64,000 nt of DNA, taken from positions 124,001 to 188,000 of the forward strand of contig NZ_MKVA01000006.1 in NCBI RefSeq assembly GCF_001899075.1. The letters run 5' to 3'. The translations under genes and the position numbers were made by a program. This stretch comes from Devosia sp. 67-54. GTDB lineage: Bacteria > Pseudomonadota > Alphaproteobacteria > Rhizobiales > Devosiaceae. This document shows positions 1 to 64,000 of the stretch, piece by piece (position 1 is the first letter of the stretch; every line of letters starts with the position of its first letter). Below the pieces are notes generated by a model that did not search any database, was not told the DNA's origin, and saw only the letters and a program-made list of their open reading frames with translations.

Positions 1-1
1 C

Positions 2-604
2 GGCCTGATCCAGGTGACGGCAGGCAATCTGATCAATGCCCAGACGGTGATCACCACGGTCGAGGATTCGTCTGAGATCCTGATCAATTTCTGGGTGCCG
101 GAACGCTATTCCAGCCAGATGACGGTCGGCGCGCCGGTGGATGCCACCTCGGCGGCGCTGCCGGGCAAGACCTTTGCCGGCACCATCAGCGCCGTCGACA
201 ACAAGATCGATCCCGCGAGCCGGACCCTGCAGGTGCAGGCCACGCTGCCCAATGCCGACGGCACCATCAAATCGGGCATGTCGTTCACCGTCGACATGAC
301 CTTCCCCGGCCAGACCTTCGCTGCCGTCGATCCGCTGTCGGTGCAGTGGTCGAACAATGGGGCTTATGTCTGGAAAGTGGAGAATGGCAAGGCCGTCAAG
401 GGCATGGTCGATATCGTGCAGCGCAATTCCGACGGTGTTCTCGTGACTGGCGACGTCAAGCCCGGCGATTCCGTGGTGACGCAGGGCGTGCTGCAGCTCT
501 CCGACAACATGGCGGTGCGGCTGCTCGACCAGGCGGCGGCAGCCGGTGGCGGCCGTCAGGGGCAGGGCCAGGCGCCGGCCGCCTCGTCGGCCCCCCGGAG
601 CTGA
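2..604 (+). CDS. RND efflux periplasmic adaptor subunit, C-terminal part (cut by window start)
   Basis: This is the C-terminal ~200 residues of a membrane-fusion (HlyD/AcrA/MdtA-type) adaptor, which bridges an inner-membrane RND pump and an outer-membrane channel in the periplasm. The frame is open from base 2, so the gene begins before the window; the GTG at 14 is internal. The visible part has the beta-barrel and membrane-proximal regions typical of the family: the GKTFAGTISAVDNKIDPASRT segment region (residues ~50-70) and a final VTGDVKPGDSVVTQG-like turn. It ends in an Ala/Gly/Gln-rich tail. The stop lies 10 bp before the RND pump start, so the two are an operon. Family identity is confident; substrates cannot be read. 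Confidence 0.9.
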   Translation, partial: GLIQVTAGNLINAQTVITTVEDSSEILINFWVPERYSSQMTVGAPVDATSAALPGKTFAGTISAVDNKIDPASRTLQVQATLPNADGTIKSGMSFTVDMTFPGQTFAAVDPLSVQWSNNGAYVWKVENGKAVKGMVDIVQRNSDGVLVTGDVKPGDSVVTQGVLQLSDNMAVRLLDQAAAAGGGRQGQGQAPAASSAPRS

Positions 605-614
605 TCGGACGCCG

Positions 615-3600
615 ATGTCGATCCAGACCCAGAACGCCCAGGGTGCGAGGCTCGCGGGTCTGTTCGTGCGGCGGCCGGTGCTGGCCGTCGTCATCAATGC
701 GCTGATCGTGGTCGGCGGCCTCGCCGCCTTCCTCGGCGTCGAGGTGCGCGAGCTGCCGCAGGTCGACCAGCCGGTGCTGTCGATCAACACCACGTTCAAC
801 GGCGCCTCGGCCGACACCGTCGACCGCGAGATCACCGCCACCATCGAGGGCGCGGTCGCCCGGGTGCAGGGCGTCACCGGCATCTCCTCGAGCTCGTCCT
901 ACGGCCGCAGCCGCGTCACGCTGACCTTTGCCGATGGCACCAACCTCGACAACGCCACTTCCGATGTGCGCGACGCCACCTCGCGCCTGATCAACCGCTT
1001 CCCCGACGGCGTCGATGCGCCGACCATCGTCAAGGCCGATTCCGACGCCACGGCGATCATGCAGCTTTCGGTCACCTCCGACACGCTGAGCCGCGACGAT
1101 CTCACCAACCTCGTCGACAACCAGATCTCCGAGGCGCTCGCCGCCGTGCCCGGCGTCGCCGATCTGCAGATCTATGGCGAGCAGGCCAAGGTCTTCACCA
1201 TCGACGTCGACCAGAGCAAGCTCGCTTCGCTCGGCCTCACCGTGGCCGACATCACCAAGGGCCTGTCGACCATCGCCTTCGACACCGCCGCCGGCACCAT
1301 CAACGGCGCCAACCAGAACATCTCGGTGCGGGCGCTCGCCGACGTGACGACGCCGGCCAGCTTCGAGAACATCATCATCAACGGCAAGACCCGGCTGGGC
1401 GACGTGGCGTCGGTGGTGTTCGGCCCCGCCAATTCCTCGAGCGGCCTGCATTCCGACGGCAAGTCGGGCATCGGCATCGGCATCATCCGCGCGGCGCAAT
1501 CCAACACCGTGCAGATCTCCGAAGGCGTCTACAAGGCGGTCGAGCAGTTGCAGCAGACCCTGCCCAAGGGCGTCTCGATCAAGGTATCGAGCGACGATTC
1601 GATCTTCATCTCCGGCGCCCTGCACGAAGTGGAGCGCTCGCTCGGCCTCGCCGTGGTCATCGTCATCGGCGTCATCTTCCTGTTCCTGATGGATTGGCGC
1701 GCGACGCTGGTTCCCGCCATCTCGATGCCGGTGGCGCTGGTCGGCTCGATCGCCGGCATCTATCTCGCCGGCTTCTCGCTCAACATCCTGACGCTGCTGG
1801 CCATCGTTCTGGCCACCGGCCTCGTGGTCGACGATTCCATCGTCGTGCTCGAAAACATCGTGCGACGACGCAGCCTCGGCGCCGGCCCGCGCGCCGCCGC
1901 CGTGCTGGGCACCCAGGAGGTGTTCTTCGCCGTCATCGCCACCAGCCTGACGCTGGTCGCGGTGTTCGTGCCCATCTCGTTCCTGCCCGGCCAGACCGGC
2001 AGGCTGTTCCGCGAATTCGGCTTCACGCTGGCCATCTGCGTGGTGCTCTCCTGCGTGGTGGCGCTGAGCCTCGGGCCGATGCTCGCCTCGCGGTTCCTGC
2101 GCGAGCACGACCATCGCATGCACCACAACCCGATCGCCGCCACCGGCCGCATGCTGGCCGGCGTCTATCGGCGCATCCTGCATTTCTGCCTCGACACCCC
2201 GCTGGTGGTGATCGTCATCGCTTTGCTGTTCGCCGGCTCGGCGGTGTTCGCCTTCGGCTCGATGCGGCAGGAGCTGACGCCGCCCGAGGATCGCGCCGCC
2301 ATCTCCATCCGTGTGTCGGCGCCGCCGACCGTGAGCCTCGATTTCACCCAGACGCAGATGCAGAAGATCGAGGATCTGGTGCAGCCGCTGGTCAAGTCGG
2401 GCGAGATCAAGTCGATCTTCTCGGTCTCGGGCTTCGGCTCCAACACCTCGAGCGGCTTCATCACGCTGACGCTGGCGCCCTGGGACGAGCGCACCCGCAG
2501 TCAGCAGCAGATCGCCGCGCAGGTGAACCAGATGCTGCAATTCGTGCCCGGCGTGCGCACCTTCCTCGCCCAGTCCAACAGCCTCGGCATCCGCGGCGGC
2601 GGCAACGGCCTGCAATTCGCCGTGGCCGGCACCGACTACACCGAGCTCGCCGCGACGGCGCAGAAGATCGCGGACCAGATGAGCCAGGACCCCAAATTCG
2701 GCCGCGTCACCGTCAACTATTCGGCCACCACGCCCGAGCTGACGCTGACCGTCGACCGCGACAAGGCGGCGGCGCTCGGCATCGACATCACCGGCCTCGG
2801 CACCACCATGCAGGCGATGATCGACGGCACCCAGATCGGCCAGGTGTTCGTCGGCGACGAGGCCTATCCGGTGCGGCTGGTGTCGACCAAGCAGCCGGTC
2901 AACGATCCGAGCGATCTCGAGAGCATCTTCCTCAAGACCAAGGACGGCAAATACGTGCCGATGTCCTCGATCGCCACGCTCAAAGAGGCGCCGATCGCCC
3001 CCAGCCTGACGCGCGAGCAGCAGCGCCGCGACGTGTCGGTGACCGCCTCGCTCGATGGCGGCTATGCCCTGGGCGATGCCTATCAGCGCGTGCTGCAGAT
3101 CGCCGCGCCGATCCTGCCGCCCGGCAATTCCATCCTGCCGCTGGCCGAAGCCAAGACCATCGGCGATTCCAACTACGGCCTCGCCATCACCTTCGGCTTT
3201 GCCGTGCTGGTGATCCTTTTGGTGCTGTCGGCGCAGTTCGAGAGCGTCTTTGCCGCCGTGATCGTCATGATCACCGTGCCGTTCGGCCTCGCCTGCGCGG
3301 TCTATGCCGTGCTGTTCACCGGCGGCAGCCTCAACGTCTATTCGCAGATCGGCCTCATCATGGTGGTCGGCATCATGGCCAAGAATGGCATTCTGATCGT
3401 CGAATTCGCCAACCAGCTGCGCGACCGCGGCCTCAGCGTGCGCGAGGCCATCGAGGAGAGCGCCAATATCCGCCTGCGGCCGGTGCTGATGACCATGATC
3501 GCCACCGTGCTCGGCGGCGTGCCGCTGGTGATCTCCACCGGCGCCGGCGCCGAGGCGCGGCAGGCGCTGGGCTGGATCATCGTCGGCGGCCTCGGCTTCG

Positions 3601-3743
3601 CCGCGATCTCGACCCTGTTCCTGACCCCGGTGGCCTATCTGCTGATCGCCCGCTTCTCCAAGCCCAAGGCGCATGAGGAGCAGCGGCTCGAGCGCGAGCT
3701 CGATGCGGCGGAAACCGCCATGGTCGCGACCCCGGCCGAATAG
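615..3743 (+). CDS. RND family efflux transporter permease (AcrB/MdtB-like)
   Basis: A 1042-residue inner-membrane proton-driven RND exporter, the usual family length. I chose the ATG at 615 (MSIQTQNAQ) because it follows the adaptor stop by 10 bp; the frame stays open further upstream but inside the adaptor gene. It shows the first TM helix (FVRRPVLAVVINALIVVGG), two large periplasmic loops, and a central TM block with VVDDSIVVLENI containing the TM4 Asp pair used in proton relay. A second TM block carries the GIMAKNGILIVEFANQ signature. The adaptor-pump pair probably exports drugs or other toxic compounds. The gene converges on metZ with 7 bp between stop codons. Confidence 0.95.
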   Translation: MSIQTQNAQGARLAGLFVRRPVLAVVINALIVVGGLAAFLGVEVRELPQVDQPVLSINTTFNGASADTVDREITATIEGAVARVQGVTGISSSSSYGRSRVTLTFADGTNLDNATSDVRDATSRLINRFPDGVDAPTIVKADSDATAIMQLSVTSDTLSRDDLTNLVDNQISEALAAVPGVADLQIYGEQAKVFTIDVDQSKLASLGLTVADITKGLSTIAFDTAAGTINGANQNISVRALADVTTPASFENIIINGKTRLGDVASVVFGPANSSSGLHSDGKSGIGIGIIRAAQSNTVQISEGVYKAVEQLQQTLPKGVSIKVSSDDSIFISGALHEVERSLGLAVVIVIGVIFLFLMDWRATLVPAISMPVALVGSIAGIYLAGFSLNILTLLAIVLATGLVVDDSIVVLENIVRRRSLGAGPRAAAVLGTQEVFFAVIATSLTLVAVFVPISFLPGQTGRLFREFGFTLAICVVLSCVVALSLGPMLASRFLREHDHRMHHNPIAATGRMLAGVYRRILHFCLDTPLVVIVIALLFAGSAVFAFGSMRQELTPPEDRAAISIRVSAPPTVSLDFTQTQMQKIEDLVQPLVKSGEIKSIFSVSGFGSNTSSGFITLTLAPWDERTRSQQQIAAQVNQMLQFVPGVRTFLAQSNSLGIRGGGNGLQFAVAGTDYTELAATAQKIADQMSQDPKFGRVTVNYSATTPELTLTVDRDKAAALGIDITGLGTTMQAMIDGTQIGQVFVGDEAYPVRLVSTKQPVNDPSDLESIFLKTKDGKYVPMSSIATLKEAPIAPSLTREQQRRDVSVTASLDGGYALGDAYQRVLQIAAPILPPGNSILPLAEAKTIGDSNYGLAITFGFAVLVILLVLSAQFESVFAAVIVMITVPFGLACAVYAVLFTGGSLNVYSQIGLIMVVGIMAKNGILIVEFANQLRDRGLSVREAIEESANIRLRPVLMTMIATVLGGVPLVISTGAGAEARQALGWIIVGGLGFAAISTLFLTPVAYLLIARFSKPKAHEEQRLERELDAAETAMVATPAE

Positions 3744-3750
3744 CCGCGCC

Positions 3751-4959
3751 TCACACCTGGTCGAGCGCGAACTCCAGATCCTTGATCAGATCGCCGGTGT
3801 TCTCGAGGCCGACGCTGAGCCGCAGCAGGCCCTGGGTGATGCCGCTTTCCTGCCGCACCTCTTCGGTGAAGCGGGCATGCGTGGTCGTCGCCGGATGGGT
3901 GATCAGTGATTTGGCGTCGCCCAGATTGTTGGAGATGAGGATCACGCTCAGCGCGTCCGACAGCTTGAACGCCGCCTCGCGCCCGCCCTTGACCTCGAGC
4001 GCGATGAGCGTCGAGCCCGACGACATCTGCCGCTTCGCCAGCTCGTATTGCGGGTGCGATTTGTGATGCGGGTAGGCGATGCGCGCGATCTTGGGGTGAC
4101 CGGCAAGGAAGTCGGCGATCTGCGCCGCGCTCTCGGTCATCCTGGCCACCCGGATCGGCATGGTCTCGAGGCTCTTGAGCAGCACCCAGGCGTTGAACGG
4201 GCTGAGCGAAGGACCGGTCTGGCGCAGCAGCGTGTGCACGTCGCCCTCGATCAGTGCCTTCGAGCCCAGCACCAGCCCGCCCAGCGTGCGGCCCTGGCCG
4301 TCGATATGCTTGGTCGCCGAATAGGTGACGAGGTCGGCGCCGAGCGCCAGCGGATGCTGGAACAGCGGCGTTGCGAACACGTTGTCGACCACCAGCTTTG
4401 CCCCGTGCGCCCGGGCGATCTTCGCCACGGCGGCGATATCGACCAGCTCGATCGTCGGGTTGGTCGGCGTCTCGAGGAAGATGAGCTTGGTGTTCGTCTG
4501 CATGGCGCGTTCGAAATTGGCCGGGTCGCGCCCGTCGACCAGCGTCGAGGGCACGCCGAAACGCGGCATCAGATCTTCCACCACGTAGCGGCAGCCGCCG
4601 AACAGCGCCCGCGCCGCCACGATATGGTCGCCGGCGCGCACCTGGCTCATCACCGCATTGGTGACCGCCGACATGCCGGTGGCGAAGCTGCGCGCCGCCT
4701 CGGCGCCTTCCAGCAGCGCCATGCGCTCCTGCAGCATGTCGAGCGTGGGATTGGCGAAGCGCGAATAGTTGTGCCCGTCGATCTTGTGCAGGAACAGATC
4801 TTCGGCGTGCTGCGAGCTCGGGTAGGAATAGCCCGAGTTCATGAAGATCGCTTCCGAGGTCTCGTTGAACCGGGTGCGCCGGCCGCCGCCGTGCACGAGC
4901 TGCGTCTCGGGCGCCCAGGAGTTCGGGTCGCTGAGCGGATGATTCTTGGACTTCGACAC
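3751..4959 (-). CDS. metZ: O-succinylhomoserine sulfhydrylase (MetZ), PLP enzyme
   Basis: A 402-residue Cys/Met-metabolism PLP enzyme that makes homocysteine from O-succinyl- (or O-acetyl-) homoserine and sulfide in methionine synthesis. The PLP lysine is in SATKHIDGQ (about K217), with the FLETPTNPT and VVDN motifs before it. I chose GTG at 4959..4957 because it has a GGAG box six bases upstream. It is also the first start after the riboswitch terminator; the longer frame back to 5025 would run through the terminator hairpin and into the aptamer. The SAM-II riboswitch upstream supports a methionine-pathway role. MetY or cystathionine synthase are alternatives, but the sequence resembles MetZ most. 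Confidence 0.93.
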   Translation of the reverse strand: MSKSKNHPLSDPNSWAPETQLVHGGGRRTRFNETSEAIFMNSGYSYPSSQHAEDLFLHKIDGHNYSRFANPTLDMLQERMALLEGAEAARSFATGMSAVTNAVMSQVRAGDHIVAARALFGGCRYVVEDLMPRFGVPSTLVDGRDPANFERAMQTNTKLIFLETPTNPTIELVDIAAVAKIARAHGAKLVVDNVFATPLFQHPLALGADLVTYSATKHIDGQGRTLGGLVLGSKALIEGDVHTLLRQTGPSLSPFNAWVLLKSLETMPIRVARMTESAAQIADFLAGHPKIARIAYPHHKSHPQYELAKRQMSSGSTLIALEVKGGREAAFKLSDALSVILISNNLGDAKSLITHPATTTHARFTEEVRQESGITQGLLRLSVGLENTGDLIKDLEFALDQV

Positions 4960-4970
4960 TTCTGGCTCCA

Positions 4971-5003
4971 AAACAAAAAACCGGCCCGCAATGCGTGGCC
5001 GGT
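4971..5003 (-). terminator. Intrinsic terminator between SAM-II aptamer and metZ
   Basis: On the minus strand, CCGGCC and GGCCGG arms (with an additional CGC/GCG pairing inside) close a short AAT-type loop and are followed directly by TTTTTTGTTTT. This is a textbook Rho-independent terminator. It lies between the aptamer and the metZ ribosome-binding site, so it is the probable expression platform of the riboswitch. Confidence 0.88.
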
Positions 5004-5011
5004 CGAGCACT

Positions 5012-5068
5012 GGTCGCTTTAGCAAATTGTTTTAAGTGGCTGCAATCAGACCGGCCAAATCACCACTG
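5012..5068 (-). ncRNA. SAM-II riboswitch aptamer upstream of metZ
   Basis: Read on the minus strand, the segment has the order expected of the SAM-II (metA) pseudoknot aptamer. A P1 stem AGTGGT/GCCACT encloses a loop that starts GATTTGGCCGG and ends GATTGCA, followed by TTAAAACAATTT and GCTAAAGC, the 3' strand that forms the pseudoknot. It is upstream of a methionine-biosynthesis gene, the usual SAM-II location in alphaproteobacteria. S-adenosylmethionine binding is expected to lower metZ expression, here probably through the terminator that follows about 10 bases later. Not folded by computer, but the conserved blocks match well. Confidence 0.9.
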
Positions 5069-5120
5069 AAACGGCTCTACTCCGGCCGAAAGAACCCGTC
5101 AACCTCCGCCCCCGCAAGGT

Positions 5121-5194
5121 GTCATCCCCGCGCAAGCGGGGACCTCGTCGCTGGCTCGAAACATGAGTTGGGTCCCCGCTTTCGCGGGGATGAC
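5121..5194. repeat. Paired GC-rich palindromic repeat (REP-like)
   Basis: Two 24-base arms (5121-5144 and 5171-5194) are inverted copies of each other with one mismatch. Each arm is itself a hairpin (CCCCGC-gcaa-GCGGGG and CCCCGC-tttc-GCGGGG). This layout of two hairpins in opposite orientation is typical of dispersed REP/BIME-like intergenic elements. It lies between divergently transcribed metZ and dcd. Confidence 0.8.
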
Positions 5195-5243
5195 ATGCGG
5201 TGGTTGGGATGACAGCCGGCGACCGGGCGGGTAAGACGTGGCC

Positions 5244-6350
5244 ATGAGCGACACCACCTGGTCTCCCGGCGTGTTTCCCGCCCGCTACATCGAGCGCCTG
5301 CGCGCCGCGGGCGGCATTGCGGCACCGCCCTTCGATGCCGACCAGGTGCAGCCCGCAAGCCTCGACCTCCGGCTGGGCGACGTCGCCTACCGCGTGCGCT
5401 CGAGCTTCCTGCCGGGGCCGGAACAGACGGTCGAGGAGCGCATCAGGACGCTCGAGCTGCATCGGCTCGACCTGACCAACGGCGCCGTGCTGGAGCGCGG
5501 CTGCGTTTATCTGGTGCCGCTGCAGGAAAGCCTAAGCCTGCCGCCCGAGGTGAGCGCCGGCGCCAATCCCAAGAGCTCGACCGGCCGGCTCGACGTGTTC
5601 ACCCGCGTCATCGGCGACCGCGCTCGCGGCTTCGACACGCTGCCCGCCGGCTATGCCGGGCCGCTCTATCTCGAAATCTCGCCGCGCACCTTTCCGGTGC
5701 GGGTGCGCCGCGGCTCGCGCCTCAGCCAGATGCGCTTTCGCGTCGGCCTGAGCCGGCTGAGCGTCGCCGAGCACCGCGCGCTGCACGCCGCCGAAACGCT
5801 GGTGTTCGACGCCAACGAGCAGGTCGGCGAGGGCGTGGCGCTGTCGATCGATCTCAAGGGCGAGGGCCGCAACGGCCTCATCGGCTTCCGCTCCAAGCGG
5901 CACACCGCCGTCATCGACATGGACATCAAGGACGCGCTCGACGTGCTCGACTATTGGGAGCCGCTGATCAACCGCGGCTCCGACGAGTTCATCCTCGATC
6001 CCGACGAGTTCTACATCCTGGTGTCGCGCGAGAGCGTGCACGTGCCGCCCGACTACGCCGCCGAGATGGTGCCGTTCGATCCGCTGGTCGGTGAATTCCG
6101 CGTGCACTATGCCGGCTTCTTCGATCCCGGCTTCGGCCATTCCGACGCCGGCGGCAGCGGCAGCCGCGCCGTGCTCGAGGTGCGCAGCCGCGAAGTGCCG
6201 TTCCTGCTCGGCCACGGCCAGACCATCGGCCGGCTGATCTACGAGCGCCTGAGCGAGCCGCCGGACCGGCTCTACGGCTCGGGCCTGGGCTCCAACTACC
6301 AGGCCCAGACGCTGAAGCTCAGCAAGCACTTCCGCGCCTTCAGCGTGTAG
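5244..6350 (+). CDS. dcd: dCTP deaminase, alphaproteobacterial long form
   Basis: A 368-residue protein similar to the 2'-deoxycytidine 5'-triphosphate deaminases annotated in Hyphomicrobiales, about twice the length of the E. coli enzyme and apparently two dUTPase-like domains. The reaction is dCTP to dUTP in pyrimidine nucleotide supply. Visible motifs are PASLDLRLG near the N-terminus and NPKSSTGRLDVF, the conserved Ser/Arg region of the Dcd/DUT family. A second beta-rich half contains GLIGFRSKRHTAVIDM. The frame also allows a GTG two codons earlier; I prefer the ATG at 5244. It converges on the SDR gene across a strong inverted repeat. Confidence 0.88.
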   Translation: MSDTTWSPGVFPARYIERLRAAGGIAAPPFDADQVQPASLDLRLGDVAYRVRSSFLPGPEQTVEERIRTLELHRLDLTNGAVLERGCVYLVPLQESLSLPPEVSAGANPKSSTGRLDVFTRVIGDRARGFDTLPAGYAGPLYLEISPRTFPVRVRRGSRLSQMRFRVGLSRLSVAEHRALHAAETLVFDANEQVGEGVALSIDLKGEGRNGLIGFRSKRHTAVIDMDIKDALDVLDYWEPLINRGSDEFILDPDEFYILVSRESVHVPPDYAAEMVPFDPLVGEFRVHYAGFFDPGFGHSDAGGSGSRAVLEVRSREVPFLLGHGQTIGRLIYERLSEPPDRLYGSGLGSNYQAQTLKLSKHFRAFSV

Positions 6351-6360
6351 GACGGGTAGG

Positions 6361-6486
6361 CCCTCACCCGGCGCTGCGCGCCACCCTCTCCCCCTTGGGG
6401 AGAGGGGAGCTCGACTGAACCGCCGGCGCCTCCTCCCCTCTCCCCAACGGGGAGAGGGTGCCTCGCGCCAGCGAGGCGGGTGAGGG
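6361..6486. repeat. Long imperfect inverted repeat between convergent genes (possible bidirectional terminator)
   Basis: The left half CCCTCACCCGGCGC...CCACCCTCTCCCC is mirrored at the right end by GGGGAGAGGGTG...GGCGGGTGAGGG, with an inner CCCCTTGGGGAGAGGGGAG / CTCCCCTCTCCCC pair. The element fills the space between dcd and the SDR gene, so transcripts from both sides would form a large hairpin. There is no clear U-tract. Similar GC-rich intergenic palindromes are scattered in related genomes. Confidence 0.75.
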
Positions 6487-6487
6487 T

Positions 6488-7240
6488 CTAATACGTCGCT
6501 CTACCGCCGCTGAGATCGAACACCGCTCCGGTGGTGAACGAGTTCTCCTCGCTGGCGAGGAAGGCGATCATCGAGGCGGCCTCGCTCAGCTCCAGCATGC
6601 GGCCGCGCGGGATCTTGCCGAGGATCATCTTCAGGAATTCGGGGTCCTGGCTCATCGCCATGGTGGTCTTGGCGACGGCGGGCGTCACGCAGTTGACGCC
6701 GATGTTGTATTTGGCGAGCTCCTTGCCCAGCGACTTGGTCAGCGCGATGACGCCGGCCTTGGTCGAGGAGTAGGCGGGCGCGCCGGGGTTGCCTTCCTTG
6801 CCGGCCACCGAGGCGAGGTTGACGATGCGCCCGTAATTGTTCGCGATCATGTGCGGCACCACCGTGCGGCAGACGTAGAAGGTGCCGACCAGCCCGATAT
6901 GCACCACGTCCTCGAACGCCTGCGGCGGGTATTCCCAGGTGTTGGCGTTGGGCCCGACGATGGCGGCATTGTTGATGAGGATGTCGATCCGCCCGAATTT
7001 GTCGATCACGGCCCTGGTCGCGGCCTCGACCGAGTCGAGCTTGCCGATATTGCCGTTGACCGTTTGCAGCTTGCCGGATTTGCCGTGCCTGGCCTCGAGC
7101 GCGTCGAGCAGCGTCTGGTCGATGTCCCACACCGACACCGAGGCGCCGCTGTCGAGCATGCGCTCGGCCACCGTGAGGCCGATGCCTTGGCCGGCGCCGG
7201 TGACGATGGCGACGCGGCCGGTGAGATCGTAGCTGTTCAT
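6488..7240 (-). CDS. SDR family NAD(P)-dependent dehydrogenase of the deoxysugar cluster
   Basis: A 250-residue classical short-chain dehydrogenase: Rossmann TGAGQGIG (about 14-21), NNAA, catalytic Ser144, Tyr157 and Lys161 (YSSTK), C-terminal SGGRATY. It is the last gene of the leftward arm after rhaS. In this cluster it could be L-rhamnose 1-dehydrogenase or, more likely given an aldo/keto reductase at the other end, 2-keto-3-deoxy-L-rhamnonate 4-dehydrogenase; the sequence alone does not decide. The ATG at 7240 is preferred over a TTG three codons upstream. No hydrolase of the diketo branch is seen in the cluster. Confidence 0.88.
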   Translation of the reverse strand: MNSYDLTGRVAIVTGAGQGIGLTVAERMLDSGASVSVWDIDQTLLDALEARHGKSGKLQTVNGNIGKLDSVEAATRAVIDKFGRIDILINNAAIVGPNANTWEYPPQAFEDVVHIGLVGTFYVCRTVVPHMIANNYGRIVNLASVAGKEGNPGAPAYSSTKAGVIALTKSLGKELAKYNIGVNCVTPAVAKTTMAMSQDPEFLKMILGKIPRGRMLELSEAASMIAFLASEENSFTTGAVFDLSGGRATY

Positions 7241-7310
7241 CTGGGGCAAATCCGCTCGTAAAGGGAAAGGGCGCCGGCGGTCTGCACCGGCGCCCGCTTG
7301 CTCAACCTGA

Positions 7311-8318
7311 TCAGAAGTTGAACTGGTCGATATTGTCGGCGTTGAAGGTGGTGAGCTCCGCCTGGGTGTTCATCACGTTCTTGTCGCCGATGGTGATTGA
7401 GCCGAGGTTCGGCACGTCGAACTTGGTGCCCACTTCGTTCTTGATCGTGCCGTTGAGCACGCCGTCGGCGAAGTAAGCGGCGAGCCAGCCTTCATTGTAC
7501 GGCGACCAGAGCTGGAAGGCCTTGACCGTGCCGTCCTTGATGAAGTCGCGCATCTCGCTCGGCAGGCCGAGGCCGGTGACGTGCACCTTGTCGGCGATGC
7601 CGCGCTGCTGCACGACCTGCGCCGCCGCCGCCACGCCCACCGTCGTCGGCGCGATCACGCCAACGAGGTCGGGATAGTTGGAGAGCAGCGCTTCCATCTC
7701 GGTGGTCGACTTCTCCGGCTGGTCGTCGCCATAGACGGTGGCGACGAGCTTCATGTCCTTGTACTTCGGATCCTCGGCCAGGGTCTTCTTCATTGCCGCG
7801 ATCCAGGTGTTCTGGTCGGGCGCCTCGGTGGTGGCCGACAGGATGGCGATATCGCCCTTGTAGCCGATCAGCGAGCCCATCAGCTCGACCTGGTTCGGGC
7901 CGGTCTTGGTGAAGTCGACCGGCAGGATGTTGGCGTCGCGGTGGCTTTCATTGCCCACCAGATCGCCGTTCACCGCGAGCACGAGGATGCCCTTGGCACG
8001 GGCTTCGTCGAGCACCTGGTTCATGGCGTCCGGGCTGTTGGGCGCAATGGCGATCACGTTCACGCCGCGCTGGATCTGCGCTTCGATGATCGGGATCTGC
8101 GAGGTGGCCTCGGCGGTGGCCGGAGCGACGAACTCGTATTGGCAACCGATCTGCTTGCAGGCGTCGACGAAGCCGCCATTGATCGAGTCGAAATACGGGT
8201 TGCCGGTGTTCTTGCCGATATAGACGACCTTGAAGTCGTGCGCGGCGAGCGCGCCGGTTGCGAAGGTCGCGGCGAGGCCGAGAGCGGCCAGGCCGGCGAG
8301 TAGGTGACGTTTGAGCAC
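7311..8318 (-). CDS. rhaS: Rhamnose-type ABC transporter substrate-binding protein
   Basis: A 335-residue periplasmic type-1 sugar-binding protein with a Sec signal peptide (cleavage probably after ATGALA at about residue 26). The start of the mature protein, FKVVYIGKNTGNPYFDSI, and later NVIAIAPNSPDAM and APTTVGVAAAAQ are typical of the RhaS/LsrB/RbsB group. It lies downstream of two permeases and a double ATPase on the same strand, all of the rhizobial RhaSTPQ type. L-rhamnose is the likely ligand because rhamnose mutarotase and rhamnonate dehydratase genes are in the divergent arm. The assignment to rhamnose rather than another deoxysugar is inference. Confidence 0.85.
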   Translation of the reverse strand: MLKRHLLAGLAALGLAATFATGALAAHDFKVVYIGKNTGNPYFDSINGGFVDACKQIGCQYEFVAPATAEATSQIPIIEAQIQRGVNVIAIAPNSPDAMNQVLDEARAKGILVLAVNGDLVGNESHRDANILPVDFTKTGPNQVELMGSLIGYKGDIAILSATTEAPDQNTWIAAMKKTLAEDPKYKDMKLVATVYGDDQPEKSTTEMEALLSNYPDLVGVIAPTTVGVAAAAQVVQQRGIADKVHVTGLGLPSEMRDFIKDGTVKAFQLWSPYNEGWLAAYFADGVLNGTIKNEVGTKFDVPNLGSITIGDKNVMNTQAELTTFNADNIDQFNF

Positions 8319-8363
8319 TTGCTTCCTCCTGTTGATGCCGGTTGGGGCCGGCGGATACGCCCG

Positions 8364-9365
8364 CTACCTCTGGGTGCGGGAATAGATGAGATTGGTGGCG
8401 ACGATCGAAATGATGAGCAGCAGCCCGAGCACGCACAGCTGCGTCGCCGGCAGCCATTGCGCCGTCAGCATGCCGGTCGAGATCACCGACAGCAGCCAGG
8501 CGGCAAGGAACGTGCCGAGAATGGTGCCGCGGCCGCCGAAAATATAGGTGCCGCCCAGCATGGCCATCAGCACCATCTGCAATTCCCCGCCGAGCCCGAG
8601 GTCGTAGCGTACCGAGCCGAGCCGCGACGCGGTCATCATGCCGGCCACGGCGCTGGCGAATCCCATGGCGAGGAACAGCATGAACTTGATGCGCCGGGCG
8701 CGGATGCCGGCATGCTGCGCCGCCACCTCGTTGGTGCCGATCTGGTAGATCTGCCGGCCCCAGATGGTGGCGCCGAGGAAGAAGGCGAGCGCGATGGTGA
8801 CCACCACGAAGATGATCACCGGCACCGGCACGCCCAGCCACAGGTCGTTGTTGATGCCGATGAAATAGTCCGGCAGCCGGATCGACTGGTCGCCGGCGAT
8901 GATCTGCGCCAGGCCGCGATAGAGCGTCAGCGTGCCGATGGTGACGATGATCGAGGGCAGTTGCATGCCGATCACCAGCACGGCGTTGAACGCACCCATC
9001 GCGATGCCGGCACCGAGCCCGACGAGGATCGCCAGCGGCATCGACTGCGTCGCCTGGTAGGTCCAGGCGAAGAGACACGCCGAGAGCGCCATGTTGGCGG
9101 CCGGCGACAGGTCGATCTCGCCGGCGATGATCACCATGGTCAGCACCAGGGCGACGATCGAGAATTCGGCATAGAGCGTGAAGCTCGACAGGATGTAGTT
9201 GATGTCGAGAAAGTAGGGGCTGATGCTGCTCGAGACGATGAAGGCGAGGACCAGCAGCACGAAGGTCATCGTCTCGGGGCGGATCAGGATCACCTGCCAG
9301 CGCGGCCGCGGCGGGGCGGCATCGAGCGCAGAGACGGCGGTGGGGGTTGAGGTCTGGTCGGTCAT
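8364..9365 (-). CDS. rhaQ: Sugar ABC transporter permease, RhaQ-like
   Basis: A 333-residue inner-membrane permease of the ribose/rhamnose (BPD_transp_2) class with about ten hydrophobic helices. The family signature GEIDLSPAANMALSA lies in the first third, and QLPSIIVTIGTLTLYRGLAQI is the conserved central helix. The ATG at 9365 follows the stop of the preceding permease by 2 bp; the frame remains open upstream only as an overlap with that gene. It pairs with the next permease to form the transmembrane channel. Confidence 0.88.
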   Translation of the reverse strand: MTDQTSTPTAVSALDAAPPRPRWQVILIRPETMTFVLLVLAFIVSSSISPYFLDINYILSSFTLYAEFSIVALVLTMVIIAGEIDLSPAANMALSACLFAWTYQATQSMPLAILVGLGAGIAMGAFNAVLVIGMQLPSIIVTIGTLTLYRGLAQIIAGDQSIRLPDYFIGINNDLWLGVPVPVIIFVVVTIALAFFLGATIWGRQIYQIGTNEVAAQHAGIRARRIKFMLFLAMGFASAVAGMMTASRLGSVRYDLGLGGELQMVLMAMLGGTYIFGGRGTILGTFLAAWLLSVISTGMLTAQWLPATQLCVLGLLLIISIVATNLIYSRTQR

Positions 9366-9367
9366 GG

Positions 9368-10356
9368 TCAGGCCCGCGCCCGTTGCGCCGCGAGGGCAGC
9401 GATGCCGCGCTGCCGCACCGAGCGGTCGATGAGGAGCGCGACGATGATCACCGCGCCATAGATGGCGCTTTGCGCCGTGCCGGGGATGCCGAGTAGCGGC
9501 AGCGCCGCCGACACGCAGCCGAGCAGCAGCACGCCCAGCACCACGCCCAGCACCGAGCCGACGCCGCCATTGATCGACACGCCGCCGATGACCACCGCCG
9601 CGATCACCTGGAATTCGAAGCCGGCGCCCGTGTTGGACGGGTTTACGAAGCCCCAGCGGCTCGCATACATGATGCCCGACAGGCCCGCGAGCGCACCCGA
9701 GATCGAGAACACCATCAGCGTGATGGCGTTGACGCGGATGCCGCGCAGCGGCGCCGCCGCCGGGTTGGAGCCGAGCGCGAACACCTGCCGGCCGACCCGC
9801 GTGTGGCTGGCGAACCAGTAGGTGAGGAGCGCCACGCCGAGCGCCATGAAGATGATCCACGGAATGCCCAGGATCGGCGAGGTGGTCGACATCGCCTTGA
9901 GCGCCGACGGGATGTATTGCCGGTCCACCTGCCGCGCGTCGGAGATGATGAAGGTGAGGCCGCGATAGAGGTTGAGCGTGCCCAGCGTCACGATGATCGA
10001 CGGCAGGCGGAACAGCGTGGTCAGCGCGCCATTGACGAACCCGAGCCCGAGTCCCACGCCGATCGACACGAGGAAACCGAGATACCACGGAATTTCCGGG
10101 TGGAACTTGAACATCATCGCCGTGACCATGGCGGCGAAGGCCTGCGTCGAGCCGATGGAAAGATCGACGTGGCGGGCCACCAGCACCAGCATCTGCCCCA
10201 TGGCGCCGATCATGATCAGCGGCGTCAGCAGCAGGATGATGCGCAAATATTCGAGCGACAGGAAGCGCGGCTTGGCGATGCCGACGGCGATGACGAACAG
10301 CACGATCATCACCGCGATGCCGGTCTCGCGGCGGAGCAGGATGGAACGGAGCGCGT

Positions 10357-10360
<4 letters not shown>
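9368..10360 (-). CDS. rhaP: Sugar ABC transporter permease, RhaP-like
   Basis: A 330-residue permease homologous to its neighbour. It has the RHVDLSIGSTQAFAAM signature, the RLPSIIVTLGTLNLYRGLTFI helix and a GAGFEFQVIAAVVIGGVSINGGVGS-type C-terminal region. Its ATG overlaps the rhaT stop by 4 bp (ATGA), so translation is coupled. It is a subunit of the same importer as rhaS, rhaT and rhaQ. Confidence 0.88.
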
Positions 10361-11880
<1,520 letters not shown>

Positions 11881-11882
11881 GC

Positions 11883-12914
11883 TCAGCGTCCCGCCGGCAC
11901 GGGCGAGTCGGGGTCGATCAGCTTCTGCGCCTTGAGATCTGACCAGAAGGCGGCGGGGATCGGCGCATCGGCATGCGCGATGTTTTCGCGAACCTCGCTC
12001 GGCTTCGCCGCGCCGGGGATCACCGAGACCACGATGGGGTGGGCGAGCACGAATTGCAGCGCCGCCGCGGGCAGGGCGACGTTGTGCGCCTTGCACACCG
12101 CCTCGATGCCGCGCACGCGCGCCTGCACCTCGGGTGAGGCCTTGCCGTAGGCGTAGTGCGCCGGCCCGGACGAGCCGGTGACGAGGATGCCCGAGGCGAA
12201 CGGCGCGCCGATGATCACCGAGACGCCGCGCTTTTGCAGCTCGGCCATGCCGCGATGCAGGCTCCGCTGGTCGAGCAGCGTGTAGGGCATCGCCACGAGG
12301 CAGAAATCGAGGTCGACCAGCGGCGCCACCGTCTCCAGCGCCTCGTCGGTATTGATGCCCATGCCATAGGCCTGGATATCGCCGGAGCGCTTCAGCTCCT
12401 GCAGCGCCTTCACCCCGGACTCGCTGATTTCCTTTTTGCTCTGCGCGAACCGCTCGCCCTGGTAGCCCGCATCGAGGTCGTGGATCACCAGCGCATCGAC
12501 GGTATCGAGCGCCAGCCGCTGCAGCGCCTGCTCGTAGGAGCGCATCACGCCATCGTAGGAATAGTCCCACACGACCTCGAAATTGAGCCCGCCGGTCCAC
12601 GGCGAACGGTCGAAGCTCTTGGGGTCCTGCGGGCGCTTGAGGGTGCGGCCGACCTTGGTGCTGATCTTGAACTCGCCGCGCGGCTTGCTGCGCAAATAGC
12701 CGCCAAGCCGATGCTCGCTGAGGCCGCGGCCGTACCAGGGCGCGGTGTCGTAATAGCGCACGCCGGCGTCCCAGGCGGCGTCGAGCGTGGCCTTCACGTC
12801 GGCCTCGTCGACCCGGCCGTAGAGTTCGCCCAGATGCGCGCTGCCGAAGCCGAAGGCGGGCAGGCTGAGGCTCGTCGAGGCGACCTTTCGCAAGGCCTGA
12901 GTGGCGTTGGGCAA
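11883..12914 (-). CDS. Aldo/keto reductase, probable sugar 1-dehydrogenase
   Basis: A 343-residue aldo/keto reductase of the D-threo-aldose / L-fucose 1-dehydrogenase-like group, first gene of the leftward operon. AKR features: the catalytic Asp/Tyr region YDTAPWYGRGLSEHRLG, ISTKVGR with the catalytic Lys, ALVIHDLD, and SVIPGAAKPSEV for NADP binding. In this cluster it probably oxidises L-rhamnose (or L-fucose) to the aldonolactone, which the amidohydrolase would open. I prefer the TTG at 12914, which has GGGAGAG five bases upstream; a TTG at 12950 gives a longer frame with a weak ribosome site. Confidence 0.83.
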   Translation of the reverse strand: MPNATQALRKVASTSLSLPAFGFGSAHLGELYGRVDEADVKATLDAAWDAGVRYYDTAPWYGRGLSEHRLGGYLRSKPRGEFKISTKVGRTLKRPQDPKSFDRSPWTGGLNFEVVWDYSYDGVMRSYEQALQRLALDTVDALVIHDLDAGYQGERFAQSKKEISESGVKALQELKRSGDIQAYGMGINTDEALETVAPLVDLDFCLVAMPYTLLDQRSLHRGMAELQKRGVSVIIGAPFASGILVTGSSGPAHYAYGKASPEVQARVRGIEAVCKAHNVALPAAALQFVLAHPIVVSVIPGAAKPSEVRENIAHADAPIPAAFWSDLKAQKLIDPDSPVPAGR

Positions 12915-12977
12915 AGCTGCTCTCCCATGTCGGACCGGCGGGCTGTGCAACGCCCGCTCTCGTGCTTGTCTGTAAGG

Positions 12978-12988
12978 TTGTCAGACAA
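12978..12988. promoter_or_regulatory. FadR-type GntR operator in the divergent promoter region
   Basis: TTGTCAGACAA is a perfect palindrome and fits the FadR-subfamily GntR consensus TNGTNNNACNA exactly. Half-sites flank it: CTTGTC at 12965-12970 and TTTGACAAG at 12996-13004. It lies between the two divergent arms of the sugar cluster, which itself encodes a FadR-type regulator at 16045. That regulator is the obvious candidate to bind here and control both arms. Confidence 0.72.
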
Positions 12989-13086
12989 AAATTAGTTTGA
13001 CAAGTTTTTATCTTCTCCGCCATCCTGTCAATGCTCGTGAACCGTCGCACCAAGACGACGGCACGCCCGAGGGAGCTGCGCACAGC

Positions 13087-13974
13087 ATGGAAATCGGCGG
13101 GACTTACCCGATGCTCTATGCCTTTTTCGACGAGGCCGGCCGGCTGCGCCGCGACGCCGTGGCGCGCCAGGTCGAGGCGTCGCTGGCGGCGGGTGCCTCC
13201 GGAATCGCCGTGCTCGGCCTCGGCACCGAGGTGCACAAGCTCGGCCGCGACGAGCGCCGCGCGCTGGTCGAGTGGACCATCGCCGACGTCGCCGGCCGCG
13301 TGCCGGTGGCGGTGACGGTGGCCGACGGCAACGTCCCCGACATGATCGACAGCGCCCGCTTCGCCCGCGATGCCGGCGCCGTCTGGCTGATCCTGCAGCC
13401 GCCGCGCCCGCCGGCGAGCGGCGCGCATCTCATCGAATTCTTCGGCGCCGTCGCCGATGCGGTCGATTGTCCGGTGGGCATCCAGAACGCCCCGGAATTT
13501 CTCGGCATCGGCTTGTCGCCCACCGACCTGCTGGCGCTCAACGCCGCTCACCCCAACATCACAGTGGTCAAGGCCGAAAGCACCGCGCTGACCGTCGCCG
13601 GAATCATCGCCGAGCTGGGTGGGCGGATGCGCGTGTTCAACGGCCGCGCCGGCTTCGAGCTGCTCGACAATCTGCGCGCCGGGGTCAACGGCATGATCCC
13701 CGGCACCGAAACCATCGACCTGCAAATCGGCATCGAACGCGCCTTGCGCGCCGGCGACGAAAGCCGCGCCGAAGAGCTCTATCGCAAGCTGCTGCCGGCC
13801 GTGGCCTTCATGATGCAGGGACTGGCGACGTTCCTGCTCTATGGCAAGCTCATCGCGGCGCACCGGCTGGGCATCGCCCCCAGCGAGAACCGCATTCCAT
13901 CCGATACCGCAACCCCAACCGGCCTCGACTGGGCGCGGCGCTTCGCCGCCGAGCTCGGCCCGCTGCCGGCCTGA
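13087..13974 (+). CDS. DapA/NAL-family aldolase, probable 2-keto-3-deoxy sugar acid aldolase
   Basis: A 295-residue TIM-barrel class I aldolase of the dihydrodipicolinate synthase / N-acetylneuraminate lyase family. The Schiff-base lysine is in ITVVKAES (about K162). The tyrosine usually found in the YN-P motif is replaced: the segment reads GIQNAP, with Gln at about position 133. The cluster suggests cleavage of 2-keto-3-deoxy-L-rhamnonate to pyruvate and lactaldehyde, but the Tyr-to-Gln change makes the exact chemistry uncertain. It is first in the rightward operon; ATG at 13087 has GGGAG upstream. The next gene starts 11 bp after its stop. Confidence 0.82.
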   Translation: MEIGGTYPMLYAFFDEAGRLRRDAVARQVEASLAAGASGIAVLGLGTEVHKLGRDERRALVEWTIADVAGRVPVAVTVADGNVPDMIDSARFARDAGAVWLILQPPRPPASGAHLIEFFGAVADAVDCPVGIQNAPEFLGIGLSPTDLLALNAAHPNITVVKAESTALTVAGIIAELGGRMRVFNGRAGFELLDNLRAGVNGMIPGTETIDLQIGIERALRAGDESRAEELYRKLLPAVAFMMQGLATFLLYGKLIAAHRLGIAPSENRIPSDTATPTGLDWARRFAAELGPLPA

Positions 13975-13985
13975 CCGGAGCCACC

Positions 13986-15158
13986 ATGCCTCGCATCAAG
14001 GACGTTCGCACCACCATCTACGAATGGGTCGGCCCTGTCGCCCCCATGCCGCCGCACTTCTGCACCACGGCGAGCGACCTCGTGGCGGACGTCACCGGCT
14101 CCATCGCCAGCTTCCGCTTTCTCGGCTGGCTGGTGGTCGAGCTCGAGCTTGACGACGGCACCATCGGCATCGGCAATTCGGCGCTGGCCCCGCACGCGGT
14201 CAAGACCACCATCGACACGTACCTCAAGCCGCTGCTGATCGGCACCGACCCGCTCGACAGCGAATACATCTGGCAGTCGATGTACCGCCGCACGCTGCCC
14301 TTCGGCCGCAAGGGCATCGGCATGACGGCGATCAGCGCCGTCGACCTCGCGGTGTGGGACGCCAAGGGCAAGCTCCTCAAGCAGCCGGTGTTCAAGCTGC
14401 TCGGCGGCCGCACCAAGCCGAAGATTCCGGTCTATGCCAGCCGTCTCTATTCGCAGCCGCTCGATACGCTCTACAGCGAGGCCAAGGCCTATGCCGAAGA
14501 GGGTTTCAAAGCGGTGAAGCTGCGCTTCGGCTGGGGCCCGAAGGATGGCCTCGAGGGCATGCACAAGAACGTCGATCTCGTCCGCACCACGCGCGAGGCG
14601 GTGGGCGATACTGTCGATATCATGGCCGATTGCTACATGGGCTGGAACGTCGAATACGCCAAGCGCATGCTGCGCCTGCTGGCGCCGTTCAACATGCGCT
14701 GGGTCGAGGAACCGGTGGTTGCGGACGACCTGTATGGCTATGCCGAGCTCAGGGCGCTGAACCTCGTCAACATCTCGGGCGGCGAGCATGAGTACACGCT
14801 CGCCGGCTTCCGCGACGCGCTGGCTCTCAAGGCCTTCGATATCGCCCAGCCCGACATCAATCGCGTCGGCGGCATCACGGCGGCCAAGAAGATCGCCGAT
14901 CTGTGCGAGGCAAACGATATTCTGTTCATTCCGCATGCGGGGCAGATGCACAATTACCACGTCACCATGTCGAGCTATGCCGCGCCGATCTCGGAATATT
15001 TCCCCAAGGTGCCGGTGGAAGTGGGCAACGAGCTGTTCTGGTACATCTTCGACGGTGAACCCGTCGCCAGGGACGGCTTCATCGACCTCGATGACGGCAA
15101 GCCCGGCTTCGGGCTGGCGCTGAAGCCGGTCGACAGCAACTTCAAGCTGACCAGGTAG
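13986..15158 (+). CDS. Enolase-superfamily acid-sugar dehydratase (RhmD/LyxD-like)
   Basis: A 390-residue member of the mandelate racemase group, which abstract a proton alpha to a carboxylate with Mg2+. Visible features: ISAVDLAVWDAKGK capping region, FKAVKLRFGWGP at the second-strand base site, metal ligands in DIMADCYMGW, RWVEEP and SGGEHEY, and the catalytic FIPHAGQ. It is related to, but clearly different from, the second dehydratase in this cluster (17201). The likely product is a 2-keto-3-deoxy acid from L-rhamnonate, L-lyxonate, L-fuconate or a similar acid; which one is not readable from sequence. Confidence 0.82.
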   Translation: MPRIKDVRTTIYEWVGPVAPMPPHFCTTASDLVADVTGSIASFRFLGWLVVELELDDGTIGIGNSALAPHAVKTTIDTYLKPLLIGTDPLDSEYIWQSMYRRTLPFGRKGIGMTAISAVDLAVWDAKGKLLKQPVFKLLGGRTKPKIPVYASRLYSQPLDTLYSEAKAYAEEGFKAVKLRFGWGPKDGLEGMHKNVDLVRTTREAVGDTVDIMADCYMGWNVEYAKRMLRLLAPFNMRWVEEPVVADDLYGYAELRALNLVNISGGEHEYTLAGFRDALALKAFDIAQPDINRVGGITAAKKIADLCEANDILFIPHAGQMHNYHVTMSSYAAPISEYFPKVPVEVGNELFWYIFDGEPVARDGFIDLDDGKPGFGLALKPVDSNFKLTR

Positions 15159-15166
15159 AGGCGGCG

Positions 15167-16048
15167 ATGCCGAACTTCCCCATCATCGACACGCACCTGC
15201 ATATCTGGGACCAGACGCGGCTCAAATACTCGGCCTTCGAGGGCAGCCCGCTGTTCGGGCATCCCTATCACGTCGAGGACTACCAGCGCGATTGCGGCAC
15301 GCTGCAGGTCGAGACGATGGTGTTCCTCGAATGCTACGCCGATTTCTGGGAAGGCGGCGGGCAGTACATCGAGGAAGTCGAGTTCGTCGAGGAGGAGGCG
15401 AGGCGCGACCCGCGCATCCGCCGCATCATCGCCATGGCGCCGCTCGAATGGGGCGCGAAGGTCGAGCCGATGCTGACCGAGATGCGCGACGGGCATCCCC
15501 TGGTCGGCGGCATCCGCCGCATCATGGAGTTCGACAAGGACCCGCGCGCCCTGACCCTCAGCCCTGGCTTCATCGACGGCGTGAACCTGCTCGAAACGTT
15601 CGGCTGGACCTTCGACATCAACCCCAACTACACGCAGATGGACATCATCCGCGAATGGGTGCCGAAGATCAGCTCCGGCGTGCCGATGATTCTCGATCAT
15701 TGCGGCAAGCCGGGGATCAAGCAGGGCGCCATTGCGCAGTTCCGCGAAGACATGGCCGACCTGGCGCGCTATCCGAACATGTGGATCAAGCTGTCGGACC
15801 TGCCGCCCTACGCCGGCCCGAACTGGACGCGCGCCGATCTGAGGCCCTATATCGAGGCGACGCTCGATGCCTTCGGGCCCGAGCGCACCATCTATGCGGG
15901 CGACTATCCGATCTTGCTGCAATCCACCAACCTCACCGAGTGGGTCGACGTGCTCGACGAGGCCTTTGCCGATCTCGGCCTGACTGAGGCCGAGACGCGC
16001 CGGATCTATCGCGACAACGCCATCGACTTCTATCGCCTGGATCTGTGA
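15167..16048 (+). CDS. Amidohydrolase-2 family lactonase, probable L-rhamnono-/L-fucono-lactonase
   Basis: A 293-residue metal-dependent TIM-barrel hydrolase of the amidohydrolase 2 family. It starts with the metal-binding IDTHLHIWD motif, has ILDHCGKPG in the middle, and ends with YAGDYPI, the usual position of the metal-binding Asp. Members in sugar clusters open aldono-1,4- or 1,5-lactones, which fits the step between the sugar dehydrogenase and the dehydratases. ATG at 15167 lies 8 bp after the dehydratase stop. Its stop overlaps the GntR start (GTGA). Confidence 0.85.
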
Positions 16049-16875
16049 GGCGGCTCGTGGCGGACAAGGCGAAAGCGGAGGTTCTGGAGACGGCGGACGG
16101 CGGCCCCGACGCCTTCGCCGACCTGCTCGATGCGGCCCGCGCCGCCGGCCAGAAGGCCGATTTCGGCGGCGGCGCGCTGGAGCGCCGCTCGATCTCCGAG
16201 CAGGTCGCCAATCGCATCCTCGCCATGATCAAATCGGGCAACCTCAAATCCGGCGACCGCCTGCCCACCGAGGCGCAGATGGGCATCGCCTTCGGCATTT
16301 CCCGGCCGCCGCTGCGCGAGGCGCTGAAGGCGCTGACGCTGATGGGCGTGCTGGAGAGCCGGCAGGGCGGCCGCTACACCGTCACCGATCTGTCGCCCAG
16401 CCGGCTGGTCGCCCCCTTCAACGTCATGCTCTCGGTGAGCGACTACGACGTGCACGAGCATTTCGAGGCGCGCGCCGTGGTCGATTGCGAGCTGGTGCGC
16501 CTCTGCACCGAGCGCGCCACGCCCGAGCAGCGCGCCCGCATCATGCAGCATGCCGTCGACGGCAAGGCGTTCTTCCACGACGCGGTGGCCTTCCGCCTGC
16601 TCGATATCGAGTTCCACCAATCGCTCAACGACGCCGCGCAGAACCGGCTGCTGAGCGCGCTGGCGCAGGGGCTCTACGACATCGGCCTCGATGTCCGCCG
16701 CGTGGCGAGCGCCATTCCCGGCAACATCGAGGTCTCGGTCGGCCAGCACATCGAGGTTGCGACCGCGGTGATGGAGCGCAACGCCGCCGCCGCCGTCGAC
16801 GCCTACCGCCGCCATCTCGAGCACGTCCGCGACACCACCATCACCGCCATGTCCAGGGCCCGCACCGCATCCTGA
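16045..16875 (+). CDS. GntR-family (FadR subfamily) transcriptional regulator of the sugar cluster
   Basis: A 276-residue regulator with an unusually long N-terminal extension of about 45 residues before the winged helix. The HTH begins at [17 protein letters not shown] and includes [25 protein letters not shown]. The C-terminal all-helical FCD domain has DIEFHQSL, where a metal/ligand His is common. The GTG at 16045 overlaps the lactonase stop by 4 bp; another in-frame GTG at 16057 is possible. It probably represses both arms by binding the TTGTCAGACAA palindrome at 12978 and releases it with a pathway intermediate. Confidence 0.87.
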
Positions 16876-16886
16876 GGAAATCGCCA

Positions 16887-17204
16887 ATGTCCGAACAGAT
16901 CGCCTTCCGCATGAACTTGTTTCCCGGCCAGGCGCGCGAATACCGCAAGCGCCACGACGAGATTTTCCCCGAGCTCGTCAAGGCGCTGAAGGATGCCGGC
17001 GTCTCCGACTATTCCATCTGGCTCGACCCGGAGGCCAACCATCTGTTCGGCATCCTGACCCGCACCGACGACCACGGCATGGACAAATTGCCCGACACCG
17101 AGATCATGAAGCGCTGGTGGGCCCATATGGCCGATATCATGGCGACCAATGCCGACGACCAGCCGGTGCAGATTCCGTTGCAGCGGGTCTTCTATCTCAA
17201 GTGA
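16887..17204 (+). CDS. rhaM: L-rhamnose mutarotase
   Basis: A 105-residue protein of the RhaM/RhaU family, which interconverts alpha and beta anomers of L-rhamnose. The family pattern is clear: [23 protein letters not shown] at the N-terminus, [16 protein letters not shown] in the middle and the C-terminal [12 protein letters not shown] and LQRVFYLK. It is one of the best markers that the cluster handles L-rhamnose. The ATG has GAGGAAA upstream, and its stop overlaps the next start (GTGA). Confidence 0.92.
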
Positions 17205-18385
17205 GCACGCCCTTCATCATCAAGGCGGTGCGCGTCTACACCATGGCCCCGTCGGCCAAGGCCGGCACCTACTTCAAATCGGGCGAGGCCAAACACTGGC
17301 TGGTCGACACGCTGATTTCCAACCCCATGTCGGGCTACGCGAAATATCGCGACCGGCGGTCGAGCTGGGGCATCGGCGTGCTGAGCTCGCTGGTGGTCGA
17401 GATCGAAGCGGCCGACGGCACCATCGGCGTCGCCACCGGTTCGGGCGGCATGCCGGCCGCCTGGTTGATCAGGCACCATTTCAGCCGCTTCCTCGTCGGC
17501 GAGGACGCGCGCAACATCAATCGCATCTGGGATGAGATGTATCGCGCTTCGCTGCCCTATGGCCGCAAGGGGCTGCCGATCATGGCCATCAGCGCCGTCG
17601 ATCTGGCGCTGTGGGATCTGAACGGCAAGCTCCGCCACGAGCCGGTGTACAACCTGATCGGCGGGCTGAGCCGCGACGAAATAACGTTCTACTGCACCGG
17701 TCCGGATGCCGGGGCCATCAAGGCCATGGGCTTCTGGGGCGCCAAGGTGCCGCTGCCGCACAGCCATTTCGACGGCGAGGCGGGCCTCCGCGCCAATGTC
17801 GACTTCCTGCGCCGGCACCGCGCCGCGATCGGCCCCGACTTCCGCCTGATGGTCGACTGCTACATGTCGCTCGACGTGCAGTACGCCATCCGCCTCGCCG
17901 AGGCCTGCAAGGACCTCGACATCTACTGGTGGGAGGAGGTGCTGTCGCCCGAGGACGTCGAGGGCTACCGCCAGATCAAGCAGGCGCACCCCACGCTCAA
18001 ATGGACCACCGGCGAGCACGAATACACCCGTTACGGCTTCCGCCGGCTGATCGAGGAACGCACCATCGACATCCTGCAGCCCGATGTGATGTGGGTGGGC
18101 GGCCTCACCGAGCTGCTGAAGATCGCCGCCCACGCCGCCGCCTACGACATCCCCGTGATCCCGCATGGCAGCGGGCCGTATTCCTACCACTTCATCGCCA
18201 GCCAGACCGGCCCCGCCTTCTGCGAATACGTCGCCGCCAGCCCCGACGGGCAATCCATCATGCCGGTGTTCGGCGAGCTGTTCGTGGGCGAGGCGATGCC
18301 GGAGCAGGGCAGGCTGAAGCTCGGCGACCGCCCGGGCTTCGGCATGGAGCTGCGCGACAAGGCGATGCTGGTGGCGGTCGAGTAG
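17201..18385 (+). CDS. rhmD: L-rhamnonate dehydratase
   Basis: A 394-residue enolase-superfamily enzyme close to RhmD, which converts L-rhamnonate to 2-keto-3-deoxy-L-rhamnonate. Features: [22 protein letters not shown]-terminal loop, [24 protein letters not shown] in place of the KxK motif, metal ligands in [15 protein letters not shown] and TTGEHEYTR, and [11 protein letters not shown] with the catalytic His. The GTG at 17201 overlaps the mutarotase stop by 4 bp. It ends the rightward arm. Together with the other dehydratase at 13986 the cluster has two acid-sugar dehydratases. Confidence 0.88.
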
Positions 18386-18392
18386 ACCGCCC

Positions 18393-18485
18393 CATCGTCA
18401 TTCCCGCGCACGCGGAAATCCAGGTCAGGTTTGCGGACGTCCGAAAGCATCGCCTGGATTCCCCGCTGTCGCGGGGAAGACGATG
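18393..18485. repeat. Paired palindromic intergenic repeat (REP-like)
   Basis: Arms at 18393-18424 and 18453-18485 are imperfect inverted copies (CATCGTCATTCCCGCG... against ...CGCGGGGAAGACGATG), each with an inner hairpin. It is similar in design and partly in sequence (GTCATTCCCGC / GTCATCCCCGC) to the element at 5121. It lies after rhmD and before the tRNA gene, where it could also slow transcription from the sugar operon. Confidence 0.72.
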
Positions 18486-18593
18486 TGGACGAGGGGTGAG
18501 TTTGGTGACACTGGCTGCGCCGCTGCCTCGCGGGCAACCCGTCGTTCGACGCAGTTGCTCCCGTCCGCCATCTCCAGTAAGAAGCGAGCCAGT

Positions 18594-18667
18594 GCGGGTG
18601 TAGCTCAATGGTAGAGCAGAAGCTTCCCAAGCTTACGACGAGGGTTCGATTCCCTTCACCCGCTCCA
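18594..18667 (+). tRNA. tRNA-Gly (anticodon CCC)
   Basis: A complete cloverleaf: acceptor GCGGGTG/CACCCGC, D-arm TAGCTCAATGGTAGAGCA, anticodon loop TTCCCAA giving anticodon CCC (reads GGG), T-arm AGGGTTCGATTCCCTT, discriminator T and an encoded CCA. The first anticodon-stem pair (G-A) is a mismatch. The T-arm and acceptor are intact and no integrase abuts the gene. Confidence 0.93.
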
Positions 18668-18961
18668 AGCACTTGGCAGCTAGACCCGGAAATCTGGCTC
18701 TGATGCCGGCGTCAATGCCGATCGCAGGTGCGATGCGGGTGATTCTTGAAACCATCCGACCGCAATTTCACCGGCCTATGGCGTCCCGCGGAAGGCCGAC
18801 CCGATGCGGCTCGGACTCCTCGCCCGCATTGGTTGGCAATCTTCCCGACTCCAGATTGGCGATCACTTTTCAAATGGACGTTGCGCGCGTGTGATAGTTG
18901 CCGCCGACCACAACAGGGGCGCGTTCAATACGCCGACGAGTGTGGGCCGCGAACCGCGCAG

Positions 18962-20992
18962 CTATTCGTTGGCTGACACGGTCGGCCGGGCGCCGTCGGT
19001 CCGCTCGGCGTGCCGTGCAGGCAGATGCAGGCGAATGCTGGCGCCGGTCTGCCGATCGGCGCAGGAGGTCAGGTGCCAGCCATTGGCGTCGGCGATCTCC
19101 TTGACCACGGCCAGGCCCAGTCCGCTTCCCTCGGCCGTGAGACGGTCGCGCTCCAGCCGTTCGTTGCGCCGCAGCGCCCGCTCGAACGCCGCGCCTCGCA
19201 GTCCGGGGCCGGCATCGTGGACCTCGACGCGATGTCCCGCCCCTTCGCGGCGCAGCGCCACCACGATACGCCCCTCGCCGGTGTACTTGATCGCGTTGGA
19301 CAGCAGATTGGCAACGACGCGCATCAGCGGATACGCCGCAACATCGGCGTCGCCCGTTGCGAGTGCCAGCCGCAAGCCGAGCCCCTTGGCCGCTGCCTCG
19401 GCCGCAAACATATCGACAACGCCGCGCAGTACGGCGTGTAGGCGCGGCTCGTTCTGCCGCTCAGGCTCGGCCACGGTCGGCGCGTCCGCCTGCGGCGTGT
19501 CAGCGAGCCGGTCCGCGACGAGCTTTTCCATATAGCTCAGCGCGGTCTCGACCTGGCCGATGTCGGGTGTCCCGGCCGTTTGCGGGCTGAACATCTGCCT
19601 GAGCGACAGCCGCAGCGCGTGCATGGGCTGGCGCAGGTCGTGGACCGTGTCCTTGACCGATTCCTCACGCCGGCGGGCCGTCGACTTGACCTGCTCATAG
19701 CGCTCTTCGAGCACGGCTAGCCGCTCGCCCAGCGCCAAATTGCGCTGCGCCTGCGCCAGCGTTTCCTCGAGCGCCGCCTGCCGCTGCTGGTTGTAGCCGT
19801 CGAACACCGCAAGGCCCATCATCAGCGCATCGGCGACGAGCGCCAGCCGGATGCCGTCATAGGGGGCGATGAAACTCGGCTCGAACCCTAGCACGAAGCG
19901 CGCCGTGAACAGCACGGCCGGGATGAGGCCCGCCAGCCAGGCGAACAGGTAGAACCGCACCGCCCGAAAGCGCGTTCGGGCGGCAACGAGTCCCGCCGCA
20001 ACGAGGGTCAGCGTGCAGACCGAGATCATGATGACGAGCAACTGCTTGAGCAGTTGCGGGGCAGCGGCCCACAGCGTGACGTCCACGAGCAGCAGGGCGC
20101 CGACCATCGTCAGCAGAATGCGGTGCATGGCCGGATGATAGCGCCGCGTCTGCAGCACCATCATGGCGAACGCCGCAGCGGACACCAGCCCGCAGGAGCC
20201 CAGGACGATCGACGCCATCGAGTTGAACTGCGGCCAGTTCGGCCAGAGATACTGGAACGCCACCCCATCGGCATGCGCGACGTAGACGAGGACCGACAGT
20301 ACATACGCCACATAGGCGCCAAACACCGGTTGTCCGAGCACGAGCAGCGCGACGCCCGCCATGAGGGCGAGCACTCCCATCATGCCGTAGAAGGCGTAGT
20401 TTTTCGCCTCCTGCACACGGGATCGCGCGGCAAAGCTGTCGGGCGTTTCGACCGACATCGAAATCCGCGAGGAGCCCTGCGAGTAGTATGCGACGAGCAG
20501 GGTCGCCCGCTCGCCGGGGCTCAGGTCGAACGGCGCGACCATTTGCGGAAAGTCGATCGGCCGGGCGCTGAACGGGCTGTCCGTCGTGAGGTTGAGCAGC
20601 GTCGCGATGGTGCCGTCGGTGGCGACGCGGTAGACGGCGATCTGCTGGGTAAAGTTCGCCTGGATGAAAAACCGCCAGGCATCGACATCCGCCGTCTGGT
20701 TGACCAGATCGAGGCGCAGCCAGATGTGGGCGGTGGTGTAGCCGAAATCCGGAACCCGGCCGGGCAGGGGCTGCATCGCCGGCGCCGCCGGCCCGATGAC
20801 GTCCTGCGGCCGCAGGCTCCAGTCCTGGTCCAGCAGATAGTCGAAATGCCGCCCGGTTGTTTCAATATCGGCCGGGCCTGTTAAGATCAGCGCTGTTCGA
20901 TCGGCGGTCGCTCCGGCCGGCATCGCGAGAAGCGTCATGAGCATGCCCAGGACCAGCGCCAGCCAGCGGCGCCCGCCGCCCATCGGGCGCAT
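18962..20992 (-). CDS. Membrane sensor histidine kinase with 7TM-DISM sensor
   Basis: About 676 residues: a signal-like N-terminal helix, an extracytoplasmic 7TMR-DISM extracellular type domain (~30-190), seven hydrophobic helices (~200-400), a coiled-coil linker (QRQAALEETLAQAQRNLALGERLAVLEERYEQ region), then the kinase. The H-box is TVHDLRQPMHALR, the N-box VVANLLSNAIKYT, G1 DAGPGL and G2 EGSGLGLAVVKEI, so the kinase appears intact. ATG at 20992 is a choice; the frame is open further but would overlap the divergent regulator's start. The partner is the response regulator starting 15 bp away on the other strand. The signal sensed is unknown. Confidence 0.87.
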   Translation of the reverse strand: MRPMGGGRRWLALVLGMLMTLLAMPAGATADRTALILTGPADIETTGRHFDYLLDQDWSLRPQDVIGPAAPAMQPLPGRVPDFGYTTAHIWLRLDLVNQTADVDAWRFFIQANFTQQIAVYRVATDGTIATLLNLTTDSPFSARPIDFPQMVAPFDLSPGERATLLVAYYSQGSSRISMSVETPDSFAARSRVQEAKNYAFYGMMGVLALMAGVALLVLGQPVFGAYVAYVLSVLVYVAHADGVAFQYLWPNWPQFNSMASIVLGSCGLVSAAAFAMMVLQTRRYHPAMHRILLTMVGALLLVDVTLWAAAPQLLKQLLVIMISVCTLTLVAAGLVAARTRFRAVRFYLFAWLAGLIPAVLFTARFVLGFEPSFIAPYDGIRLALVADALMMGLAVFDGYNQQRQAALEETLAQAQRNLALGERLAVLEERYEQVKSTARRREESVKDTVHDLRQPMHALRLSLRQMFSPQTAGTPDIGQVETALSYMEKLVADRLADTPQADAPTVAEPERQNEPRLHAVLRGVVDMFAAEAAAKGLGLRLALATGDADVAAYPLMRVVANLLSNAIKYTGEGRIVVALRREGAGHRVEVHDAGPGLRGAAFERALRRNERLERDRLTAEGSGLGLAVVKEIADANGWHLTSCADRQTGASIRLHLPARHAERTDGARPTVSANE

Positions 20993-21007
20993 CGGCGGAG
21001 CCGCACT

Positions 21008-21637
21008 TTGAAAAAGCGGATCGTGATCGCCGACGATCATCAGTTCGTGTCCTGGAGTTTGGCCAAGGCGCTCTCAGTGCTCGAGGACGTCGATATTGTG
21101 GGGTCTGCCACCAATGGCATCGAAGCAATCGTCGAAATACGAAAGACCGCCCCCGACTGCGCAATACTCGACTACAATATGCCGGGCGCCAATGGGCTGG
21201 AAGTCTTTCTCGAATCGCGGCGCTGGTCGCCCGCAACGCGCTTCATCCTGCTCACCGGTTCGACGACGCCCGAAACGCTCGAGACGCTCGTCAGGAGCGG
21301 CATTCACGGCGTCTCGCTGAAGGACGCGACCGAGACCGAGATCATCGACATGGTCCGGCGGGTCCTCGACGGCGCAATTGTGGTCGGCGCCAGCGCGGCG
21401 CGTCTGATGGCGGCAACTTCCGACGCCCTTGCGCTCACCGACCGCGAGCTGGCCGTGCTGCAGGCCATCGCGCGCGGCCACACCAATGCCAGTGCCGCCG
21501 AGAGCCTTGGCATCAGTCCCAAAACCGTCGACAGCCATCGCACCAGCCTCATGCGCAAATTCGCGGTCGGCTCGACCGCAAGCCTGTTGGTCGCCGCGGT
21601 GCGTGCCGGGCTCGTGGACCCGTCCAGTATCCGCTGA
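21008..21637 (+). CDS. LuxR/NarL-family response regulator
   Basis: A 209-residue two-component regulator. The receiver domain has the acidic DD pair at 9-10, phospho-acceptor Asp55 (AILDYNMPG), Thr/Ser in LLTGSTTP and Lys105. The C-terminal HTH (LTDRELAVLQAIARGHTNASAAESLGISPKTVDSHRTSL) is of the LuxR type. The start is TTG at 21008, with a GGAG box seven bases upstream. It is divergent from the histidine kinase with only 15 bp between the start codons, so the pair shares one compact control region. Targets are not known; the LysE gene follows downstream. Confidence 0.88.
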   Translation: MKKRIVIADDHQFVSWSLAKALSVLEDVDIVGSATNGIEAIVEIRKTAPDCAILDYNMPGANGLEVFLESRRWSPATRFILLTGSTTPETLETLVRSGIHGVSLKDATETEIIDMVRRVLDGAIVVGASAARLMAATSDALALTDRELAVLQAIARGHTNASAAESLGISPKTVDSHRTSLMRKFAVGSTASLLVAAVRAGLVDPSSIR

Positions 21638-21742
21638 TCGCTTATGGCCTCTGCCGTGCCAGCGCCAAATCAGGTGATCGCCTGATTGGCCGCCCGGCCG
21701 CCGTCCCCGAGATTGGTCGCATCCGATCTGGGGAGGGGCAAA

Positions 21743-22351
21743 ATGGATTATCTGGCGTTCGGTCCGTATTTTCTGGCTCTGGTCGCCTATGCGGCCTCGC
21801 CTGGCCCGCTGACGGCCGTCCTCGTCGCCCGCTCGGTCGGCGATGACCGCAAAGGCGTCATCGCCTTTGCGGCAGGCCTGTGCATCGGCGAAGTCATTGC
21901 CGTCATCGCCGTTGCCCTGGGCATCGGGCTTTGGGCGCAGACCCAGCCCGAATTGCTGGCGCTGGCGAAATATGCCGGCATCGCCTACCTGCTCTGGCTC
22001 GCCTCGAAGATGTGGGGCAGCCGCTCCGGACAGTCGGTGGCGCGGCCCGGCAGGGCGGGCTGGATGGCCTCCGCCGGAGCCGGCCTCGCGCTCTGCCTCG
22101 GCAATCCGGCAACGCTGCTGATGCAGATGCTGCTGCTGCCCATCGTCGCGCCGCACGGGGCGCTCGGCCTCGAGCATATGGGGCTGGTGGTCGCCGTGAC
22201 ATTCGCGGCCTTCGGTGTCGTGTTTTTCGGCATCATCCCGCTGGCCCGCCAGTGCAGCCGCCTCATCATCTCGCCGGACTCATCCGCGGTGCTGGGGCGC
22301 GTCACGGCGGTAGCCATCGCCATGACCTCGCTCTGGATGATCGCCGCCTGA
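21743..22351 (+). CDS. LysE/RhtB-family amino acid exporter
   Basis: A 202-residue integral membrane protein with about six hydrophobic helices, the normal length for LysE/RhtB. The first helix holds the family motif AASPGPLTAVLVARSVGDDRKG, and GNPATLLMQMLLLPIV is the conserved middle segment. It probably exports an amino acid or derivative. The ATG at 21743 has a strong GGGAGGGG box. It may be expressed with, or controlled by, the upstream response regulator, and dadA follows on the same strand after 125 bp. Confidence 0.87.
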   Translation: MDYLAFGPYFLALVAYAASPGPLTAVLVARSVGDDRKGVIAFAAGLCIGEVIAVIAVALGIGLWAQTQPELLALAKYAGIAYLLWLASKMWGSRSGQSVARPGRAGWMASAGAGLALCLGNPATLLMQMLLLPIVAPHGALGLEHMGLVVAVTFAAFGVVFFGIIPLARQCSRLIISPDSSAVLGRVTAVAIAMTSLWMIAA

Positions 22352-22439
22352 CCAGATCGATCGTCGCTCACACTTAATCGGCGTGCGCCCTGAACACACA
22401 TCCCGCGACGAGTGGTGGGGGAATATCTTTCTCCTGTCC

Positions 22440-22455
22440 TTGACCGTTTGGTCAA
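22440..22455. promoter_or_regulatory. TetR-type (RutR-like) palindromic operator upstream of dadA
   Basis: TTGACCGTTTGGTCAA is an inverted repeat (TTGACC / GGTCAA) that matches the RutR consensus TTGACCA-nn-TGGTCAA except for one base. A second overlapping inverted repeat, GGTCAAAAGACC, runs from 22450. It lies 21 bp before the dadA start, where bound repressor would block transcription. No TetR gene is in the window. Confidence 0.6.
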
Positions 22456-22476
22456 AAGACCGCACTGTCGCCCCTC

Positions 22477-23733
22477 ATGAAAGTGCTCATCCTTGGCTCC
22501 GGTGTCATCGGCACCGCCTCGGCGTACTACCTCGCCAGGGTCGGGCACGACGTCACCGTCATCGACCGCCAGCCCGGTCCGGGCCTCGAGACCAGCTTCG
22601 GCAATGCCGGCGAGCTCAGCTACGGCTACGCCTCGCCCTGGGCCGGCCCGGGGATCCCGCTCAAGGCCATCAAATGGCTGCTGATGCCGGACGGTCCGCT
22701 GGTCATCCGGCCGATGTTCGATCCGCGCATGTGGGTGTGGGGCCTCCGGCTGCTCGCCAATTGCACCGAGCGCGCTTACGCCATCAACAAATCGCGCATG
22801 GTGCGCGTCGCCGAATATTCGCGCGACAAGATGATCGAGCTGCGCAGCCAGACCCACATCGCCTATGAGGGCCGGCAGCAGGGCACGCTGCAACTGTTCC
22901 GCACGCAGAAGCAGCTCGACCATATCCATGGCGACGTCGAGGTGCTGAAGCAGTACGGCGTGCCCTATGAGGTGCTCGATCCAGGCGGATGCGTTGCGGT
23001 CGAGCCCGGATTGGCAACCGCCGCGGTGCCGTTCGTCGGCGCGCTGCGCCTGCCCAACGACGACACCGGCGACTGCAAATTGTTCACCGAAAAGCTGGCG
23101 GCGATCGCCGGCCATCTCGGAGTGACGTTCCAGTACGGCACGACCATCGAGGGGATCGAAACCAGCGGCGATGCGATCAGCGGCGTCCGCACCAGCCGCG
23201 GCACGCTGACCGCCGACGCCTATATCGGCGCCATGGGCAGCTTCACGCCGCAGATGGTGGCGCCGCTCGGCATTCGCCTGCCGGTCTATCCCATCAAGGG
23301 CTATTCGCTCACCGTGCCCATCACCGACGCGGCGCTGGCGCCGGTGTCGACCGTGATGGACGAGACCTACAAGGTCGCGACCACCCGCTTCGACGACCGC
23401 ATCCGCATCGGCGGCACGGCCGAGATCGCCGGCTGGGACAAGACGCTGCGGCAGCATCGCCGCGGCCCGCTGGAACGCTCGCTGCGCGATCTGTTCCCCA
23501 AGGCGGGCGATGTAAGTAAGGCGAGCTTCTGGTGCGGCCTCAGGCCGATGACGCCCGACGGCACGCCGGTGATCGGGCGCACCCGCTACGGCAATTTCTA
23601 CCTCAACACCGGCCACGGCACGCTCGGCTGGACCATGGCCGCCGGCTCCGGCCAGGTGATGGCCGACATCGTTTCCGGCAAGGCGCCGGACATCGACGTC
23701 TCCGACCTCGATCTCAGCCGGTACGCGGCGTAA
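22477..23733 (+). CDS. dadA: D-amino acid dehydrogenase small subunit-like
   Basis: A 418-residue FAD-dependent oxidase of the DAO family, very similar in layout to DadA, which oxidises D-amino acids (classically D-alanine in alanine catabolism) to 2-oxo acids. Features: N-terminal Rossmann VLILGSGVIGTASAYYLA, SFGNAGELSYGYASPW typical of DadA, and the C-terminal GLRPMTPDGTPVIG and NTGHGTLGWTMAAGSG. The start is ATG at 22477. No alanine racemase is adjacent. Its 3' end overlaps the convergent glycosyltransferase remnant by 20 bp. Confidence 0.9.
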   Translation: MKVLILGSGVIGTASAYYLARVGHDVTVIDRQPGPGLETSFGNAGELSYGYASPWAGPGIPLKAIKWLLMPDGPLVIRPMFDPRMWVWGLRLLANCTERAYAINKSRMVRVAEYSRDKMIELRSQTHIAYEGRQQGTLQLFRTQKQLDHIHGDVEVLKQYGVPYEVLDPGGCVAVEPGLATAAVPFVGALRLPNDDTGDCKLFTEKLAAIAGHLGVTFQYGTTIEGIETSGDAISGVRTSRGTLTADAYIGAMGSFTPQMVAPLGIRLPVYPIKGYSLTVPITDAALAPVSTVMDETYKVATTRFDDRIRIGGTAEIAGWDKTLRQHRRGPLERSLRDLFPKAGDVSKASFWCGLRPMTPDGTPVIGRTRYGNFYLNTGHGTLGWTMAAGSGQVMADIVSGKAPDIDVSDLDLSRYAA

Positions 23734-24196
23734 GCACCGGCTCGCCCTCATTGCCGGTGGCGCGGCCGCGGCTGAGCCGCGTCACGCCGTGCGTCGTCTT
23801 GGCCCAATGCATCGGATCGACGATCAGCTCGTGCACCGCCCGCACCGCCGCCAGCGTGTGCAATATCCAATAGGCCGGCAGCAGCAATTGCGTCGGCAGC
23901 AGGTGCCAGGCCCGCTGGTGGCAAAGGCCGCTGACCTGGATGGCGATGGCGCCGCCATAGCCCGAGGCGAGGATGCCGACCGCCATCCAGTCCCACACAT
24001 CGCGCGGCACCAGCCCGACGGCGCCCTCGAGCAGCAATCGGGCCAGCAGCGACGCGATGAACACCGTATGCAGCAGCGAGGCGACGATCATGCCGCCGAC
24101 CAGCACCTGGAAGCCGAGGAAGCCGCGCCAGCCGATCTCGGCGAGGAACTGCCGCGGCGCCCGGTTGTGCACCACGAAGGTCTGCATCCAACCTTT
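23714..24196 (-). pseudogene. Family-2 glycosyltransferase, C-terminal remnant cut at an island junction
   Basis: About 160 residues equal the C-terminal part of a cellulose-synthase-like GT2 enzyme. They start at KGWMQTFVVHNR, the segment just after the catalytic QxxRW motif. Then come the conserved GFLGFQVLVGGM and helices, ending YWILHTLAAVRAVHEL and HWAKTTHGVTR. Upstream of KGW (24196) homology stops and a TAG closes the frame within a few codons, so the catalytic N-terminal part is missing. An ATG at 24187 could start a 157-residue membrane peptide but not an enzyme. The integrase gene lies 160 bp away, so insertion of the island into this gene is the simplest explanation. Confidence 0.8.
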
Positions 24197-24200
24197 ATTC
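24188..24200. mobile_element. Probable left junction (attL) of a genomic island
   Basis: The GT2 coding match ends within these bases. To the left the sequence has GC-rich backbone character; to the right it becomes more AT-rich (TTTATTCTGG, then TTTTTTCCTTTAAG) and leads into an integrase gene. The exact core cannot be set without the other end or an uninterrupted relative. No second copy of this stretch was noticed in the window, so the island would extend past 64 kb. Confidence 0.55.
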
Positions 24201-24359
24201 TGGTTTCGCTACGGTGCGCGCGACTTCGCTAGAGTGCGATTTTTTCCTTTAAGATCAAAAGGTTATTGAGATCCTTCCAGCCGGGAGTATCCGAGGCGGT
24301 CACCGTAGTATCCGGAATTTTGTTGCGACAGAGTTGCGACGGTTTGAGAGGAAACTCAT

Positions 24360-25637
24360 TTGACCAAAGCTTCAAACACGACAAAGGCCAGCAGCCTGCT
24401 CACGCAAAAAGGCATCGAGGCAATGCCGCCACAGAGGGAAGCCTACAGAGTCCCTGACCAGCGTGCCAAAGGGCTAGCAGTTCGTGTTGCGACCAATGGG
24501 GTCAAGACGTGGGACCTTGCCTTCCGCATAACGGGCACGGGGCAGTTCAGAAGAATGTCCCTCGGCAAGGTTTCTGATGTTTCGCTTGAGGCCGCTCGCC
24601 GGCGGTCCAACGAGATAACATCCGCGGCCCGGGCCGGACGTGATTTAGTTGAGGAGGAGGTACGACACGCTGAAAGTGAGCGGGCGCGGGTTTCTGTTCG
24701 CCAACTCGTGGAAGCCTACGTGAAGCGCAGGGTCCGAGGCCGTCTGAGAACAGCAAGCGAGATTGAGAGCCGGCTCTATAGAGCCCTCGGTCCGATCCTT
24801 TCCAAACATGCCGCCGATATCCGTCGAAGAGATCTGCGAGAGTTATTTGATGCCGCGTTCGACAACGGCCTTAGACGCGAGGCGGAAAAGCGGCGCCAAA
24901 CCGTCGGTGCGATGTTTAGGTGGGCGGTTTCGCAGGACATCATCGACGTTGATCCCGCCCATGGATTGGTCGCTTACGAATCCGGGGCGCCGCGAGACCG
25001 CGTCCTGTCGTGGGATGAAATCGTTCTGCTCTGGAACTGGCTTGGCGCCCCCAGTCTCCCTTTGGCTCCGCCGACGATACTAAGACTTCAGATCTTGCTT
25101 GGTGCGCGGTGCAGCGAAATCGGGGGCATGCGTGCCGAAGAGATAAACACAACCAACTGGCTTTGGACCTTGCCGGCTGCGCGGTCGAAGAACAATCGGC
25201 CGAGAGTAACGCCACTCGTCGGACGAGCGCGACAGATTGTGAGTAACGCGTTGACGGAAAACTCCGCAGGCCCTTTGTTTTCGACGGAACGGCGTCGACC
25301 CTTCACTTCTGCTAACGTAGGTCAGTTCCTGCTAAGTCGCCGTGGCTCGGTTCCGGTGTCGGGATTTTCGACCCACGATTTGCGGAGAACATTTGCGACC
25401 AGACTGATCGAGCTTGGCGTGGGAAGCGATATCGTTGCCGCTACGATAGGGCACAGTGCGGCCTCGGGTGAGGCTACAAGAACCTTGCTGAGACACTACG
25501 TTTGGACGGACCAGGTGGAGAGAAAGCGCCAAGTCTTGGCCTACTGGGACCGGATCGTGGGGGACATCATCCTGGGCGGTCCTCCTCCCACCGCCAGTAC
25601 GGAGGAGTTCTCCCAAGGTCCTCAAGTTCGAGGCTAA
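24360..25637 (+). CDS. int: Tyrosine-type site-specific integrase (P4-like)
   Basis: A 425-residue integrase with the N-terminal DUF4102 arm-binding domain (RAKGLAVRVATNGVKTWDL), a core-binding middle (VSVRQLVEAYVKRR) and a catalytic domain with all key residues: Arg250 (LGARCSEIGG), His339-x2-Arg342 (THDLRR), His365 (IGHSA) and nucleophile Tyr380 (LLRHYVW). The start is TTG at 24360 with GAGAGGA upstream. Its codon use is less GC-biased than genes to the left. It reads into the island from the truncated GT2 gene and probably catalysed the insertion. It appears intact. Confidence 0.93.
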   Translation: MTKASNTTKASSLLTQKGIEAMPPQREAYRVPDQRAKGLAVRVATNGVKTWDLAFRITGTGQFRRMSLGKVSDVSLEAARRRSNEITSAARAGRDLVEEEVRHAESERARVSVRQLVEAYVKRRVRGRLRTASEIESRLYRALGPILSKHAADIRRRDLRELFDAAFDNGLRREAEKRRQTVGAMFRWAVSQDIIDVDPAHGLVAYESGAPRDRVLSWDEIVLLWNWLGAPSLPLAPPTILRLQILLGARCSEIGGMRAEEINTTNWLWTLPAARSKNNRPRVTPLVGRARQIVSNALTENSAGPLFSTERRRPFTSANVGQFLLSRRGSVPVSGFSTHDLRRTFATRLIELGVGSDIVAATIGHSAASGEATRTLLRHYVWTDQVERKRQVLAYWDRIVGDIILGGPPPTASTEEFSQGPQVRG

Positions 25638-25985
25638 GAGTTTCAAGCCGTTGGCGCACCAATCTATCGATTCATGTCCGCTCGGCGAAGCTGTGTCTTG
25701 CAAGACTGCCGATCTCCGTGCGGCCGAGCGGAGAGAACACCATCCTCAATTCGATGGCTGGTCATTCGCCCTGAGCGCCACAATAGGGTTGTCTACTGGC
25801 GCTCGGCGGGACAGCCGAAATCCATCGATCCTGCTGGTCGAGGCAGCTGTCTCTAAGGCTCGTCGAAGCCTGCGCCGGCACTGCCAAATGCAGCAAAAAA
25901 CGCAGCGCGGGATGGAAGCCTCGCAGTAGCAACCACTTATTCATTCATCGTGAATAACTATATATCCCTGCACGAGGGGGTCTCG
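25638..25985. other. Intergenic region between integrase and chemoreceptor
   Basis: I see no credible gene here; short open frames have no family character. The only structure noted is the 21-bp palindrome at 25937-25957 and an AT-rich stretch (TAACTATATAT) beside it that probably belongs to the chemoreceptor promoter. Confidence 0.6.
25937..25957. promoter_or_regulatory. Palindromic operator (putative ROK repressor site), copy 1
   Basis: TTATTCA-N7-TGAATAA with perfect 7-bp arms, 28 bp before the chemoreceptor start and overlapping an AT-rich promoter-like stretch. Its spacer begins TTCA, as in the near-identical copy at 30378-30398. ROK (NagC/Mlc/XylR) regulators bind AT-rich sites with TTATT/AATAA ends, and a ROK gene lies just downstream, so it is the candidate binder. 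Confidence 0.65.
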
Positions 25986-28463
25986 ATGATGAAATTGGCG
26001 AGCAGGCTTGGGCGGATTTCCGTAATTCTCCCGGTGGTTATGGTGGCGTTGACGTTCGTTGCGAGCCTCGCCGTGGGGCTCGTCGGCTACTACAACGGAC
26101 AGTCGGGTCTTACGGCCGCCGTGCAAAGCGAACTCGAGTCACAGGCCGCCGCAAGCGCGAAGCTCCTCAACCTGAAGCTAAAGGACACTTCCGCGCAGCT
26201 TGATTCCCTGGCGCAGAGCGAGGGGGCGGGCCTGCTGAGCCAACTGAGTGTCCAACGCGTCGACGGGCAAATCCCAGCGGAAAAGCAGTACTTCACCGCG
26301 CCCAGCAGGATCGAGGACCGCGAAAAGCTTGATGGATCCGCTGTAAAGTCGATCTACAATTATCGACATTCCCAATACCACGCCACGTTCCTCGCGAACC
26401 TTAAGAACAACGGCTATGGGGATATCTACATCGTCAACTCCAGCGGCGACGTCGTGTACAGCGTCACGAAGTCGGAGGAGTTCTTCGACAACGTCGCAGA
26501 CAACGAGCTCAAGGACACCCCGCTCGCGTCGCTTTTCAACTCCCTGAAATCCGGCACCGCCCCGGCGGGCACCAGGTTGATCAGCTCGTTTGGCGTCTAC
26601 CAGAAGAAACCGGCGATCTTCGTCGCGGAGCCCGTGTTCGTCAAAGACTCATCGGACACACCGCAGTTCAGCGGAGTGATGGTGATCCGTCTCGATGTGG
26701 ACTTCTTCGATGCAGTGCTCGCGGATCGGATCGGCGAAACCGGCCAGGTGTTTATGGCCGATGCACAGGGGCAGGTCCTGTCGGATTTGCCACGTAGCCA
26801 GGATCCGACCGCGCTCGTTGCTCAACGGCCGTATCCCATATTGAAGTCGGTGCCGGCCGGCGGTGCATTTGGGATCGAATCCACCGAACAGGGTGAGATG
26901 ATGGTCGCCGCCGCACCGGTTGAGTTCCTCGGTACGACCTGGGTGGTCGTCGCTGAGCAGACGGTATTCGAGAGTCTCGCCGCCGTTCGCCAGATGGCGA
27001 CCGGTATGACGGTCGGAACCCTCGTCGTGCTCGGCCTGGCTTCGATCATTGCTATGGTTTTTGCCCGCTCACTCACAAAGCCGATCACGAATCTGACCCG
27101 GGTGATGAAGACGCTGGCGGACGGGCAGTACGAGGTCGATGTCCCCGGCACCAAACGCACCAACGAGCTTGGTGAAATGGCGCGCGCGGTCGAGGTCTTC
27201 CGCGAGAATGGTCGCAAAGTCGAAGCATTGACCGAAGAGGACAAGCTGGCGTCGGAGCGCCGCCGTGCGGACCGCGCCGCGATGATGACGTCACTGCAGC
27301 GCTCCTTCGGCGAAGTTGTCGATGCCGCTGTCGCGGGTGATTTCACCAAGCGTGTCTCGGCCAACTTCCCGGACGAGGAGTTGAATAAGCTTGCCGGCAG
27401 CGTCAACGGATTGGTCGATACGGTGGATCGCGGGCTCGGAGAAACTGGCAAGGTGCTTGGCGCGCTCGCCAGGACCGACCTAACGCACCGGGTAGAAGGA
27501 CAATTCAGCGGGGCATTCGACAGGCTGAAGGCAGACACCAATGCAGTCGCTGACCGACTAACCGGTGTTGTCAAACAGCTGCGCGAGACCTCGGGTGGGG
27601 TGAAGACCGCGGCGAGCGAAATTCTCGCCGGAGCGAACGATCTGTCGGAGCGGACCGCAAAGCAGGCGACGACGATCGAGGAGACATCCGCGGTGATGGA
27701 GCAACTTGCAACCACCGTGATGGACAATGCCAAAAAAGCTCAGTCGGCGTCAGGCGGTGCGAAGGACGTTTCGCACAAGGCGGAGGAAGGGGCGGTCGTG
27801 ATGTCTCGCGCGAACGAGGCGATGGAACGGATCACTCAATCATCGGGCGAGATCTCGAGTATCATTGGTCTGATCGATGACATCGCGTTCCAGACCAATC
27901 TTCTGGCTCTCAATGCCTCGGTCGAAGCGGCACGAGCTGGCGAGGCCGGCAAGGGTTTTGCCGTCGTCGCCGTGGAAGTGAGACGGCTGGCACAATCGGC
28001 CGCGCAGGCAAGCCGCGAAATCAAGGATCTCATTGAGCAGAGTGTCAACGAGGTCAAAGGCGGCAGCAGGCTCGTCGCCGACGCTGCGGCAAAGTTGAAC
28101 GCCATGGTCGAGGCGGCGCGGTCATCGAACGAACTGATGGAAGCCATCGCGCTCGAAAGTCGCGAGCAGGCCTCCTCTATCGAGGAAGTCAGCACCGCAG
28201 TACGCCAAATGGACGAGATGACCCAGCGCAACGCAGCTCTGGTCGAAGAGACGACGGCAGCCATTGAGCAGACCGAGGGACTCGCCTCCGAGCTCGACCG
28301 GATCATTGATGTGTTTCGGATCAACGAGGCCGTCGCGCAACGCGAGCGCATGGAAACCGCGTCAGCGGGAATTCGCTCTATTCAGAAGAAGGTCGCGACC
28401 GCCGCGAAGAGCTATCTAACCAAGGGAAGCGCGGCGGTGGCGCAAGACTGGGAAGAGTTCTGA
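25986..28463 (+). CDS. Methyl-accepting chemotaxis protein with Cache-type sensor
   Basis: An 825-residue transmembrane chemoreceptor. TM1 ([26 protein letters not shown]), a periplasmic sensor of about 280 residues resembling a double Cache domain, TM2 ([18 protein letters not shown]), HAMP regions, then a signalling domain with the hairpin-tip segment [27 protein letters not shown] region. The C-terminus ends DWEEF, like the xWEEF/NWETF tethers bound by CheR/CheB. ATG at 25986 has GAGGGGG upstream. The shared palindrome suggests it is induced with the esterase/ABC genes and senses their substrate or product. Confidence 0.92.
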
Positions 28464-28469
28464 AAGCTG

Positions 28470-29561
28470 CTATTTGACCATAAATCGCGAACTGAAGGGG
28501 AGGCTCGCTGCGCCGACGGCTTTCGGTGAGGGCGCGAGTGTCCCTGCAATCGCAGCGACACCTGGCACTGCCGCCGCGAGGGCGCGACAGATATCCTCGC
28601 AAACGGCCTGCGGCGCATAGGACGACAGGATCACCGTCTCAAGCTCGACGAATTGCTGCACGCCGGCGATCGAGCGGACCATCTCTTCGACGAGCTGCCT
28701 CTTCCAAGAGCCGAAGACTTCGCCGTAGTCAGGCCAATTGCCCGACCGATCCCAGAGCGCTTCGACTGAGAGTTTCTTCTTCTTGAGCGACTTTTCGAGT
28801 GCGGCGATGCCGACATCGAAAGTGACCGGCGAATTGCCATGGTGGATCTGGTGATTGAGAACGAGGCGACCGTGGAGTTTTGCTCCCAGGTAGAAGAACA
28901 TGTAGTCCGTTAGCGGCTTTGCTGCTCCGAACATGCTCTCGCCGCTGGCCGCCGCCGTAATGTCGTTCTGAACAAACACAGGCATCCCGAGATCGACTTC
29001 GATCTCGTCCTGCAGGGCCTTGTAGTATGCCTCCTCGTCGATGCCGATCGAGTCGGTATGGGGCAGAGCCAGGCCAACGCCGGCCAAGCGCTCGCGGGCC
29101 GGCAGCGGCAGCAATGATACGGCGTCTCGTATGGTCTTTAAGAATTCCGAATGGTTGCTTCCCGGATCGGACGTTGGCCTAGGAAGCGTCGCGTGAAACT
29201 GTACCTTGCCCACGAAGTCGATGAGGACGAGGTCGGCGTGACGATTGCCGATACTAATCCCGACGGAGAAGGCGCCCCCGGGGTTGAGTACGACCGGCAC
29301 GGTAGGCGGCCCCATCCGCCCTTTTTGGGCCTGTCCCTTGGCGACCAGGCCTTCCTGCTCGAGGGAGCGAACGATCACCGAGACGGTCTGTGCGGATAGG
29401 CCCGTTCGTTCGCCGATCTCGAGACGCGTCGTGCCTTCCTGCTGCAGCAGCAGCGAGAGGACCAGGCGTTCGTTGTAGCTGCGCACACTTACCGCGTTGA
29501 GACCGCTGGCGCGGTCAGCAATCCGGATTGGATTGGGCGGCGCAAATCGCATGTCAGGCAC
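28470..29561 (-). CDS. ROK-family transcriptional regulator
   Basis: About 363 residues: N-terminal winged HTH (NERLVLSLLLQQEGTTRLEIGERTGLSAQTVSVIVRSL) followed by a sugar-kinase-like ROK domain (FSVGISIGNRHADLVLIDFVG; VFVQNDITAAASGE). The kinase-type glycine and zinc motifs of active ROK kinases are not evident, so it is a regulator. It lies downstream of the SGNH esterase gene on the same strand with a short gap, as one leftward unit. I prefer GTG at 29561 (GGAGGG eight bases upstream); a GTG at 29591 is also possible. It probably represses the module through the TTATTCA-N7-TGAATAA sites. Confidence 0.86.
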   Translation of the reverse strand: MPDMRFAPPNPIRIADRASGLNAVSVRSYNERLVLSLLLQQEGTTRLEIGERTGLSAQTVSVIVRSLEQEGLVAKGQAQKGRMGPPTVPVVLNPGGAFSVGISIGNRHADLVLIDFVGKVQFHATLPRPTSDPGSNHSEFLKTIRDAVSLLPLPARERLAGVGLALPHTDSIGIDEEAYYKALQDEIEVDLGMPVFVQNDITAAASGESMFGAAKPLTDYMFFYLGAKLHGRLVLNHQIHHGNSPVTFDVGIAALEKSLKKKKLSVEALWDRSGNWPDYGEVFGSWKRQLVEEMVRSIAGVQQFVELETVILSSYAPQAVCEDICRALAAAVPGVAAIAGTLAPSPKAVGAASLPFSSRFMVK

Positions 29562-29624
29562 GGGAGCAGCCCTCCGTGCCTGAACGATCACGCATGTGAC
29601 CCTGGGAAGCGACTTCGATGCGTC

Positions 29625-30266
29625 TCATTTCCAACCGATCGCCTCGACCTCGCGAGCGAGCGCTATGCCAAGCCCATGATGTGCTTCGCGGCTCAGATGG
29701 AAGCCATCCCGTGGGTCGCACTCAATGGCCGATCCGGCGTCGAAGAAATGCACTTCAAGGGAGTCCGCAATGACCTCGAAGTGAAAAGCGAGCTCACGAG
29801 ACTTCGGCTGCCCGCCCTTGAAGATGTTCTCCCACTCCTTGAGGTCGTCGAGCATTGGAGGAGGTGAGACCACCATGATCTCCGGCGGGTGTGCGGCGGG
29901 GCCCGGACCTAGCTCGCGAATGTCGTGGACGAGGCACCCAATTGCCATAGCCACCTCTGACGCCGGTTGATTGAACCGTGCCTTCAAATCGTTTGTACCC
30001 AACATGATGATGACCAGATCGATCGGCGCGTGGCTCATAAGGCAGGGCCGTAGGTAGGTTCGGCCGTTCTTTTCGGGACCTTCAATGGGGTCATCCCGCA
30101 CGGTGGTTCTGCCGCTCAACCCTTCTTCAATGACATGCCAGGACGCCCCGAGCTCCTTCTGCAGGACCCCCGGCCAGCGATCAGCAAAAGCGAAGCGATC
30201 GAGCAGAGAACCGCCGGGCATTTGCCCGTGGGTGTTGCTGTCGCCGTAGCAGAGAACCGTCCGCAT
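29625..30266 (-). CDS. SGNH/GDSL-family esterase (cytoplasmic), copy 1
   Basis: A 213-residue SGNH hydrolase without a signal peptide. Catalytic blocks: GDSNTHG with Ser10, IMLGTND with the oxyanion Asn, and RDGFHLS with the Asp/His pair. GLSGRTT, found in the arylesterase/acetyl-xylan-esterase-like branch, is present. ATG at 30266 is preferred over an upstream TTG. It heads a leftward unit with the ROK regulator and is divergent from the ABC importer. It is similar to two further SGNH proteins at 35235 and 36064. Likely role: removal of a short acyl group (probably acetyl) from the imported compound. Confidence 0.88.
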   Translation of the reverse strand: MRTVLCYGDSNTHGQMPGGSLLDRFAFADRWPGVLQKELGASWHVIEEGLSGRTTVRDDPIEGPEKNGRTYLRPCLMSHAPIDLVIIMLGTNDLKARFNQPASEVAMAIGCLVHDIRELGPGPAAHPPEIMVVSPPPMLDDLKEWENIFKGGQPKSRELAFHFEVIADSLEVHFFDAGSAIECDPRDGFHLSREAHHGLGIALAREVEAIGWK

Positions 30267-30377
30267 CCTGGATCCGCTTGTCAAAAGCGAAGCTCAAACA
30301 ACATTTTAACGTCGTCTGAATGAGTCGCACGAGGGTGCATTGATCGCACCGACCATCCAAGATGACAAGCTCCAGAC

Positions 30378-30398
30378 ATATTCATTCACTCTGAATAA
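30378..30398. promoter_or_regulatory. Palindromic operator (putative ROK repressor site), copy 2
   Basis: TATTCA-N7-TGAATA with 6-bp perfect arms and the same TTCA start to the spacer as copy 1 (25937). It is immediately upstream of TTGACA at 30402, so it would control the importer operon. Lying between divergent units, it may also control the esterase-ROK unit (autoregulation). Confidence 0.65.
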
Positions 30399-30544
30399 GT
30401 GTTGACACATGACCGTCATCCATGGTCTGACCCCATCAGGAGGACGTCCGAGGACCAAGAAAAGCCAGTCGCTCACAGGCGACGGAACTCGGAACACCAG
30501 GACAGAAACCTGAGGATCGCGGCGGGGGAGGTTCCGTCGAGAGC

Positions 30545-30578
30545 CAGACCACTTGTCATATCGGGCTCAAGTGGTTTG
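30545..30578 (+). other. Hairpin in the 5' leader of the importer operon
   Basis: CAGACCACTTG (30545-30555) pairs with CAAGTGGTTTG (30568-30578) over 11 positions with one G-U, closing a 12-base loop. It is 41 bases before the start codon of the binding protein. No U-tract follows, so it is not an intrinsic terminator. It may stabilise the mRNA or act in control; no known riboswitch class was recognised. Confidence 0.5.
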
Positions 30579-30619
30579 CCAGGGATCGCAGTTTGGCCTG
30601 AGCTGCTAGGAGGAACACA

Positions 30620-31699
30620 ATGAAATTGCACTTCGTGGCTGCCGCGATGGCGGTCGCCGTCATGGTCGGGCTGTCAGCGCCCTCTTTCGCTGATGACGTC
30701 TTCACGCCACTTCCGGGCGCGGTCCCTGCGACTGGTGACAATCCTGTCGTCGATACGAGCCAGTTCAAGAAGCCGTGTGGCTGGACCATCGGCATGAGCG
30801 ACTTTGGCGTCAACGCCAACACCTGGACCGTCCAGGTGGCGCACGAGGCCCAGGCTGCGGCCGACCGCAACTCCTGCATCAAGAAGTTCATCCTGCTTGA
30901 CGCAAACTTCGATCAGAAGAAGCAGGTCGCCGACATCGAAGACCTGATCGCCCAGAAGGTCGACGCGATCATCGTTCAGCCAGTGACTTCTACCTCTGCC
31001 GACGAAGCAATCGAGAAGGCTAAGGCCGCGGGTATCCCGGTCATTCTGCACACCGGTCTGGTCGAGACCGATGCGTTCACCACTGAGATCCGCGCTGGCG
31101 GCGTGTGGTTCGGCAAGGTCATGGGCGACTGGCTCGTGAAGGAGCTCAACGGCAAGGGCAATATCTGGGTCCTGCGCGGTCTCGCCGGCCACCCGGAAGA
31201 CACCGGCCGTTACAATGGCCTTCTGGAATCGCTCAAGGGCTCGGATGTCAAGATCGTGGCCGAGGAGCATGGCGACTGGCAGTACGACAAGGGCAAGAAG
31301 GTTTGCGAAACCCTCTACGCCAAGGATCCCAACGTCGACGGCATCTGGTCGTCCGGCGCTGACATGACCCGCGCCTGTGTCGACGTCTTCAAGGAATTCG
31401 GCGCCAAGATCCCGCCGATCTCTGGCGAAGGCAATAATGGCTACTTCCGGCAGTGGATCGCTGACGGCTTCCCGTCGATTTCTCCGGAATACTCGCCCGC
31501 TCAAGGTGCTGCAGGCGTCGACCTCGCGGCGGCGATCCTCGACGGCAAAGGCGGCATCTACAAGCACTACGACTACAACCCGCCGGGCTGGGATATCGAG
31601 AAGGCCAAGAAGTACTTCCGTCCCGACCTGTCCGACGCGGTCTGGTGGTTCTCCGAGATGTCGGATGACCAGCTGAAGCAGTTCTACGCTAAGAAGTAG
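30620..31699 (+). CDS. Ribose-type ABC transporter substrate-binding protein (module A)
   Basis: A 359-residue periplasmic type-1 binding protein with a signal peptide cleaved probably after SAPSFA (about residue 24). The mature region has WTIGMSDFGVNANTWTVQVAHEAQAAA, DAIIVQPVTSTSADEAI and GKGNIWVLRGLAGHPED, all typical of the RbsB/XylF-like group. AGGAGG-type ribosome site upstream of ATG. It is first in an operon with a double ATPase and two permeases, then two SGNH esterases and glycerol/acetate genes. The ligand is unknown; the neighbourhood suggests an acylated glycerol or glycoside rather than a free pentose. Confidence 0.87.
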   Translation: MKLHFVAAAMAVAVMVGLSAPSFADDVFTPLPGAVPATGDNPVVDTSQFKKPCGWTIGMSDFGVNANTWTVQVAHEAQAAADRNSCIKKFILLDANFDQKKQVADIEDLIAQKVDAIIVQPVTSTSADEAIEKAKAAGIPVILHTGLVETDAFTTEIRAGGVWFGKVMGDWLVKELNGKGNIWVLRGLAGHPEDTGRYNGLLESLKGSDVKIVAEEHGDWQYDKGKKVCETLYAKDPNVDGIWSSGADMTRACVDVFKEFGAKIPPISGEGNNGYFRQWIADGFPSISPEYSPAQGAAGVDLAAAILDGKGGIYKHYDYNPPGWDIEKAKKYFRPDLSDAVWWFSEMSDDQLKQFYAKK

Positions 31700-31717
31700 T
31701 CTCTCCTCCCGAGACGG

Positions 31718-31748
31718 CCCGCCCGCTGAGCGCGCCTCGGCGGGCGGG
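31718..31748 (+). other. Strong intercistronic stem-loop after the binding-protein gene
   Basis: CCCGCCCGC (31718-31726) and GCGGGCGGG (31740-31748) form a perfect 9-bp GC stem. No U-tract follows and the ATPase gene starts 32 bp on. Such hairpins after binding-protein genes commonly protect the upstream mRNA and give higher binding-protein levels than transporter levels. Confidence 0.65.
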
Positions 31749-31779
31749 TGCTACCAAGATCAGGGGGTCCTGAGAGACT

Positions 31780-33294
31780 ATGCCCAACCTTGTCGAACTC
31801 TCGCACATCTCGAAGTCGTTCGGTGGAAGCCTCGCCGTCGACCACGTGTCGCTGGAGCTCTTTGGCGGATCCGTGCATGCCCTGATGGGTGAGAATGGCG
31901 CCGGCAAGTCGACCCTCATGAAAGTCCTTGCTGGCGTCTATCAGCCGGACGAGGGCGAGATCTTCAAGAACGGGCACAAGGTCTCGTTCGCGAACCCGCG
32001 CGAGGCACTTGAGTTTGGCATCTCCACGGTGTTCCAGGAGATGACGCTCCTGCCCAATCTGACGATCGCCGAGAACATGTATCTCGGCCGCGAGCCGCTG
32101 ACGGCCTTCGGGTCGATCGACTATCGCAAGATGAATTCCGATACCCAGGCGGCGCTGAGCGAACTCGGTCTAAGCCTGCCACCGCAGACGTTGGTTTCGG
32201 GCCTCTCGATCGCCGAGCGGCAGTTCGTCGAAATCGCTCACGGGGTGAAGGCCGATGCCTCGATCTTTGTTCTGGACGAACCGACTGCCGCATTGAACGC
32301 CGCAGACGTCGAGGTTCTCAACAAGCACATTCGCCGGCTACGCGATGCCGGTAAGGCCATCGTCTACATTTCGCATCGCATGGAGGAGATCTTCAACATC
32401 TGTGACACGGTCACGGTGCTGAAGGATGGAAAGCTCGTAGGCACACGGCCACTTTCCGAGATGACACCATCCTCACTGGTTGCAATGATGGTGGGGCGCG
32501 AGCTCCGAGATCTCTTCCCGAGCCGCGGCCAGGGCACGAACGGCCTTCTGCTTGACGTCAAGCACTTCAAGATCGGCGCCAGCACCAAGCCCTTCTCGTT
32601 GCAGGTCCATGGCGGGGAGATCGTCGGCCTCGCTGGGCTCGAGGGTCAGGGGCAGCAGAAGTTCCTTCGGTCGTTGATCGGCCAGTTCCAGCCATTCAGC
32701 GGAACCGTTGCGATCAAAGGCAAAGCGCTGCCGCTGCCCGTCAATCCGGCGTGGGGTGTGCGGCGCCTGCGTTCCATGGGCGTGGCCTTTGTTCCAGAGG
32801 ATCGAAAGGAAGAGGGACTCTTCCTCGGGCTTCCGATCGCCCACAACATCGCCATTGGCCTGCACTCGGCTCGGTCCGAGCTTGCGATTGCCAAGAACTA
32901 CCGTCAGCTGATCGCTGACTCCATCAAGTCACTCAACGTTCGAACGACGGGCCCCCAGGCGCATGCGGGATCCTTGTCAGGCGGCAATCAACAGAAGGTT
33001 CTGCTCGGTCGATATCTGGCCGAAGGGGTCGACATTCTTCTCGTCGAGGAACCGACGCGCGGCGTCGACGTCGGGGCAAAGTCCGAGATCTACAAATTGC
33101 TGCGCGACTTCGCTGCAAAAGGCGGGGCGGTCATCGTTCTCTCCCGCGAAACCGTCGAGCTCATCGGCCTCTGTGACCGGATCCTGGTTGTCCACGGCAA
33201 CACGGTCGTCTCGGAGATGGCTGGGGCGTCGGCTGCCGAGCAGGACATCCTCAACGCGGCACTCAACGCCGAAGCAGTGGTGGAACAGGAATGA
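31780..33294 (+). CDS. Ribose-type ABC transporter double ATPase (module A)
   Basis: A 504-residue protein with two ABC domains: Walker A GENGAGKST near residue 40, Walker B IFVLDEPTAAL, then a second domain with degenerate Walker A (GLEGQGQQK), signature LSGGNQQK and VEEPTRGVDVG. Closest layout is RbsA/XylG. It powers import together with the two following permeases. The stop overlaps the next start by 4 bp (ATGA). Confidence 0.9.
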   Translation: MPNLVELSHISKSFGGSLAVDHVSLELFGGSVHALMGENGAGKSTLMKVLAGVYQPDEGEIFKNGHKVSFANPREALEFGISTVFQEMTLLPNLTIAENMYLGREPLTAFGSIDYRKMNSDTQAALSELGLSLPPQTLVSGLSIAERQFVEIAHGVKADASIFVLDEPTAALNAADVEVLNKHIRRLRDAGKAIVYISHRMEEIFNICDTVTVLKDGKLVGTRPLSEMTPSSLVAMMVGRELRDLFPSRGQGTNGLLLDVKHFKIGASTKPFSLQVHGGEIVGLAGLEGQGQQKFLRSLIGQFQPFSGTVAIKGKALPLPVNPAWGVRRLRSMGVAFVPEDRKEEGLFLGLPIAHNIAIGLHSARSELAIAKNYRQLIADSIKSLNVRTTGPQAHAGSLSGGNQQKVLLGRYLAEGVDILLVEEPTRGVDVGAKSEIYKLLRDFAAKGGAVIVLSRETVELIGLCDRILVVHGNTVVSEMAGASAAEQDILNAALNAEAVVEQE

Positions 33295-34253
33295 ACCGGG
33301 GTCTCCTACGACTGTTGACGGGCGGCTATGGGCGGCAGGGTCTGTGGCTGGCGCCCCTCATTGTCACGTTGCTCCTCGCGGGCTTCCTGACCGTTAGAAC
33401 GCCTGACTTCCTGCGGACGGAGAACCTGCTCAACGTCGTCGCCCAGGTGCTGCCGATCATGATCACTGCGATCGGTCAGACCTTCGTCGTGATCGCCGGC
33501 GGCCTCGACCTCTCCGTCGGCTCGTTGATCAGCTTCACGACGGCGGTTCTCGCGATGGATGGGCCGGGCTACATCCTCATTCCGGCGGCATTCGCGTTCG
33601 CGGTGCTGGTGGGCCTCACCAACGGCCTCGTGGTGACGCGGTTCAACGTCCATCCAATTATCGCTACGCTCGCCATGCAATACATTCTGCTCGGTGCGGT
33701 CCGGTTGCTGCGGCCAGTCGCTGGGGGCACCTTGCCCGATATCGTCCTCGAGTCGGTGAACGGCGCGCCCTTCGGCATTCCAATGGCGTTGATCTGGGCG
33801 GTGGTCGCGATCGCGACTGCCTGGAAGCTTCTCTACGGCACGCGGTTCGGGTTGCACCTGTTCGCGATCGGCGGTGGGACGGCCTCGGGAAATGAGCAGG
33901 CAGCGCGCAACTTCGGCGTCTCTGACAAGCGCACGATGGTCTTGGCCTACGTCATCTCATCGTGTTTCGCAGCGCTCGCCGGTGTCTATCTTGCCGGACG
34001 AATTTCCTCAGGCGACCCCAATGTCGGTCTTGGGTTCGAGCTCGATGCCATCACGGCCGTCGCCATCGGGGGCACGCAGCTCTCGGGCGGCATCGGAAGC
34101 CTTCCGGGTACGGTGATCGGAGCGCTAGTCCTCGCGCTTTTGTCAAACGGTATGAACCTCACCAACATCTCGCCGTTCATTCAGACCGCCATCAAGGGCG
34201 CCATCCTCATGGCTGTTGTTGGACTTCAGTCACGCAAGAAGATGGGGCTCTAG
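33291..34253 (+). CDS. Ribose-type ABC transporter permease 1 (module A)
   Basis: A 320-residue inner-membrane permease of the BPD_transp_2 class. The signature GGLDLSVGSLISFTTA and the NVHPIIATLAMQYILLG helix are present, and GFELDAITAVAIGGTQLSGGIGS is the conserved C-terminal loop. It starts inside the ATPase stop (ATGA) and ends exactly one base before the next permease start, so the operon is tightly coupled. Confidence 0.89.
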   Translation: MNRGLLRLLTGGYGRQGLWLAPLIVTLLLAGFLTVRTPDFLRTENLLNVVAQVLPIMITAIGQTFVVIAGGLDLSVGSLISFTTAVLAMDGPGYILIPAAFAFAVLVGLTNGLVVTRFNVHPIIATLAMQYILLGAVRLLRPVAGGTLPDIVLESVNGAPFGIPMALIWAVVAIATAWKLLYGTRFGLHLFAIGGGTASGNEQAARNFGVSDKRTMVLAYVISSCFAALAGVYLAGRISSGDPNVGLGFELDAITAVAIGGTQLSGGIGSLPGTVIGALVLALLSNGMNLTNISPFIQTAIKGAILMAVVGLQSRKKMGL

Positions 34254-35210
34254 ATGACTGCGGTACTCAACAACTCGATCGTCCAGCGCCTGCTGCGCGT
34301 ACCTCCAGCGTACTACGTCTTCACTATCCTTTTGATCACGCTGTGGGTCTACCGGCCCGCGATGCTGAACCCAAACGTGCTCGGCGTGTTTGTCCGGCAA
34401 AACGCACCGCTTGGCGTCCTGGTCCTCGGGCAGCTGATCGTGATGCGGGTCAAGAGCATCGATCTTTCGGGCGGCGGGATCATCCTCCTCGTCAACTACT
34501 TCATATCGTCGGGCCTCTTCCCTGACGCCTCGCTTGCCTTTTTTGCCGCCATCGCGTTGGGGACCGGTACGGCGATCGGTCTCTTCAACGGCCTTATGAT
34601 CGGCAAGCGGCATGCTTCTGCGGTGATCGTGACGCTTGCTGTGAGTATCATGCTCGTCGGACTGGTGCAGTTCCTCTCGAGCGGCAAGCCGCCGGGAGAT
34701 GTCCCAAGCTTCCTCAACGACATGTACGACACGAAGTTGGGTGTCGTTCCCACTCCCGTAATCTTCTGGGCGTTCCTGACCCTGATTGTCGCTGGCCTGC
34801 TGTCGTTCACCGTATTTGGTCGCTTCGTGGACTCGGTCGGCGAGAGCGCGGAGGCGGCGCACTTTTCCGGCGTTCCCGTCGAGAGGACCGTCGTGCTCGC
34901 CCATACGATTGCTGGTTTTATCGCGGGACTTGCGGCCCTGGTGCAAACAGCCTCGATCGCGGTCGGCAGCGTGCGCGTGGGTCTAGACCTTCCGATCCTG
35001 TCCGTCGCCGCGACTATCCTCGGCGGCGTCGTGTTTGGCCGGGGTGAGGGCGGCGTGTGGGGCCCGTTCTTCGGTGTCCTATCCTTCACATTTCTGTTTG
35101 TCGTCATGACCGCGTTCGGCGTCAGCGACCCAGGCAAACTGATCGCGCAGGGGGCGATCATCTTGCTGGCTGCAATCTTCTACGGCGTGCGGCTCGCGAG
35201 ATCCCGGTAG
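34254..35210 (+). CDS. Ribose-type ABC transporter permease 2 (module A)
   Basis: A 318-residue permease of the same class. The signature is altered to VKSIDLSGGGIILLVNYF, and HASAVIVTLAVSIMLVGLVQFL and GLDLPILSVAATILGGVVFGRGEGG are recognisable. It abuts permease 1 with no spacer. Two different permeases imply a heterodimeric channel. An AGGAGG box and the SGNH esterase follow after 24 bp, placing the hydrolase in the same transcript. Confidence 0.88.
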   Translation: MTAVLNNSIVQRLLRVPPAYYVFTILLITLWVYRPAMLNPNVLGVFVRQNAPLGVLVLGQLIVMRVKSIDLSGGGIILLVNYFISSGLFPDASLAFFAAIALGTGTAIGLFNGLMIGKRHASAVIVTLAVSIMLVGLVQFLSSGKPPGDVPSFLNDMYDTKLGVVPTPVIFWAFLTLIVAGLLSFTVFGRFVDSVGESAEAAHFSGVPVERTVVLAHTIAGFIAGLAALVQTASIAVGSVRVGLDLPILSVAATILGGVVFGRGEGGVWGPFFGVLSFTFLFVVMTAFGVSDPGKLIAQGAIILLAAIFYGVRLARSR

Positions 35211-35234
35211 GAACATCGATCTAGTTGAGGAGGT

Positions 35235-35918
35235 ATGATGCACAACCAGAAGTCGATCCTGTGTTTTGGTGACTCACTGACCTGGGGCTGGATCCCGGTC
35301 AAGGAGGGGTCGCCGACGCTGCGCTATCCTTACAGGCAGCGTTGGACCGGCGTTATGGCCGACGAGCTAGGCGACGGCTATCAGGTCATCGAAGAGGGGT
35401 TGAGCGCGAGGACGACGAGCGCCGACGACCCGAATGATCCGCGCTTGAATGGGAGCGCCTATCTTCCTGCGGCGCTTGCCAGCCACCTCCCGCTCGATCT
35501 CGTTATCCTAATGCTCGGAACGAACGACACCAAGCCATACTTCAACCGCGGGCCGTACGACATTGCTTTCGGCATGTCTAAGCTTGTGGGGCAGGTCCTC
35601 ACGGTGAGCGGCGGCGTAGGCACGCCGTATCCGGCGCCCAAGTGCCTCGTGATTGCGCCTCCGCCCTTGGCACCGATCCCGCACCCCTTCTTTCAGGGGA
35701 TGTTCGGTGGCGGCCACGAAAAGACAAACGAACTGGCCAAACAGTACCGGAGCATGGCCGACTTCATGAAGGTCGGCTTCCTCAACGCCGGCGACGTCAT
35801 CACCACTGACGGCGTCGATGGCATCCACTTCACCGTGGAGAACAATCAGACCTTGGGGCGGGCTATCGCCGCCAAGGTCAAAGATATGTTGGTTCGCGAC
35901 CAGGCTGCGGCAGCCTAG
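35235..35918 (+). CDS. SGNH/GDSL-family esterase (cytoplasmic), copy 2
   Basis: A 227-residue SGNH hydrolase without signal peptide. Catalytic Ser is in FGDSLTWGW (about Ser14), the oxyanion Asn in LMLGTND and the Asp/His pair in VDGIHFT. EEGLSARTT is shared with the other two copies. The start is ATG 35235 or 35238, after a GAGGAGG box. It is translated from the ABC importer operon, so it probably acts on the compound just after uptake. An arylesterase-like or acetylesterase activity is the likely chemistry. Confidence 0.89.
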   Translation: MMHNQKSILCFGDSLTWGWIPVKEGSPTLRYPYRQRWTGVMADELGDGYQVIEEGLSARTTSADDPNDPRLNGSAYLPAALASHLPLDLVILMLGTNDTKPYFNRGPYDIAFGMSKLVGQVLTVSGGVGTPYPAPKCLVIAPPPLAPIPHPFFQGMFGGGHEKTNELAKQYRSMADFMKVGFLNAGDVITTDGVDGIHFTVENNQTLGRAIAAKVKDMLVRDQAAAA

Positions 35919-36063
35919 TCGCAGGGGTTCGGCGCCCCTCGCGCCGAACCCGCCTATTTCGTTCCGGCATAGGAGGATTCCACCGACCTAGAGACTAGCA
36001 GACTTCCGTACCGACCGTAGTGCGAGCGGAACCTCGCACATTACCATCACCTTGGAGGAGCTC

Positions 36064-36825
36064 TTGAATACGTTCAATCGGGCAATGATTTGTGCTGCCC
36101 TCGTCTTGTCTGCAGTTTGCGCCGCATCAAGCCCCGCTAACGCGGATGCCAAGAGGATCATGGTGTTCGGCGACTCGAACTCCTGGGCTTGGCATCCCGT
36201 TCCTGAGATTGCCCCTGTTGTTCGCTATCCACAAGATGTCGCTTGGCCCGGTGTGATGGCGAAGGACCTCGGGGACGGGTTCGAAGTCATTAACGAGTCT
36301 CTTTCCGCTCGAACGGCCGTCGTGACCGATAAGTCCGTCGACAAGGGGTTGGGGCTGAGCGGAGCCGGCCTGAGTGGCGCCGAGTATCTGCCGGCAGCGA
36401 TCGCCACCAACATGCCCCTCGACCTCGTTATTATCATGTTGGGGACTAATGACGTCAAGCCGGTTTACAATAGAACCGCGCTCCAGGTTAGCCTCGACGT
36501 GATGTCGCTCGTCGCAGAGGCTCAGAAGGACACGGGCGTCGCAACATCTTACCCCGCACCCAAGGTATTGGTCGTGGTCCCGCCGCATCTCGGAAAGATT
36601 GCGAATGTTGACTGGGTACAGGCGATGTTTCCGCAAGCCTCGGTCGTCGAGTCTGGGCAGATTGCTGAGTATCTCTGTCCGCTCGCAGAGTCGGTGAAGG
36701 TGCTGTGTTTCGATGGAGGTAGCGTTGCGGAGATCACGGGTCCCGATGGCATCCACATGACGCCAGAGAATCACAAGAAGCTCGGCGACGCGGTCGCTGC
36801 CGAAGTTCTCAAAATTCTGCAGTAA
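36064..36825 (+). CDS. SGNH/GDSL-family esterase with signal peptide (periplasmic), copy 3
   Basis: A 253-residue SGNH hydrolase with a Sec signal peptide (MICAALVLSAVCAASSPANA, cleavage near residue 27), so it should act in the periplasm. Catalytic Ser is in FGDSNSWAW (about Ser38), Asn in IMLGTND and Asp/His in PDGIHMT. I chose TTG at 36064 (GGAGG five bases upstream), which gives a good signal peptide; a TTG at 36052 adds four residues. It probably trims acyl groups before import or acts on larger substrates, complementing the two cytoplasmic copies. Confidence 0.85.
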   Translation: MNTFNRAMICAALVLSAVCAASSPANADAKRIMVFGDSNSWAWHPVPEIAPVVRYPQDVAWPGVMAKDLGDGFEVINESLSARTAVVTDKSVDKGLGLSGAGLSGAEYLPAAIATNMPLDLVIIMLGTNDVKPVYNRTALQVSLDVMSLVAEAQKDTGVATSYPAPKVLVVVPPHLGKIANVDWVQAMFPQASVVESGQIAEYLCPLAESVKVLCFDGGSVAEITGPDGIHMTPENHKKLGDAVAAEVLKILQ

Positions 36826-36838
36826 GTCCGACCTGGAG

Positions 36839-36864
36839 CCGCCGCATCCGGAAGGGTGCGGCGG
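36839..36864 (+). other. Intercistronic hairpin before glpD
   Basis: CCGCCGCA pairs with TGCGGCGG around a TCCGGAAGGG centre between the third esterase and glpD. There is no U-run, so it is probably an mRNA processing or stability element rather than a terminator. Confidence 0.5.
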
Positions 36865-36890
36865 GGCAGGGCGCGAGCAAAGGCTGGTAT

Positions 36891-38420
36891 GTGGTGTCGC
36901 GGGACGTATTTGACTTGTTCGTCATCGGCGGAGGGGTGAACGGCTGCGGCATCGCGCGCGACGCTGCAGGGCGGGGCTACAAGGTCGGGCTTGCTGAGAT
37001 GAACGACTTCGCGAGCGGAACCTCAAGCAAAGCGACCAAGCTGATACATGGCGGCCTGCGGTATCTTGAGCACTATGAGTTTCGCTTGGTGCGGGAGGCG
37101 CTGAGCGAGCGCGAGACGCTTCTCAAAATGGCGCCTCACATCATTTGGCCACTGCGCTTTGTCTTGCCTCACCACCGCGACATGCGTCCGGCCTGGCTCC
37201 TTCGCCTGGGCCTGTTTCTCTACGACCATATTGGTCACCGCAGGTTACTCCCGCCGACCAAAACGATTGACCTGCAAAGTTCGCCGCTCGGGGCACCGCT
37301 AAAGCCTGGCTATGTGCGGGGCTTCGAATATTCGGACTGCTGGGTGAACGACGCTCGTTTGGTCGTCTTGAATGCAAAGGACGCCAAGGATCGAGGAGCA
37401 ACAATTCTGCCGCGTACGCGCGTCGTGAGCGCGCGCAGGGCATCCGGCCTATGGCAGCTTGAGCTCGAGAATGTCACGACAGAGGCGCGCGAGCAGGTTT
37501 ACGCGCGCATCCTTGTCAATGCTGCCGGCCCGTGGGTCGACCAGGTGCTCTCCAATGTAGTTGGCAGCAACAGCGCCAAGAACGTTCGCCTGGTGAAAGG
37601 CAGCCACATCGTCGTGCCCAAGCTATTTGAGCATGATCGCGCCTATATTTTTCAGAACGGCGATGGTCGCATCATTTTCGTCATTCCCTACGAGCATAAC
37701 TTCTCGCTGATCGGGACGACCGATCAGGATTATGACGGCGATCCTAAGGATGTCCGGATTAGTCCGGCGGAGATTGCATACCTTTGCCATGCGGCGAGCG
37801 AGTATCTCGTGAAGCCGGTAGAAGAAGCCGCGGTCGTTTGGGCCTACTCGGGAGTTCGCCCGCTCTATGACGACGGTGCGTCGGCCGCCCAGGAAGCAAC
37901 ACGTGACTATGTGTTGCGCGTCGATGCCGAGGGCACCGGCGTTCCATTGCTCAGCATTTTTGGCGGCAAGATCACGACCTTCCGCCGCTTGTCCGAGGCC
38001 GTGCTTGAGAGGGTCGAAGCCCTCGTTGGGAAGAAGGGAGGCCCTTGGACGGCAGGATCACAGCTGCATGGGGGAGACTTCGGACCTGACGAATTCGCCC
38101 AGAAGCTGAGTGTACTGAAGCGGGACTATCCTTTCCTGCAGCCGGAGCACGCGCTGCGCCTTTTTCGCAGCTACGGCACTTGCGCATGGATTTTGCTCGG
38201 AACTGCCAGAAAGCAGGCGGATCTCGGTCGGGACTTTGGCGGTTCCCTTACCCAAAGAGAGGTCGAATATCTGATGAAGGAGGAATGGGCGTTCACGGCC
38301 GAGGATGTGCTTTGGCGGCGCAGCAAACTCGGCCTGACGGTCTCGGCGAGCCAGGCTGCGAACCTTGCGAACTGGATGACTGAACATCGCGCTGCTGCCG
38401 CGATCGCGGCGGCGACGTGA
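36891..38420 (+). CDS. glpD: FAD-dependent glycerol-3-phosphate dehydrogenase
   Basis: A 509-residue membrane-associated flavoenzyme that oxidises sn-glycerol 3-phosphate to dihydroxyacetone phosphate and passes electrons to quinone. N-terminal FAD site [22 protein letters not shown], then [28 protein letters not shown], the classic GlpD signature, and later [14 protein letters not shown] and [14 protein letters not shown] at 36891 is the start. It lies 65 bp after the third esterase and 7 bp before glpK. It links the esterase module to central metabolism. Confidence 0.94.
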
Positions 38421-38427
38421 GGCGGGA

Positions 38428-39942
38428 ATGAACGGGCGCTACATACTTGCCATCGATCAGGGAACGTCTTCCACTCGAGCCATCATCTTCGACGAGCGGC
38501 AGGCGATCGTCGCGATCAGCCAAAGGGAGTTCGCTCAGCACTTCCCTTTGCCCGGCCGTGTCGAGCATGACCTTGCCGACATCTGGAACTCGGTGGTCGT
38601 CACCTCGAGAGAGGCACTCCAGCGTGCTGGTCTGACTGCTGTTGACCTTGCTGCGATTGGCATCACCAATCAGCGCGAGACAGTGGCCGTTTGGGATCGG
38701 TCGACTAGTGAGCCGATCCATCGCGCGATCGTCTGGCAGGATCGTAGGACTACGGAAGACTGCGCAAGACTGGAAGCCGCGGGTCTCGGAGAGGTTGTCC
38801 GTCGCAAGGCCGGGCTTTTGCTCGACCCCTATTTCTCAGGAACGAAAATAGCCTGGATACTCGACAACGTCGAAGGCGCACGAACTCGAGCCGAAAGGGG
38901 CGAGCTGGCCTTTGGCACGATCGACAGCTTCTTGATCTGGAAGCTGACGGGTGGACGTGTTCACAAGACGGACGCGACCAATGCGTCTCGCACATCACTG
39001 TTCGATATCATGGCGAACCGGTGGGATGATGAGCTCTGCGCGGCATTCCGCGTTCCGCGAGCTGTTCTTCCCGAGGTAGAGGATTGCGCGGCAGATTTCG
39101 GTGAGACGGACGAAGACTTCCTTGGCGCACCCGTTCTGATCCGCGGTGTCGCGGGCGACCAGCAAGCCGCCGCTTTGGGGCAGGCCTGCTTCGAGCCAGG
39201 AAGCATCAAAGCGACATATGGAACGGGTTGCTTCCTGCTGCTGCAAACTGGAAGTCGGGCCGTCGCGTCGAGCCATCGTCTACTGACGACGGTTGCCTCG
39301 CGGCTGGATGGGAAGATCAGCTACGCGCTTGAAGGGTCAGTCTTTGTCGCCGGGGCGGCCGTACAGTGGTTGCGCGACGGTCTCGGCATTATCAAGTCGT
39401 CCAGTGAAAGTGGACGGCTCGCCGCTCAGGCGGACCAATCGCAGGACGTGGTCGTCGTCCCGGCATTTACCGGCCTTGGTGCCCCCTACTGGGACGCGAG
39501 CGCGCGGGGGGCAATCTTCGGGCTCAACCGCAACAGTGGACCCAAGGAACTGGCTCGCGCCACGCTGGAGGCGGTGTGTCTGCAGACGCGCGACGTCGTC
39601 GAGGCAATGGCGGCCGACTACGACTTCGATCCGAAAGATGCGGGCCTCAAGGTTGATGGCGGGCTGGCTGCCAGCGACTGGGCCATGCAGTTCCAGGCTG
39701 ACCTACTCGGTTGTCACGTCGACCGCCCGGTGATCACGGAGACGACTGCGCTGGGCGCCGCGTGGCTGGCCGCCGTTTCTGTCGGGCTTTGGCCTGGGCA
39801 GCAGGACTATGCGCGCAGCTGGCGACTGGAGCGGCGTTTCGACGGGGCCAGCGACGCCTCCGGCACTGAACGAAAGTATCGGAGATGGAAGGCCGCGGTC
39901 GAGGCGACGCGCAGCTTTGCCCGTCACGGCACTGACGGATGA
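38428..39942 (+). CDS. glpK: Glycerol kinase
   Basis: A 504-residue FGGY kinase that phosphorylates glycerol. N-terminal [19 protein letters not shown], the GITNQRET and VWQDRRT substrate region, [14 protein letters not shown], the conserved [12 protein letters not shown] and the FGGY-type [21 protein letters not shown] are all present, so it appears active. It is coupled to glpD and makes its substrate. No glpF facilitator is seen in the window, in keeping with glycerol arriving in esterified or bound form through the ABC importer. Confidence 0.95.
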
Positions 39943-39988
39943 TTTGCCGGGATGACCGGCCACGAAGCACCCATTGTTGAGTGAGACC

Positions 39989-41884
39989 ATGACGTCCAGT
40001 CGCGAAAACTATGATCTGAGTTATCATCGCTCGGTGACAGACCCGGACGGGTTCTGGCGCGACCAGGCCATGCGGCTCGAGTGGTCGCGTTTTCCCTCTC
40101 GCATCAAGGATACGAGTTTCGCCCTCCCCGATATCTCGATCAAATGGTTTGAGGATGGGGAACTCAACGCTTGCTACAATTGCGTCGACCGCCACCTTGC
40201 CACGCGCGGCGACCAGACCGCGCTGATCTGGGAGGGTGATACCCCCGGTACTGATGACAAGGTCAGCTACAGCGAGCTCCACGAGCGGGTCTGCCGCTTC
40301 GCCAACGTTCTGAAGGCGCAGGGCGTCAAGAAGGGCGACCGCGTCACCATCTACATGCCGATGGTGATCGACACGGCGGTGGCGATGCTGGCCTGTGCCC
40401 GCATCGGCGCGGTTCACTCCGTGATCTTCGGCGGTTTCTCGCCGGATTCGATCGCCGGCCGCATCAACGATTGCGACAGCAAGATCGTGCTGACCGCCGA
40501 CGAGGGTCGACGCGGCGGCAAGCTGATCCCGCTCAAGAAGAATGTCGATGAGGCCTTGCTCAAGGCGCCCGGCGTCAGGACGGTCATCGTCGTCGCCGTG
40601 ACCGGCAATGACGTTGCGATGAGCGCAGGTCGCGACATTCGCTATGATGATGCCGCGCGTCTGGCTCCTGCCGATTGTCCCCCCGAGCCGATGAATGCAG
40701 AGGATCCACTGTTCATCCTCTACACCTCGGGGTCGACGGGAAAGCCCAAGGGGGTGCTGCACACCACGGGCGGCTATCTGGTTTACGCATCGCTCACCCA
40801 TCAGGTGACGTTCGACTATAGGCCGGGTGAAGTCTATTGGTGCACCGCCGACGTCGGCTGGGTGACGGGCCACAGCTATATCGTTTACGGCCCGCTGGCC
40901 AACGGCGCGACGTCGCTGATGTTCGAAGGCATTCCGAGCCACCCGGCGGCAGACCGCTTCTGGGAAGTCATCGAGAAACACGAGGTCAACATCTTCTACA
41001 CGGCGCCGACGGCGATCCGCGCGCTGATGGGGGCAGGCAACGAACTCGTAGACAAGCACGTGATGCCGTCGCTCCGGTTGCTGGGCTCGGTGGGCGAGCC
41101 GATCAATCCTGAGGCCTGGCTCTGGTACCACAAGCATGTGGGCAAGGAGCGCTGCGAGATCATCGACACCTGGTGGCAGACCGAGACTGGCGGCTTCAAG
41201 ATCACGCCGCTGCCGGGTGTCATCGCGACCAAGCCGGGCTCGGCGACGCTGCCGTTCTTCGGCGTCCAGCCGGTCGTACTGTCACCCGAGGGCAAGCTGC
41301 AGGAGCAGACCAAGGCTGAGGGCGTGCTGGCCATCGCCGACAGCTGGCCGGGACAGATGCGCACGGTCTATGGCGACCACGAGCGGTTCGTTCAGACCTA
41401 CTTCACGCAGTACAAGGGCTACTACTTCACCGGCGACGGCTGCCGCCGCGACGAGGACGGCTACTACTGGATCACCGGCCGCGTCGATGACGTGCTGAAC
41501 GTCTCTGGTCACCGCATCGGCACGGCCGAGGTCGAGAGCGCCCTAGTGGCCCATCCGAAGGTCGCCGAGTCGGCGGTCGTGGGCTACCCGCACGACATCA
41601 AGGGCCAAGGCATCTACTGTTACGTGACCCTGATGGCGGGCGAGGAGGGCGACGACGCGCTCAAAACCGAGCTCAGGAACTGGGTCCGCAAGGAAATCGG
41701 CGCCATAGCGACTCCCGACCTGATCCAGTTCGCGCCGGGTCTGCCGAAAACCCGTTCGGGCAAGATCATGCGCCGCATCCTGCGCAAGATCGCCGAGAAC
41801 GAACACGGGTCGCTGGGCGACACGACGACGCTTGCCGACCCGAGCGTTGTGACCGTCCTCGTGGCGCAGCGGCTCAACCGATAG
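39989..41884 (+). CDS. acsA: Acetyl-CoA synthetase (AMP-forming)
   Basis: A 631-residue adenylate-forming enzyme converting acetate, ATP and CoA to acetyl-CoA. Core motifs: [11 protein letters not shown] (P-loop), [20 protein letters not shown] hinge, and the C-terminal [10 protein letters not shown] with the acetylatable catalytic Lys. The residues are those of acetate-specific Acs. I prefer the ATG at 39989; a TTG five codons upstream is in frame. Its codons are more GC-biased than those of glpK and fba, so it may have joined the module separately. Beside three esterases it suggests acetate is a released product. Confidence 0.94.
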
Positions 41885-41900
41885 AGCAAGGAACGCCTGA

Positions 41901-42965
41901 TTGCCTCTGATATCGCTTCGCCAACTCTTGGACCACGCCGCCGAGCAAAACTACGGCATGCCTGCGTTCAATGTGACCAACCTTGAGACACTACAGGGTG
42001 TCATGCAGGCGGCGGAGGAGACCAGAAGTCCTGTTATCCTGCAGGCCAGCCAGAGCGCGCGCCGCTACTGCGATGACACCTTCATCGGTCACCTGTTTCA
42101 GGCGGCGATCGAGCGCTATCCGCACATCCCGATTTGCGTTCACCAGGACCACGGATCGAGCCTTGCGATCTGTATCGCTGCTATGGACCTCGGCTTCTCA
42201 TCGGTGATGATGGATGGATCGCTCGAGGCGGATCAGAAGACACCATCGAGCTTCGACTACAATGTCAGTGTAACGCGCGGTGCAGTACGGGAGGCTCATG
42301 CCCGCGGAGTTTCAGTCGAGGGCGAGATAGGCGTTCTGGGCTCGCTCGAGAGCGGGACCGGCGAGAAGGAGGACGGACACGGAATTGAAGGGGTAGTGGA
42401 CAAGTCCCTGCTGCTGACAGATCCGGATCAGGCGGCGCAGTTCGTTGCAATGACGGGCGTCGATGCCCTAGCGGTTGCGGTGGGGACGTCGCACGGAGCC
42501 TACAAATTCACGCGCAAGCCGACTGGTGACATTCTTGCCATGGATGTCATCGAGGCCATGCATGCGAAGCTTCCGAACACCCATCTTGTCATGCATGGCG
42601 CCTCGACAGTGCCCGATGACCTGCAGCAGCTCATCAACGACAACGGCGGAAACATCCCAAGCACCTTTGGCGTGCCCCTCGAAGAGGTCGAGTGCGGCAT
42701 TCGGTCGGGCGTGCGCAAGATCAACATCGACACGGATCTGCGGATGGCGATAACAGGATCGCTGCGCAAGTATTTCCAGGATCATCCTGACTCGTTCGAC
42801 ATTCGGGCAGCCATGAAGCCGGGGGTCGCACGGATCAAGGCCCTGTGTGTCGAGCGGTTCGAGAGGTTTGGGTGTGCCGGGCAATCTGAGGTGATCAAGG
42901 CACTCAGCCTCGTGGAAATGAAGAAGCATTATACCAACGCGGCCGTCGCAGAGCGAGCCCGATGA
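41901..42965 (+). CDS. fba: Class II fructose-1,6-bisphosphate aldolase
   Basis: A 354-residue zinc-dependent aldolase. Features: MPLISLRQLLDHAAEQNYGMPAFNV region, VHQDHGSS with the Zn His, DGSLEADQKTPSSFDYN, VAVGTSHGAYKF and LVMHGASTVP and NIDTDLRMA for DHAP binding. The start is TTG at 41901 with AAGGA upstream, 16 bp after acsA. It would join DHAP from GlpD with glyceraldehyde 3-phosphate toward fructose 1,6-bisphosphate; a fructose-bisphosphatase remnant directly follows, as if the pair once formed a gluconeogenic end to the pathway. Confidence 0.93.
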   Translation: MPLISLRQLLDHAAEQNYGMPAFNVTNLETLQGVMQAAEETRSPVILQASQSARRYCDDTFIGHLFQAAIERYPHIPICVHQDHGSSLAICIAAMDLGFSSVMMDGSLEADQKTPSSFDYNVSVTRGAVREAHARGVSVEGEIGVLGSLESGTGEKEDGHGIEGVVDKSLLLTDPDQAAQFVAMTGVDALAVAVGTSHGAYKFTRKPTGDILAMDVIEAMHAKLPNTHLVMHGASTVPDDLQQLINDNGGNIPSTFGVPLEEVECGIRSGVRKINIDTDLRMAITGSLRKYFQDHPDSFDIRAAMKPGVARIKALCVERFERFGCAGQSEVIKALSLVEMKKHYTNAAVAERAR

Positions 42966-43000
42966 TGGCTGGAGACCTTGTCTCCTGAGGAGTTGGCTGA

Positions 43001-43387
43001 CGAAGCTGCAGGCGTTCGCGCGTGGCGCATTGGGACGACGCGATTGCGAAGTATGTCGAGGCGAGGACCCATGGCCAGTCTCGCTTTAACATGCGCTGGA
43101 CGGGGTCCATGGTTGCGGACGTTCAACGCATCCTTCGGCGTGGCGGAGTCTTCCTCTATCCGGCTGACAGCGAGACGCGCTCGCGGGGCGGGCGATTGCG
43201 GCTGCTCTATGAAGCCGCTCCGATCGCTCTGATCGTCGAGAGCGCGGGCGGAAGGGCGAGCACCGGTCGTCGCGATCTGCTCGACATCGCCGCCATAGAT
43301 ATCCATCAGCGCGTCCCCGTCATTCTGGGATCGTCGGTCGAGGTCGACCAGTTGGTACTGGCCTACAAACAAATGAGTGAGGCGTAG
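43001..43387 (+). pseudogene. fbp: Class I fructose-1,6-bisphosphatase, C-terminal remnant
   Basis: About 120 residues match the C-terminal third of FBPase: FNMRWTGSMVADVQRILRRGGVFLYPADS, GRLRLLYEAAPIALIVESAGGRASTGRRDLLDI and HQRVPVILGSSVEV. A typical enzyme is about 330-350 residues; the N-terminal catalytic metal-binding part is missing, and a TGA at 42998 closes the frame. It lies right after fba, so a former fba-fbp pair was broken by deletion. The fragment cannot be an active phosphatase. Confidence 0.83.
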
Positions 43388-43429
43388 GACGTGTCGACTT
43401 GTCGAGTTGGCCGCGGTTAGTTCGGGAGG

Positions 43430-44140
43430 ATGATTTGGTCGTAAATCAGCGTTCGTTGCCGCCTGCGCCCGCTCGTACCGTGGAAGCGGCCCATCCGCCT
43501 GCCTTGGGCGCCGCTCCGTCAGCGGCCGAGACCGTAGGAGGGCTGACCACTGACCTCGACAATGTTTCTTCCATCGCCGACAAGAACGAGGCCAATTTCG
43601 AGAGAGTTCAGACCGAACTCAGGCCCTGATCGAGGGGGTCGAGCTATCTCACGGAAAGCCCAAGAAGGCAGCGGCGCGCAGTGAAACGATCCTTCAGATT
43701 TCTGAAGAGTCTGTGCAGTTCATCGCCGAGAGCGGCGTAGAGACGCCCGACACACGGATGATATTGCTTTGCCGAAAGACGGCCGAGCAAGTTAGCAAGG
43801 CGCTCGAAGCCGCCATCGTCGAGAAGGCCATCCCAAGTGCGGACCTGTTCGACACCGACTACAGAGCGGTCGCAGGAACTGATCGCAGCAATTGCTCTCC
43901 CGGGTTGTGCCGCTTACCGACCGCCTCCTTCCGCCCATACAGGAGCCCGTACTTGCCTTTGGCCCGCGCCTCACCGCCTGTATGGCGGTGGACCGGAACG
44001 GATACCTTCCGACGCACAACAAGATCTATTCGGAACCCCAAGGCAACGACCCAGTCTTCTGGAACCAGGCGCATTCACGCAATCGCGGGATCTTAGCAGA
44101 TCGCACGGGACTTCGCTGCGCCACAGGTGCTTGTTCTCTG
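43430..44140 (+). pseudogene. Methyl-accepting chemotaxis protein, decayed C-terminal remnant
   Basis: Pieces of one chemoreceptor C-terminus appear in several frames: VGGLTTDLDNVSSIADKNEANFERVQTEL, then (after a stop and shift) LIEGVELSHGKPKK and QFIAESGVETPDTRMILLCRKTAEQVSKALEAA, then after another shift near 43,895 VVPLTDRLLPPIQEPVLAF and AVDRNGYLPTHNKIYSEPQ. The last segments are characteristic of a group of alphaproteobacterial MCPs. The frame breaks show it is not functional. It fills most of the gap between modules A and B. Confidence 0.75.
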
Positions 44141-44266
44141 ACGACCGCCGGTCTCGGGAACTCACTGGATCGAGGTCGTGACTCACGCAATACGTTTCGC
44201 CCTTCTATATACCAACATGGCATAAAGAGCGGTAATATTCTGATTATTCATGCGACGCCTCATGCT

Positions 44267-44272
44267 TATAAT
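44267..44272 (+). promoter_or_regulatory. Probable -10 box of the module B promoter
   Basis: A consensus TATAAT (TGCTTATAATGG) lies 77 bp before the binding-protein start. The -35 region upstream (TTATTC at a 17-base spacing) is weak, so an activator may be needed. Confidence 0.5.
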
Positions 44273-44348
44273 GGCTTAGGCCGCAGGCTGAAAAGGGAGC
44301 CTTTGGTGAGCCAATCGGCTCTCAATCGCTGGTTCAAAGGGGAACGCA

Positions 44349-45386
44349 ATGCAAATCTACGCTAAATGCCTAGCCGTTATAAGCGCATCACTTTTGCTGA
44401 CTGTGGGGATTAGCAGCGCCCAGGACACGATGTATGTCGCAGGGTTCGGTGGTTCGGTGGAGACGGCCTTCGTCGAGAAGATCATTCCATCGTTTGAGGC
44501 CACCTCCGGCATCAAGGTCGTTTATGTCGCGGGCAATTCGACGGACACCGTCGCCAAGCTCCAAGCCCAGAAGGACAACCCGGAGCTTTCCGTCGCGATT
44601 GTCGATGACGGTCCGATGAACACGGCCATTCAGGCAGGCCTGTGCGCTCCGCTAGCGGCTGGGCCGAATTCCAATGCCGTGTATCCGAGCGCCCGCGTCG
44701 AAGGGGATTTCGCGATCGGACTCGGCTACGGCGCGACGGGCCTCGTCTACAACACGGAGGTATTCGACAAGAACGGATGGCCGGCGCCGACGTCGTGGAA
44801 AGATCTCGAAGATCCCAAATATGCTGGCAAGATTATCATCCCCCCGATCAGCAACGGTTTCGGCCTGCTCACGCTGGTCATGCAGGCGAGGCTCAATGGT
44901 GGTAGCGAGCGGAACATCGATCCCGGCTTCGAGGCCATGAAGCGGATAAAGCCTGGCGTGCTGGCATTCGAACCCAATCCGGGCAAGATTGCCGAACTGC
45001 TGCAAACGGGCGAGGCGGCACTCGGCGTCTGGAACAATGCCCGCACGGCGATCCTTGCTGGGCAGGGCGCCCCGGTGAAGTTCGTCTATCCGCAGGAAGG
45101 TGCGATGGTGATCCTGAGCCAAGTCTGCGCCGTCGCGAATGCGCCGCACCCTGAGCAGGCCCAAGCGTTCATCCAGCACCTGCTGAGCCCCGAAGTCCAG
45201 GCGATCTTCACGGAGGCAACCGGCCTTGGTCCGGTCAACCCGAACACGAAGCTCGCGCCGGAGGTCGAAGCAAAAGTCGTGTTCGGCGAGGACAAGGTGA
45301 AATCCCTGCAGTCCGTTGACTACTCGGTGATTAACCCCGCCCGGGCCGGATGGACTGACCGCTGGAACCGAGAAATCGAGCGTTGA
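44349..45386 (+). CDS. Polyamine/iron-type ABC transporter substrate-binding protein (module B)
   Basis: A 345-residue periplasmic binding protein of the PotD/AfuA-like group with a signal peptide (cut after about GISSAQ, residue 25). It has the TMYVAGFGGSVETAF start, GLGYGATGLVYNTEVF, PTSWKDLEDPKYAGKIIIPP and a C-terminal WTDRWNREIER. The matching ATPase and permeases are not adjacent but at 49.6-52.3 kb, with enzyme genes between. It opens the module B operon. The ligand is unknown; similar proteins bind polyamines, amino-acid derivatives, ferric complexes or organic acids. Confidence 0.87.
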   Translation: MQIYAKCLAVISASLLLTVGISSAQDTMYVAGFGGSVETAFVEKIIPSFEATSGIKVVYVAGNSTDTVAKLQAQKDNPELSVAIVDDGPMNTAIQAGLCAPLAAGPNSNAVYPSARVEGDFAIGLGYGATGLVYNTEVFDKNGWPAPTSWKDLEDPKYAGKIIIPPISNGFGLLTLVMQARLNGGSERNIDPGFEAMKRIKPGVLAFEPNPGKIAELLQTGEAALGVWNNARTAILAGQGAPVKFVYPQEGAMVILSQVCAVANAPHPEQAQAFIQHLLSPEVQAIFTEATGLGPVNPNTKLAPEVEAKVVFGEDKVKSLQSVDYSVINPARAGWTDRWNREIER

Positions 45387-46792
45387 GGCGGTCGTCCTCC
45401 CAGGAACTGGCCTCGACTTGGAGCTCCGCCGATCAGATTGATCGGCGGAGCGTTGTTCACCGGCTTGCCGCCTATGTCACGTCCGCCCGCGGTCGGCCCG
45501 TGCAGGCGCAGACTGCGGCGGCGGTGAGACGGTCTATCCTCGATCTCTTGGGCGCGGCTGCGGCGGGGGTGCAGAACTCGGGCGCTTCCGCTGTTCGGGC
45601 AACGGCAATCACGACCATGGCCGAAGGTACCGTACCCATCTGGTTTTCAGGACTTTGTTCATCCGCTGTCGGAGCAGCCTGGGCCAATAGCGCTGCCGCT
45701 GCTGCGGTCGATCTTGACGATGGCCACCGGATGGCCCGAGGGCACCCCGGGGCGGCAGTGATCCCGACAGCGATTGCGCTTGCGCACGAAACTGGAGCTT
45801 CGCTGACAGAAGTGGTTGGCGCCATCGTGATAGGCTACGAGGTTGGCGTCACAATCGGAGCGGCACGCCTCACCTATGGCAACACTGGAACGTGGTCGTC
45901 CTATGCGGTCGTTGCCACGGCCGCAGCATTGCGGCGGACGGAGTCTCCGATCATCGCGCATGCGTTAGCGATAGCGGGCGAAAGTGCACCCAATCAGTTG
46001 TTCGCCAGTGCGCCACCGCAACCGCTGCGGCCCGAAGGCAGCGACGTGAAGGAAGGCATCGCCTGGTCAGTAGTGACGGGACTGACAGCGCTCCGACTGG
46101 CCGAGGCAGGGCATACCGGCCCGCGGAATATCCTCGACAGCACGCTACACTACCGGTTTCCAGTCGATCTTGGCCTGGGCGCGTCGCAGCATATAGGCCG
46201 TTCGTACTTCAAGCTCTATGCCTGCTGCCGACACGTGCACGCGCCGCTTGAGTGCTTGCTGAACGTGATTCAGCAACATAGACTTGACCCACGCGCCATC
46301 GAGGCAATCGAAGTCCAGACTTATAGCGGGGCCTTGCGCATAGCCAATTCGCCTCGCCCGCGTCACCTTGTCGATGTTCAATACAGCATCCCGTATTGCC
46401 TGGCGCTCGCCGCGCTTGTCGGACAGGAATCGTTGCTGCCTCTGGGCCCCGAGGCGCTGGGACGAAAAGAGGTGGAGGTGCTGGCCGAGCGGGTCTCGGT
46501 TACGCTTGACCCGGTGCTGGATGCGAGATTCCCGACGGAAACTTTGGCGCGCGTGATCGTCGTCACCGCTGGAAGGCGTTTCGTTTCTGAGGTGATGGCG
46601 CCTAGGGGGGAGGCCAGCAGTCCGCTTACGTGGGGGGAACTGGAAGCGAAATTCATAGCCGCGTCCGCAGGTGTTCTCGGCCAGACCGAAAGGATGGATC
46701 TCTTGCGGTCAGTTGGCGCGATGGAAAATGGCGAACTGAGCCCATTGCTCGACGACCTGCGGCGCCTTTCACTCACGAGGCGCCAGAGTTGA
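45383..46792 (+). CDS. MmgE/PrpD family protein
   Basis: A 469-residue member of the MmgE/PrpD fold, which includes 2-methylcitrate dehydratase, cis-aconitate decarboxylase and iminodisuccinate epimerase. Recognisable: RSILDLLGAAAAG near the start, NSAAAAAVDLDDGHRMARGHPGAAVIPTAIALA with the conserved D-D-GH pattern, and FKLYACCRHVHAPLE with the conserved K and H. TTG at 45383 overlaps the binding-protein stop by 4 bp. In a nitrogen-compound cluster, a lyase/epimerase on a dicarboxylate or imino acid is more likely than the propionate pathway, but this is inference. Confidence 0.82.
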   Translation: MRRSSSQELASTWSSADQIDRRSVVHRLAAYVTSARGRPVQAQTAAAVRRSILDLLGAAAAGVQNSGASAVRATAITTMAEGTVPIWFSGLCSSAVGAAWANSAAAAAVDLDDGHRMARGHPGAAVIPTAIALAHETGASLTEVVGAIVIGYEVGVTIGAARLTYGNTGTWSSYAVVATAAALRRTESPIIAHALAIAGESAPNQLFASAPPQPLRPEGSDVKEGIAWSVVTGLTALRLAEAGHTGPRNILDSTLHYRFPVDLGLGASQHIGRSYFKLYACCRHVHAPLECLLNVIQQHRLDPRAIEAIEVQTYSGALRIANSPRPRHLVDVQYSIPYCLALAALVGQESLLPLGPEALGRKEVEVLAERVSVTLDPVLDARFPTETLARVIVVTAGRRFVSEVMAPRGEASSPLTWGELEAKFIAASAGVLGQTERMDLLRSVGAMENGELSPLLDDLRRLSLTRRQS

Positions 46793-46818
46793 CCCATTCA
46801 CCCGAAACGGAGCCGCCC

Positions 46819-47040
46819 ATGGGCAGGCTCTCCCGCAGCGCTGTTGAAATTCTTCTCCGTCGTGCAGGCCTAACGGTCTCCCAGGCAGAGATCGAGGAAC
46901 TCCAGCAGGCTTGGTTCCTGCTGGAGCCGATCCTGGAGTTGGTACGGGCAGAGGGGCGCGACCCTGTTGTCGAGCCGGCGCAGATATTCAGAGCGGATGC
47001 CTGGAACGCGTCGACCGACGACGATGGCGGCAGGCCCTGA
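46819..47040 (+). CDS. AtzG-like small subunit (DUF4089-type), partner of the amidase
   Basis: A 73-residue helical protein resembling AtzG, which forms a GatC-like complex with AtzE-type amidases. The family pattern is visible: an N-terminal helix region (VEILLRRAGLTVSQAEIEELQ), a second helix (FLLEPILELVRAEG) and the ending EPAQIFRADAW. The ATG at 46819 has GGAG six bases upstream; a TTG at 46789 overlapping the PrpD stop would add ten residues. Its stop overlaps the amidase start (TGATG), as for subunits made in equal amounts. Confidence 0.75.
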   Translation: MGRLSRSAVEILLRRAGLTVSQAEIEELQQAWFLLEPILELVRAEGRDPVVEPAQIFRADAWNASTDDDGGRP

Positions 47041-48497
47041 TGCTGACGCCCACCATTGCTGATGCGGCCCGCCTGATCGCCGCCCGCAAGCTTTCGCCGG
47101 TGGAGTTGGTGGAGCATTGCGTTGCTCGCATTTCGGCGCTCGATGGCGATCTCCATTGCTTCATAGCCATTACAGAGGATCGCGCGCGACAGGAGGCGAA
47201 GGCCGCAGAGAGTCGGATGATGGCCGGTACGCTGCGCGGCAGGCTAGATGGCGTACCTATCGCCCACAAGGACATCTTTGCGACGCGAGGTATCGCGACG
47301 ACAGCGCATTCCAGGCTCTTGGACCGTTGGTTCCCGGCTGAAGACGCGCATGTGGTGACGTTGTTGGCAGACGCCGGTACGGTCATGCTCGGCAAGCTGA
47401 CGACGCACGAATTCGCCTTAGGCGGCCCGTCATTTGATCTGCCGTGGCCCCCGGCCCGCAATCCATGGGATATTGAGCGATTCACGTCCGGATCCTCCAG
47501 CGGGTCGGCCGCCGCAATAGCCGCCGGCTTGGTGTTGGGTGCAACAGGCTCGGATACAGGCGGGTCGATCCGGGAGCCGGCTGCCCTATGCGGCGTCGCG
47601 GGTCTCAAGCCGACCTTTGGCTTGTGCAGCCGGACGGGTGTGCTGCCACTGGCCTTCTCGCTCGATCATCCCGGTGTACTCGCCTGGACCGTTGAAGATT
47701 GTGCGATTCTCCTGCAAGCGGTCGCAGGACATGATCCGCGCGATCCCGCCAGCCGGTGCCGACTCGCGCCAGACTTTTCGGCCAGGCTCGGACGCCACGC
47801 GAAGGGAGTCCGGATCGGAGTGGTTCCCCGCTGGCACGAGACCGAGTGCACGGTCAGTGAAGCTGTCCGCCGAGCCTATGAGAACGCACTTTCAATCTGG
47901 AGAGCGCAGGGAGCACAGATTGTCGAACTGGATATGCCGGCCCTGCGGGACTATCAGGCTGTCACAATCGCTATCATGCTTTGCGAAGCCTTCGCTATCC
48001 ACGAACCATGGATGCGCGAGCGCTTCGCGGACTATGGTGAGATCTTCCGTGACCGCGTAGCGCTAGGTGCCCTCATAAGCGGCGCCGATTATCTTCAGGC
48101 GCTACGCCGCCGGTCCGAACTGTGCGTCTTGACCCTCGAGGCCGCCTCAGGAGTTGACGTGATAGCGACGCCCGGCGCCGTGAACGAAGCTCCGCCAATC
48201 GGCAGCGTGACCAAGTGGGGTTTTCTAACGAGCTCGAGTTTTGCCAAGCCGTTTAACGTGACAGGTTGGCCGGCTATCTCCGTTCGCTCCGGCTTTGGTG
48301 ATCATAATCTTCCGGTCGCGGTGCAGATTGCGGCCAAGCCGTTTCAGGAGCCTTTGCTCCTTCAGGTGGCGCATGCCTTCGAACGCGCAGCAGACATGGA
48401 CGTAGCTCGGCCGAGCGTCCCAACAGGCCCGTCGGTTCAGCCTCAGCAGGCAGGGTTATTGCGGCCCGGACGCGATGCTCCCTCCACAAACGCCTGA
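47040..48497 (+). CDS. Amidase signature enzyme, AtzE-like
   Basis: A 485-residue amidase. The Ser-cisSer-Lys triad is in place: Lys77 (PIAHKDIF), cis-Ser152 (TSGSSSGSAAA) and nucleophile Ser176 (TGGSIREPAALCG). It follows the AtzG-like gene with a one-base overlap, the arrangement seen for AtzG-AtzE (1-carboxybiuret hydrolase) and related amidase pairs. The substrate is unknown but should be an amide or ureido compound handled by this module. The 3' end overlaps the convergent LysR gene by 55 bp. Confidence 0.87.
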   Translation: MLTPTIADAARLIAARKLSPVELVEHCVARISALDGDLHCFIAITEDRARQEAKAAESRMMAGTLRGRLDGVPIAHKDIFATRGIATTAHSRLLDRWFPAEDAHVVTLLADAGTVMLGKLTTHEFALGGPSFDLPWPPARNPWDIERFTSGSSSGSAAAIAAGLVLGATGSDTGGSIREPAALCGVAGLKPTFGLCSRTGVLPLAFSLDHPGVLAWTVEDCAILLQAVAGHDPRDPASRCRLAPDFSARLGRHAKGVRIGVVPRWHETECTVSEAVRRAYENALSIWRAQGAQIVELDMPALRDYQAVTIAIMLCEAFAIHEPWMRERFADYGEIFRDRVALGALISGADYLQALRRRSELCVLTLEAASGVDVIATPGAVNEAPPIGSVTKWGFLTSSSFAKPFNVTGWPAISVRSGFGDHNLPVAVQIAAKPFQEPLLLQVAHAFERAADMDVARPSVPTGPSVQPQQAGLLRPGRDAPSTNA

Positions 48498-49366
48498 AGG
48501 TCTTCCGCAAAAGCTGCTGCCAACTGGGAGGCCCTGTCCATCTCTGGAAAGATGACAGCGAGATTAACTCCGAAGGGCTCAAGAAGCGGTTTTACGGACA
48601 CCCCAAGGCCGTCGGTCGGCTTGGCGGTCGACCACCCGACCAGCGTTATCCCGATGCCCGCCGCCGCCAGGCCGCAGGCAATCGAAGCACTGGGCGTCTC
48701 CACGACGACCTGTGGCACGACGCCCAATCCAGACAACATACTGTCAATCTGATGTCGCACGAAACTGTGCTGCGACAGCAAAACCATACGCTCACCATGC
48801 AGGTCTTTGAGGGAAATCAGGCTCTGGCCCGCCAGGCGATGAATCGTCGGGATCACCGCCACATAGGGGATAGGCGGCAATGGTCGCACTTGAATCGCCT
48901 CACGGAATGTCGGCATTTCGACGATTCCTACGTCGAACTGTCGCGTCGAAACTAGTTCGGCAATTTGGCGGGATGACATGCTCTCAATAAACGCGCTGAC
49001 TTTGGGACGCGACGACAGGAAATGTCCCAACGCCTGCGGAACGAGCCATTGGGCAAGCGCTGGCAAAGTGGCGATGCGGAGTGCCCCCGCCCGCTGCAGG
49101 CCTATATCTGCCGCGATCTGCCCAACATATTCGATGCTGCGATAGCTCTTCTCTACTTCTCGGTAGAGTGCTTCGGCCTCGACCGTTGGGATGATTCTAC
49201 GGCCCTTCCTGACGAATAGTGCGTAGCCCAGCCGTCCTTCGAGCATCGCGATGGTACGACTGACGCCGGGTTGGGTCAGGTTCATAAGGTTGGCCGCGCC
49301 AGTAATGCTGCCGCAGATCATCACGGCGCGGAACATCTCGATTTGACGTAGGCTCAGCAGCGACAT
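48443..49366 (-). CDS. LysR-family transcriptional regulator (module B)
   Basis: A 307-residue LysR regulator: N-terminal HTH (LRQIEMFRAVMICGSITGAANLMNLTQPGVSRTIAMLE) and a periplasmic-binding-like effector domain. ATG at 49366 is preferred over one at 49378. It is divergent from the ABC ATPase gene and converges on the amidase, so it probably controls the second half of the module (transporter plus dehydrogenase) and perhaps the first. LysR regulators usually activate with a pathway intermediate as co-inducer. Confidence 0.9.
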   Translation of the reverse strand: MSLLSLRQIEMFRAVMICGSITGAANLMNLTQPGVSRTIAMLEGRLGYALFVRKGRRIIPTVEAEALYREVEKSYRSIEYVGQIAADIGLQRAGALRIATLPALAQWLVPQALGHFLSSRPKVSAFIESMSSRQIAELVSTRQFDVGIVEMPTFREAIQVRPLPPIPYVAVIPTIHRLAGQSLISLKDLHGERMVLLSQHSFVRHQIDSMLSGLGVVPQVVVETPSASIACGLAAAGIGITLVGWSTAKPTDGLGVSVKPLLEPFGVNLAVIFPEMDRASQLAAAFAEDLQAFVEGASRPGRNNPAC

Positions 49367-49387
49367 GATACATAACATCTGCGCATA

Positions 49388-49441
49388 TACAGTGACATTG
49401 TTTTTCTTTTCCTTGACGACAGCTGGTCCTTATAGTGACAT
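49388..49441. promoter_or_regulatory. Direct repeats in the LysR/ABC divergent region
   Basis: TACAGTGACAT (49388-49398) and TATAGTGACAT (49431-49441) are direct repeats with a 43-bp period, about four helical turns. They lie just upstream of the LysR gene within a 281-bp region that otherwise shows no gene. They may be LysR binding sites; no full T-N11-A palindrome was verified. Confidence 0.4.
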
Positions 49442-49647
49442 CGATATCAGCTGGTAGCACTGCTGCGCAAGGAACTTCACGCTTACCGATGGACCTGGAG
49501 GCATTGTATGCCTTTTTGTCATCTGACCCCTAGCGGGTGGGCGCAAACATTGCTGCTTAAGGCATGATGTGGCCGACACAGCGATGCGACGTTCGCCCGA
49601 CCAAAGAAGAAACGTGCGGTGTCAAAGCCGCAGGACTGGGAAACAAT

Positions 49648-50688
49648 ATGGCTTTTCTGAAACTAGAGAGCCTGAGGAAGGCCTACGGTGAGTTCGTCGC
49701 CGTAAAGGAATGCAGCCTGTCCATCGGGGAGGGGGAATTCGTTTGTCTGCTTGGCCCTTCCGGTTGCGGCAAGACAACCACACTCCAGATGATCGCCGGG
49801 TTCGTCGAGCCGACCGAGGGGCGCATTATTCTCAACGGCGCCGACATCACCCGCTTGGGGCCTAGCAAGCGCGGCCTGGGAATCGTCTTTCAGAGCTATG
49901 CGCTGTTTCCCCACATGACGGTCGCGGCGAATGTTGCCTTTGGCCTGGAAATGCGCGCAATAGCGAAGCGCGAACGTCGGGAGCGTGTCGCGCACATGCT
50001 GGATCTGGTTCGACTCGACGGATTTGCCGATCGCTATCCGCGCCAACTTTCAGGCGGCCAGCGCCAGCGCGTTGCATTGGCCCGCGCCCTAGTCATCGAG
50101 CCTTCCGTGCTGCTCTTGGACGAGCCCATGGGCGCCCTCGACGCCCTGCTGCGTGAGGAGATGCAGATCGAACTCCGCGCACTGCAGAAAAGGCTCGGCA
50201 TCACAACTATCATGGTAACGCATGATCAAGTGGAGGCTATGTCTCTGGCCGACCGCGTTGTCCTGCTCAACAACGGCAGCGTCGAACAGGTAGCCGAACC
50301 CTTCGCGATGTATGAGCATCCGAGCGGACGCTTCGCATCGACTTTCCTGGGTAAGTCCAACGTCCTGGCGGGCGACGTGTCCGGCGCGAGCGTGCTGGTT
50401 GGCGATCAGGAACTTCCTGCGGACCTGGCGGGCATGAGCGGCGCGGTCGACTACATCATCCGGCCCGAAAAAATTACCTTTGCTGCAGCAGGTGGTCTCG
50501 TGCGTGGCCAGGTCACGGCGCGGGTCTTCCTCGGAGATCGCTGGCTGTATCAGCTCGATACCCCGGTTGGACCAATGCAGGTGATTGACACCAATGTGGG
50601 TCTGCCAAAAGCAGTCGAAGGTGATGCAGTCGGCTTGGTATGGGCAGCGGAGAATGCCCGTGTCGTCGCGCGGGGAGCGGCGTCATGA
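49648..50688 (+). CDS. PotA-like ABC transporter ATP-binding protein (module B)
   Basis: A 346-residue ATPase of the spermidine/putrescine (MOI/TOBE) class: Walker A GPSGCGKTT, Q-loop QSYALFPHMTV, signature LSGGQRQRVALARAL, Walker B LLLDEPMGALD, and a C-terminal TOBE region with IIRPEKI. I start at ATG 49648 because the family match begins there; the frame is open from 49564. Its stop overlaps the permease start (ATGA). It energises the importer whose binding protein is at 44349. Confidence 0.91.
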   Translation: MAFLKLESLRKAYGEFVAVKECSLSIGEGEFVCLLGPSGCGKTTTLQMIAGFVEPTEGRIILNGADITRLGPSKRGLGIVFQSYALFPHMTVAANVAFGLEMRAIAKRERRERVAHMLDLVRLDGFADRYPRQLSGGQRQRVALARALVIEPSVLLLDEPMGALDALLREEMQIELRALQKRLGITTIMVTHDQVEAMSLADRVVLLNNGSVEQVAEPFAMYEHPSGRFASTFLGKSNVLAGDVSGASVLVGDQELPADLAGMSGAVDYIIRPEKITFAAAGGLVRGQVTARVFLGDRWLYQLDTPVGPMQVIDTNVGLPKAVEGDAVGLVWAAENARVVARGAAS

Positions 50689-51542
50689 CCAAGCGATTGC
50701 TTCTTCCCTATGGGCTTGTTGGGCCTGGTCTGCTGGCTGCGCTTGCGCTCGTGGCGCTACCGCTGCTCCTGACGCTCTCGCTGAGTTTTCTGCCGTTCAC
50801 CTATGCCGATGGCATCGGGGACGGGTTTACCATGGCCAATTACGTCGAGATCGCGACGGACGGCTACTACCAGGAAATTTTCTTACGCACCTTCTTGTTG
50901 GCGCTCATCGTCACGGGCGTATCGATCCTGATCGGCGCGCCCGAGGCGTATATCCTGGCCCGTTTGTCCCCTTTCATGCGCGCCATCGCCTTCGTGGTGG
51001 TCCTTGGCCCGCTGCTCATTTCAGTCGTTGTGCGAACGCTTGGCTGGACGATCCTGCTTGGCAACGAGGGCGTCATAAACCGTGTGCTGTTGTCCATTGG
51101 CCTAATCTCTGAGCCGATACGACTGATGTACACTTTTACCGGCATGGCCATCGCCTTGGTGCATGTGCTCGTTCCGTTTGTAGTGCTGGCCGTTTGGACC
51201 TCGCTGCAAAAGCTCGATCCGGCGACGGAGCAGGCGGCGGAGTCGCTCGGCGCCGGCCCGCTCACCACGCTGACAAGAATCGTTTTGCCCCAAGTTCTTC
51301 CGGGTGTTCTGTCAGGCGGACTGATCGTCTTCGCACTGGCTTCCAGCGCTTTCGCCACCCCTGCCATTATCGGCGGCCGGCGTCTCAAGGTCGTATCCAC
51401 GACGATCTATGACGAGTTCCTGAACTACCTGAACTGGCCGCTTGGTGCCGCACTGGCGCTGGTGTTGCTCGTGATCGTCCTGGTGATCTCCGTCGGCGTC
51501 AGCCGCTTCGTCGAGCGCCGTTACAAGCAGGCGTTTCAATGA
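50685..51542 (+). CDS. PotB-like ABC transporter permease (module B)
   Basis: A 285-residue permease with six hydrophobic segments and the EAA loop EQAAESLGAGPLTTLTRIVLPQVLPGVLSGG, which docks on the ATPase. It overlaps its neighbours on both sides by 4 bp, so translation is coupled. It forms a heterodimer with the next permease. Confidence 0.91.
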   Translation: MTKRLLLPYGLVGPGLLAALALVALPLLLTLSLSFLPFTYADGIGDGFTMANYVEIATDGYYQEIFLRTFLLALIVTGVSILIGAPEAYILARLSPFMRAIAFVVVLGPLLISVVVRTLGWTILLGNEGVINRVLLSIGLISEPIRLMYTFTGMAIALVHVLVPFVVLAVWTSLQKLDPATEQAAESLGAGPLTTLTRIVLPQVLPGVLSGGLIVFALASSAFATPAIIGGRRLKVVSTTIYDEFLNYLNWPLGAALALVLLVIVLVISVGVSRFVERRYKQAFQ

Positions 51543-52333
51543 GCCGGACGCCCATTGCCCTTCACATTTTCCACTGGCTGTTCGTTCTGTTCATGGTGGC
51601 GCCGCTGGCAGTTGTTGTCCTCGTCTCCTTCACGGACAAGGGTTACATCTCCTTTCCATTTGACGGTGCTTCGCTGCGCTGGTTTCAGGCCATCTGGAAC
51701 CAGAAGAGCTTCATCGACTCGTTTTGGCTTAGTCTCGCCTTGGGCGCGACCGCTGCCACGTTGGCGGTCGTGCTTGCTGTTCCAGCGGCCATGGCGATCG
51801 CTTGGCATCGCTTCCCTGCCCGCGATCTTGCTCTCGCGTTGCTGATGTCGCCGCTCATGCTACCGGCTATCGTTTTGGGTATCGCGATTTTGCGACTTCT
51901 GTCTCACCTGGGGATGACTGGTTCCCTTGCGGGGCTGGTTGCTGCACATATGGTCGTTGTGTTGCCCTATGTGCTTCGCCTCGTCATCGCAGCGGCGGCT
52001 GGATACGACCACGCGCTTAGTCAGGCCGCCAGATCGCTGGGGGCCTCTGCTTGGGCGGCTTTTCGACGCATAGAGCTTCCGCAGCTCGTACCCGGCATAG
52101 CAGGTGGTTGGATAATCGCTTTCGTCACCAGTTTCGACGAACTCACGATGTCGATCTTCGTGTCTAGCGCCGGCACGACGACGCTCCCGGTCCGGATGTA
52201 CAACTACATCGCCAACACGATCGATCCCTTGCTCGCTGCAATCTCCACCGTCCTGATCGCTCTGACGCTGGTGCTTATGATCGTCCTCGACCGGCTGTTC
52301 GGGCTGGATCGCATTCTCGGTGGCAAAGCATGA
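51539..52333 (+). CDS. PotC-like ABC transporter permease (module B)
   Basis: A 264-residue permease with six helices and the EAA loop SQAARSLGASAWAAFRRIELPQLVPGIAGG; VTSFDELTMSIFVSSAGTTTLPVRMY is the typical PotC C-terminal segment. It is the second channel subunit. A 4-bp overlap links it to the following oxidoreductase, so uptake and oxidation genes are one transcript. Confidence 0.91.
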   Translation: MSRTPIALHIFHWLFVLFMVAPLAVVVLVSFTDKGYISFPFDGASLRWFQAIWNQKSFIDSFWLSLALGATAATLAVVLAVPAAMAIAWHRFPARDLALALLMSPLMLPAIVLGIAILRLLSHLGMTGSLAGLVAAHMVVVLPYVLRLVIAAAAGYDHALSQAARSLGASAWAAFRRIELPQLVPGIAGGWIIAFVTSFDELTMSIFVSSAGTTTLPVRMYNYIANTIDPLLAAISTVLIALTLVLMIVLDRLFGLDRILGGKA

Positions 52334-53439
52334 GCGTAGGAAAGCCCATCGACACGGTGGTTATTGGTGGCGGCGTTGTCGGCATGTCCGTTGCTTATGG
52401 GCTTGCGCGTGCAGGAGAGCGCGTGCGCGTGCTCGACGAAGGTGATGATGCTTTCCGTGCGGCACGTGGCAATTTCGGTCTCGTCTGGGTGCAGGGGAAG
52501 GGAGTGGGCAAGCCTGCCTACGCGCGATGGTCGATGGAAGCCGCGCGTTTATGGGCAGGAGTGCGGGATGAGTTGACTGCACGCACTGGGATCGACCTCC
52601 AGCTTTCCCAGCCGGGCGGTTTGTCGCTGTGCCTCAGCGACTCGGAACTAGAACAGCGGTCTCGGACCTTGAGCGGCCTCGCCCGCGACGTAGGCCCCGA
52701 CTACTCATTTGAAATGCTCGACGCTGTCGAGCTGCGCGAGCTGTGCCCGTATATTGGGACGAAGGTCGTAGGTGCTTCCTACAGCTCCACGGATGGCCAC
52801 GTTAGTCCTATCAGGCTGTTGCGGGCGCTGGCTGAGGGTTTGAACTCTCTCCAGACGGAAATTCTCCCAGGCCAGCATGTTGACGCGATCGAGTACTGCG
52901 ATGGCGTCTTTTGTGTCCGGAGCGGCACTGCCGCCCACCTTGCTCCCAAAGTGGTTCTTGCCGCGGGCCTGGGTAGCGCGCGTTTGGGGCCGATGGTTGG
53001 GCTCGACGTGCCTGTCGCGCCAATGCGCGGCCAGATATTGATCACGGAAAGAGTGTTGCCGTTCCTCGATTTGCCGTTGGCAACGGTACGTCAGACGGGC
53101 GACGGAGGGGTGCAGATCGGCGACTCCAAGGAGGACGTCGGCTTTGATGACCGATCGACGACGGATGTCCTGTCCGGCATCGCGGAGCGGGCGCTGCGCT
53201 CGTTTCCGATCCTCGCCGATCTGAACATCGTTCGAACTTGGGGTGCGCTGAGGGTGATGACGCCCGATGGCTATCCCATCTATCAGCAATCTCGGGAGTA
53301 CCCCGGCGCGTTCGTGGTCACCTGCCATTCGGGCATCACCCTGGTGCCACACCACATGGGCTCGATCGCGGCGTGGATACACGGTGGCTCGGAGCCGCCC
53401 GCAATTCAAGATTTCAAGGCGGAGCGCTTCCATGTTTAG
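52330..53439 (+). CDS. FAD-dependent DAO-family oxidoreductase, HcnC/OoxB-like subunit
   Basis: A 369-residue DAO flavoprotein with the N-terminal FAD motif TVVIGGGVVGMSVAYGLARAG and the C-terminal WGALRVMTPDGYPIY. With the next two genes it makes a three-part set like HcnABC, opine oxidase (OoxAB/NoxAB) and D-hydroxyproline dehydrogenase. These oxidise a C-N bond of an amino acid or opine and send electrons to the respiratory chain. This subunit most likely carries the substrate oxidation site. Substrate not readable. Confidence 0.86.
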   Translation: MSVGKPIDTVVIGGGVVGMSVAYGLARAGERVRVLDEGDDAFRAARGNFGLVWVQGKGVGKPAYARWSMEAARLWAGVRDELTARTGIDLQLSQPGGLSLCLSDSELEQRSRTLSGLARDVGPDYSFEMLDAVELRELCPYIGTKVVGASYSSTDGHVSPIRLLRALAEGLNSLQTEILPGQHVDAIEYCDGVFCVRSGTAAHLAPKVVLAAGLGSARLGPMVGLDVPVAPMRGQILITERVLPFLDLPLATVRQTGDGGVQIGDSKEDVGFDDRSTTDVLSGIAERALRSFPILADLNIVRTWGALRVMTPDGYPIYQQSREYPGAFVVTCHSGITLVPHHMGSIAAWIHGGSEPPAIQDFKAERFHV

Positions 53440-53743
53440 GCACATGGCGGCACTGCCACAGTCTGAGACCGTCACCATTCGGGTCGATCGTCGCAACGTG
53501 AGTGTTCGTGCGGGCCTATCCCTGGCCCTCGCGCTCATGGAGGCCGGTGTCGTGCCGATACGGCGGTCTGCGGTTTCTGGTGCTCCACGCTCCCCCCTTT
53601 GCCTGATGGGCGTGTGTTTCGAATGCCTTGTCGAGGTTGACGGCCGGCAGAACGTGCAATCCTGCATGATCGAGGTGGTTGACGGAATGAACGTCCACCT
53701 ACCCGAAGGCGCACGCCGCGCAGAGGCCCAGCATGACGCATGA
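53432..53743 (+). CDS. (2Fe-2S)-binding small subunit, HcnA-like
   Basis: A 103-residue ferredoxin-like subunit. Cysteines 57, 62, 65 and 78 (PLCLMGVCFEC ... QSCM) form the C-x4-C-x2-C-x12-C pattern that holds a plant-type [2Fe-2S] cluster. ATG at 53432 overlaps the preceding gene by 8 bp; its end overlaps the next by 11 bp. It probably passes electrons between the two flavoproteins of the dehydrogenase. Confidence 0.87.
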   Translation: MFRHMAALPQSETVTIRVDRRNVSVRAGLSLALALMEAGVVPIRRSAVSGAPRSPLCLMGVCFECLVEVDGRQNVQSCMIEVVDGMNVHLPEGARRAEAQHDA

Positions 53744-55148
53744 TCTGGTTGTGATTGGTGCTGGTCCGGCGGGTATGGCTGCGGCCATTGCGGGCGCTGA
53801 GCTTGGGTTGAATGTCGCGGTTCTCGAAGAGCAGCGCCTGCCCGGCGGGCAAATCTACCGCAATATCGAGAAAGTGGGGCCGGAGCTGTCTACGATATTG
53901 GGACCAGACTATGTTCGTGGTCGGGACTTGGCGGGGGCTTTTGTTGCGTCGTCGTGTGAGAAGTTCTTGGGAGCTACGGTCTGGGATGTTGCGCCGGACC
54001 TAACGGTCACGGCGTTGCATCGGGGGCGCAGTCTGCAGATCAAGTCCGCACAGCTCATTGTTGCGACTGGCGCGATGGAGCGCGCCTCGCCCTTTCCGGG
54101 TTGGACCTTGCCGGGTGTGCTCAACGCTGGCGCCGCCCAGATAGCGCTCAAATCCGGTGGGTCTGTGCCCTCGGGTCGGATCGTCCTTATTGGAGGGGGG
54201 CCACTGCTTTTACTGGTCGCCTGCCAGCTCCTTTCTGCAGGCGCCACGATCACCGGGATCGTCGAAACCTCGCCGCGTGGAAATGTGATCGGCGCCGTCC
54301 CGTTTCTGCCGGGGGCGTTGCTGGCGCCAAAGATGCTCCTGAAGGGGCTCGGCATGATGCGGTGCATAAGGCAGGCGGGGATACCTTGGTACAGTGCTGC
54401 AAGCGACCTTCTCATCGAGGGGACGGATCGGGTGAACGCTGTGTCTTTCAAAGAGGGATCGCGCGGCCGCCGCCTCGAAGCCGATACTGTGTTGCTGCAC
54501 CATGGCGTGGTCCCTAATACGCAGATATCCCGGCTGCTTCGCGTGGATCACGACTGGAATAGTCGCCAGCAGGCATGGCATCCGCGCCGTGACGAATCTT
54601 GCCAGACAAGCCTTTCAGGATTGCGGGTGGCCGGGGATGGAGGCGGGATAGCCGGCGCGGTCGCGGCCGAGCTGGAGGGGCGTTTGGCGGCCATCGGAGC
54701 CGCCCACGCTCTGGGTCGACTTTCGGCAAGCCAGCGGGATCAGCGTGTCTATCCTCTGCGCAGGGCCCTCAGGGCGCAACACCGTATTCGGCCGTTCCTC
54801 GATATGCTGTACCGCCCGCCAGGGTGGATCACCGCTCCAGCAGGCGAGACGATCGTTTGCAGGTGCGAAGAAGTCACAGCTGGCGAGATTGCGCAGACCA
54901 CCCAGTTGGGCAGCCTGGGTCCGAACCAGACCAAATTCTTCAGCCGATGTGGCATGGGTCCTTGCCAGGGACGGATATGCGGATTGCCGGTGACAGGCAT
55001 CATGGCAAGGGAACTCGGAAGGTCGCCGGCCGATATTGGCGCGTACCACATTCGCGCACCGCTCAAGCCCATTCCCCTCGCATCGATGGCGCTACTGGAA
55101 CCATTTCATACGCCGCACATGCAGGTCACCCAACAGACTGCTGAATAG
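53733..55148 (+). CDS. NAD(P)/FAD-type oxidoreductase with C-terminal [2Fe-2S] domain, HcnB/OoxA-like
   Basis: A 471-residue flavoprotein. N-terminal FAD fold LVVIGAGPAGMAAAIAG and EEQRLPGGQIY, a second Rossmann motif IVLIGGGPLLLLVACQL, and a C-terminal cysteine-rich BFD-like domain (VCRCEEVT at about 375, then SRCGMGPCQGRICG) holding another [2Fe-2S] cluster. This is the large subunit of the opine/hydroxyproline-dehydrogenase-type complex. It is the last gene of module B; no terminator hairpin is evident just after it. Confidence 0.87.
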   Translation: MTHDLVVIGAGPAGMAAAIAGAELGLNVAVLEEQRLPGGQIYRNIEKVGPELSTILGPDYVRGRDLAGAFVASSCEKFLGATVWDVAPDLTVTALHRGRSLQIKSAQLIVATGAMERASPFPGWTLPGVLNAGAAQIALKSGGSVPSGRIVLIGGGPLLLLVACQLLSAGATITGIVETSPRGNVIGAVPFLPGALLAPKMLLKGLGMMRCIRQAGIPWYSAASDLLIEGTDRVNAVSFKEGSRGRRLEADTVLLHHGVVPNTQISRLLRVDHDWNSRQQAWHPRRDESCQTSLSGLRVAGDGGGIAGAVAAELEGRLAAIGAAHALGRLSASQRDQRVYPLRRALRAQHRIRPFLDMLYRPPGWITAPAGETIVCRCEEVTAGEIAQTTQLGSLGPNQTKFFSRCGMGPCQGRICGLPVTGIMARELGRSPADIGAYHIRAPLKPIPLASMALLEPFHTPHMQVTQQTAE

Positions 55149-56214
55149 TTTTTTGGGCGGATCGCGGTTCGTCAAGATAACCTTAGGAAGATTGCGTGAT
55201 TGAACGCCTCGAAATCGGCACCTGCTTGAGAGGGGTATTATCTCCGCGGCCAGGCGGGGAGGGTGACTATCGGCGAGCAAACCCAGACATGCCCCGCGCG
55301 CGTTGCGCAGCTCTTGCTGTCGGCCGCCTCCTCCCGCAGCCACATGGTGCAGGCCATGTCCACGGCGCCACGCCTTAGGTCGGCGAAATCGCCTAGGATC
55401 CAGAACCTTGTCAGTGACTGGACTCGTGCCAGAACGTGCGCCGAATGGCGTTCATGCCTGACCACGACCGCCACCGCGATCGCGTGTTGCTCTCGATCAC
55501 CAGTGATCGCTGACGATCGGGTTTGGCGCGGTTGCGCCTCGAATACAGTTGCTGGCGCTGCACTTGCATCATGCGATTCCGCGCCTCGCCGGGCGGTCAG
55601 CCGCTCGAGCATGCGAACTATTCGCGGAGCGAGCGCGAGGGCCCGTTATGAATCGCCGAGGGCAGGACCTACTGGGAGACAGAGATGATCATTGTCTGTC
55701 GGGGGACACGGGTGCTGCTACCTCCGGGGCGCCCGGCACACGGCCAATAACAGCGCGGCAAGGCTAACCTGCTCGCCATGCTGAGCGGGGCGGGGACCCA
55801 TACCAAGGTCAGCTCCGTCGCCGACGCCGCCTACGACAACGACATCGAGGCGTTGCTCGAGGTTCGCTGATCGACCTTCGTCATGCTGTGACGGAGGCGT
55901 CGTTGGCGCGGACACGCACTCACATCGAGGCCCCCGAACCTAGGGCTATGGCCCCGCATTCTTTTGGGTCGCCACCGCCCGGCTGGCGACTCCCGAAGTT
56001 CCGAGAACCAGCAAGGGAAGTGACGGCCAGTTCAGGAAAGTAAGCCTCTACGAGAGTTGAGATCTTGGGGACTCAGTCGTCCCAGTTGAGCAAGTGCCAT
56101 GCCTCAAGCCTTGTTGACGCCGCGTGCCCCGGCGGGAAGTGATCGGCGGTTTCTAGGCGGAACGTGAAGCGTGAGGGTCAGAGCATCGAGGTCGAACGGA
56201 ATGGCGGCGACAAC
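55149..56214. other. Long region without an intact gene between convergent modules B and C
   Basis: About 1.07 kb separates the convergent ends of modules B and C. Open frames on both strands are short (up to about 140 codons), lack ribosome sites and show no family I can name. The leftward frame around 55,238-55,612 and a rightward stretch around 55,770-55,870 ending in ALLEVR look somewhat protein-like and may be remnants of decayed genes. I would not annotate a gene here. Confidence 0.55.
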
Positions 56215-57309
56215 TCACTTCTCAGAGTCCCCAAACGCTGCCATCGCAGCGTCGCTCCGCGCCGGTATCGGTCCAAGCTCAATCGAGATGCAGTACGTTG
56301 CCCTTTGTCCTGGGCTCAGTGCCGTTGAATTCAAATCCGTCCCTTCTGGATCAAATTGTCGCGTCGGCTCCAAGGCGAACGCGTAGACACCCGATTGAAA
56401 TGCGCGCCACACTCCAAAATTTGGAAGCGCGATCTGCGAAAACGAGAGGCACGCTCGTACACCACCGAGCAGATTGGGGTTTCGCAGCTCGATTTCGGCT
56501 GTAGACGTCCCCGAGTCGACCGGCATCTCCTGGAAATAGTCGACGAAGTCGTCTCGTGGGCGCTTGTCTTCGGCATTGAACGAGGACGCCATTTCAGCAC
56601 CTATGTCGCCCGCGATCTTGATGGATTGATCGACGAACGGATAGCCGAAGTTGACATGGTAGAGGATCGCGTGGGGCGTCGGCCGGTAGCCGCAGTTCTC
56701 GACAGCGTCGTCGACATGGATTGCGTTACCGAAGACCTCGAGATGGATGCAGCGACGGAGGACCAGGTTCTCACCGAATACAGCGCTCTGCCGGACGACT
56801 GCCTCCGCCCAAATGACTGGCCGATCTCTGCTCCAGTCGATGCCATACCCGGATAACGAAGCACGCTGGCTGGAAATCCGGCCGTGCAGCGGATGGAAGA
56901 TCTCTTTTCGGTGCTTGTGCATGTAGCGGCTGGCATTCTCCCTGTGGGCGCCGCCGATGTGATCCAGACCGCACGTCACGATGAAACCGTCGAAGTTGCG
57001 GTAGAACCCGATGCCGTCTTCGGCATCGACCGGATTGGATGGCCACGGCAGGCTGTTCGCACTGTTCCAGCCGATGTTCATCCCGCGCCAGGTCGCGCTT
57101 GAGATATCGAATCCACGGTCGACAGCGATCTCGAATCCGATGCCGTTGGCGTTGCGCACAACCAACAGTCGTTGACCGCGGCCCGGCCCATCTTCGACCT
57201 GCAGCAGGCGAATGTCGGCAATTCCCCGACCGTCGACTGTGCGACGTCGTAACTCGGCTAAAGGCAATGTGTGGGCGGCGCGGTATTCGCCTCTCGTCTC
57301 AATTGGCAT
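56215..57309 (-). CDS. DUF4432 family, aldose-epimerase-like protein
   Basis: A 364-residue beta-rich protein resembling the DUF4432 branch of the galactose-mutarotase superfamily. Typical parts are FEIAVDRGFDISSATWRGMNIGW near residue 80, GLDHIGG, HPLHGRI and HAILYHVNFGYP. These proteins bind sugar-like compounds and are found in sugar or inositol catabolic clusters; the reaction is not established. I start at ATG 57309, 18 bp after the phosphatase gene; the frame is open to 57390. It is last in the leftward module C operon. Confidence 0.78.
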   Translation of the reverse strand: MPIETRGEYRAAHTLPLAELRRRTVDGRGIADIRLLQVEDGPGRGQRLLVVRNANGIGFEIAVDRGFDISSATWRGMNIGWNSANSLPWPSNPVDAEDGIGFYRNFDGFIVTCGLDHIGGAHRENASRYMHKHRKEIFHPLHGRISSQRASLSGYGIDWSRDRPVIWAEAVVRQSAVFGENLVLRRCIHLEVFGNAIHVDDAVENCGYRPTPHAILYHVNFGYPFVDQSIKIAGDIGAEMASSFNAEDKRPRDDFVDYFQEMPVDSGTSTAEIELRNPNLLGGVRACLSFSQIALPNFGVWRAFQSGVYAFALEPTRQFDPEGTDLNSTALSPGQRATYCISIELGPIPARSDAAMAAFGDSEK

Positions 57310-57326
57310 TCCCAGCTTGCCCGATC

Positions 57327-58151
57327 TTACGCATGCGACACTCTCGCCAGCAAAGGGCGCACCCTTTCTACGAACTCCTCGCTGCCGCACGCGAACCGCA
57401 GCTTGTCAGCAAGTTCGGTATGGTCCCAGTCGATCGTGTCTTTGGCTCCAAGACTACTCAAAATGGGCAAGGCAGCCATAACGTCCCAGGTCGAATCCCC
57501 CAGGGAGATGTAGCCGTCGGTTTCGCCCATCGCGACCTCGATCAGCGACAATGTAGCCGATCCGCAGCACCGGAAACTGATGCGCAGATCATCGGAAATG
57601 AAGCGGATTACTTCCAGCCGGTCGTCGGTCGCGACCGAAGGATGTAGGCCGATGCCCATGGCGGCCCGCGACAGATCGAGGTCGGGCAGCGGTGGCATGG
57701 GTTTGCCATTGAGGCGCGTTTCGATCGCCTGACCCCCCGTTAGCGTGAGGCCACGTACAGGGGCATGGATGACGCCGAAGGCCGGTCGTCGATCTTCATA
57801 GAGCCCAATCGAGATCGCCCAGTTCTGGCCTCCACGCACGAAATTGAACGTGCCATCTATCGGATCGATTACCCAAACCCGACCCGACACGCCACGCACA
57901 TTACCGCCTTCCTCCCCGAATACACCGTCATCTGGAAACGCTCGGCCCAGGCTCTCGATGACGAATCTCTCCACTTCCCTGTCCGCCTCTGTCACCAGGT
58001 CAAGATGCCCCTTGCTATCGACTGGCACTGTTGCGAGCGAGTGAAAGTGGGTGAGTGCAATGTCCCCGGCTTGCCGGGCGATGTCCTCGACGATGGACTC
58101 CTTGCCCCGGCCAGACAAGCCCGATCCGTTCCAATCAGCCACGAGCTTCAT
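57327..58151 (-). CDS. Inositol monophosphatase-family phosphatase
   Basis: A 274-residue Mg2+-dependent phosphatase. The family metal motifs are present: FGEEGG, WVIDPIDGTFNF (with both Asp ligands) and the C-terminal STWDVMA. Likely substrates are inositol-1-phosphate, glycerol-2-phosphate or other sugar phosphates. ATG at 58151 has an AGGA directly upstream and overlaps the glycerophosphodiesterase end by 17 bp, so the two are translationally linked. With GDPD upstream it suggests dephosphorylation of the head-group phosphate. Confidence 0.89.
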   Translation of the reverse strand: MKLVADWNGSGLSGRGKESIVEDIARQAGDIALTHFHSLATVPVDSKGHLDLVTEADREVERFVIESLGRAFPDDGVFGEEGGNVRGVSGRVWVIDPIDGTFNFVRGGQNWAISIGLYEDRRPAFGVIHAPVRGLTLTGGQAIETRLNGKPMPPLPDLDLSRAAMGIGLHPSVATDDRLEVIRFISDDLRISFRCCGSATLSLIEVAMGETDGYISLGDSTWDVMAALPILSSLGAKDTIDWDHTELADKLRFACGSEEFVERVRPLLARVSHA

Positions 58152-58938
58152 TCCTAATCCTGGCCATCTGGGCGACGTCGTCACTGATGATGTGATCGAG
58201 CTGGCCCGCGCGGATCCACTGAACCACTTGGGCCTCGACATCCACGCCGTAGCGTTTCAGCTTATCGAGCCGATCGGGGCGTGGCACATGCAAGAAGACC
58301 GCGAAGCCGCCGTCATGAAGCTGATACGATTCTCCGCTAGGAAAATGCTGGATTTCGAGATTGATCGCATCGACGTTTGCCTCGCGCGCTAGGGCGGCCG
58401 GATCTATCAACCTGGAGTGCGAAAGGCCGACAGTCGGCACCTCGGGAATGAGGTTCTTGACCGCTCGCAGCTGGACAAAGTCGAAAGACGAGAACTGCAG
58501 CAGGTCGGCGCAATCGAGTTCATCGATAAGAGCCCGCAGCTTGGGAAATATCACGTCGTTCTGATCGTATATCTTGAGCTCGAGTTGGTAGATGATCCCT
58601 GCGTCTCGCGCATAGAGCAGCGCGTCGCGCAGTCGGGGAATGCGCTCGCCAGCAAACTTGGCGTCGAACCAGCTGCCGGCATCAAGTGCGGCAATCTCGG
58701 CATAGGTCATGTTGCGCACTAGGCCGTGCCAGTTGGTCGTTCGATCCACCGTTTCGTCATGGATGAGGACGAACTCTCCGTCACTCGTCATCGAGAGGTC
58801 GGTTTCGCAGGTTACCCCTGTTCCTCCGAGTTCGCGGGCCAGCCGAAAAGCGGCCATCGTGTTCTCGGGCGCGCCGGCGCTGTGACCTCTGTGGCCGGCA
58901 ATCCGCATGGTCTGCGGTGTCATTCGTAGCGAGTTCAT
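58135..58938 (-). CDS. ugpQ: Glycerophosphodiester phosphodiesterase
   Basis: A 267-residue GDPD enzyme, TIM barrel, cutting glycerophosphodiesters to sn-glycerol 3-phosphate and an alcohol. Catalytic HR...H of IAGHRGHSAGAPENT and the metal motif ETDLSMTSDGEFVLIHDETVDRTT are intact. No signal peptide, so it is cytoplasmic and works on imported substrate. It follows the permease by 14 bp. Its G3P product could feed glpD of module A. Confidence 0.92.
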   Translation of the reverse strand: MNSLRMTPQTMRIAGHRGHSAGAPENTMAAFRLARELGGTGVTCETDLSMTSDGEFVLIHDETVDRTTNWHGLVRNMTYAEIAALDAGSWFDAKFAGERIPRLRDALLYARDAGIIYQLELKIYDQNDVIFPKLRALIDELDCADLLQFSSFDFVQLRAVKNLIPEVPTVGLSHSRLIDPAALAREANVDAINLEIQHFPSGESYQLHDGGFAVFLHVPRPDRLDKLKRYGVDVEAQVVQWIRAGQLDHIISDDVAQMARIRNEARG

Positions 58939-58952
58939 TCTTCTTTCTCTTG

Positions 58953-59819
58953 TTAGCGCAGGCGGGCGTCGACGCGATCACGCAGATAGTCGCCGAGTAG
59001 ACTGATGGACAGCGTGGTGAGCACGATGATCACGCCCGGCAAGGCTGTGAGCCACCAGGCGATCGCGATGTATTGCCTGCCATCGGCGACCATAAGCCCG
59101 AGGCTTGTCGCCGGCGGCCGGATACCCAGTCCCAAAAAGCTCAGGCCGCTCTCCAACAAGATGATGTCGGGGAAGTTCACCGTGAACTGGACGATAAGAG
59201 GACCAGCGATGTTTGGCAGAATGTGACGGAGGTAAATGCGCACCGACGGAACACCTACGATACGCGCCGCTTCAGCATAGCCTTCCTGGTTGGCGGCCAG
59301 GACCAGGCCCCGTGTAAGGCGGGCATAGCGTTCAAAAGCCGCAAAACCGATCAGGAGAACGAAAAATACCGGATTGGACCCAAAGAACGCGAGGACGAAG
59401 AGCGCGATGATAATGAAGGGGACGGAGGCCTTGGCATCTGCAAAGCCCATGATCACATTGTCGATCGCACCGCCAAAATGTGCGGCTATGAAGCCAAGGG
59501 TCGTACCGATGAACGCGCAAATCAACGAACCGATCAGGGCAATCATCAATGACGTCTGAGTTGCAACCAGCATGTTGCTGAGAAGGTCTCTACCCAGATA
59601 GTCGGTCCCCAGCAGGTGACCCGGCAGCGCACCGGGCGCCGCGAAACGGGAGAGCGGCGCCTGGTGCAGGTAGTCGTAGGGTGCGATCCACTTCGCGGCG
59701 GCACCCACAAGAACGATAGCGGCGATCCACACGATGCAAAGCCAGATGCTGACTGGAATTTGGCGGGCAAAATCCCAGACCTTCGACTTGGGCAAAGTGA
59801 GCACTTCAGCCTGGATCAT
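58953..59819 (-). CDS. Dipeptide-type ABC transporter permease, DppC-like (module C)
   Basis: A 288-residue permease of the oligopeptide/nickel class. N-terminal hydrophobic segment, then GTDYLGRDLLSNMLVATQTSL typical of DppC/OppC, and the EAA-type loop YAEAARIVGVPSVRIYLRHILPNIAGPL. The start ATG at 59819 overlaps the other permease by 14 bp. It forms the channel with the DppB-like protein. Confidence 0.91.
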   Translation of the reverse strand: MIQAEVLTLPKSKVWDFARQIPVSIWLCIVWIAAIVLVGAAAKWIAPYDYLHQAPLSRFAAPGALPGHLLGTDYLGRDLLSNMLVATQTSLMIALIGSLICAFIGTTLGFIAAHFGGAIDNVIMGFADAKASVPFIIIALFVLAFFGSNPVFFVLLIGFAAFERYARLTRGLVLAANQEGYAEAARIVGVPSVRIYLRHILPNIAGPLIVQFTVNFPDIILLESGLSFLGLGIRPPATSLGLMVADGRQYIAIAWWLTALPGVIIVLTTLSISLLGDYLRDRVDARLR

Positions 59820-60738
59820 TGTTCTGAAGCCTAATTTTCGGATTGAGGACCGCATAGAGAACATCCACGGTCAGATTGACGGTGACCATGAAGGCGGTGA
59901 ACGTGATGATCACTGCCTGCACCACGTTCAGATCACCCAATGTAACGGCGCGCACGAAACCGCTTCCCAAGCCCGGCCAGGCAAATACCTGTTCCACGAA
60001 TACCGCTCCGCCCAACAGGCCGCCGGCAACGAAGCCAAGCATCGTCACCATGGGAATCGCAGCGTTCGGAAGCGCGTGCCGGATGATGATTTCCCAGTCA
60101 GCGATGCCGTCTGCACGGGCGGCGATGATGTATGGCTGATCGAGCACTTCGATCAGCGCGGCGCGCGCAAATCGCGAAATAGCCGCTGCGCTGGTCAGCG
60201 CAAAAGTGACGATGGGCAGGATCGCATGCTGCCATGAGGAGCTGCCCGAGCTAGGCAATACCCGCAACCAGACGGCGAACATGAAGATGAAGGCGAGCCC
60301 CAGCAGGAAATTGGGAACGCTGTACCCCAGCACGGCGCCTGACATGACGGCCTTGTCCATTGGCGTATCGCGTCGGATAGCCGCTAGGACGCCGGCCGGA
60401 ATCCCAAGGAGTATGCTGAGGACAAATGCCGGAACGGTCACCAGAAGCGTCTTCGGGGCGCGTTCGACGATGACCGCAAAGGCGTCCCGGTTATCGGCAA
60501 AAGACCTTCCGAAATCGCCGGTAACCACGTGAGCGACATATAGCACATATTGCTCAAGGATCGGCTTGTCCAAGCCCCAGCTTGCCCGGACGGCGGCCAA
60601 GGCTTCGGGCGTCGATTGGTCTCCCAGCATCTGCTCTGCTGGATCGCCGCTCACGCGCAGAACCACAAACACAAACGTGACGGTGAGAATGAGCACGACA
60701 ATGGCCCGTACGAGCCGCCCTATGACAAAGGACGCCAT
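59806..60738 (-). CDS. Dipeptide-type ABC transporter permease, DppB-like (module C)
   Basis: A 310-residue permease with the DppB N-terminal pattern FVIGRLVRAIVVLILTVTFVFVVLRVSGDP and the EAA-type region YIIAARADGIADWEIIIRHALPNAAIP. ATG at 60738 shares one base with the ATPase stop. Such systems also import non-peptides, including sugars and phosphodiesters. Confidence 0.91.
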   Translation of the reverse strand: MASFVIGRLVRAIVVLILTVTFVFVVLRVSGDPAEQMLGDQSTPEALAAVRASWGLDKPILEQYVLYVAHVVTGDFGRSFADNRDAFAVIVERAPKTLLVTVPAFVLSILLGIPAGVLAAIRRDTPMDKAVMSGAVLGYSVPNFLLGLAFIFMFAVWLRVLPSSGSSSWQHAILPIVTFALTSAAAISRFARAALIEVLDQPYIIAARADGIADWEIIIRHALPNAAIPMVTMLGFVAGGLLGGAVFVEQVFAWPGLGSGFVRAVTLGDLNVVQAVIITFTAFMVTVNLTVDVLYAVLNPKIRLQNNDPG

Positions 60739-61736
60739 CAAGCGGTCTCCATTTGCGCAGTGGCCGCCGGGGTCATCTCTTCGGCCCGATGACACGCCAC
60801 CTGTTGATTCCCGACCTCACGCAGAGGCGGTATCTCTGCGGCACACTTGTCGATGGCGAAGGGACAGCGTGAGCGGAAGGCGCAACCCTGCGACAGCTTT
60901 GCGATGTCGAGCTCACCCTGTATCGGCGGCCGTACGTTGCGGATGCGCGGGTCCATCGTCGGCACTGAGGCCAGCAAGGCCCTCGTGTAGGGATGGCGCG
61001 GCCACTCATAGACCGACTTGATGTCCCCGGTCTCGAGAATGCGCCCCAAATACATGACGGCGATCCGATCGACCACGTGTCGGACGATCCGCAGATCGTG
61101 GGTGATAAACACATAGGCAAGGTCCAGTTCCTGCCACAGCGAACGCAATTGCGCGACCACCTGGGCCTGCACCGAAACATCCAGTGCAGAAACGGCCTCG
61201 TCGAAGATAACCAGTTCAGGCTCGAGGATCAGCGCCCGTGCCATGACGACCCGCTGCCTCTGCCCGCCAGACAACTGATGGGGGAAGCGGTTCATGAGTC
61301 CGCTCGACAGCCCGACACGTTCGAGTATCGCTGCTGCGCGCGCCAAGGCCTCATTTCGGTTGCCGACCTTGTGTACCAAAACCGGCTCGGCGACTTGGTT
61401 GCCAACACTCATCTGAGGATTGAGCGCCGCCTGGGGACTCTGCTGCACCAGGGACGTCTGCTTGCGAAACGCCATCCAGTCTCGCGACCGCCTCTGCGCG
61501 TGCGACTTGCCCTTGTAGCGCACCTCGCCCAGCGTCGGAGGTGTGAGGCCGAGCAGGAGGCGACCAAGGGTCGATTTCCCACTGCCGGACTCGCCGACCA
61601 CTCCGATGCGTTCCCGATGCGCCAGCTCCAGATTGACGGCGTTGACCGCCGTATGGCTGGCTCTCTTGCCGAATAGGCCAGATTTCAACCGAAAGACCTT
61701 CGTGAGATCGGTTGCCTCGAGGAGCGGCGGCGTCAT
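60738..61736 (-). CDS. Dipeptide-type ABC transporter ATPase, DppF-like (module C)
   Basis: A 332-residue ATPase: Walker A GESGSGKST, signature LSGGQRQRVVMARAL, Walker B LVIFDEAVSALD (Ala in place of the usual Pro after Glu), and a C-terminal oligopeptide-transporter domain with the cysteine-rich GCAFRSRCPFAIDKC. ATG at 61736 overlaps the previous gene by 4 bp. Confidence 0.91.
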   Translation of the reverse strand: MTPPLLEATDLTKVFRLKSGLFGKRASHTAVNAVNLELAHRERIGVVGESGSGKSTLGRLLLGLTPPTLGEVRYKGKSHAQRRSRDWMAFRKQTSLVQQSPQAALNPQMSVGNQVAEPVLVHKVGNRNEALARAAAILERVGLSSGLMNRFPHQLSGGQRQRVVMARALILEPELVIFDEAVSALDVSVQAQVVAQLRSLWQELDLAYVFITHDLRIVRHVVDRIAVMYLGRILETGDIKSVYEWPRHPYTRALLASVPTMDPRIRNVRPPIQGELDIAKLSQGCAFRSRCPFAIDKCAAEIPPLREVGNQQVACHRAEEMTPAATAQMETA

Positions 61737-62674
61737 GCGTGCACCGGATGGTAACAAGCTGCCTGATGGTCAGCACTGATGCTGGCCACTTCGGGAAAGC
61801 GCGCCTCGCATTCTTGCGTCGCGCGAGGGCAGCGTGGATGGAAATGGCATCCCGACGGAAGATTGTTGAGCAGTGGAACCGACCCAGGGATTGGCGTCGG
61901 CGGTTCCATGTCTTTCGGATCGACAGTCGGCATGCAGTCAATGAGGGCATGCGCATACGGATGCGCCGCTCTCTCAACCAGGACATCGATCGGCGCGGTC
62001 TCGACGATTTTGCCGCAGTACATCACGGCCGCGCGGTCCGCCAATCGCGAGATCACACCCAGGTCATGCGACACGATCAGAAGGGCCATGCCTGTTTCCG
62101 ACTTCAGCTCCTCCAACAGGTAGAGGATCTGAGCCTGTGTCGTGACATCGAGCGCCGTCGTGGGTTCGTCGGCAATGAGCAAAGCAGGCTTTACTGAAAG
62201 CGCGTGCGCGATCATGACGCGCTGGTTCATGCCGCCGGAAAACTGGTGCGGATAGCACCGCAGCCGGCTTTTTGCCTGGTCGATACCCACCCGCTCAAGA
62301 AGGCGCATGGCTTCCAACCGAGCATCATTGCCCCTTAGTCCCTGATGACGGTAGAGGCTCGATTCCAGGTAGTGGCCAATCGTGTGAACTGGATTGAGGC
62401 TGCTGGTTGAGTCCTGAAAGATCATCGCGGTCCGCGGCTGTGCCTCTTTGGCGGGACCTTGCGGCTCCCAGTTGAATGCGACCGTGCCACCGGTCTGGGC
62501 GACGCCGCGCGGCAGAATCCGGGCAATGGCATAGCAAGTCATGCTCTTACCGCAGCCAGATTCACCAACCAGACCGAGCGTTTCACCTGCTTCAAGCGAA
62601 AGGTTGATGCCGTCGATGATTTTTAGCGCCCTCGTCCGGATCACCAGATCGCTAACCGTCAAGAGACGAGACAC
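61733..62674 (-). CDS. Dipeptide-type ABC transporter ATPase, DppD-like (module C)
   Basis: A 313-residue ATPase: Walker A GESGCGKS, signature variant [15 protein letters not shown], Walker [13 protein letters not shown] and C-terminal [16 protein letters not shown] chose GTG at 62674, with GGGAG seven bases upstream, over a GTG at 62704. It follows the binding protein on the same strand and overlaps the DppF-like gene by 4 bp. Confidence 0.9.
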
Positions 62675-62738
62675 CAGAGTGCTCCCAAAGAATGCGGCGC
62701 GCACAAAGGCGCGCCGCCGCCAAATTTGACAGATCGAT

Positions 62739-62756
62739 CTCAGCTAAAGCTGAGAT
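62739..62756 (-). other. Small palindrome at the end of the binding-protein gene
   Basis: TCTCAGCTTTAGCTGAGA spans the stop codon of the module C binding-protein gene and can form a 7-8 bp hairpin. No U-run follows. It may slow exonucleases and so favour binding-protein expression over the downstream transporter genes. Confidence 0.4.
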
Positions 62757-64000
62757 TATCGGCCCGCAGATCCATCGTCTCAAAAGTCACCGGTCGCCAT
62801 TTGACGTCCTTACGCGCGCCATAGACGTCAAAGGGCTGATAGAGCAGAACAGCCGGCGCCTCCTCATCAAAGATTTCGCGTAAGCGATCGAAGGCAGCCA
62901 ACCTGTCAGGGCCGTCGGGCATCTGCTCGACCTTGTCACAGAGCTCATTGAACTCCGCCGGGGCCTGCCAACCCCACCGGGTCTGAATGCCGCGCCGAGG
63001 TCCAAACTCGGAAACAAGGGTAGTGACAGCATCGGTCAGCCACTGTCCGTTGGACCAGGTTCTGATCCACACCTGCTCATCCGGCACCGAGGTCCCAGGT
63101 GCTACGATCTCAGGAACGATGTTGATGCCGACGTCCTTCCACATTTCGATCATCATCGTCATCGCAGGGATGGAGTTGGCGTAGTAGCTGCCGGTGCGAT
63201 AGGTGATGGGGGAGCCGTCATAGCCGCTCGCGGCTACAAGTTGCTTCGCCTTTTCGACGTTGTATTCGAAGGTAGGCAACTTGGGGTCATAGCTCGCGCC
63301 GTAGTGCGGGAAGTTGAACCCGTTCGGAATGACTGCCTTGTTTTGCCATAACGCCTCGACGATCAGCGGACGATTGATGGACAGCGACATGGCTCGCCGC
63401 AGTTCCTTGGACTGCAGCTCCGGCTTGTGGAAGTTGAACGTGAACATGTGGATGTTCTCGATCACTGTTCCACGCGTCTCCAGATCTGGGTAGCCGTCGA
63501 CCAGCTTCATGTCATCGGGCGTCAACGTCGTGACGACGTCGTACTCGCCGCTGATCAAGCCTGCAACACGCGTGGCGGGTTCGCCGACGACCTGGTAGGT
63601 GATCTTCGATGCCGTTGGCGCGTCGCCCCAGAAATTGTTGTTTGCCTCGAGCGTGACGTGGTCGTTGGAGAGAAAATCGACGAACTTATAGGGGCCCGTG
63701 CCGACAGGCTTGTTGCCGAACCCATCCGCTCCAAGTCCCTTGTAGTATTCCTTAGGAACGATTGGCCCAAGCCATGACGCAGCATACTTTTCGATCAACC
63801 CGGACGGCGTCTTCGTGCGCAGGACGACCGTGTATTGATCCTCGACCACAGGTTCGTCCCAATTGGGCGAGAAGGCCCGACCATTGGGTATCGACTTGAT
63901 CGCTTCGTCGCCCCAAAGCCGTTCCGAGGAGAACGTGTAGGCGACATCGTCAGCGGTCATTTCCACGCCGTTATGGAACTTGACGCCTTTGCGAAGCTTG
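62740..64000 (-). CDS. Family 5 extracellular solute-binding protein (DppA/OppA-like), N-terminus beyond window
   Basis: The last 419 or so residues of a periplasmic binding protein of the dipeptide/nickel family (usual length 500-550). The visible part starts in the conserved KLRKGVKFHNGVEMTADDVAYTF region, followed by GTGPYKF and the LRRAMSLSINR segment. The start lies past base 64,000. It is upstream of the two ATPases and two permeases in the leftward operon. With a phosphodiesterase and phosphatase in the same operon, the ligand may be a glycerophosphodiester, but this is inference. Confidence 0.9.
   Translation of the reverse strand, partial: KLRKGVKFHNGVEMTADDVAYTFSSERLWGDEAIKSIPNGRAFSPNWDEPVVEDQYTVVLRTKTPSGLIEKYAASWLGPIVPKEYYKGLGADGFGNKPVGTGPYKFVDFLSNDHVTLEANNNFWGDAPTASKITYQVVGEPATRVAGLISGEYDVVTTLTPDDMKLVDGYPDLETRGTVIENIHMFTFNFHKPELQSKELRRAMSLSINRPLIVEALWQNKAVIPNGFNFPHYGASYDPKLPTFEYNVEKAKQLVAASGYDGSPITYRTGSYYANSIPAMTMMIEMWKDVGINIVPEIVAPGTSVPDEQVWIRTWSNGQWLTDAVTTLVSEFGPRRGIQTRWGWQAPAEFNELCDKVEQMPDGPDRLAAFDRLREIFDEEAPAVLLYQPFDVYGARKDVKWRPVTFETMDLRADNLSFS

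Follow-up and report, generated by a model that had tools for sequence, protein, structure and literature searches.

Glycerol is classically taken up through GlpF or, in rhizobia, through the GlpSTPQUV ABC importer. Both that route and the locus described here end in GlpK and GlpD, but the importer at this locus is of the CUT2 type and is accompanied by esterases and an acetyl-CoA synthetase (Acs). A CUT2-like importer with a binding protein ∼43% identical to the one at this locus is encoded by the plasmid-borne teu genes of bean-nodulating rhizobia, which we take to be genes for bean-exudate uptake; in the S. fredii GR64 annotation no SGNH, ROK, or glp genes are recorded across 21 kb of the teu locus.

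One of the esterases is homologous to two enzymes of known structure. The first, PDB 2q0q, is entered in the PDB listing as an aryl esterase and is presumably MsAcT. The other is SmEst24 (PDB 5hoe), which the available excerpts of its published description (PMC9487903) present as a crystallized SGNH carbohydrate acetylesterase of S. meliloti, assayed on artificial substrates only. According to the same excerpts the enzyme prefers acetyl over butyl esters, accepting butyrate less well, and its substrates include glucose pentaacetate and cellulose acetate (PMC9487903). In the literature searched we noticed no description of the present module, with nothing on it in the excerpted text of PMC6341043, PMC10410297, and PMC3454389, and found none of the related cluster on root-inducing (Ri) and opine plasmids.

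Gene Organization of the Locus

The window is a 64,000-nucleotide stretch of the Devosia sp. 67-54 genome (contig NZ_MKVA01000006.1, positions 124,001 to 188,000), and its relevant features are listed in Table 1. A first-pass annotation made from the sequence alone had described a run of genes extending from position 28470 to the end of fba, and all the gene positions that it gave were confirmed in the sequence. The gene families it named were likewise upheld. GlpK, Acs, and Fba score above the NCBIfam equivalog cut-offs of TIGR01311, TIGR02188, and TIGR01521, GlpD scores above that of NF008899, and the GDS, GTND, and DG(I/F)H blocks are kept in all three SGNH esterases. Acs fails the propionate-CoA ligase model TIGR02316 (552.9 bits against a cut-off of 827.4). 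Pfam searches detected both the winged helix-turn-helix and the ROK domain of a ROK regulator as well as a full CUT2 importer set, consisting of a binding protein, a double-ABC ATPase, and two permeases. Intergenic gaps on the + strand range from -4 to 133 bases between the binding-protein gene and fba, and from 7 to 133 bases between SGNH-B and fba. Promoter and terminator scans returned about as many sites as were found in shuffled sequence.

Table 1. Features of the module and its surroundings in the window
Feature	Position	Strand	Evidence or remark
Operator-like palindrome, copy 2	25938-25957	+	exact TANTCATTCANNNTGANTAA match; 28 bases before chemoreceptor ATG 25986
Methyl-accepting chemotaxis protein (dCache_1, HAMP, MCPsignal)	25950-28463	+	Pfam; likely start ATG 25986
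ROK-family transcription regulator	28470-29591	-	PF00480 (ROK) and PF13412 (winged HTH)
SGNH-A esterase, divergent from importer genes	29625-30284	-	PF13472; no signal peptide seen
Operator-like palindrome, copy 1	30379-30398	+	before importer genes; TTGACA three bases further on
Periplasmic binding protein, CUT2/ribose type	30620-31699	+	PF13407 (Peripla_BP_4)
ABC importer ATPase, two ABC domains	31780-33294	+	PF00005 in two stretches
ABC importer permease 1	33291-34253	+	PF02653 (BPD_transp_2)
ABC importer permease 2	34254-35210	+	PF02653 (BPD_transp_2)
SGNH-B esterase, MsAcT/SmEst24 family	35235-35918	+	homology to PDB 5hoe, 2q0q; no signal peptide seen
SGNH-C esterase, putatively periplasmic	36052-36825	+	PF00657/PF13472; N terminus signal-peptide-like, judged by eye
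glpD, glycerol-3-phosphate dehydrogenase	36891-38420	+	NF008899, 780 bits (cut-off 360)
glpK, glycerol kinase	38428-39942	+	TIGR01311, 670.8 bits (cut-off 590.35)
acs, acetyl-CoA synthetase	39974-41884	+	TIGR02188, 1003.6 bits (cut-off 724.95)
fba, class II fructose-bisphosphate aldolase	41901-42965	+	TIGR01521, 526 bits (cut-off 496)
Class 1 fructose-bisphosphatase remnant, C-terminal	43022-43387	+	PF18913

A second glpK and glpD pair and a second acs lie elsewhere in the same genome, so that the copies in the module are extra ones. In total, the genome encodes two GlpK and two Acs proteins that score above the cut-offs. It also holds 30 matches to the binding-protein family (two of them pieces of one frame), and only the one in the module is less than 10 kb from an above-cut-off GlpK or Acs. 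These second copies were absent from the first-pass annotation, as were the chemoreceptor gene, the two motif copies, and the fructose-bisphosphatase remnant, which on sequence comparison corresponds to residues 203-321 only of the pRi1724 enzyme.

SGNH-B and the Hydrolase That Replaces It

SGNH-B carries the GDS, GTND, and DxxH blocks of the MsAcT/SmEst24 family and is clearly homologous to both solved structures (E values of 6e-111 with 5hoe and 4e-98 with 2q0q). The copy of the module on S. meliloti pSymA encodes SmEst24 itself as its SGNH-B, the two being identical across the aligned native residues. By analogy with this orthologue, the window SGNH-B is predicted to be an acetylesterase. 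Whereas SmEst24 and MsAcT are known as assayed enzymes, SGNH-B sits in a module with an importer and a regulator. Homologues are also found without the importer in Pararhizobium and Skermanella. SGNH-C is 42-43% identical to SGNH-B.

In three distant relatives (L093, L096, and L097), SGNH-B gives way to a member of the LipS/monoacylglycerol-lipase family of hydrolases. The L093 protein has full-length homology to LipS (E value 5e-71) and to a thermostable monoacylglycerol lipase (1e-60), and the other two are 80% identical to it. These proteins belong to alpha/beta hydrolase Pfam families, score above the cut-off of no NCBIfam model, and are by homology putative monoacylglycerol lipases.

A Conserved Core with Recurrent Addition of glpK and acs

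Seven genes, encoding the ROK regulator, SGNH-A, the CUT2 importer, and SGNH-B, are kept as a block in many Hyphomicrobiales. This core is intact in 70 of the 75 loci with sufficient flank, a count that includes duplicates and close strains, with some loci repeating contigs already included under names. The first-pass annotation had looked to co-occurrence in related genomes as a check on its proposal, and the outcome was mixed: most related loci have the core without nearby glp or acs genes, but glpK and acs have been added to it recurrently. A fixed esterase-glp-acs operon is thereby ruled out, and the glp and acs genes are better described as a recurrent add-on.

On a binding-protein tree of 38 rows (78 less those more than 97% identical), the minimum number of changes is four for glpK and three for acs, counting glp and acs matches on either strand and including L029 in the acs count. 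A glycerol kinase gene is found behind SGNH-B at four separate places on this tree, and an acetyl-CoA synthetase gene beside the core at two or three. The acs of L029 lies on the opposite strand and is the sole acs found in that genome at an E value of 1e-220, so it may be a chance neighbor. With a rough assumed rate of two glpK genes per 5 Mb, and with the 38 rows taken as independent, the binomial chance of four glpK neighbors is 9e-7 and that of three is 6e-5. No glpK was found within 9.5 kb downstream in 31 of the 38 rows (6 of these 31 have just 5.9-9.2 kb of downstream sequence), and the assignment of glycerol thus derives from the minority of loci that carry glpK. Some of the genome searches scored at most five candidates per genome. 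One locus, L114, repeats the plan of the window, with a different secreted SGNH protein preceding glpD-glpK. A paralogous ROK/SGNH-A module with a similar motif drives a dissimilar binding protein, so the pairing of regulator and esterase may also be used for acylated compounds of other kinds.

The gene set had been thought to match no described operon. A fuller version is in fact carried by Ri and opine plasmids and comprises the core, glpK, glpD, acs, and genes for adenylate kinase (adk), a chemoreceptor, fructose-bisphosphatase (fbp), fba, and tpiA; the whole 18.2-kb version was found at the DNA level in thirteen plasmid records. Plasmids pRi1724, pAoF64/95, pRiNCPPB1855, and pRi_26-59 share with the window the core, glpK, glpD, acs, and a motif-preceded chemoreceptor gene, and fba was read in three of the four. 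They differ in having the order glpK-glpD, in possessing adk, a full fbp, and tpiA, in lacking an annotated SGNH-C, and in carrying an acs of different origin. Because the window contains no match to the plasmid adk and tpiA and just a remnant of fbp, it does not hold the full plasmid set.

In gene trees the window acs groups inside its own genus and the Ri-plasmid acs inside Rhizobium. One common clade for the two was rejected (p-AU 8e-10), as was a single clade for all four module GlpK types (p-AU 3e-9), both p values being somewhat too favorable because the groups were defined with the trees already in view. The window and Ri glpK genes group with support of 83/50 on long branches and may have one shared origin. 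For acs, the AU test rejects the idea that the complete set moved in one step between the lineage of the window and the Ri plasmids. Judged from these trees, acs and at least some glpK genes were recruited separately, acs having been attached independently in at least two lineages.

An Operator-like Motif Precedes Importer and Chemoreceptor Genes

The palindromic motif TANTCATTCANNNTGANTAA has just two sites in the whole genome of the window at one mismatch or fewer. It is present before the importer genes in 66 of 66 related regions (81 less those sharing identical last 200 bases), without mismatch in 50, with one mismatch in 3, and with two in 13; the reversed pattern gave 3 to 6 mismatches in the same regions. 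Given that the motif co-occurs with the ROK gene, we infer that the ROK protein recognizes it. An additional copy stands before a chemoreceptor gene, both in the window and on the Ri/opine plasmids. On the Ri plasmids this is the chemoreceptor gene behind adenylate kinase and not the upstream one, whose product is the full-length match of the window chemoreceptor (32% identity over 801 columns in the case of pRi1724). The chemoreceptor is presumed to have a role in the module.

Ligand of the Importer

The structure model of the binding protein (pLDDT 87) has sugar-binding proteins as its closest folds. Among the matches listed, the closest solved binding proteins carry arabinose, galactofuranose, and ribose, and no ester-binding relative is found among the best 50. 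Close neighbors also include 4rsm and 4rs3, which we take to be polyol-binding proteins. As the neighbors bind several sugars, the model does not decide the ligand.

Taking the gene content as a whole, we consider that the locus is probably devoted to the catabolism of an acetylated glycerol, either a mono- or diacetin-like compound or a small natural product containing glycerol and acetyl groups. The proximity of 4rsm and 4rs3 would also fit an importer for free glycerol or a plain polyol accompanied by general deacetylases, yet both SGNH genes occur with the importer in 70 of the 75 loci with sufficient flank and free glycerol would give no reason for having Acs and adenylate kinase, making this quite improbable. 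The ligand could be larger, with glycerol as one part (an acetylated glyceryl glycoside or plant metabolite) and the remaining enzymes encoded elsewhere. Such a compound would suit a binding protein of the sugar-binding CUT2 type and the activity of SmEst24 on glucose pentaacetate and cellulose acetate given in the excerpts of PMC9487903. Nevertheless, the full gene set stops at fbp-fba-tpiA, needing only triose and acetate, and a partial check revealed no annotated glycosidase among the recurrent genes of five annotated Ri/opine loci; we regard a larger ligand as unlikely.

The nature of the acyl group can be questioned on other grounds. The presence in three relatives of a LipS/monoacylglycerol-lipase-type hydrolase instead of SGNH-B, together with the lesser activity of SmEst24 on butyrate (excerpts of PMC9487903), gives some plausibility to a module for short monoacylglycerols generally, with another short or variable acyl chain. 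We nonetheless think this somewhat unlikely, given that the Acs score clears the cut-off for acetate-CoA ligase by a wide margin and falls short of the one for propionate-CoA ligase, and that acs was apparently attached independently in two or more lineages. It is very improbable that an importer/esterase core for acylated sugars stands by chance in front of an unrelated glycerol/acetate cluster. The many loci with the core and no glp or acs nearby would agree with this, but the short gaps from SGNH-B to fba and the finding of only 1 of the 30 binding-protein matches near an above-cut-off GlpK or Acs argue against it. Chance neighbors are made unlikely because glpK and acs have joined this core repeatedly and separately, as seen in the binding-protein tree and the AU tests.

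Proposed Pathway and Its Significance

The first-pass annotation had proposed that an ester is hydrolyzed to glycerol, handled by GlpK and GlpD, and acetate, handled by Acs. This interpretation of an acetylated glycerol pathway is partly supported: the repeated separate attachment of the enzymes to the core and the common operator-like motif strengthen it, and we infer the identity of the ligand and the order of the steps. In the periplasm, the compound would first be trimmed by the secreted SGNH esterase; the CUT2 importer would then bring it into the cytoplasm, where SGNH-A and SGNH-B would strip off the acetyl groups still present, the acyl group presumably being acetyl in every case. Glycerol would be converted to DHAP via GlpK and GlpD, and acetate to acetyl-CoA via Acs. 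Fba, joined on the plasmids by Fbp, TpiA, and adenylate kinase, would route triose to hexose phosphate and recycle the AMP that Acs produces. The ROK protein would occupy two operators, one preceding the importer genes and the other the chemoreceptor gene, and we propose that uptake, breakdown, and chemotaxis would thus respond together.

More tentatively, it is possible that acetylated glycerol has gone unrecognized as a nutrient and attractant for bacteria in niches associated with plants and elsewhere, that a pathway for its sensing, uptake, and salvage has been assembled repeatedly, and that SmEst24/MsAcT-type esterases evolved for it, with the complete mobile version on root-inducing and opine plasmids possibly serving an undescribed plant- or root-derived compound. 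That such a kit was assembled separately on plasmids of the root-disease and opine types hints at what these crystallized enzymes may do in nature. The proposal offers a natural role, open to testing, for a family characterized on artificial substrates. It also implies a ligand for the importer on S. meliloti pSymA and the Ri plasmids, connects chemotaxis with the same ligand by way of a defined DNA motif, and directs attention to a compound that roots and bacteria may exchange.

Gene Content and Borders of the Module

All of the genes that the first-pass annotation had listed for an acyl-glycerol catabolic module at 28470-42965 were found in the window. However, the unit extends beyond these bounds in both directions, taking in a chemoreceptor gene on one side and, on the other, a piece of a fructose-bisphosphatase (fbp) gene, a remnant suggesting that a fuller gene set was formerly present. 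At ∼24 kb the G+C content of the window falls from ∼0.67 to ∼0.60 (24000-64000 being the low side), and a phage-type integrase gene lies at the drop. Together these features suggest acquired DNA, as at the edge of an island. The binding protein of the importer was absent at E 1e-60 from all 18 same-genus genomes listed in a search of 101 genomes. Elsewhere, the window's genome carries a second glpK with its own glpD, plus a second acs. The sole tRNA gene of the window and a second catabolic cluster are included in the table.

Features of the window and of related loci
Feature	Location	Remarks
tRNA gene	window 18594-18667	sole tRNA gene of window
Phage-type integrase gene	window 24360-25637	where G+C drops
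Chemoreceptor gene	window 25950-28463	directly ahead of ROK gene
fbp remnant	window 43022-43387	behind fba
Second catabolic cluster	window 44349-50688	binding protein, MmgE/PrpD-family protein, amidase, LysR regulator, ABC importer ATPase
Hydrolases replacing SGNH-B	L093 4934-5701(-); L096 13925-14686(+); L097 13971-14732(+)	LipS/monoacylglycerol-lipase family; distant relatives of module
Lone second binding protein and chemoreceptor	L094 8977-12941	R. rhizogenes; same contig as full module (G101:C12)
Paralogous module	L198 3673-8577; L196 around 1501	ROK 40%, SGNH-A 57% identical; divergent from unlike binding protein and importer
teu importer	L063, L064 around 9923-14549	bean-nodulating rhizobia
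Cluster adjoining module	L058 1-9008; L067 2625-12638	Ri/opine plasmids; another ABC importer, Zn-dependent hydrolase, two kinase-like proteins, histidinol-phosphatase-like protein

Conservation of the Core

A binding-protein search of named genomes gave 48 loci, mostly from Mesorhizobium, Rhizobium, and Shinella. The genes for the ROK regulator and the esterase SGNH-A were on the opposite strand in every one of these, and the gene for SGNH-B followed the second permease gene in 43, the sequence of the other five stopping before that point. When plasmid records and further genomes were added, the seven-gene core was complete in 70 of the 75 loci with enough flank, a count that keeps duplicate contigs and closely related strains. 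In three of the five incomplete loci (L093, L096, and L097) another hydrolase replaces SGNH-B, and L096 and L097 also lack ROK and SGNH-A. The fourth (L094) is a lone binding protein adjoining a chemoreceptor, and the most distant (L098) consists of the importer only. The binding protein is uncommon, being found at E 1e-100 in 15 of 397 genomes from the order to which R. rhizogenes belongs and in 20 of 394 from its family (centre genome counted in both). Among 385 genomes of the window's class searched at E 1e-80, it was detected in the window's own genome alone.

An Operator-like Motif Probably Links the Core to Chemoreceptor Genes

The motif TANTCATTCANNNTGANTAA lies between SGNH-A and the binding-protein gene, usually with TTGACA a few bases after it. 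It was present with at most two mismatches in all 66 distinct regions (exact in 50), and the reversed control pattern had at least three mismatches in each. The window has a copy at 30379 and an exact copy at 25938, 28 bases ahead of the likely chemoreceptor start; shuffling predicts 0.15 sites even allowing three mismatches. These two are the only sites at up to one mismatch in the 4.2-Mb genome. At the same threshold, a motif site was found in 22 of 25 genomes searched (reversed pattern, 0 of 25).

Four Ri/opine plasmid loci have a second site, with one mismatch, immediately ahead of the chemoreceptor gene that follows adenylate kinase. A chemoreceptor thus probably belongs to the ROK regulon in both lineages. 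The Ri receptor that bears the site differs from the Ri receptor that matches the window's along its full length. At L094 a two-mismatch site precedes a short open reading frame and the gene for the lone binding protein, which with the adjoining chemoreceptor is perhaps a dedicated chemotaxis pair.

Esterases and Related Importers

SGNH-B of S. meliloti pSymA is identical, over the aligned native residues, to the crystallized protein 5hoe; a search for an identical solved structure of S. meliloti SGNH-A found none. In a review, the 5hoe protein is named SmEst24 and described as an acetylesterase preferring acetyl over butyl, assayed on artificial substrates only and with a biological role left speculative (PMC9487903).

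The hydrolases in the SGNH-B position of L093, L096, and L097 are α/β hydrolases. Comparison with the PDB placed that of L093 close to LipS and a thermostable monoacylglycerol lipase, and those of L096 and L097 share 80% identity with the L093 protein; no NCBIfam model scored over its cut-off with the two of these hydrolases scanned. A slot filled by two unrelated folds, one from a family with monoacylglycerol lipases, would fit a glycerol ester.

SGNH-B homologues also occur outside the core, and there is a second ROK/SGNH-A module (L198/L196) with a like motif, followed by TTGACG, and a different binding protein. Importers of acylated small molecules may therefore form a larger group in which the module is one branch. 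The binding protein of the teu importer is ∼43% identical to that of the module. In Caballeronia and Martelella (L065 and L066), more remote relatives of the binding protein lie ∼7 kb or less from a gene annotated as glycerol dehydrogenase.

Repeated Attachment of Glycerol and Acetate Genes

Most lineages have the core without attached glycerol or acetate genes. These were found behind or beside it in 13 of 84 loci (binding protein at least 48% identical), 10 being of the R. rhizogenes/opine-plasmid type. The others are L051 (Rhodobacter sp. KR11), with glpK; L114, in which a secreted GDSL-family hydrolase of a different type precedes glpD and glpK; and L029, where acs lies on the opposite strand. 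The gene order on pRi1724 is ROK, SGNH-A / binding protein, ATPase, two permeases, SGNH-B, glpK, glpD, acs, adenylate kinase, chemoreceptor, fbp, fba, tpiA. This set comprises the enzymes needed to bring glycerol and acetate to the level of hexose phosphate and acetyl-CoA, recycling the AMP from Acs. The entire 18.2-kb stretch is covered at the DNA level in 13 plasmid records including pRi1724 (87.9-99.6% identity), and 71% of it in a fourteenth plasmid, pAt1 of strain Kin002. Searches of module-bearing genomes for glpK (4 of 4) and for acs (10 of 10) were positive in every case; both sets mixed genomes with and without attached genes, so that core-only genomes need not lack these enzymes.

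A 43-row acs tree nests the window gene in its own genus (support 100/99) and places the plasmid gene as sister to R. rhizogenes' other acs (99/97). In a 35-row glpK tree, KR11's two copies, the module's and the strain's other glpK, are sisters (99/93), and that of L114 groups with a glpK of another family (99/94); the window and Ri copies may be related (83/50, long branches). In AU tests, whose groups were chosen after the trees were seen, a single clade of window and plasmid acs cost 239 log units (p-AU 8e-10). For glpK, grouping all four module copies in a single clade was rejected (p-AU 3e-9), as was KR11 with Ri and window (p-AU 2e-4), and rejection was marginal for L114 with Ri and window (p-AU 0.044). 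On the binding-protein tree (38 rows) at least four changes are required for glpK and three for acs (L029 counted). Thus, the same enzymes joined the same core more than once, in different bacteria, and this repeated attachment is the strongest sign that the products of the core are glycerol and acetate.

The catabolic module is real and conserved, and its genes are probably co-regulated. The structure model of the binding protein resembles sugar binders, with no single one singled out. The best-supported reading, which we consider reasonably likely, is that an acetylated glycerol is imported and hydrolyzed. An importer with esterases and salvage enzymes is an already known sort of system, of which the module is a variant; its interest lies in its substrate, its link to chemotaxis, and its occurrence on root-inducing plasmids.
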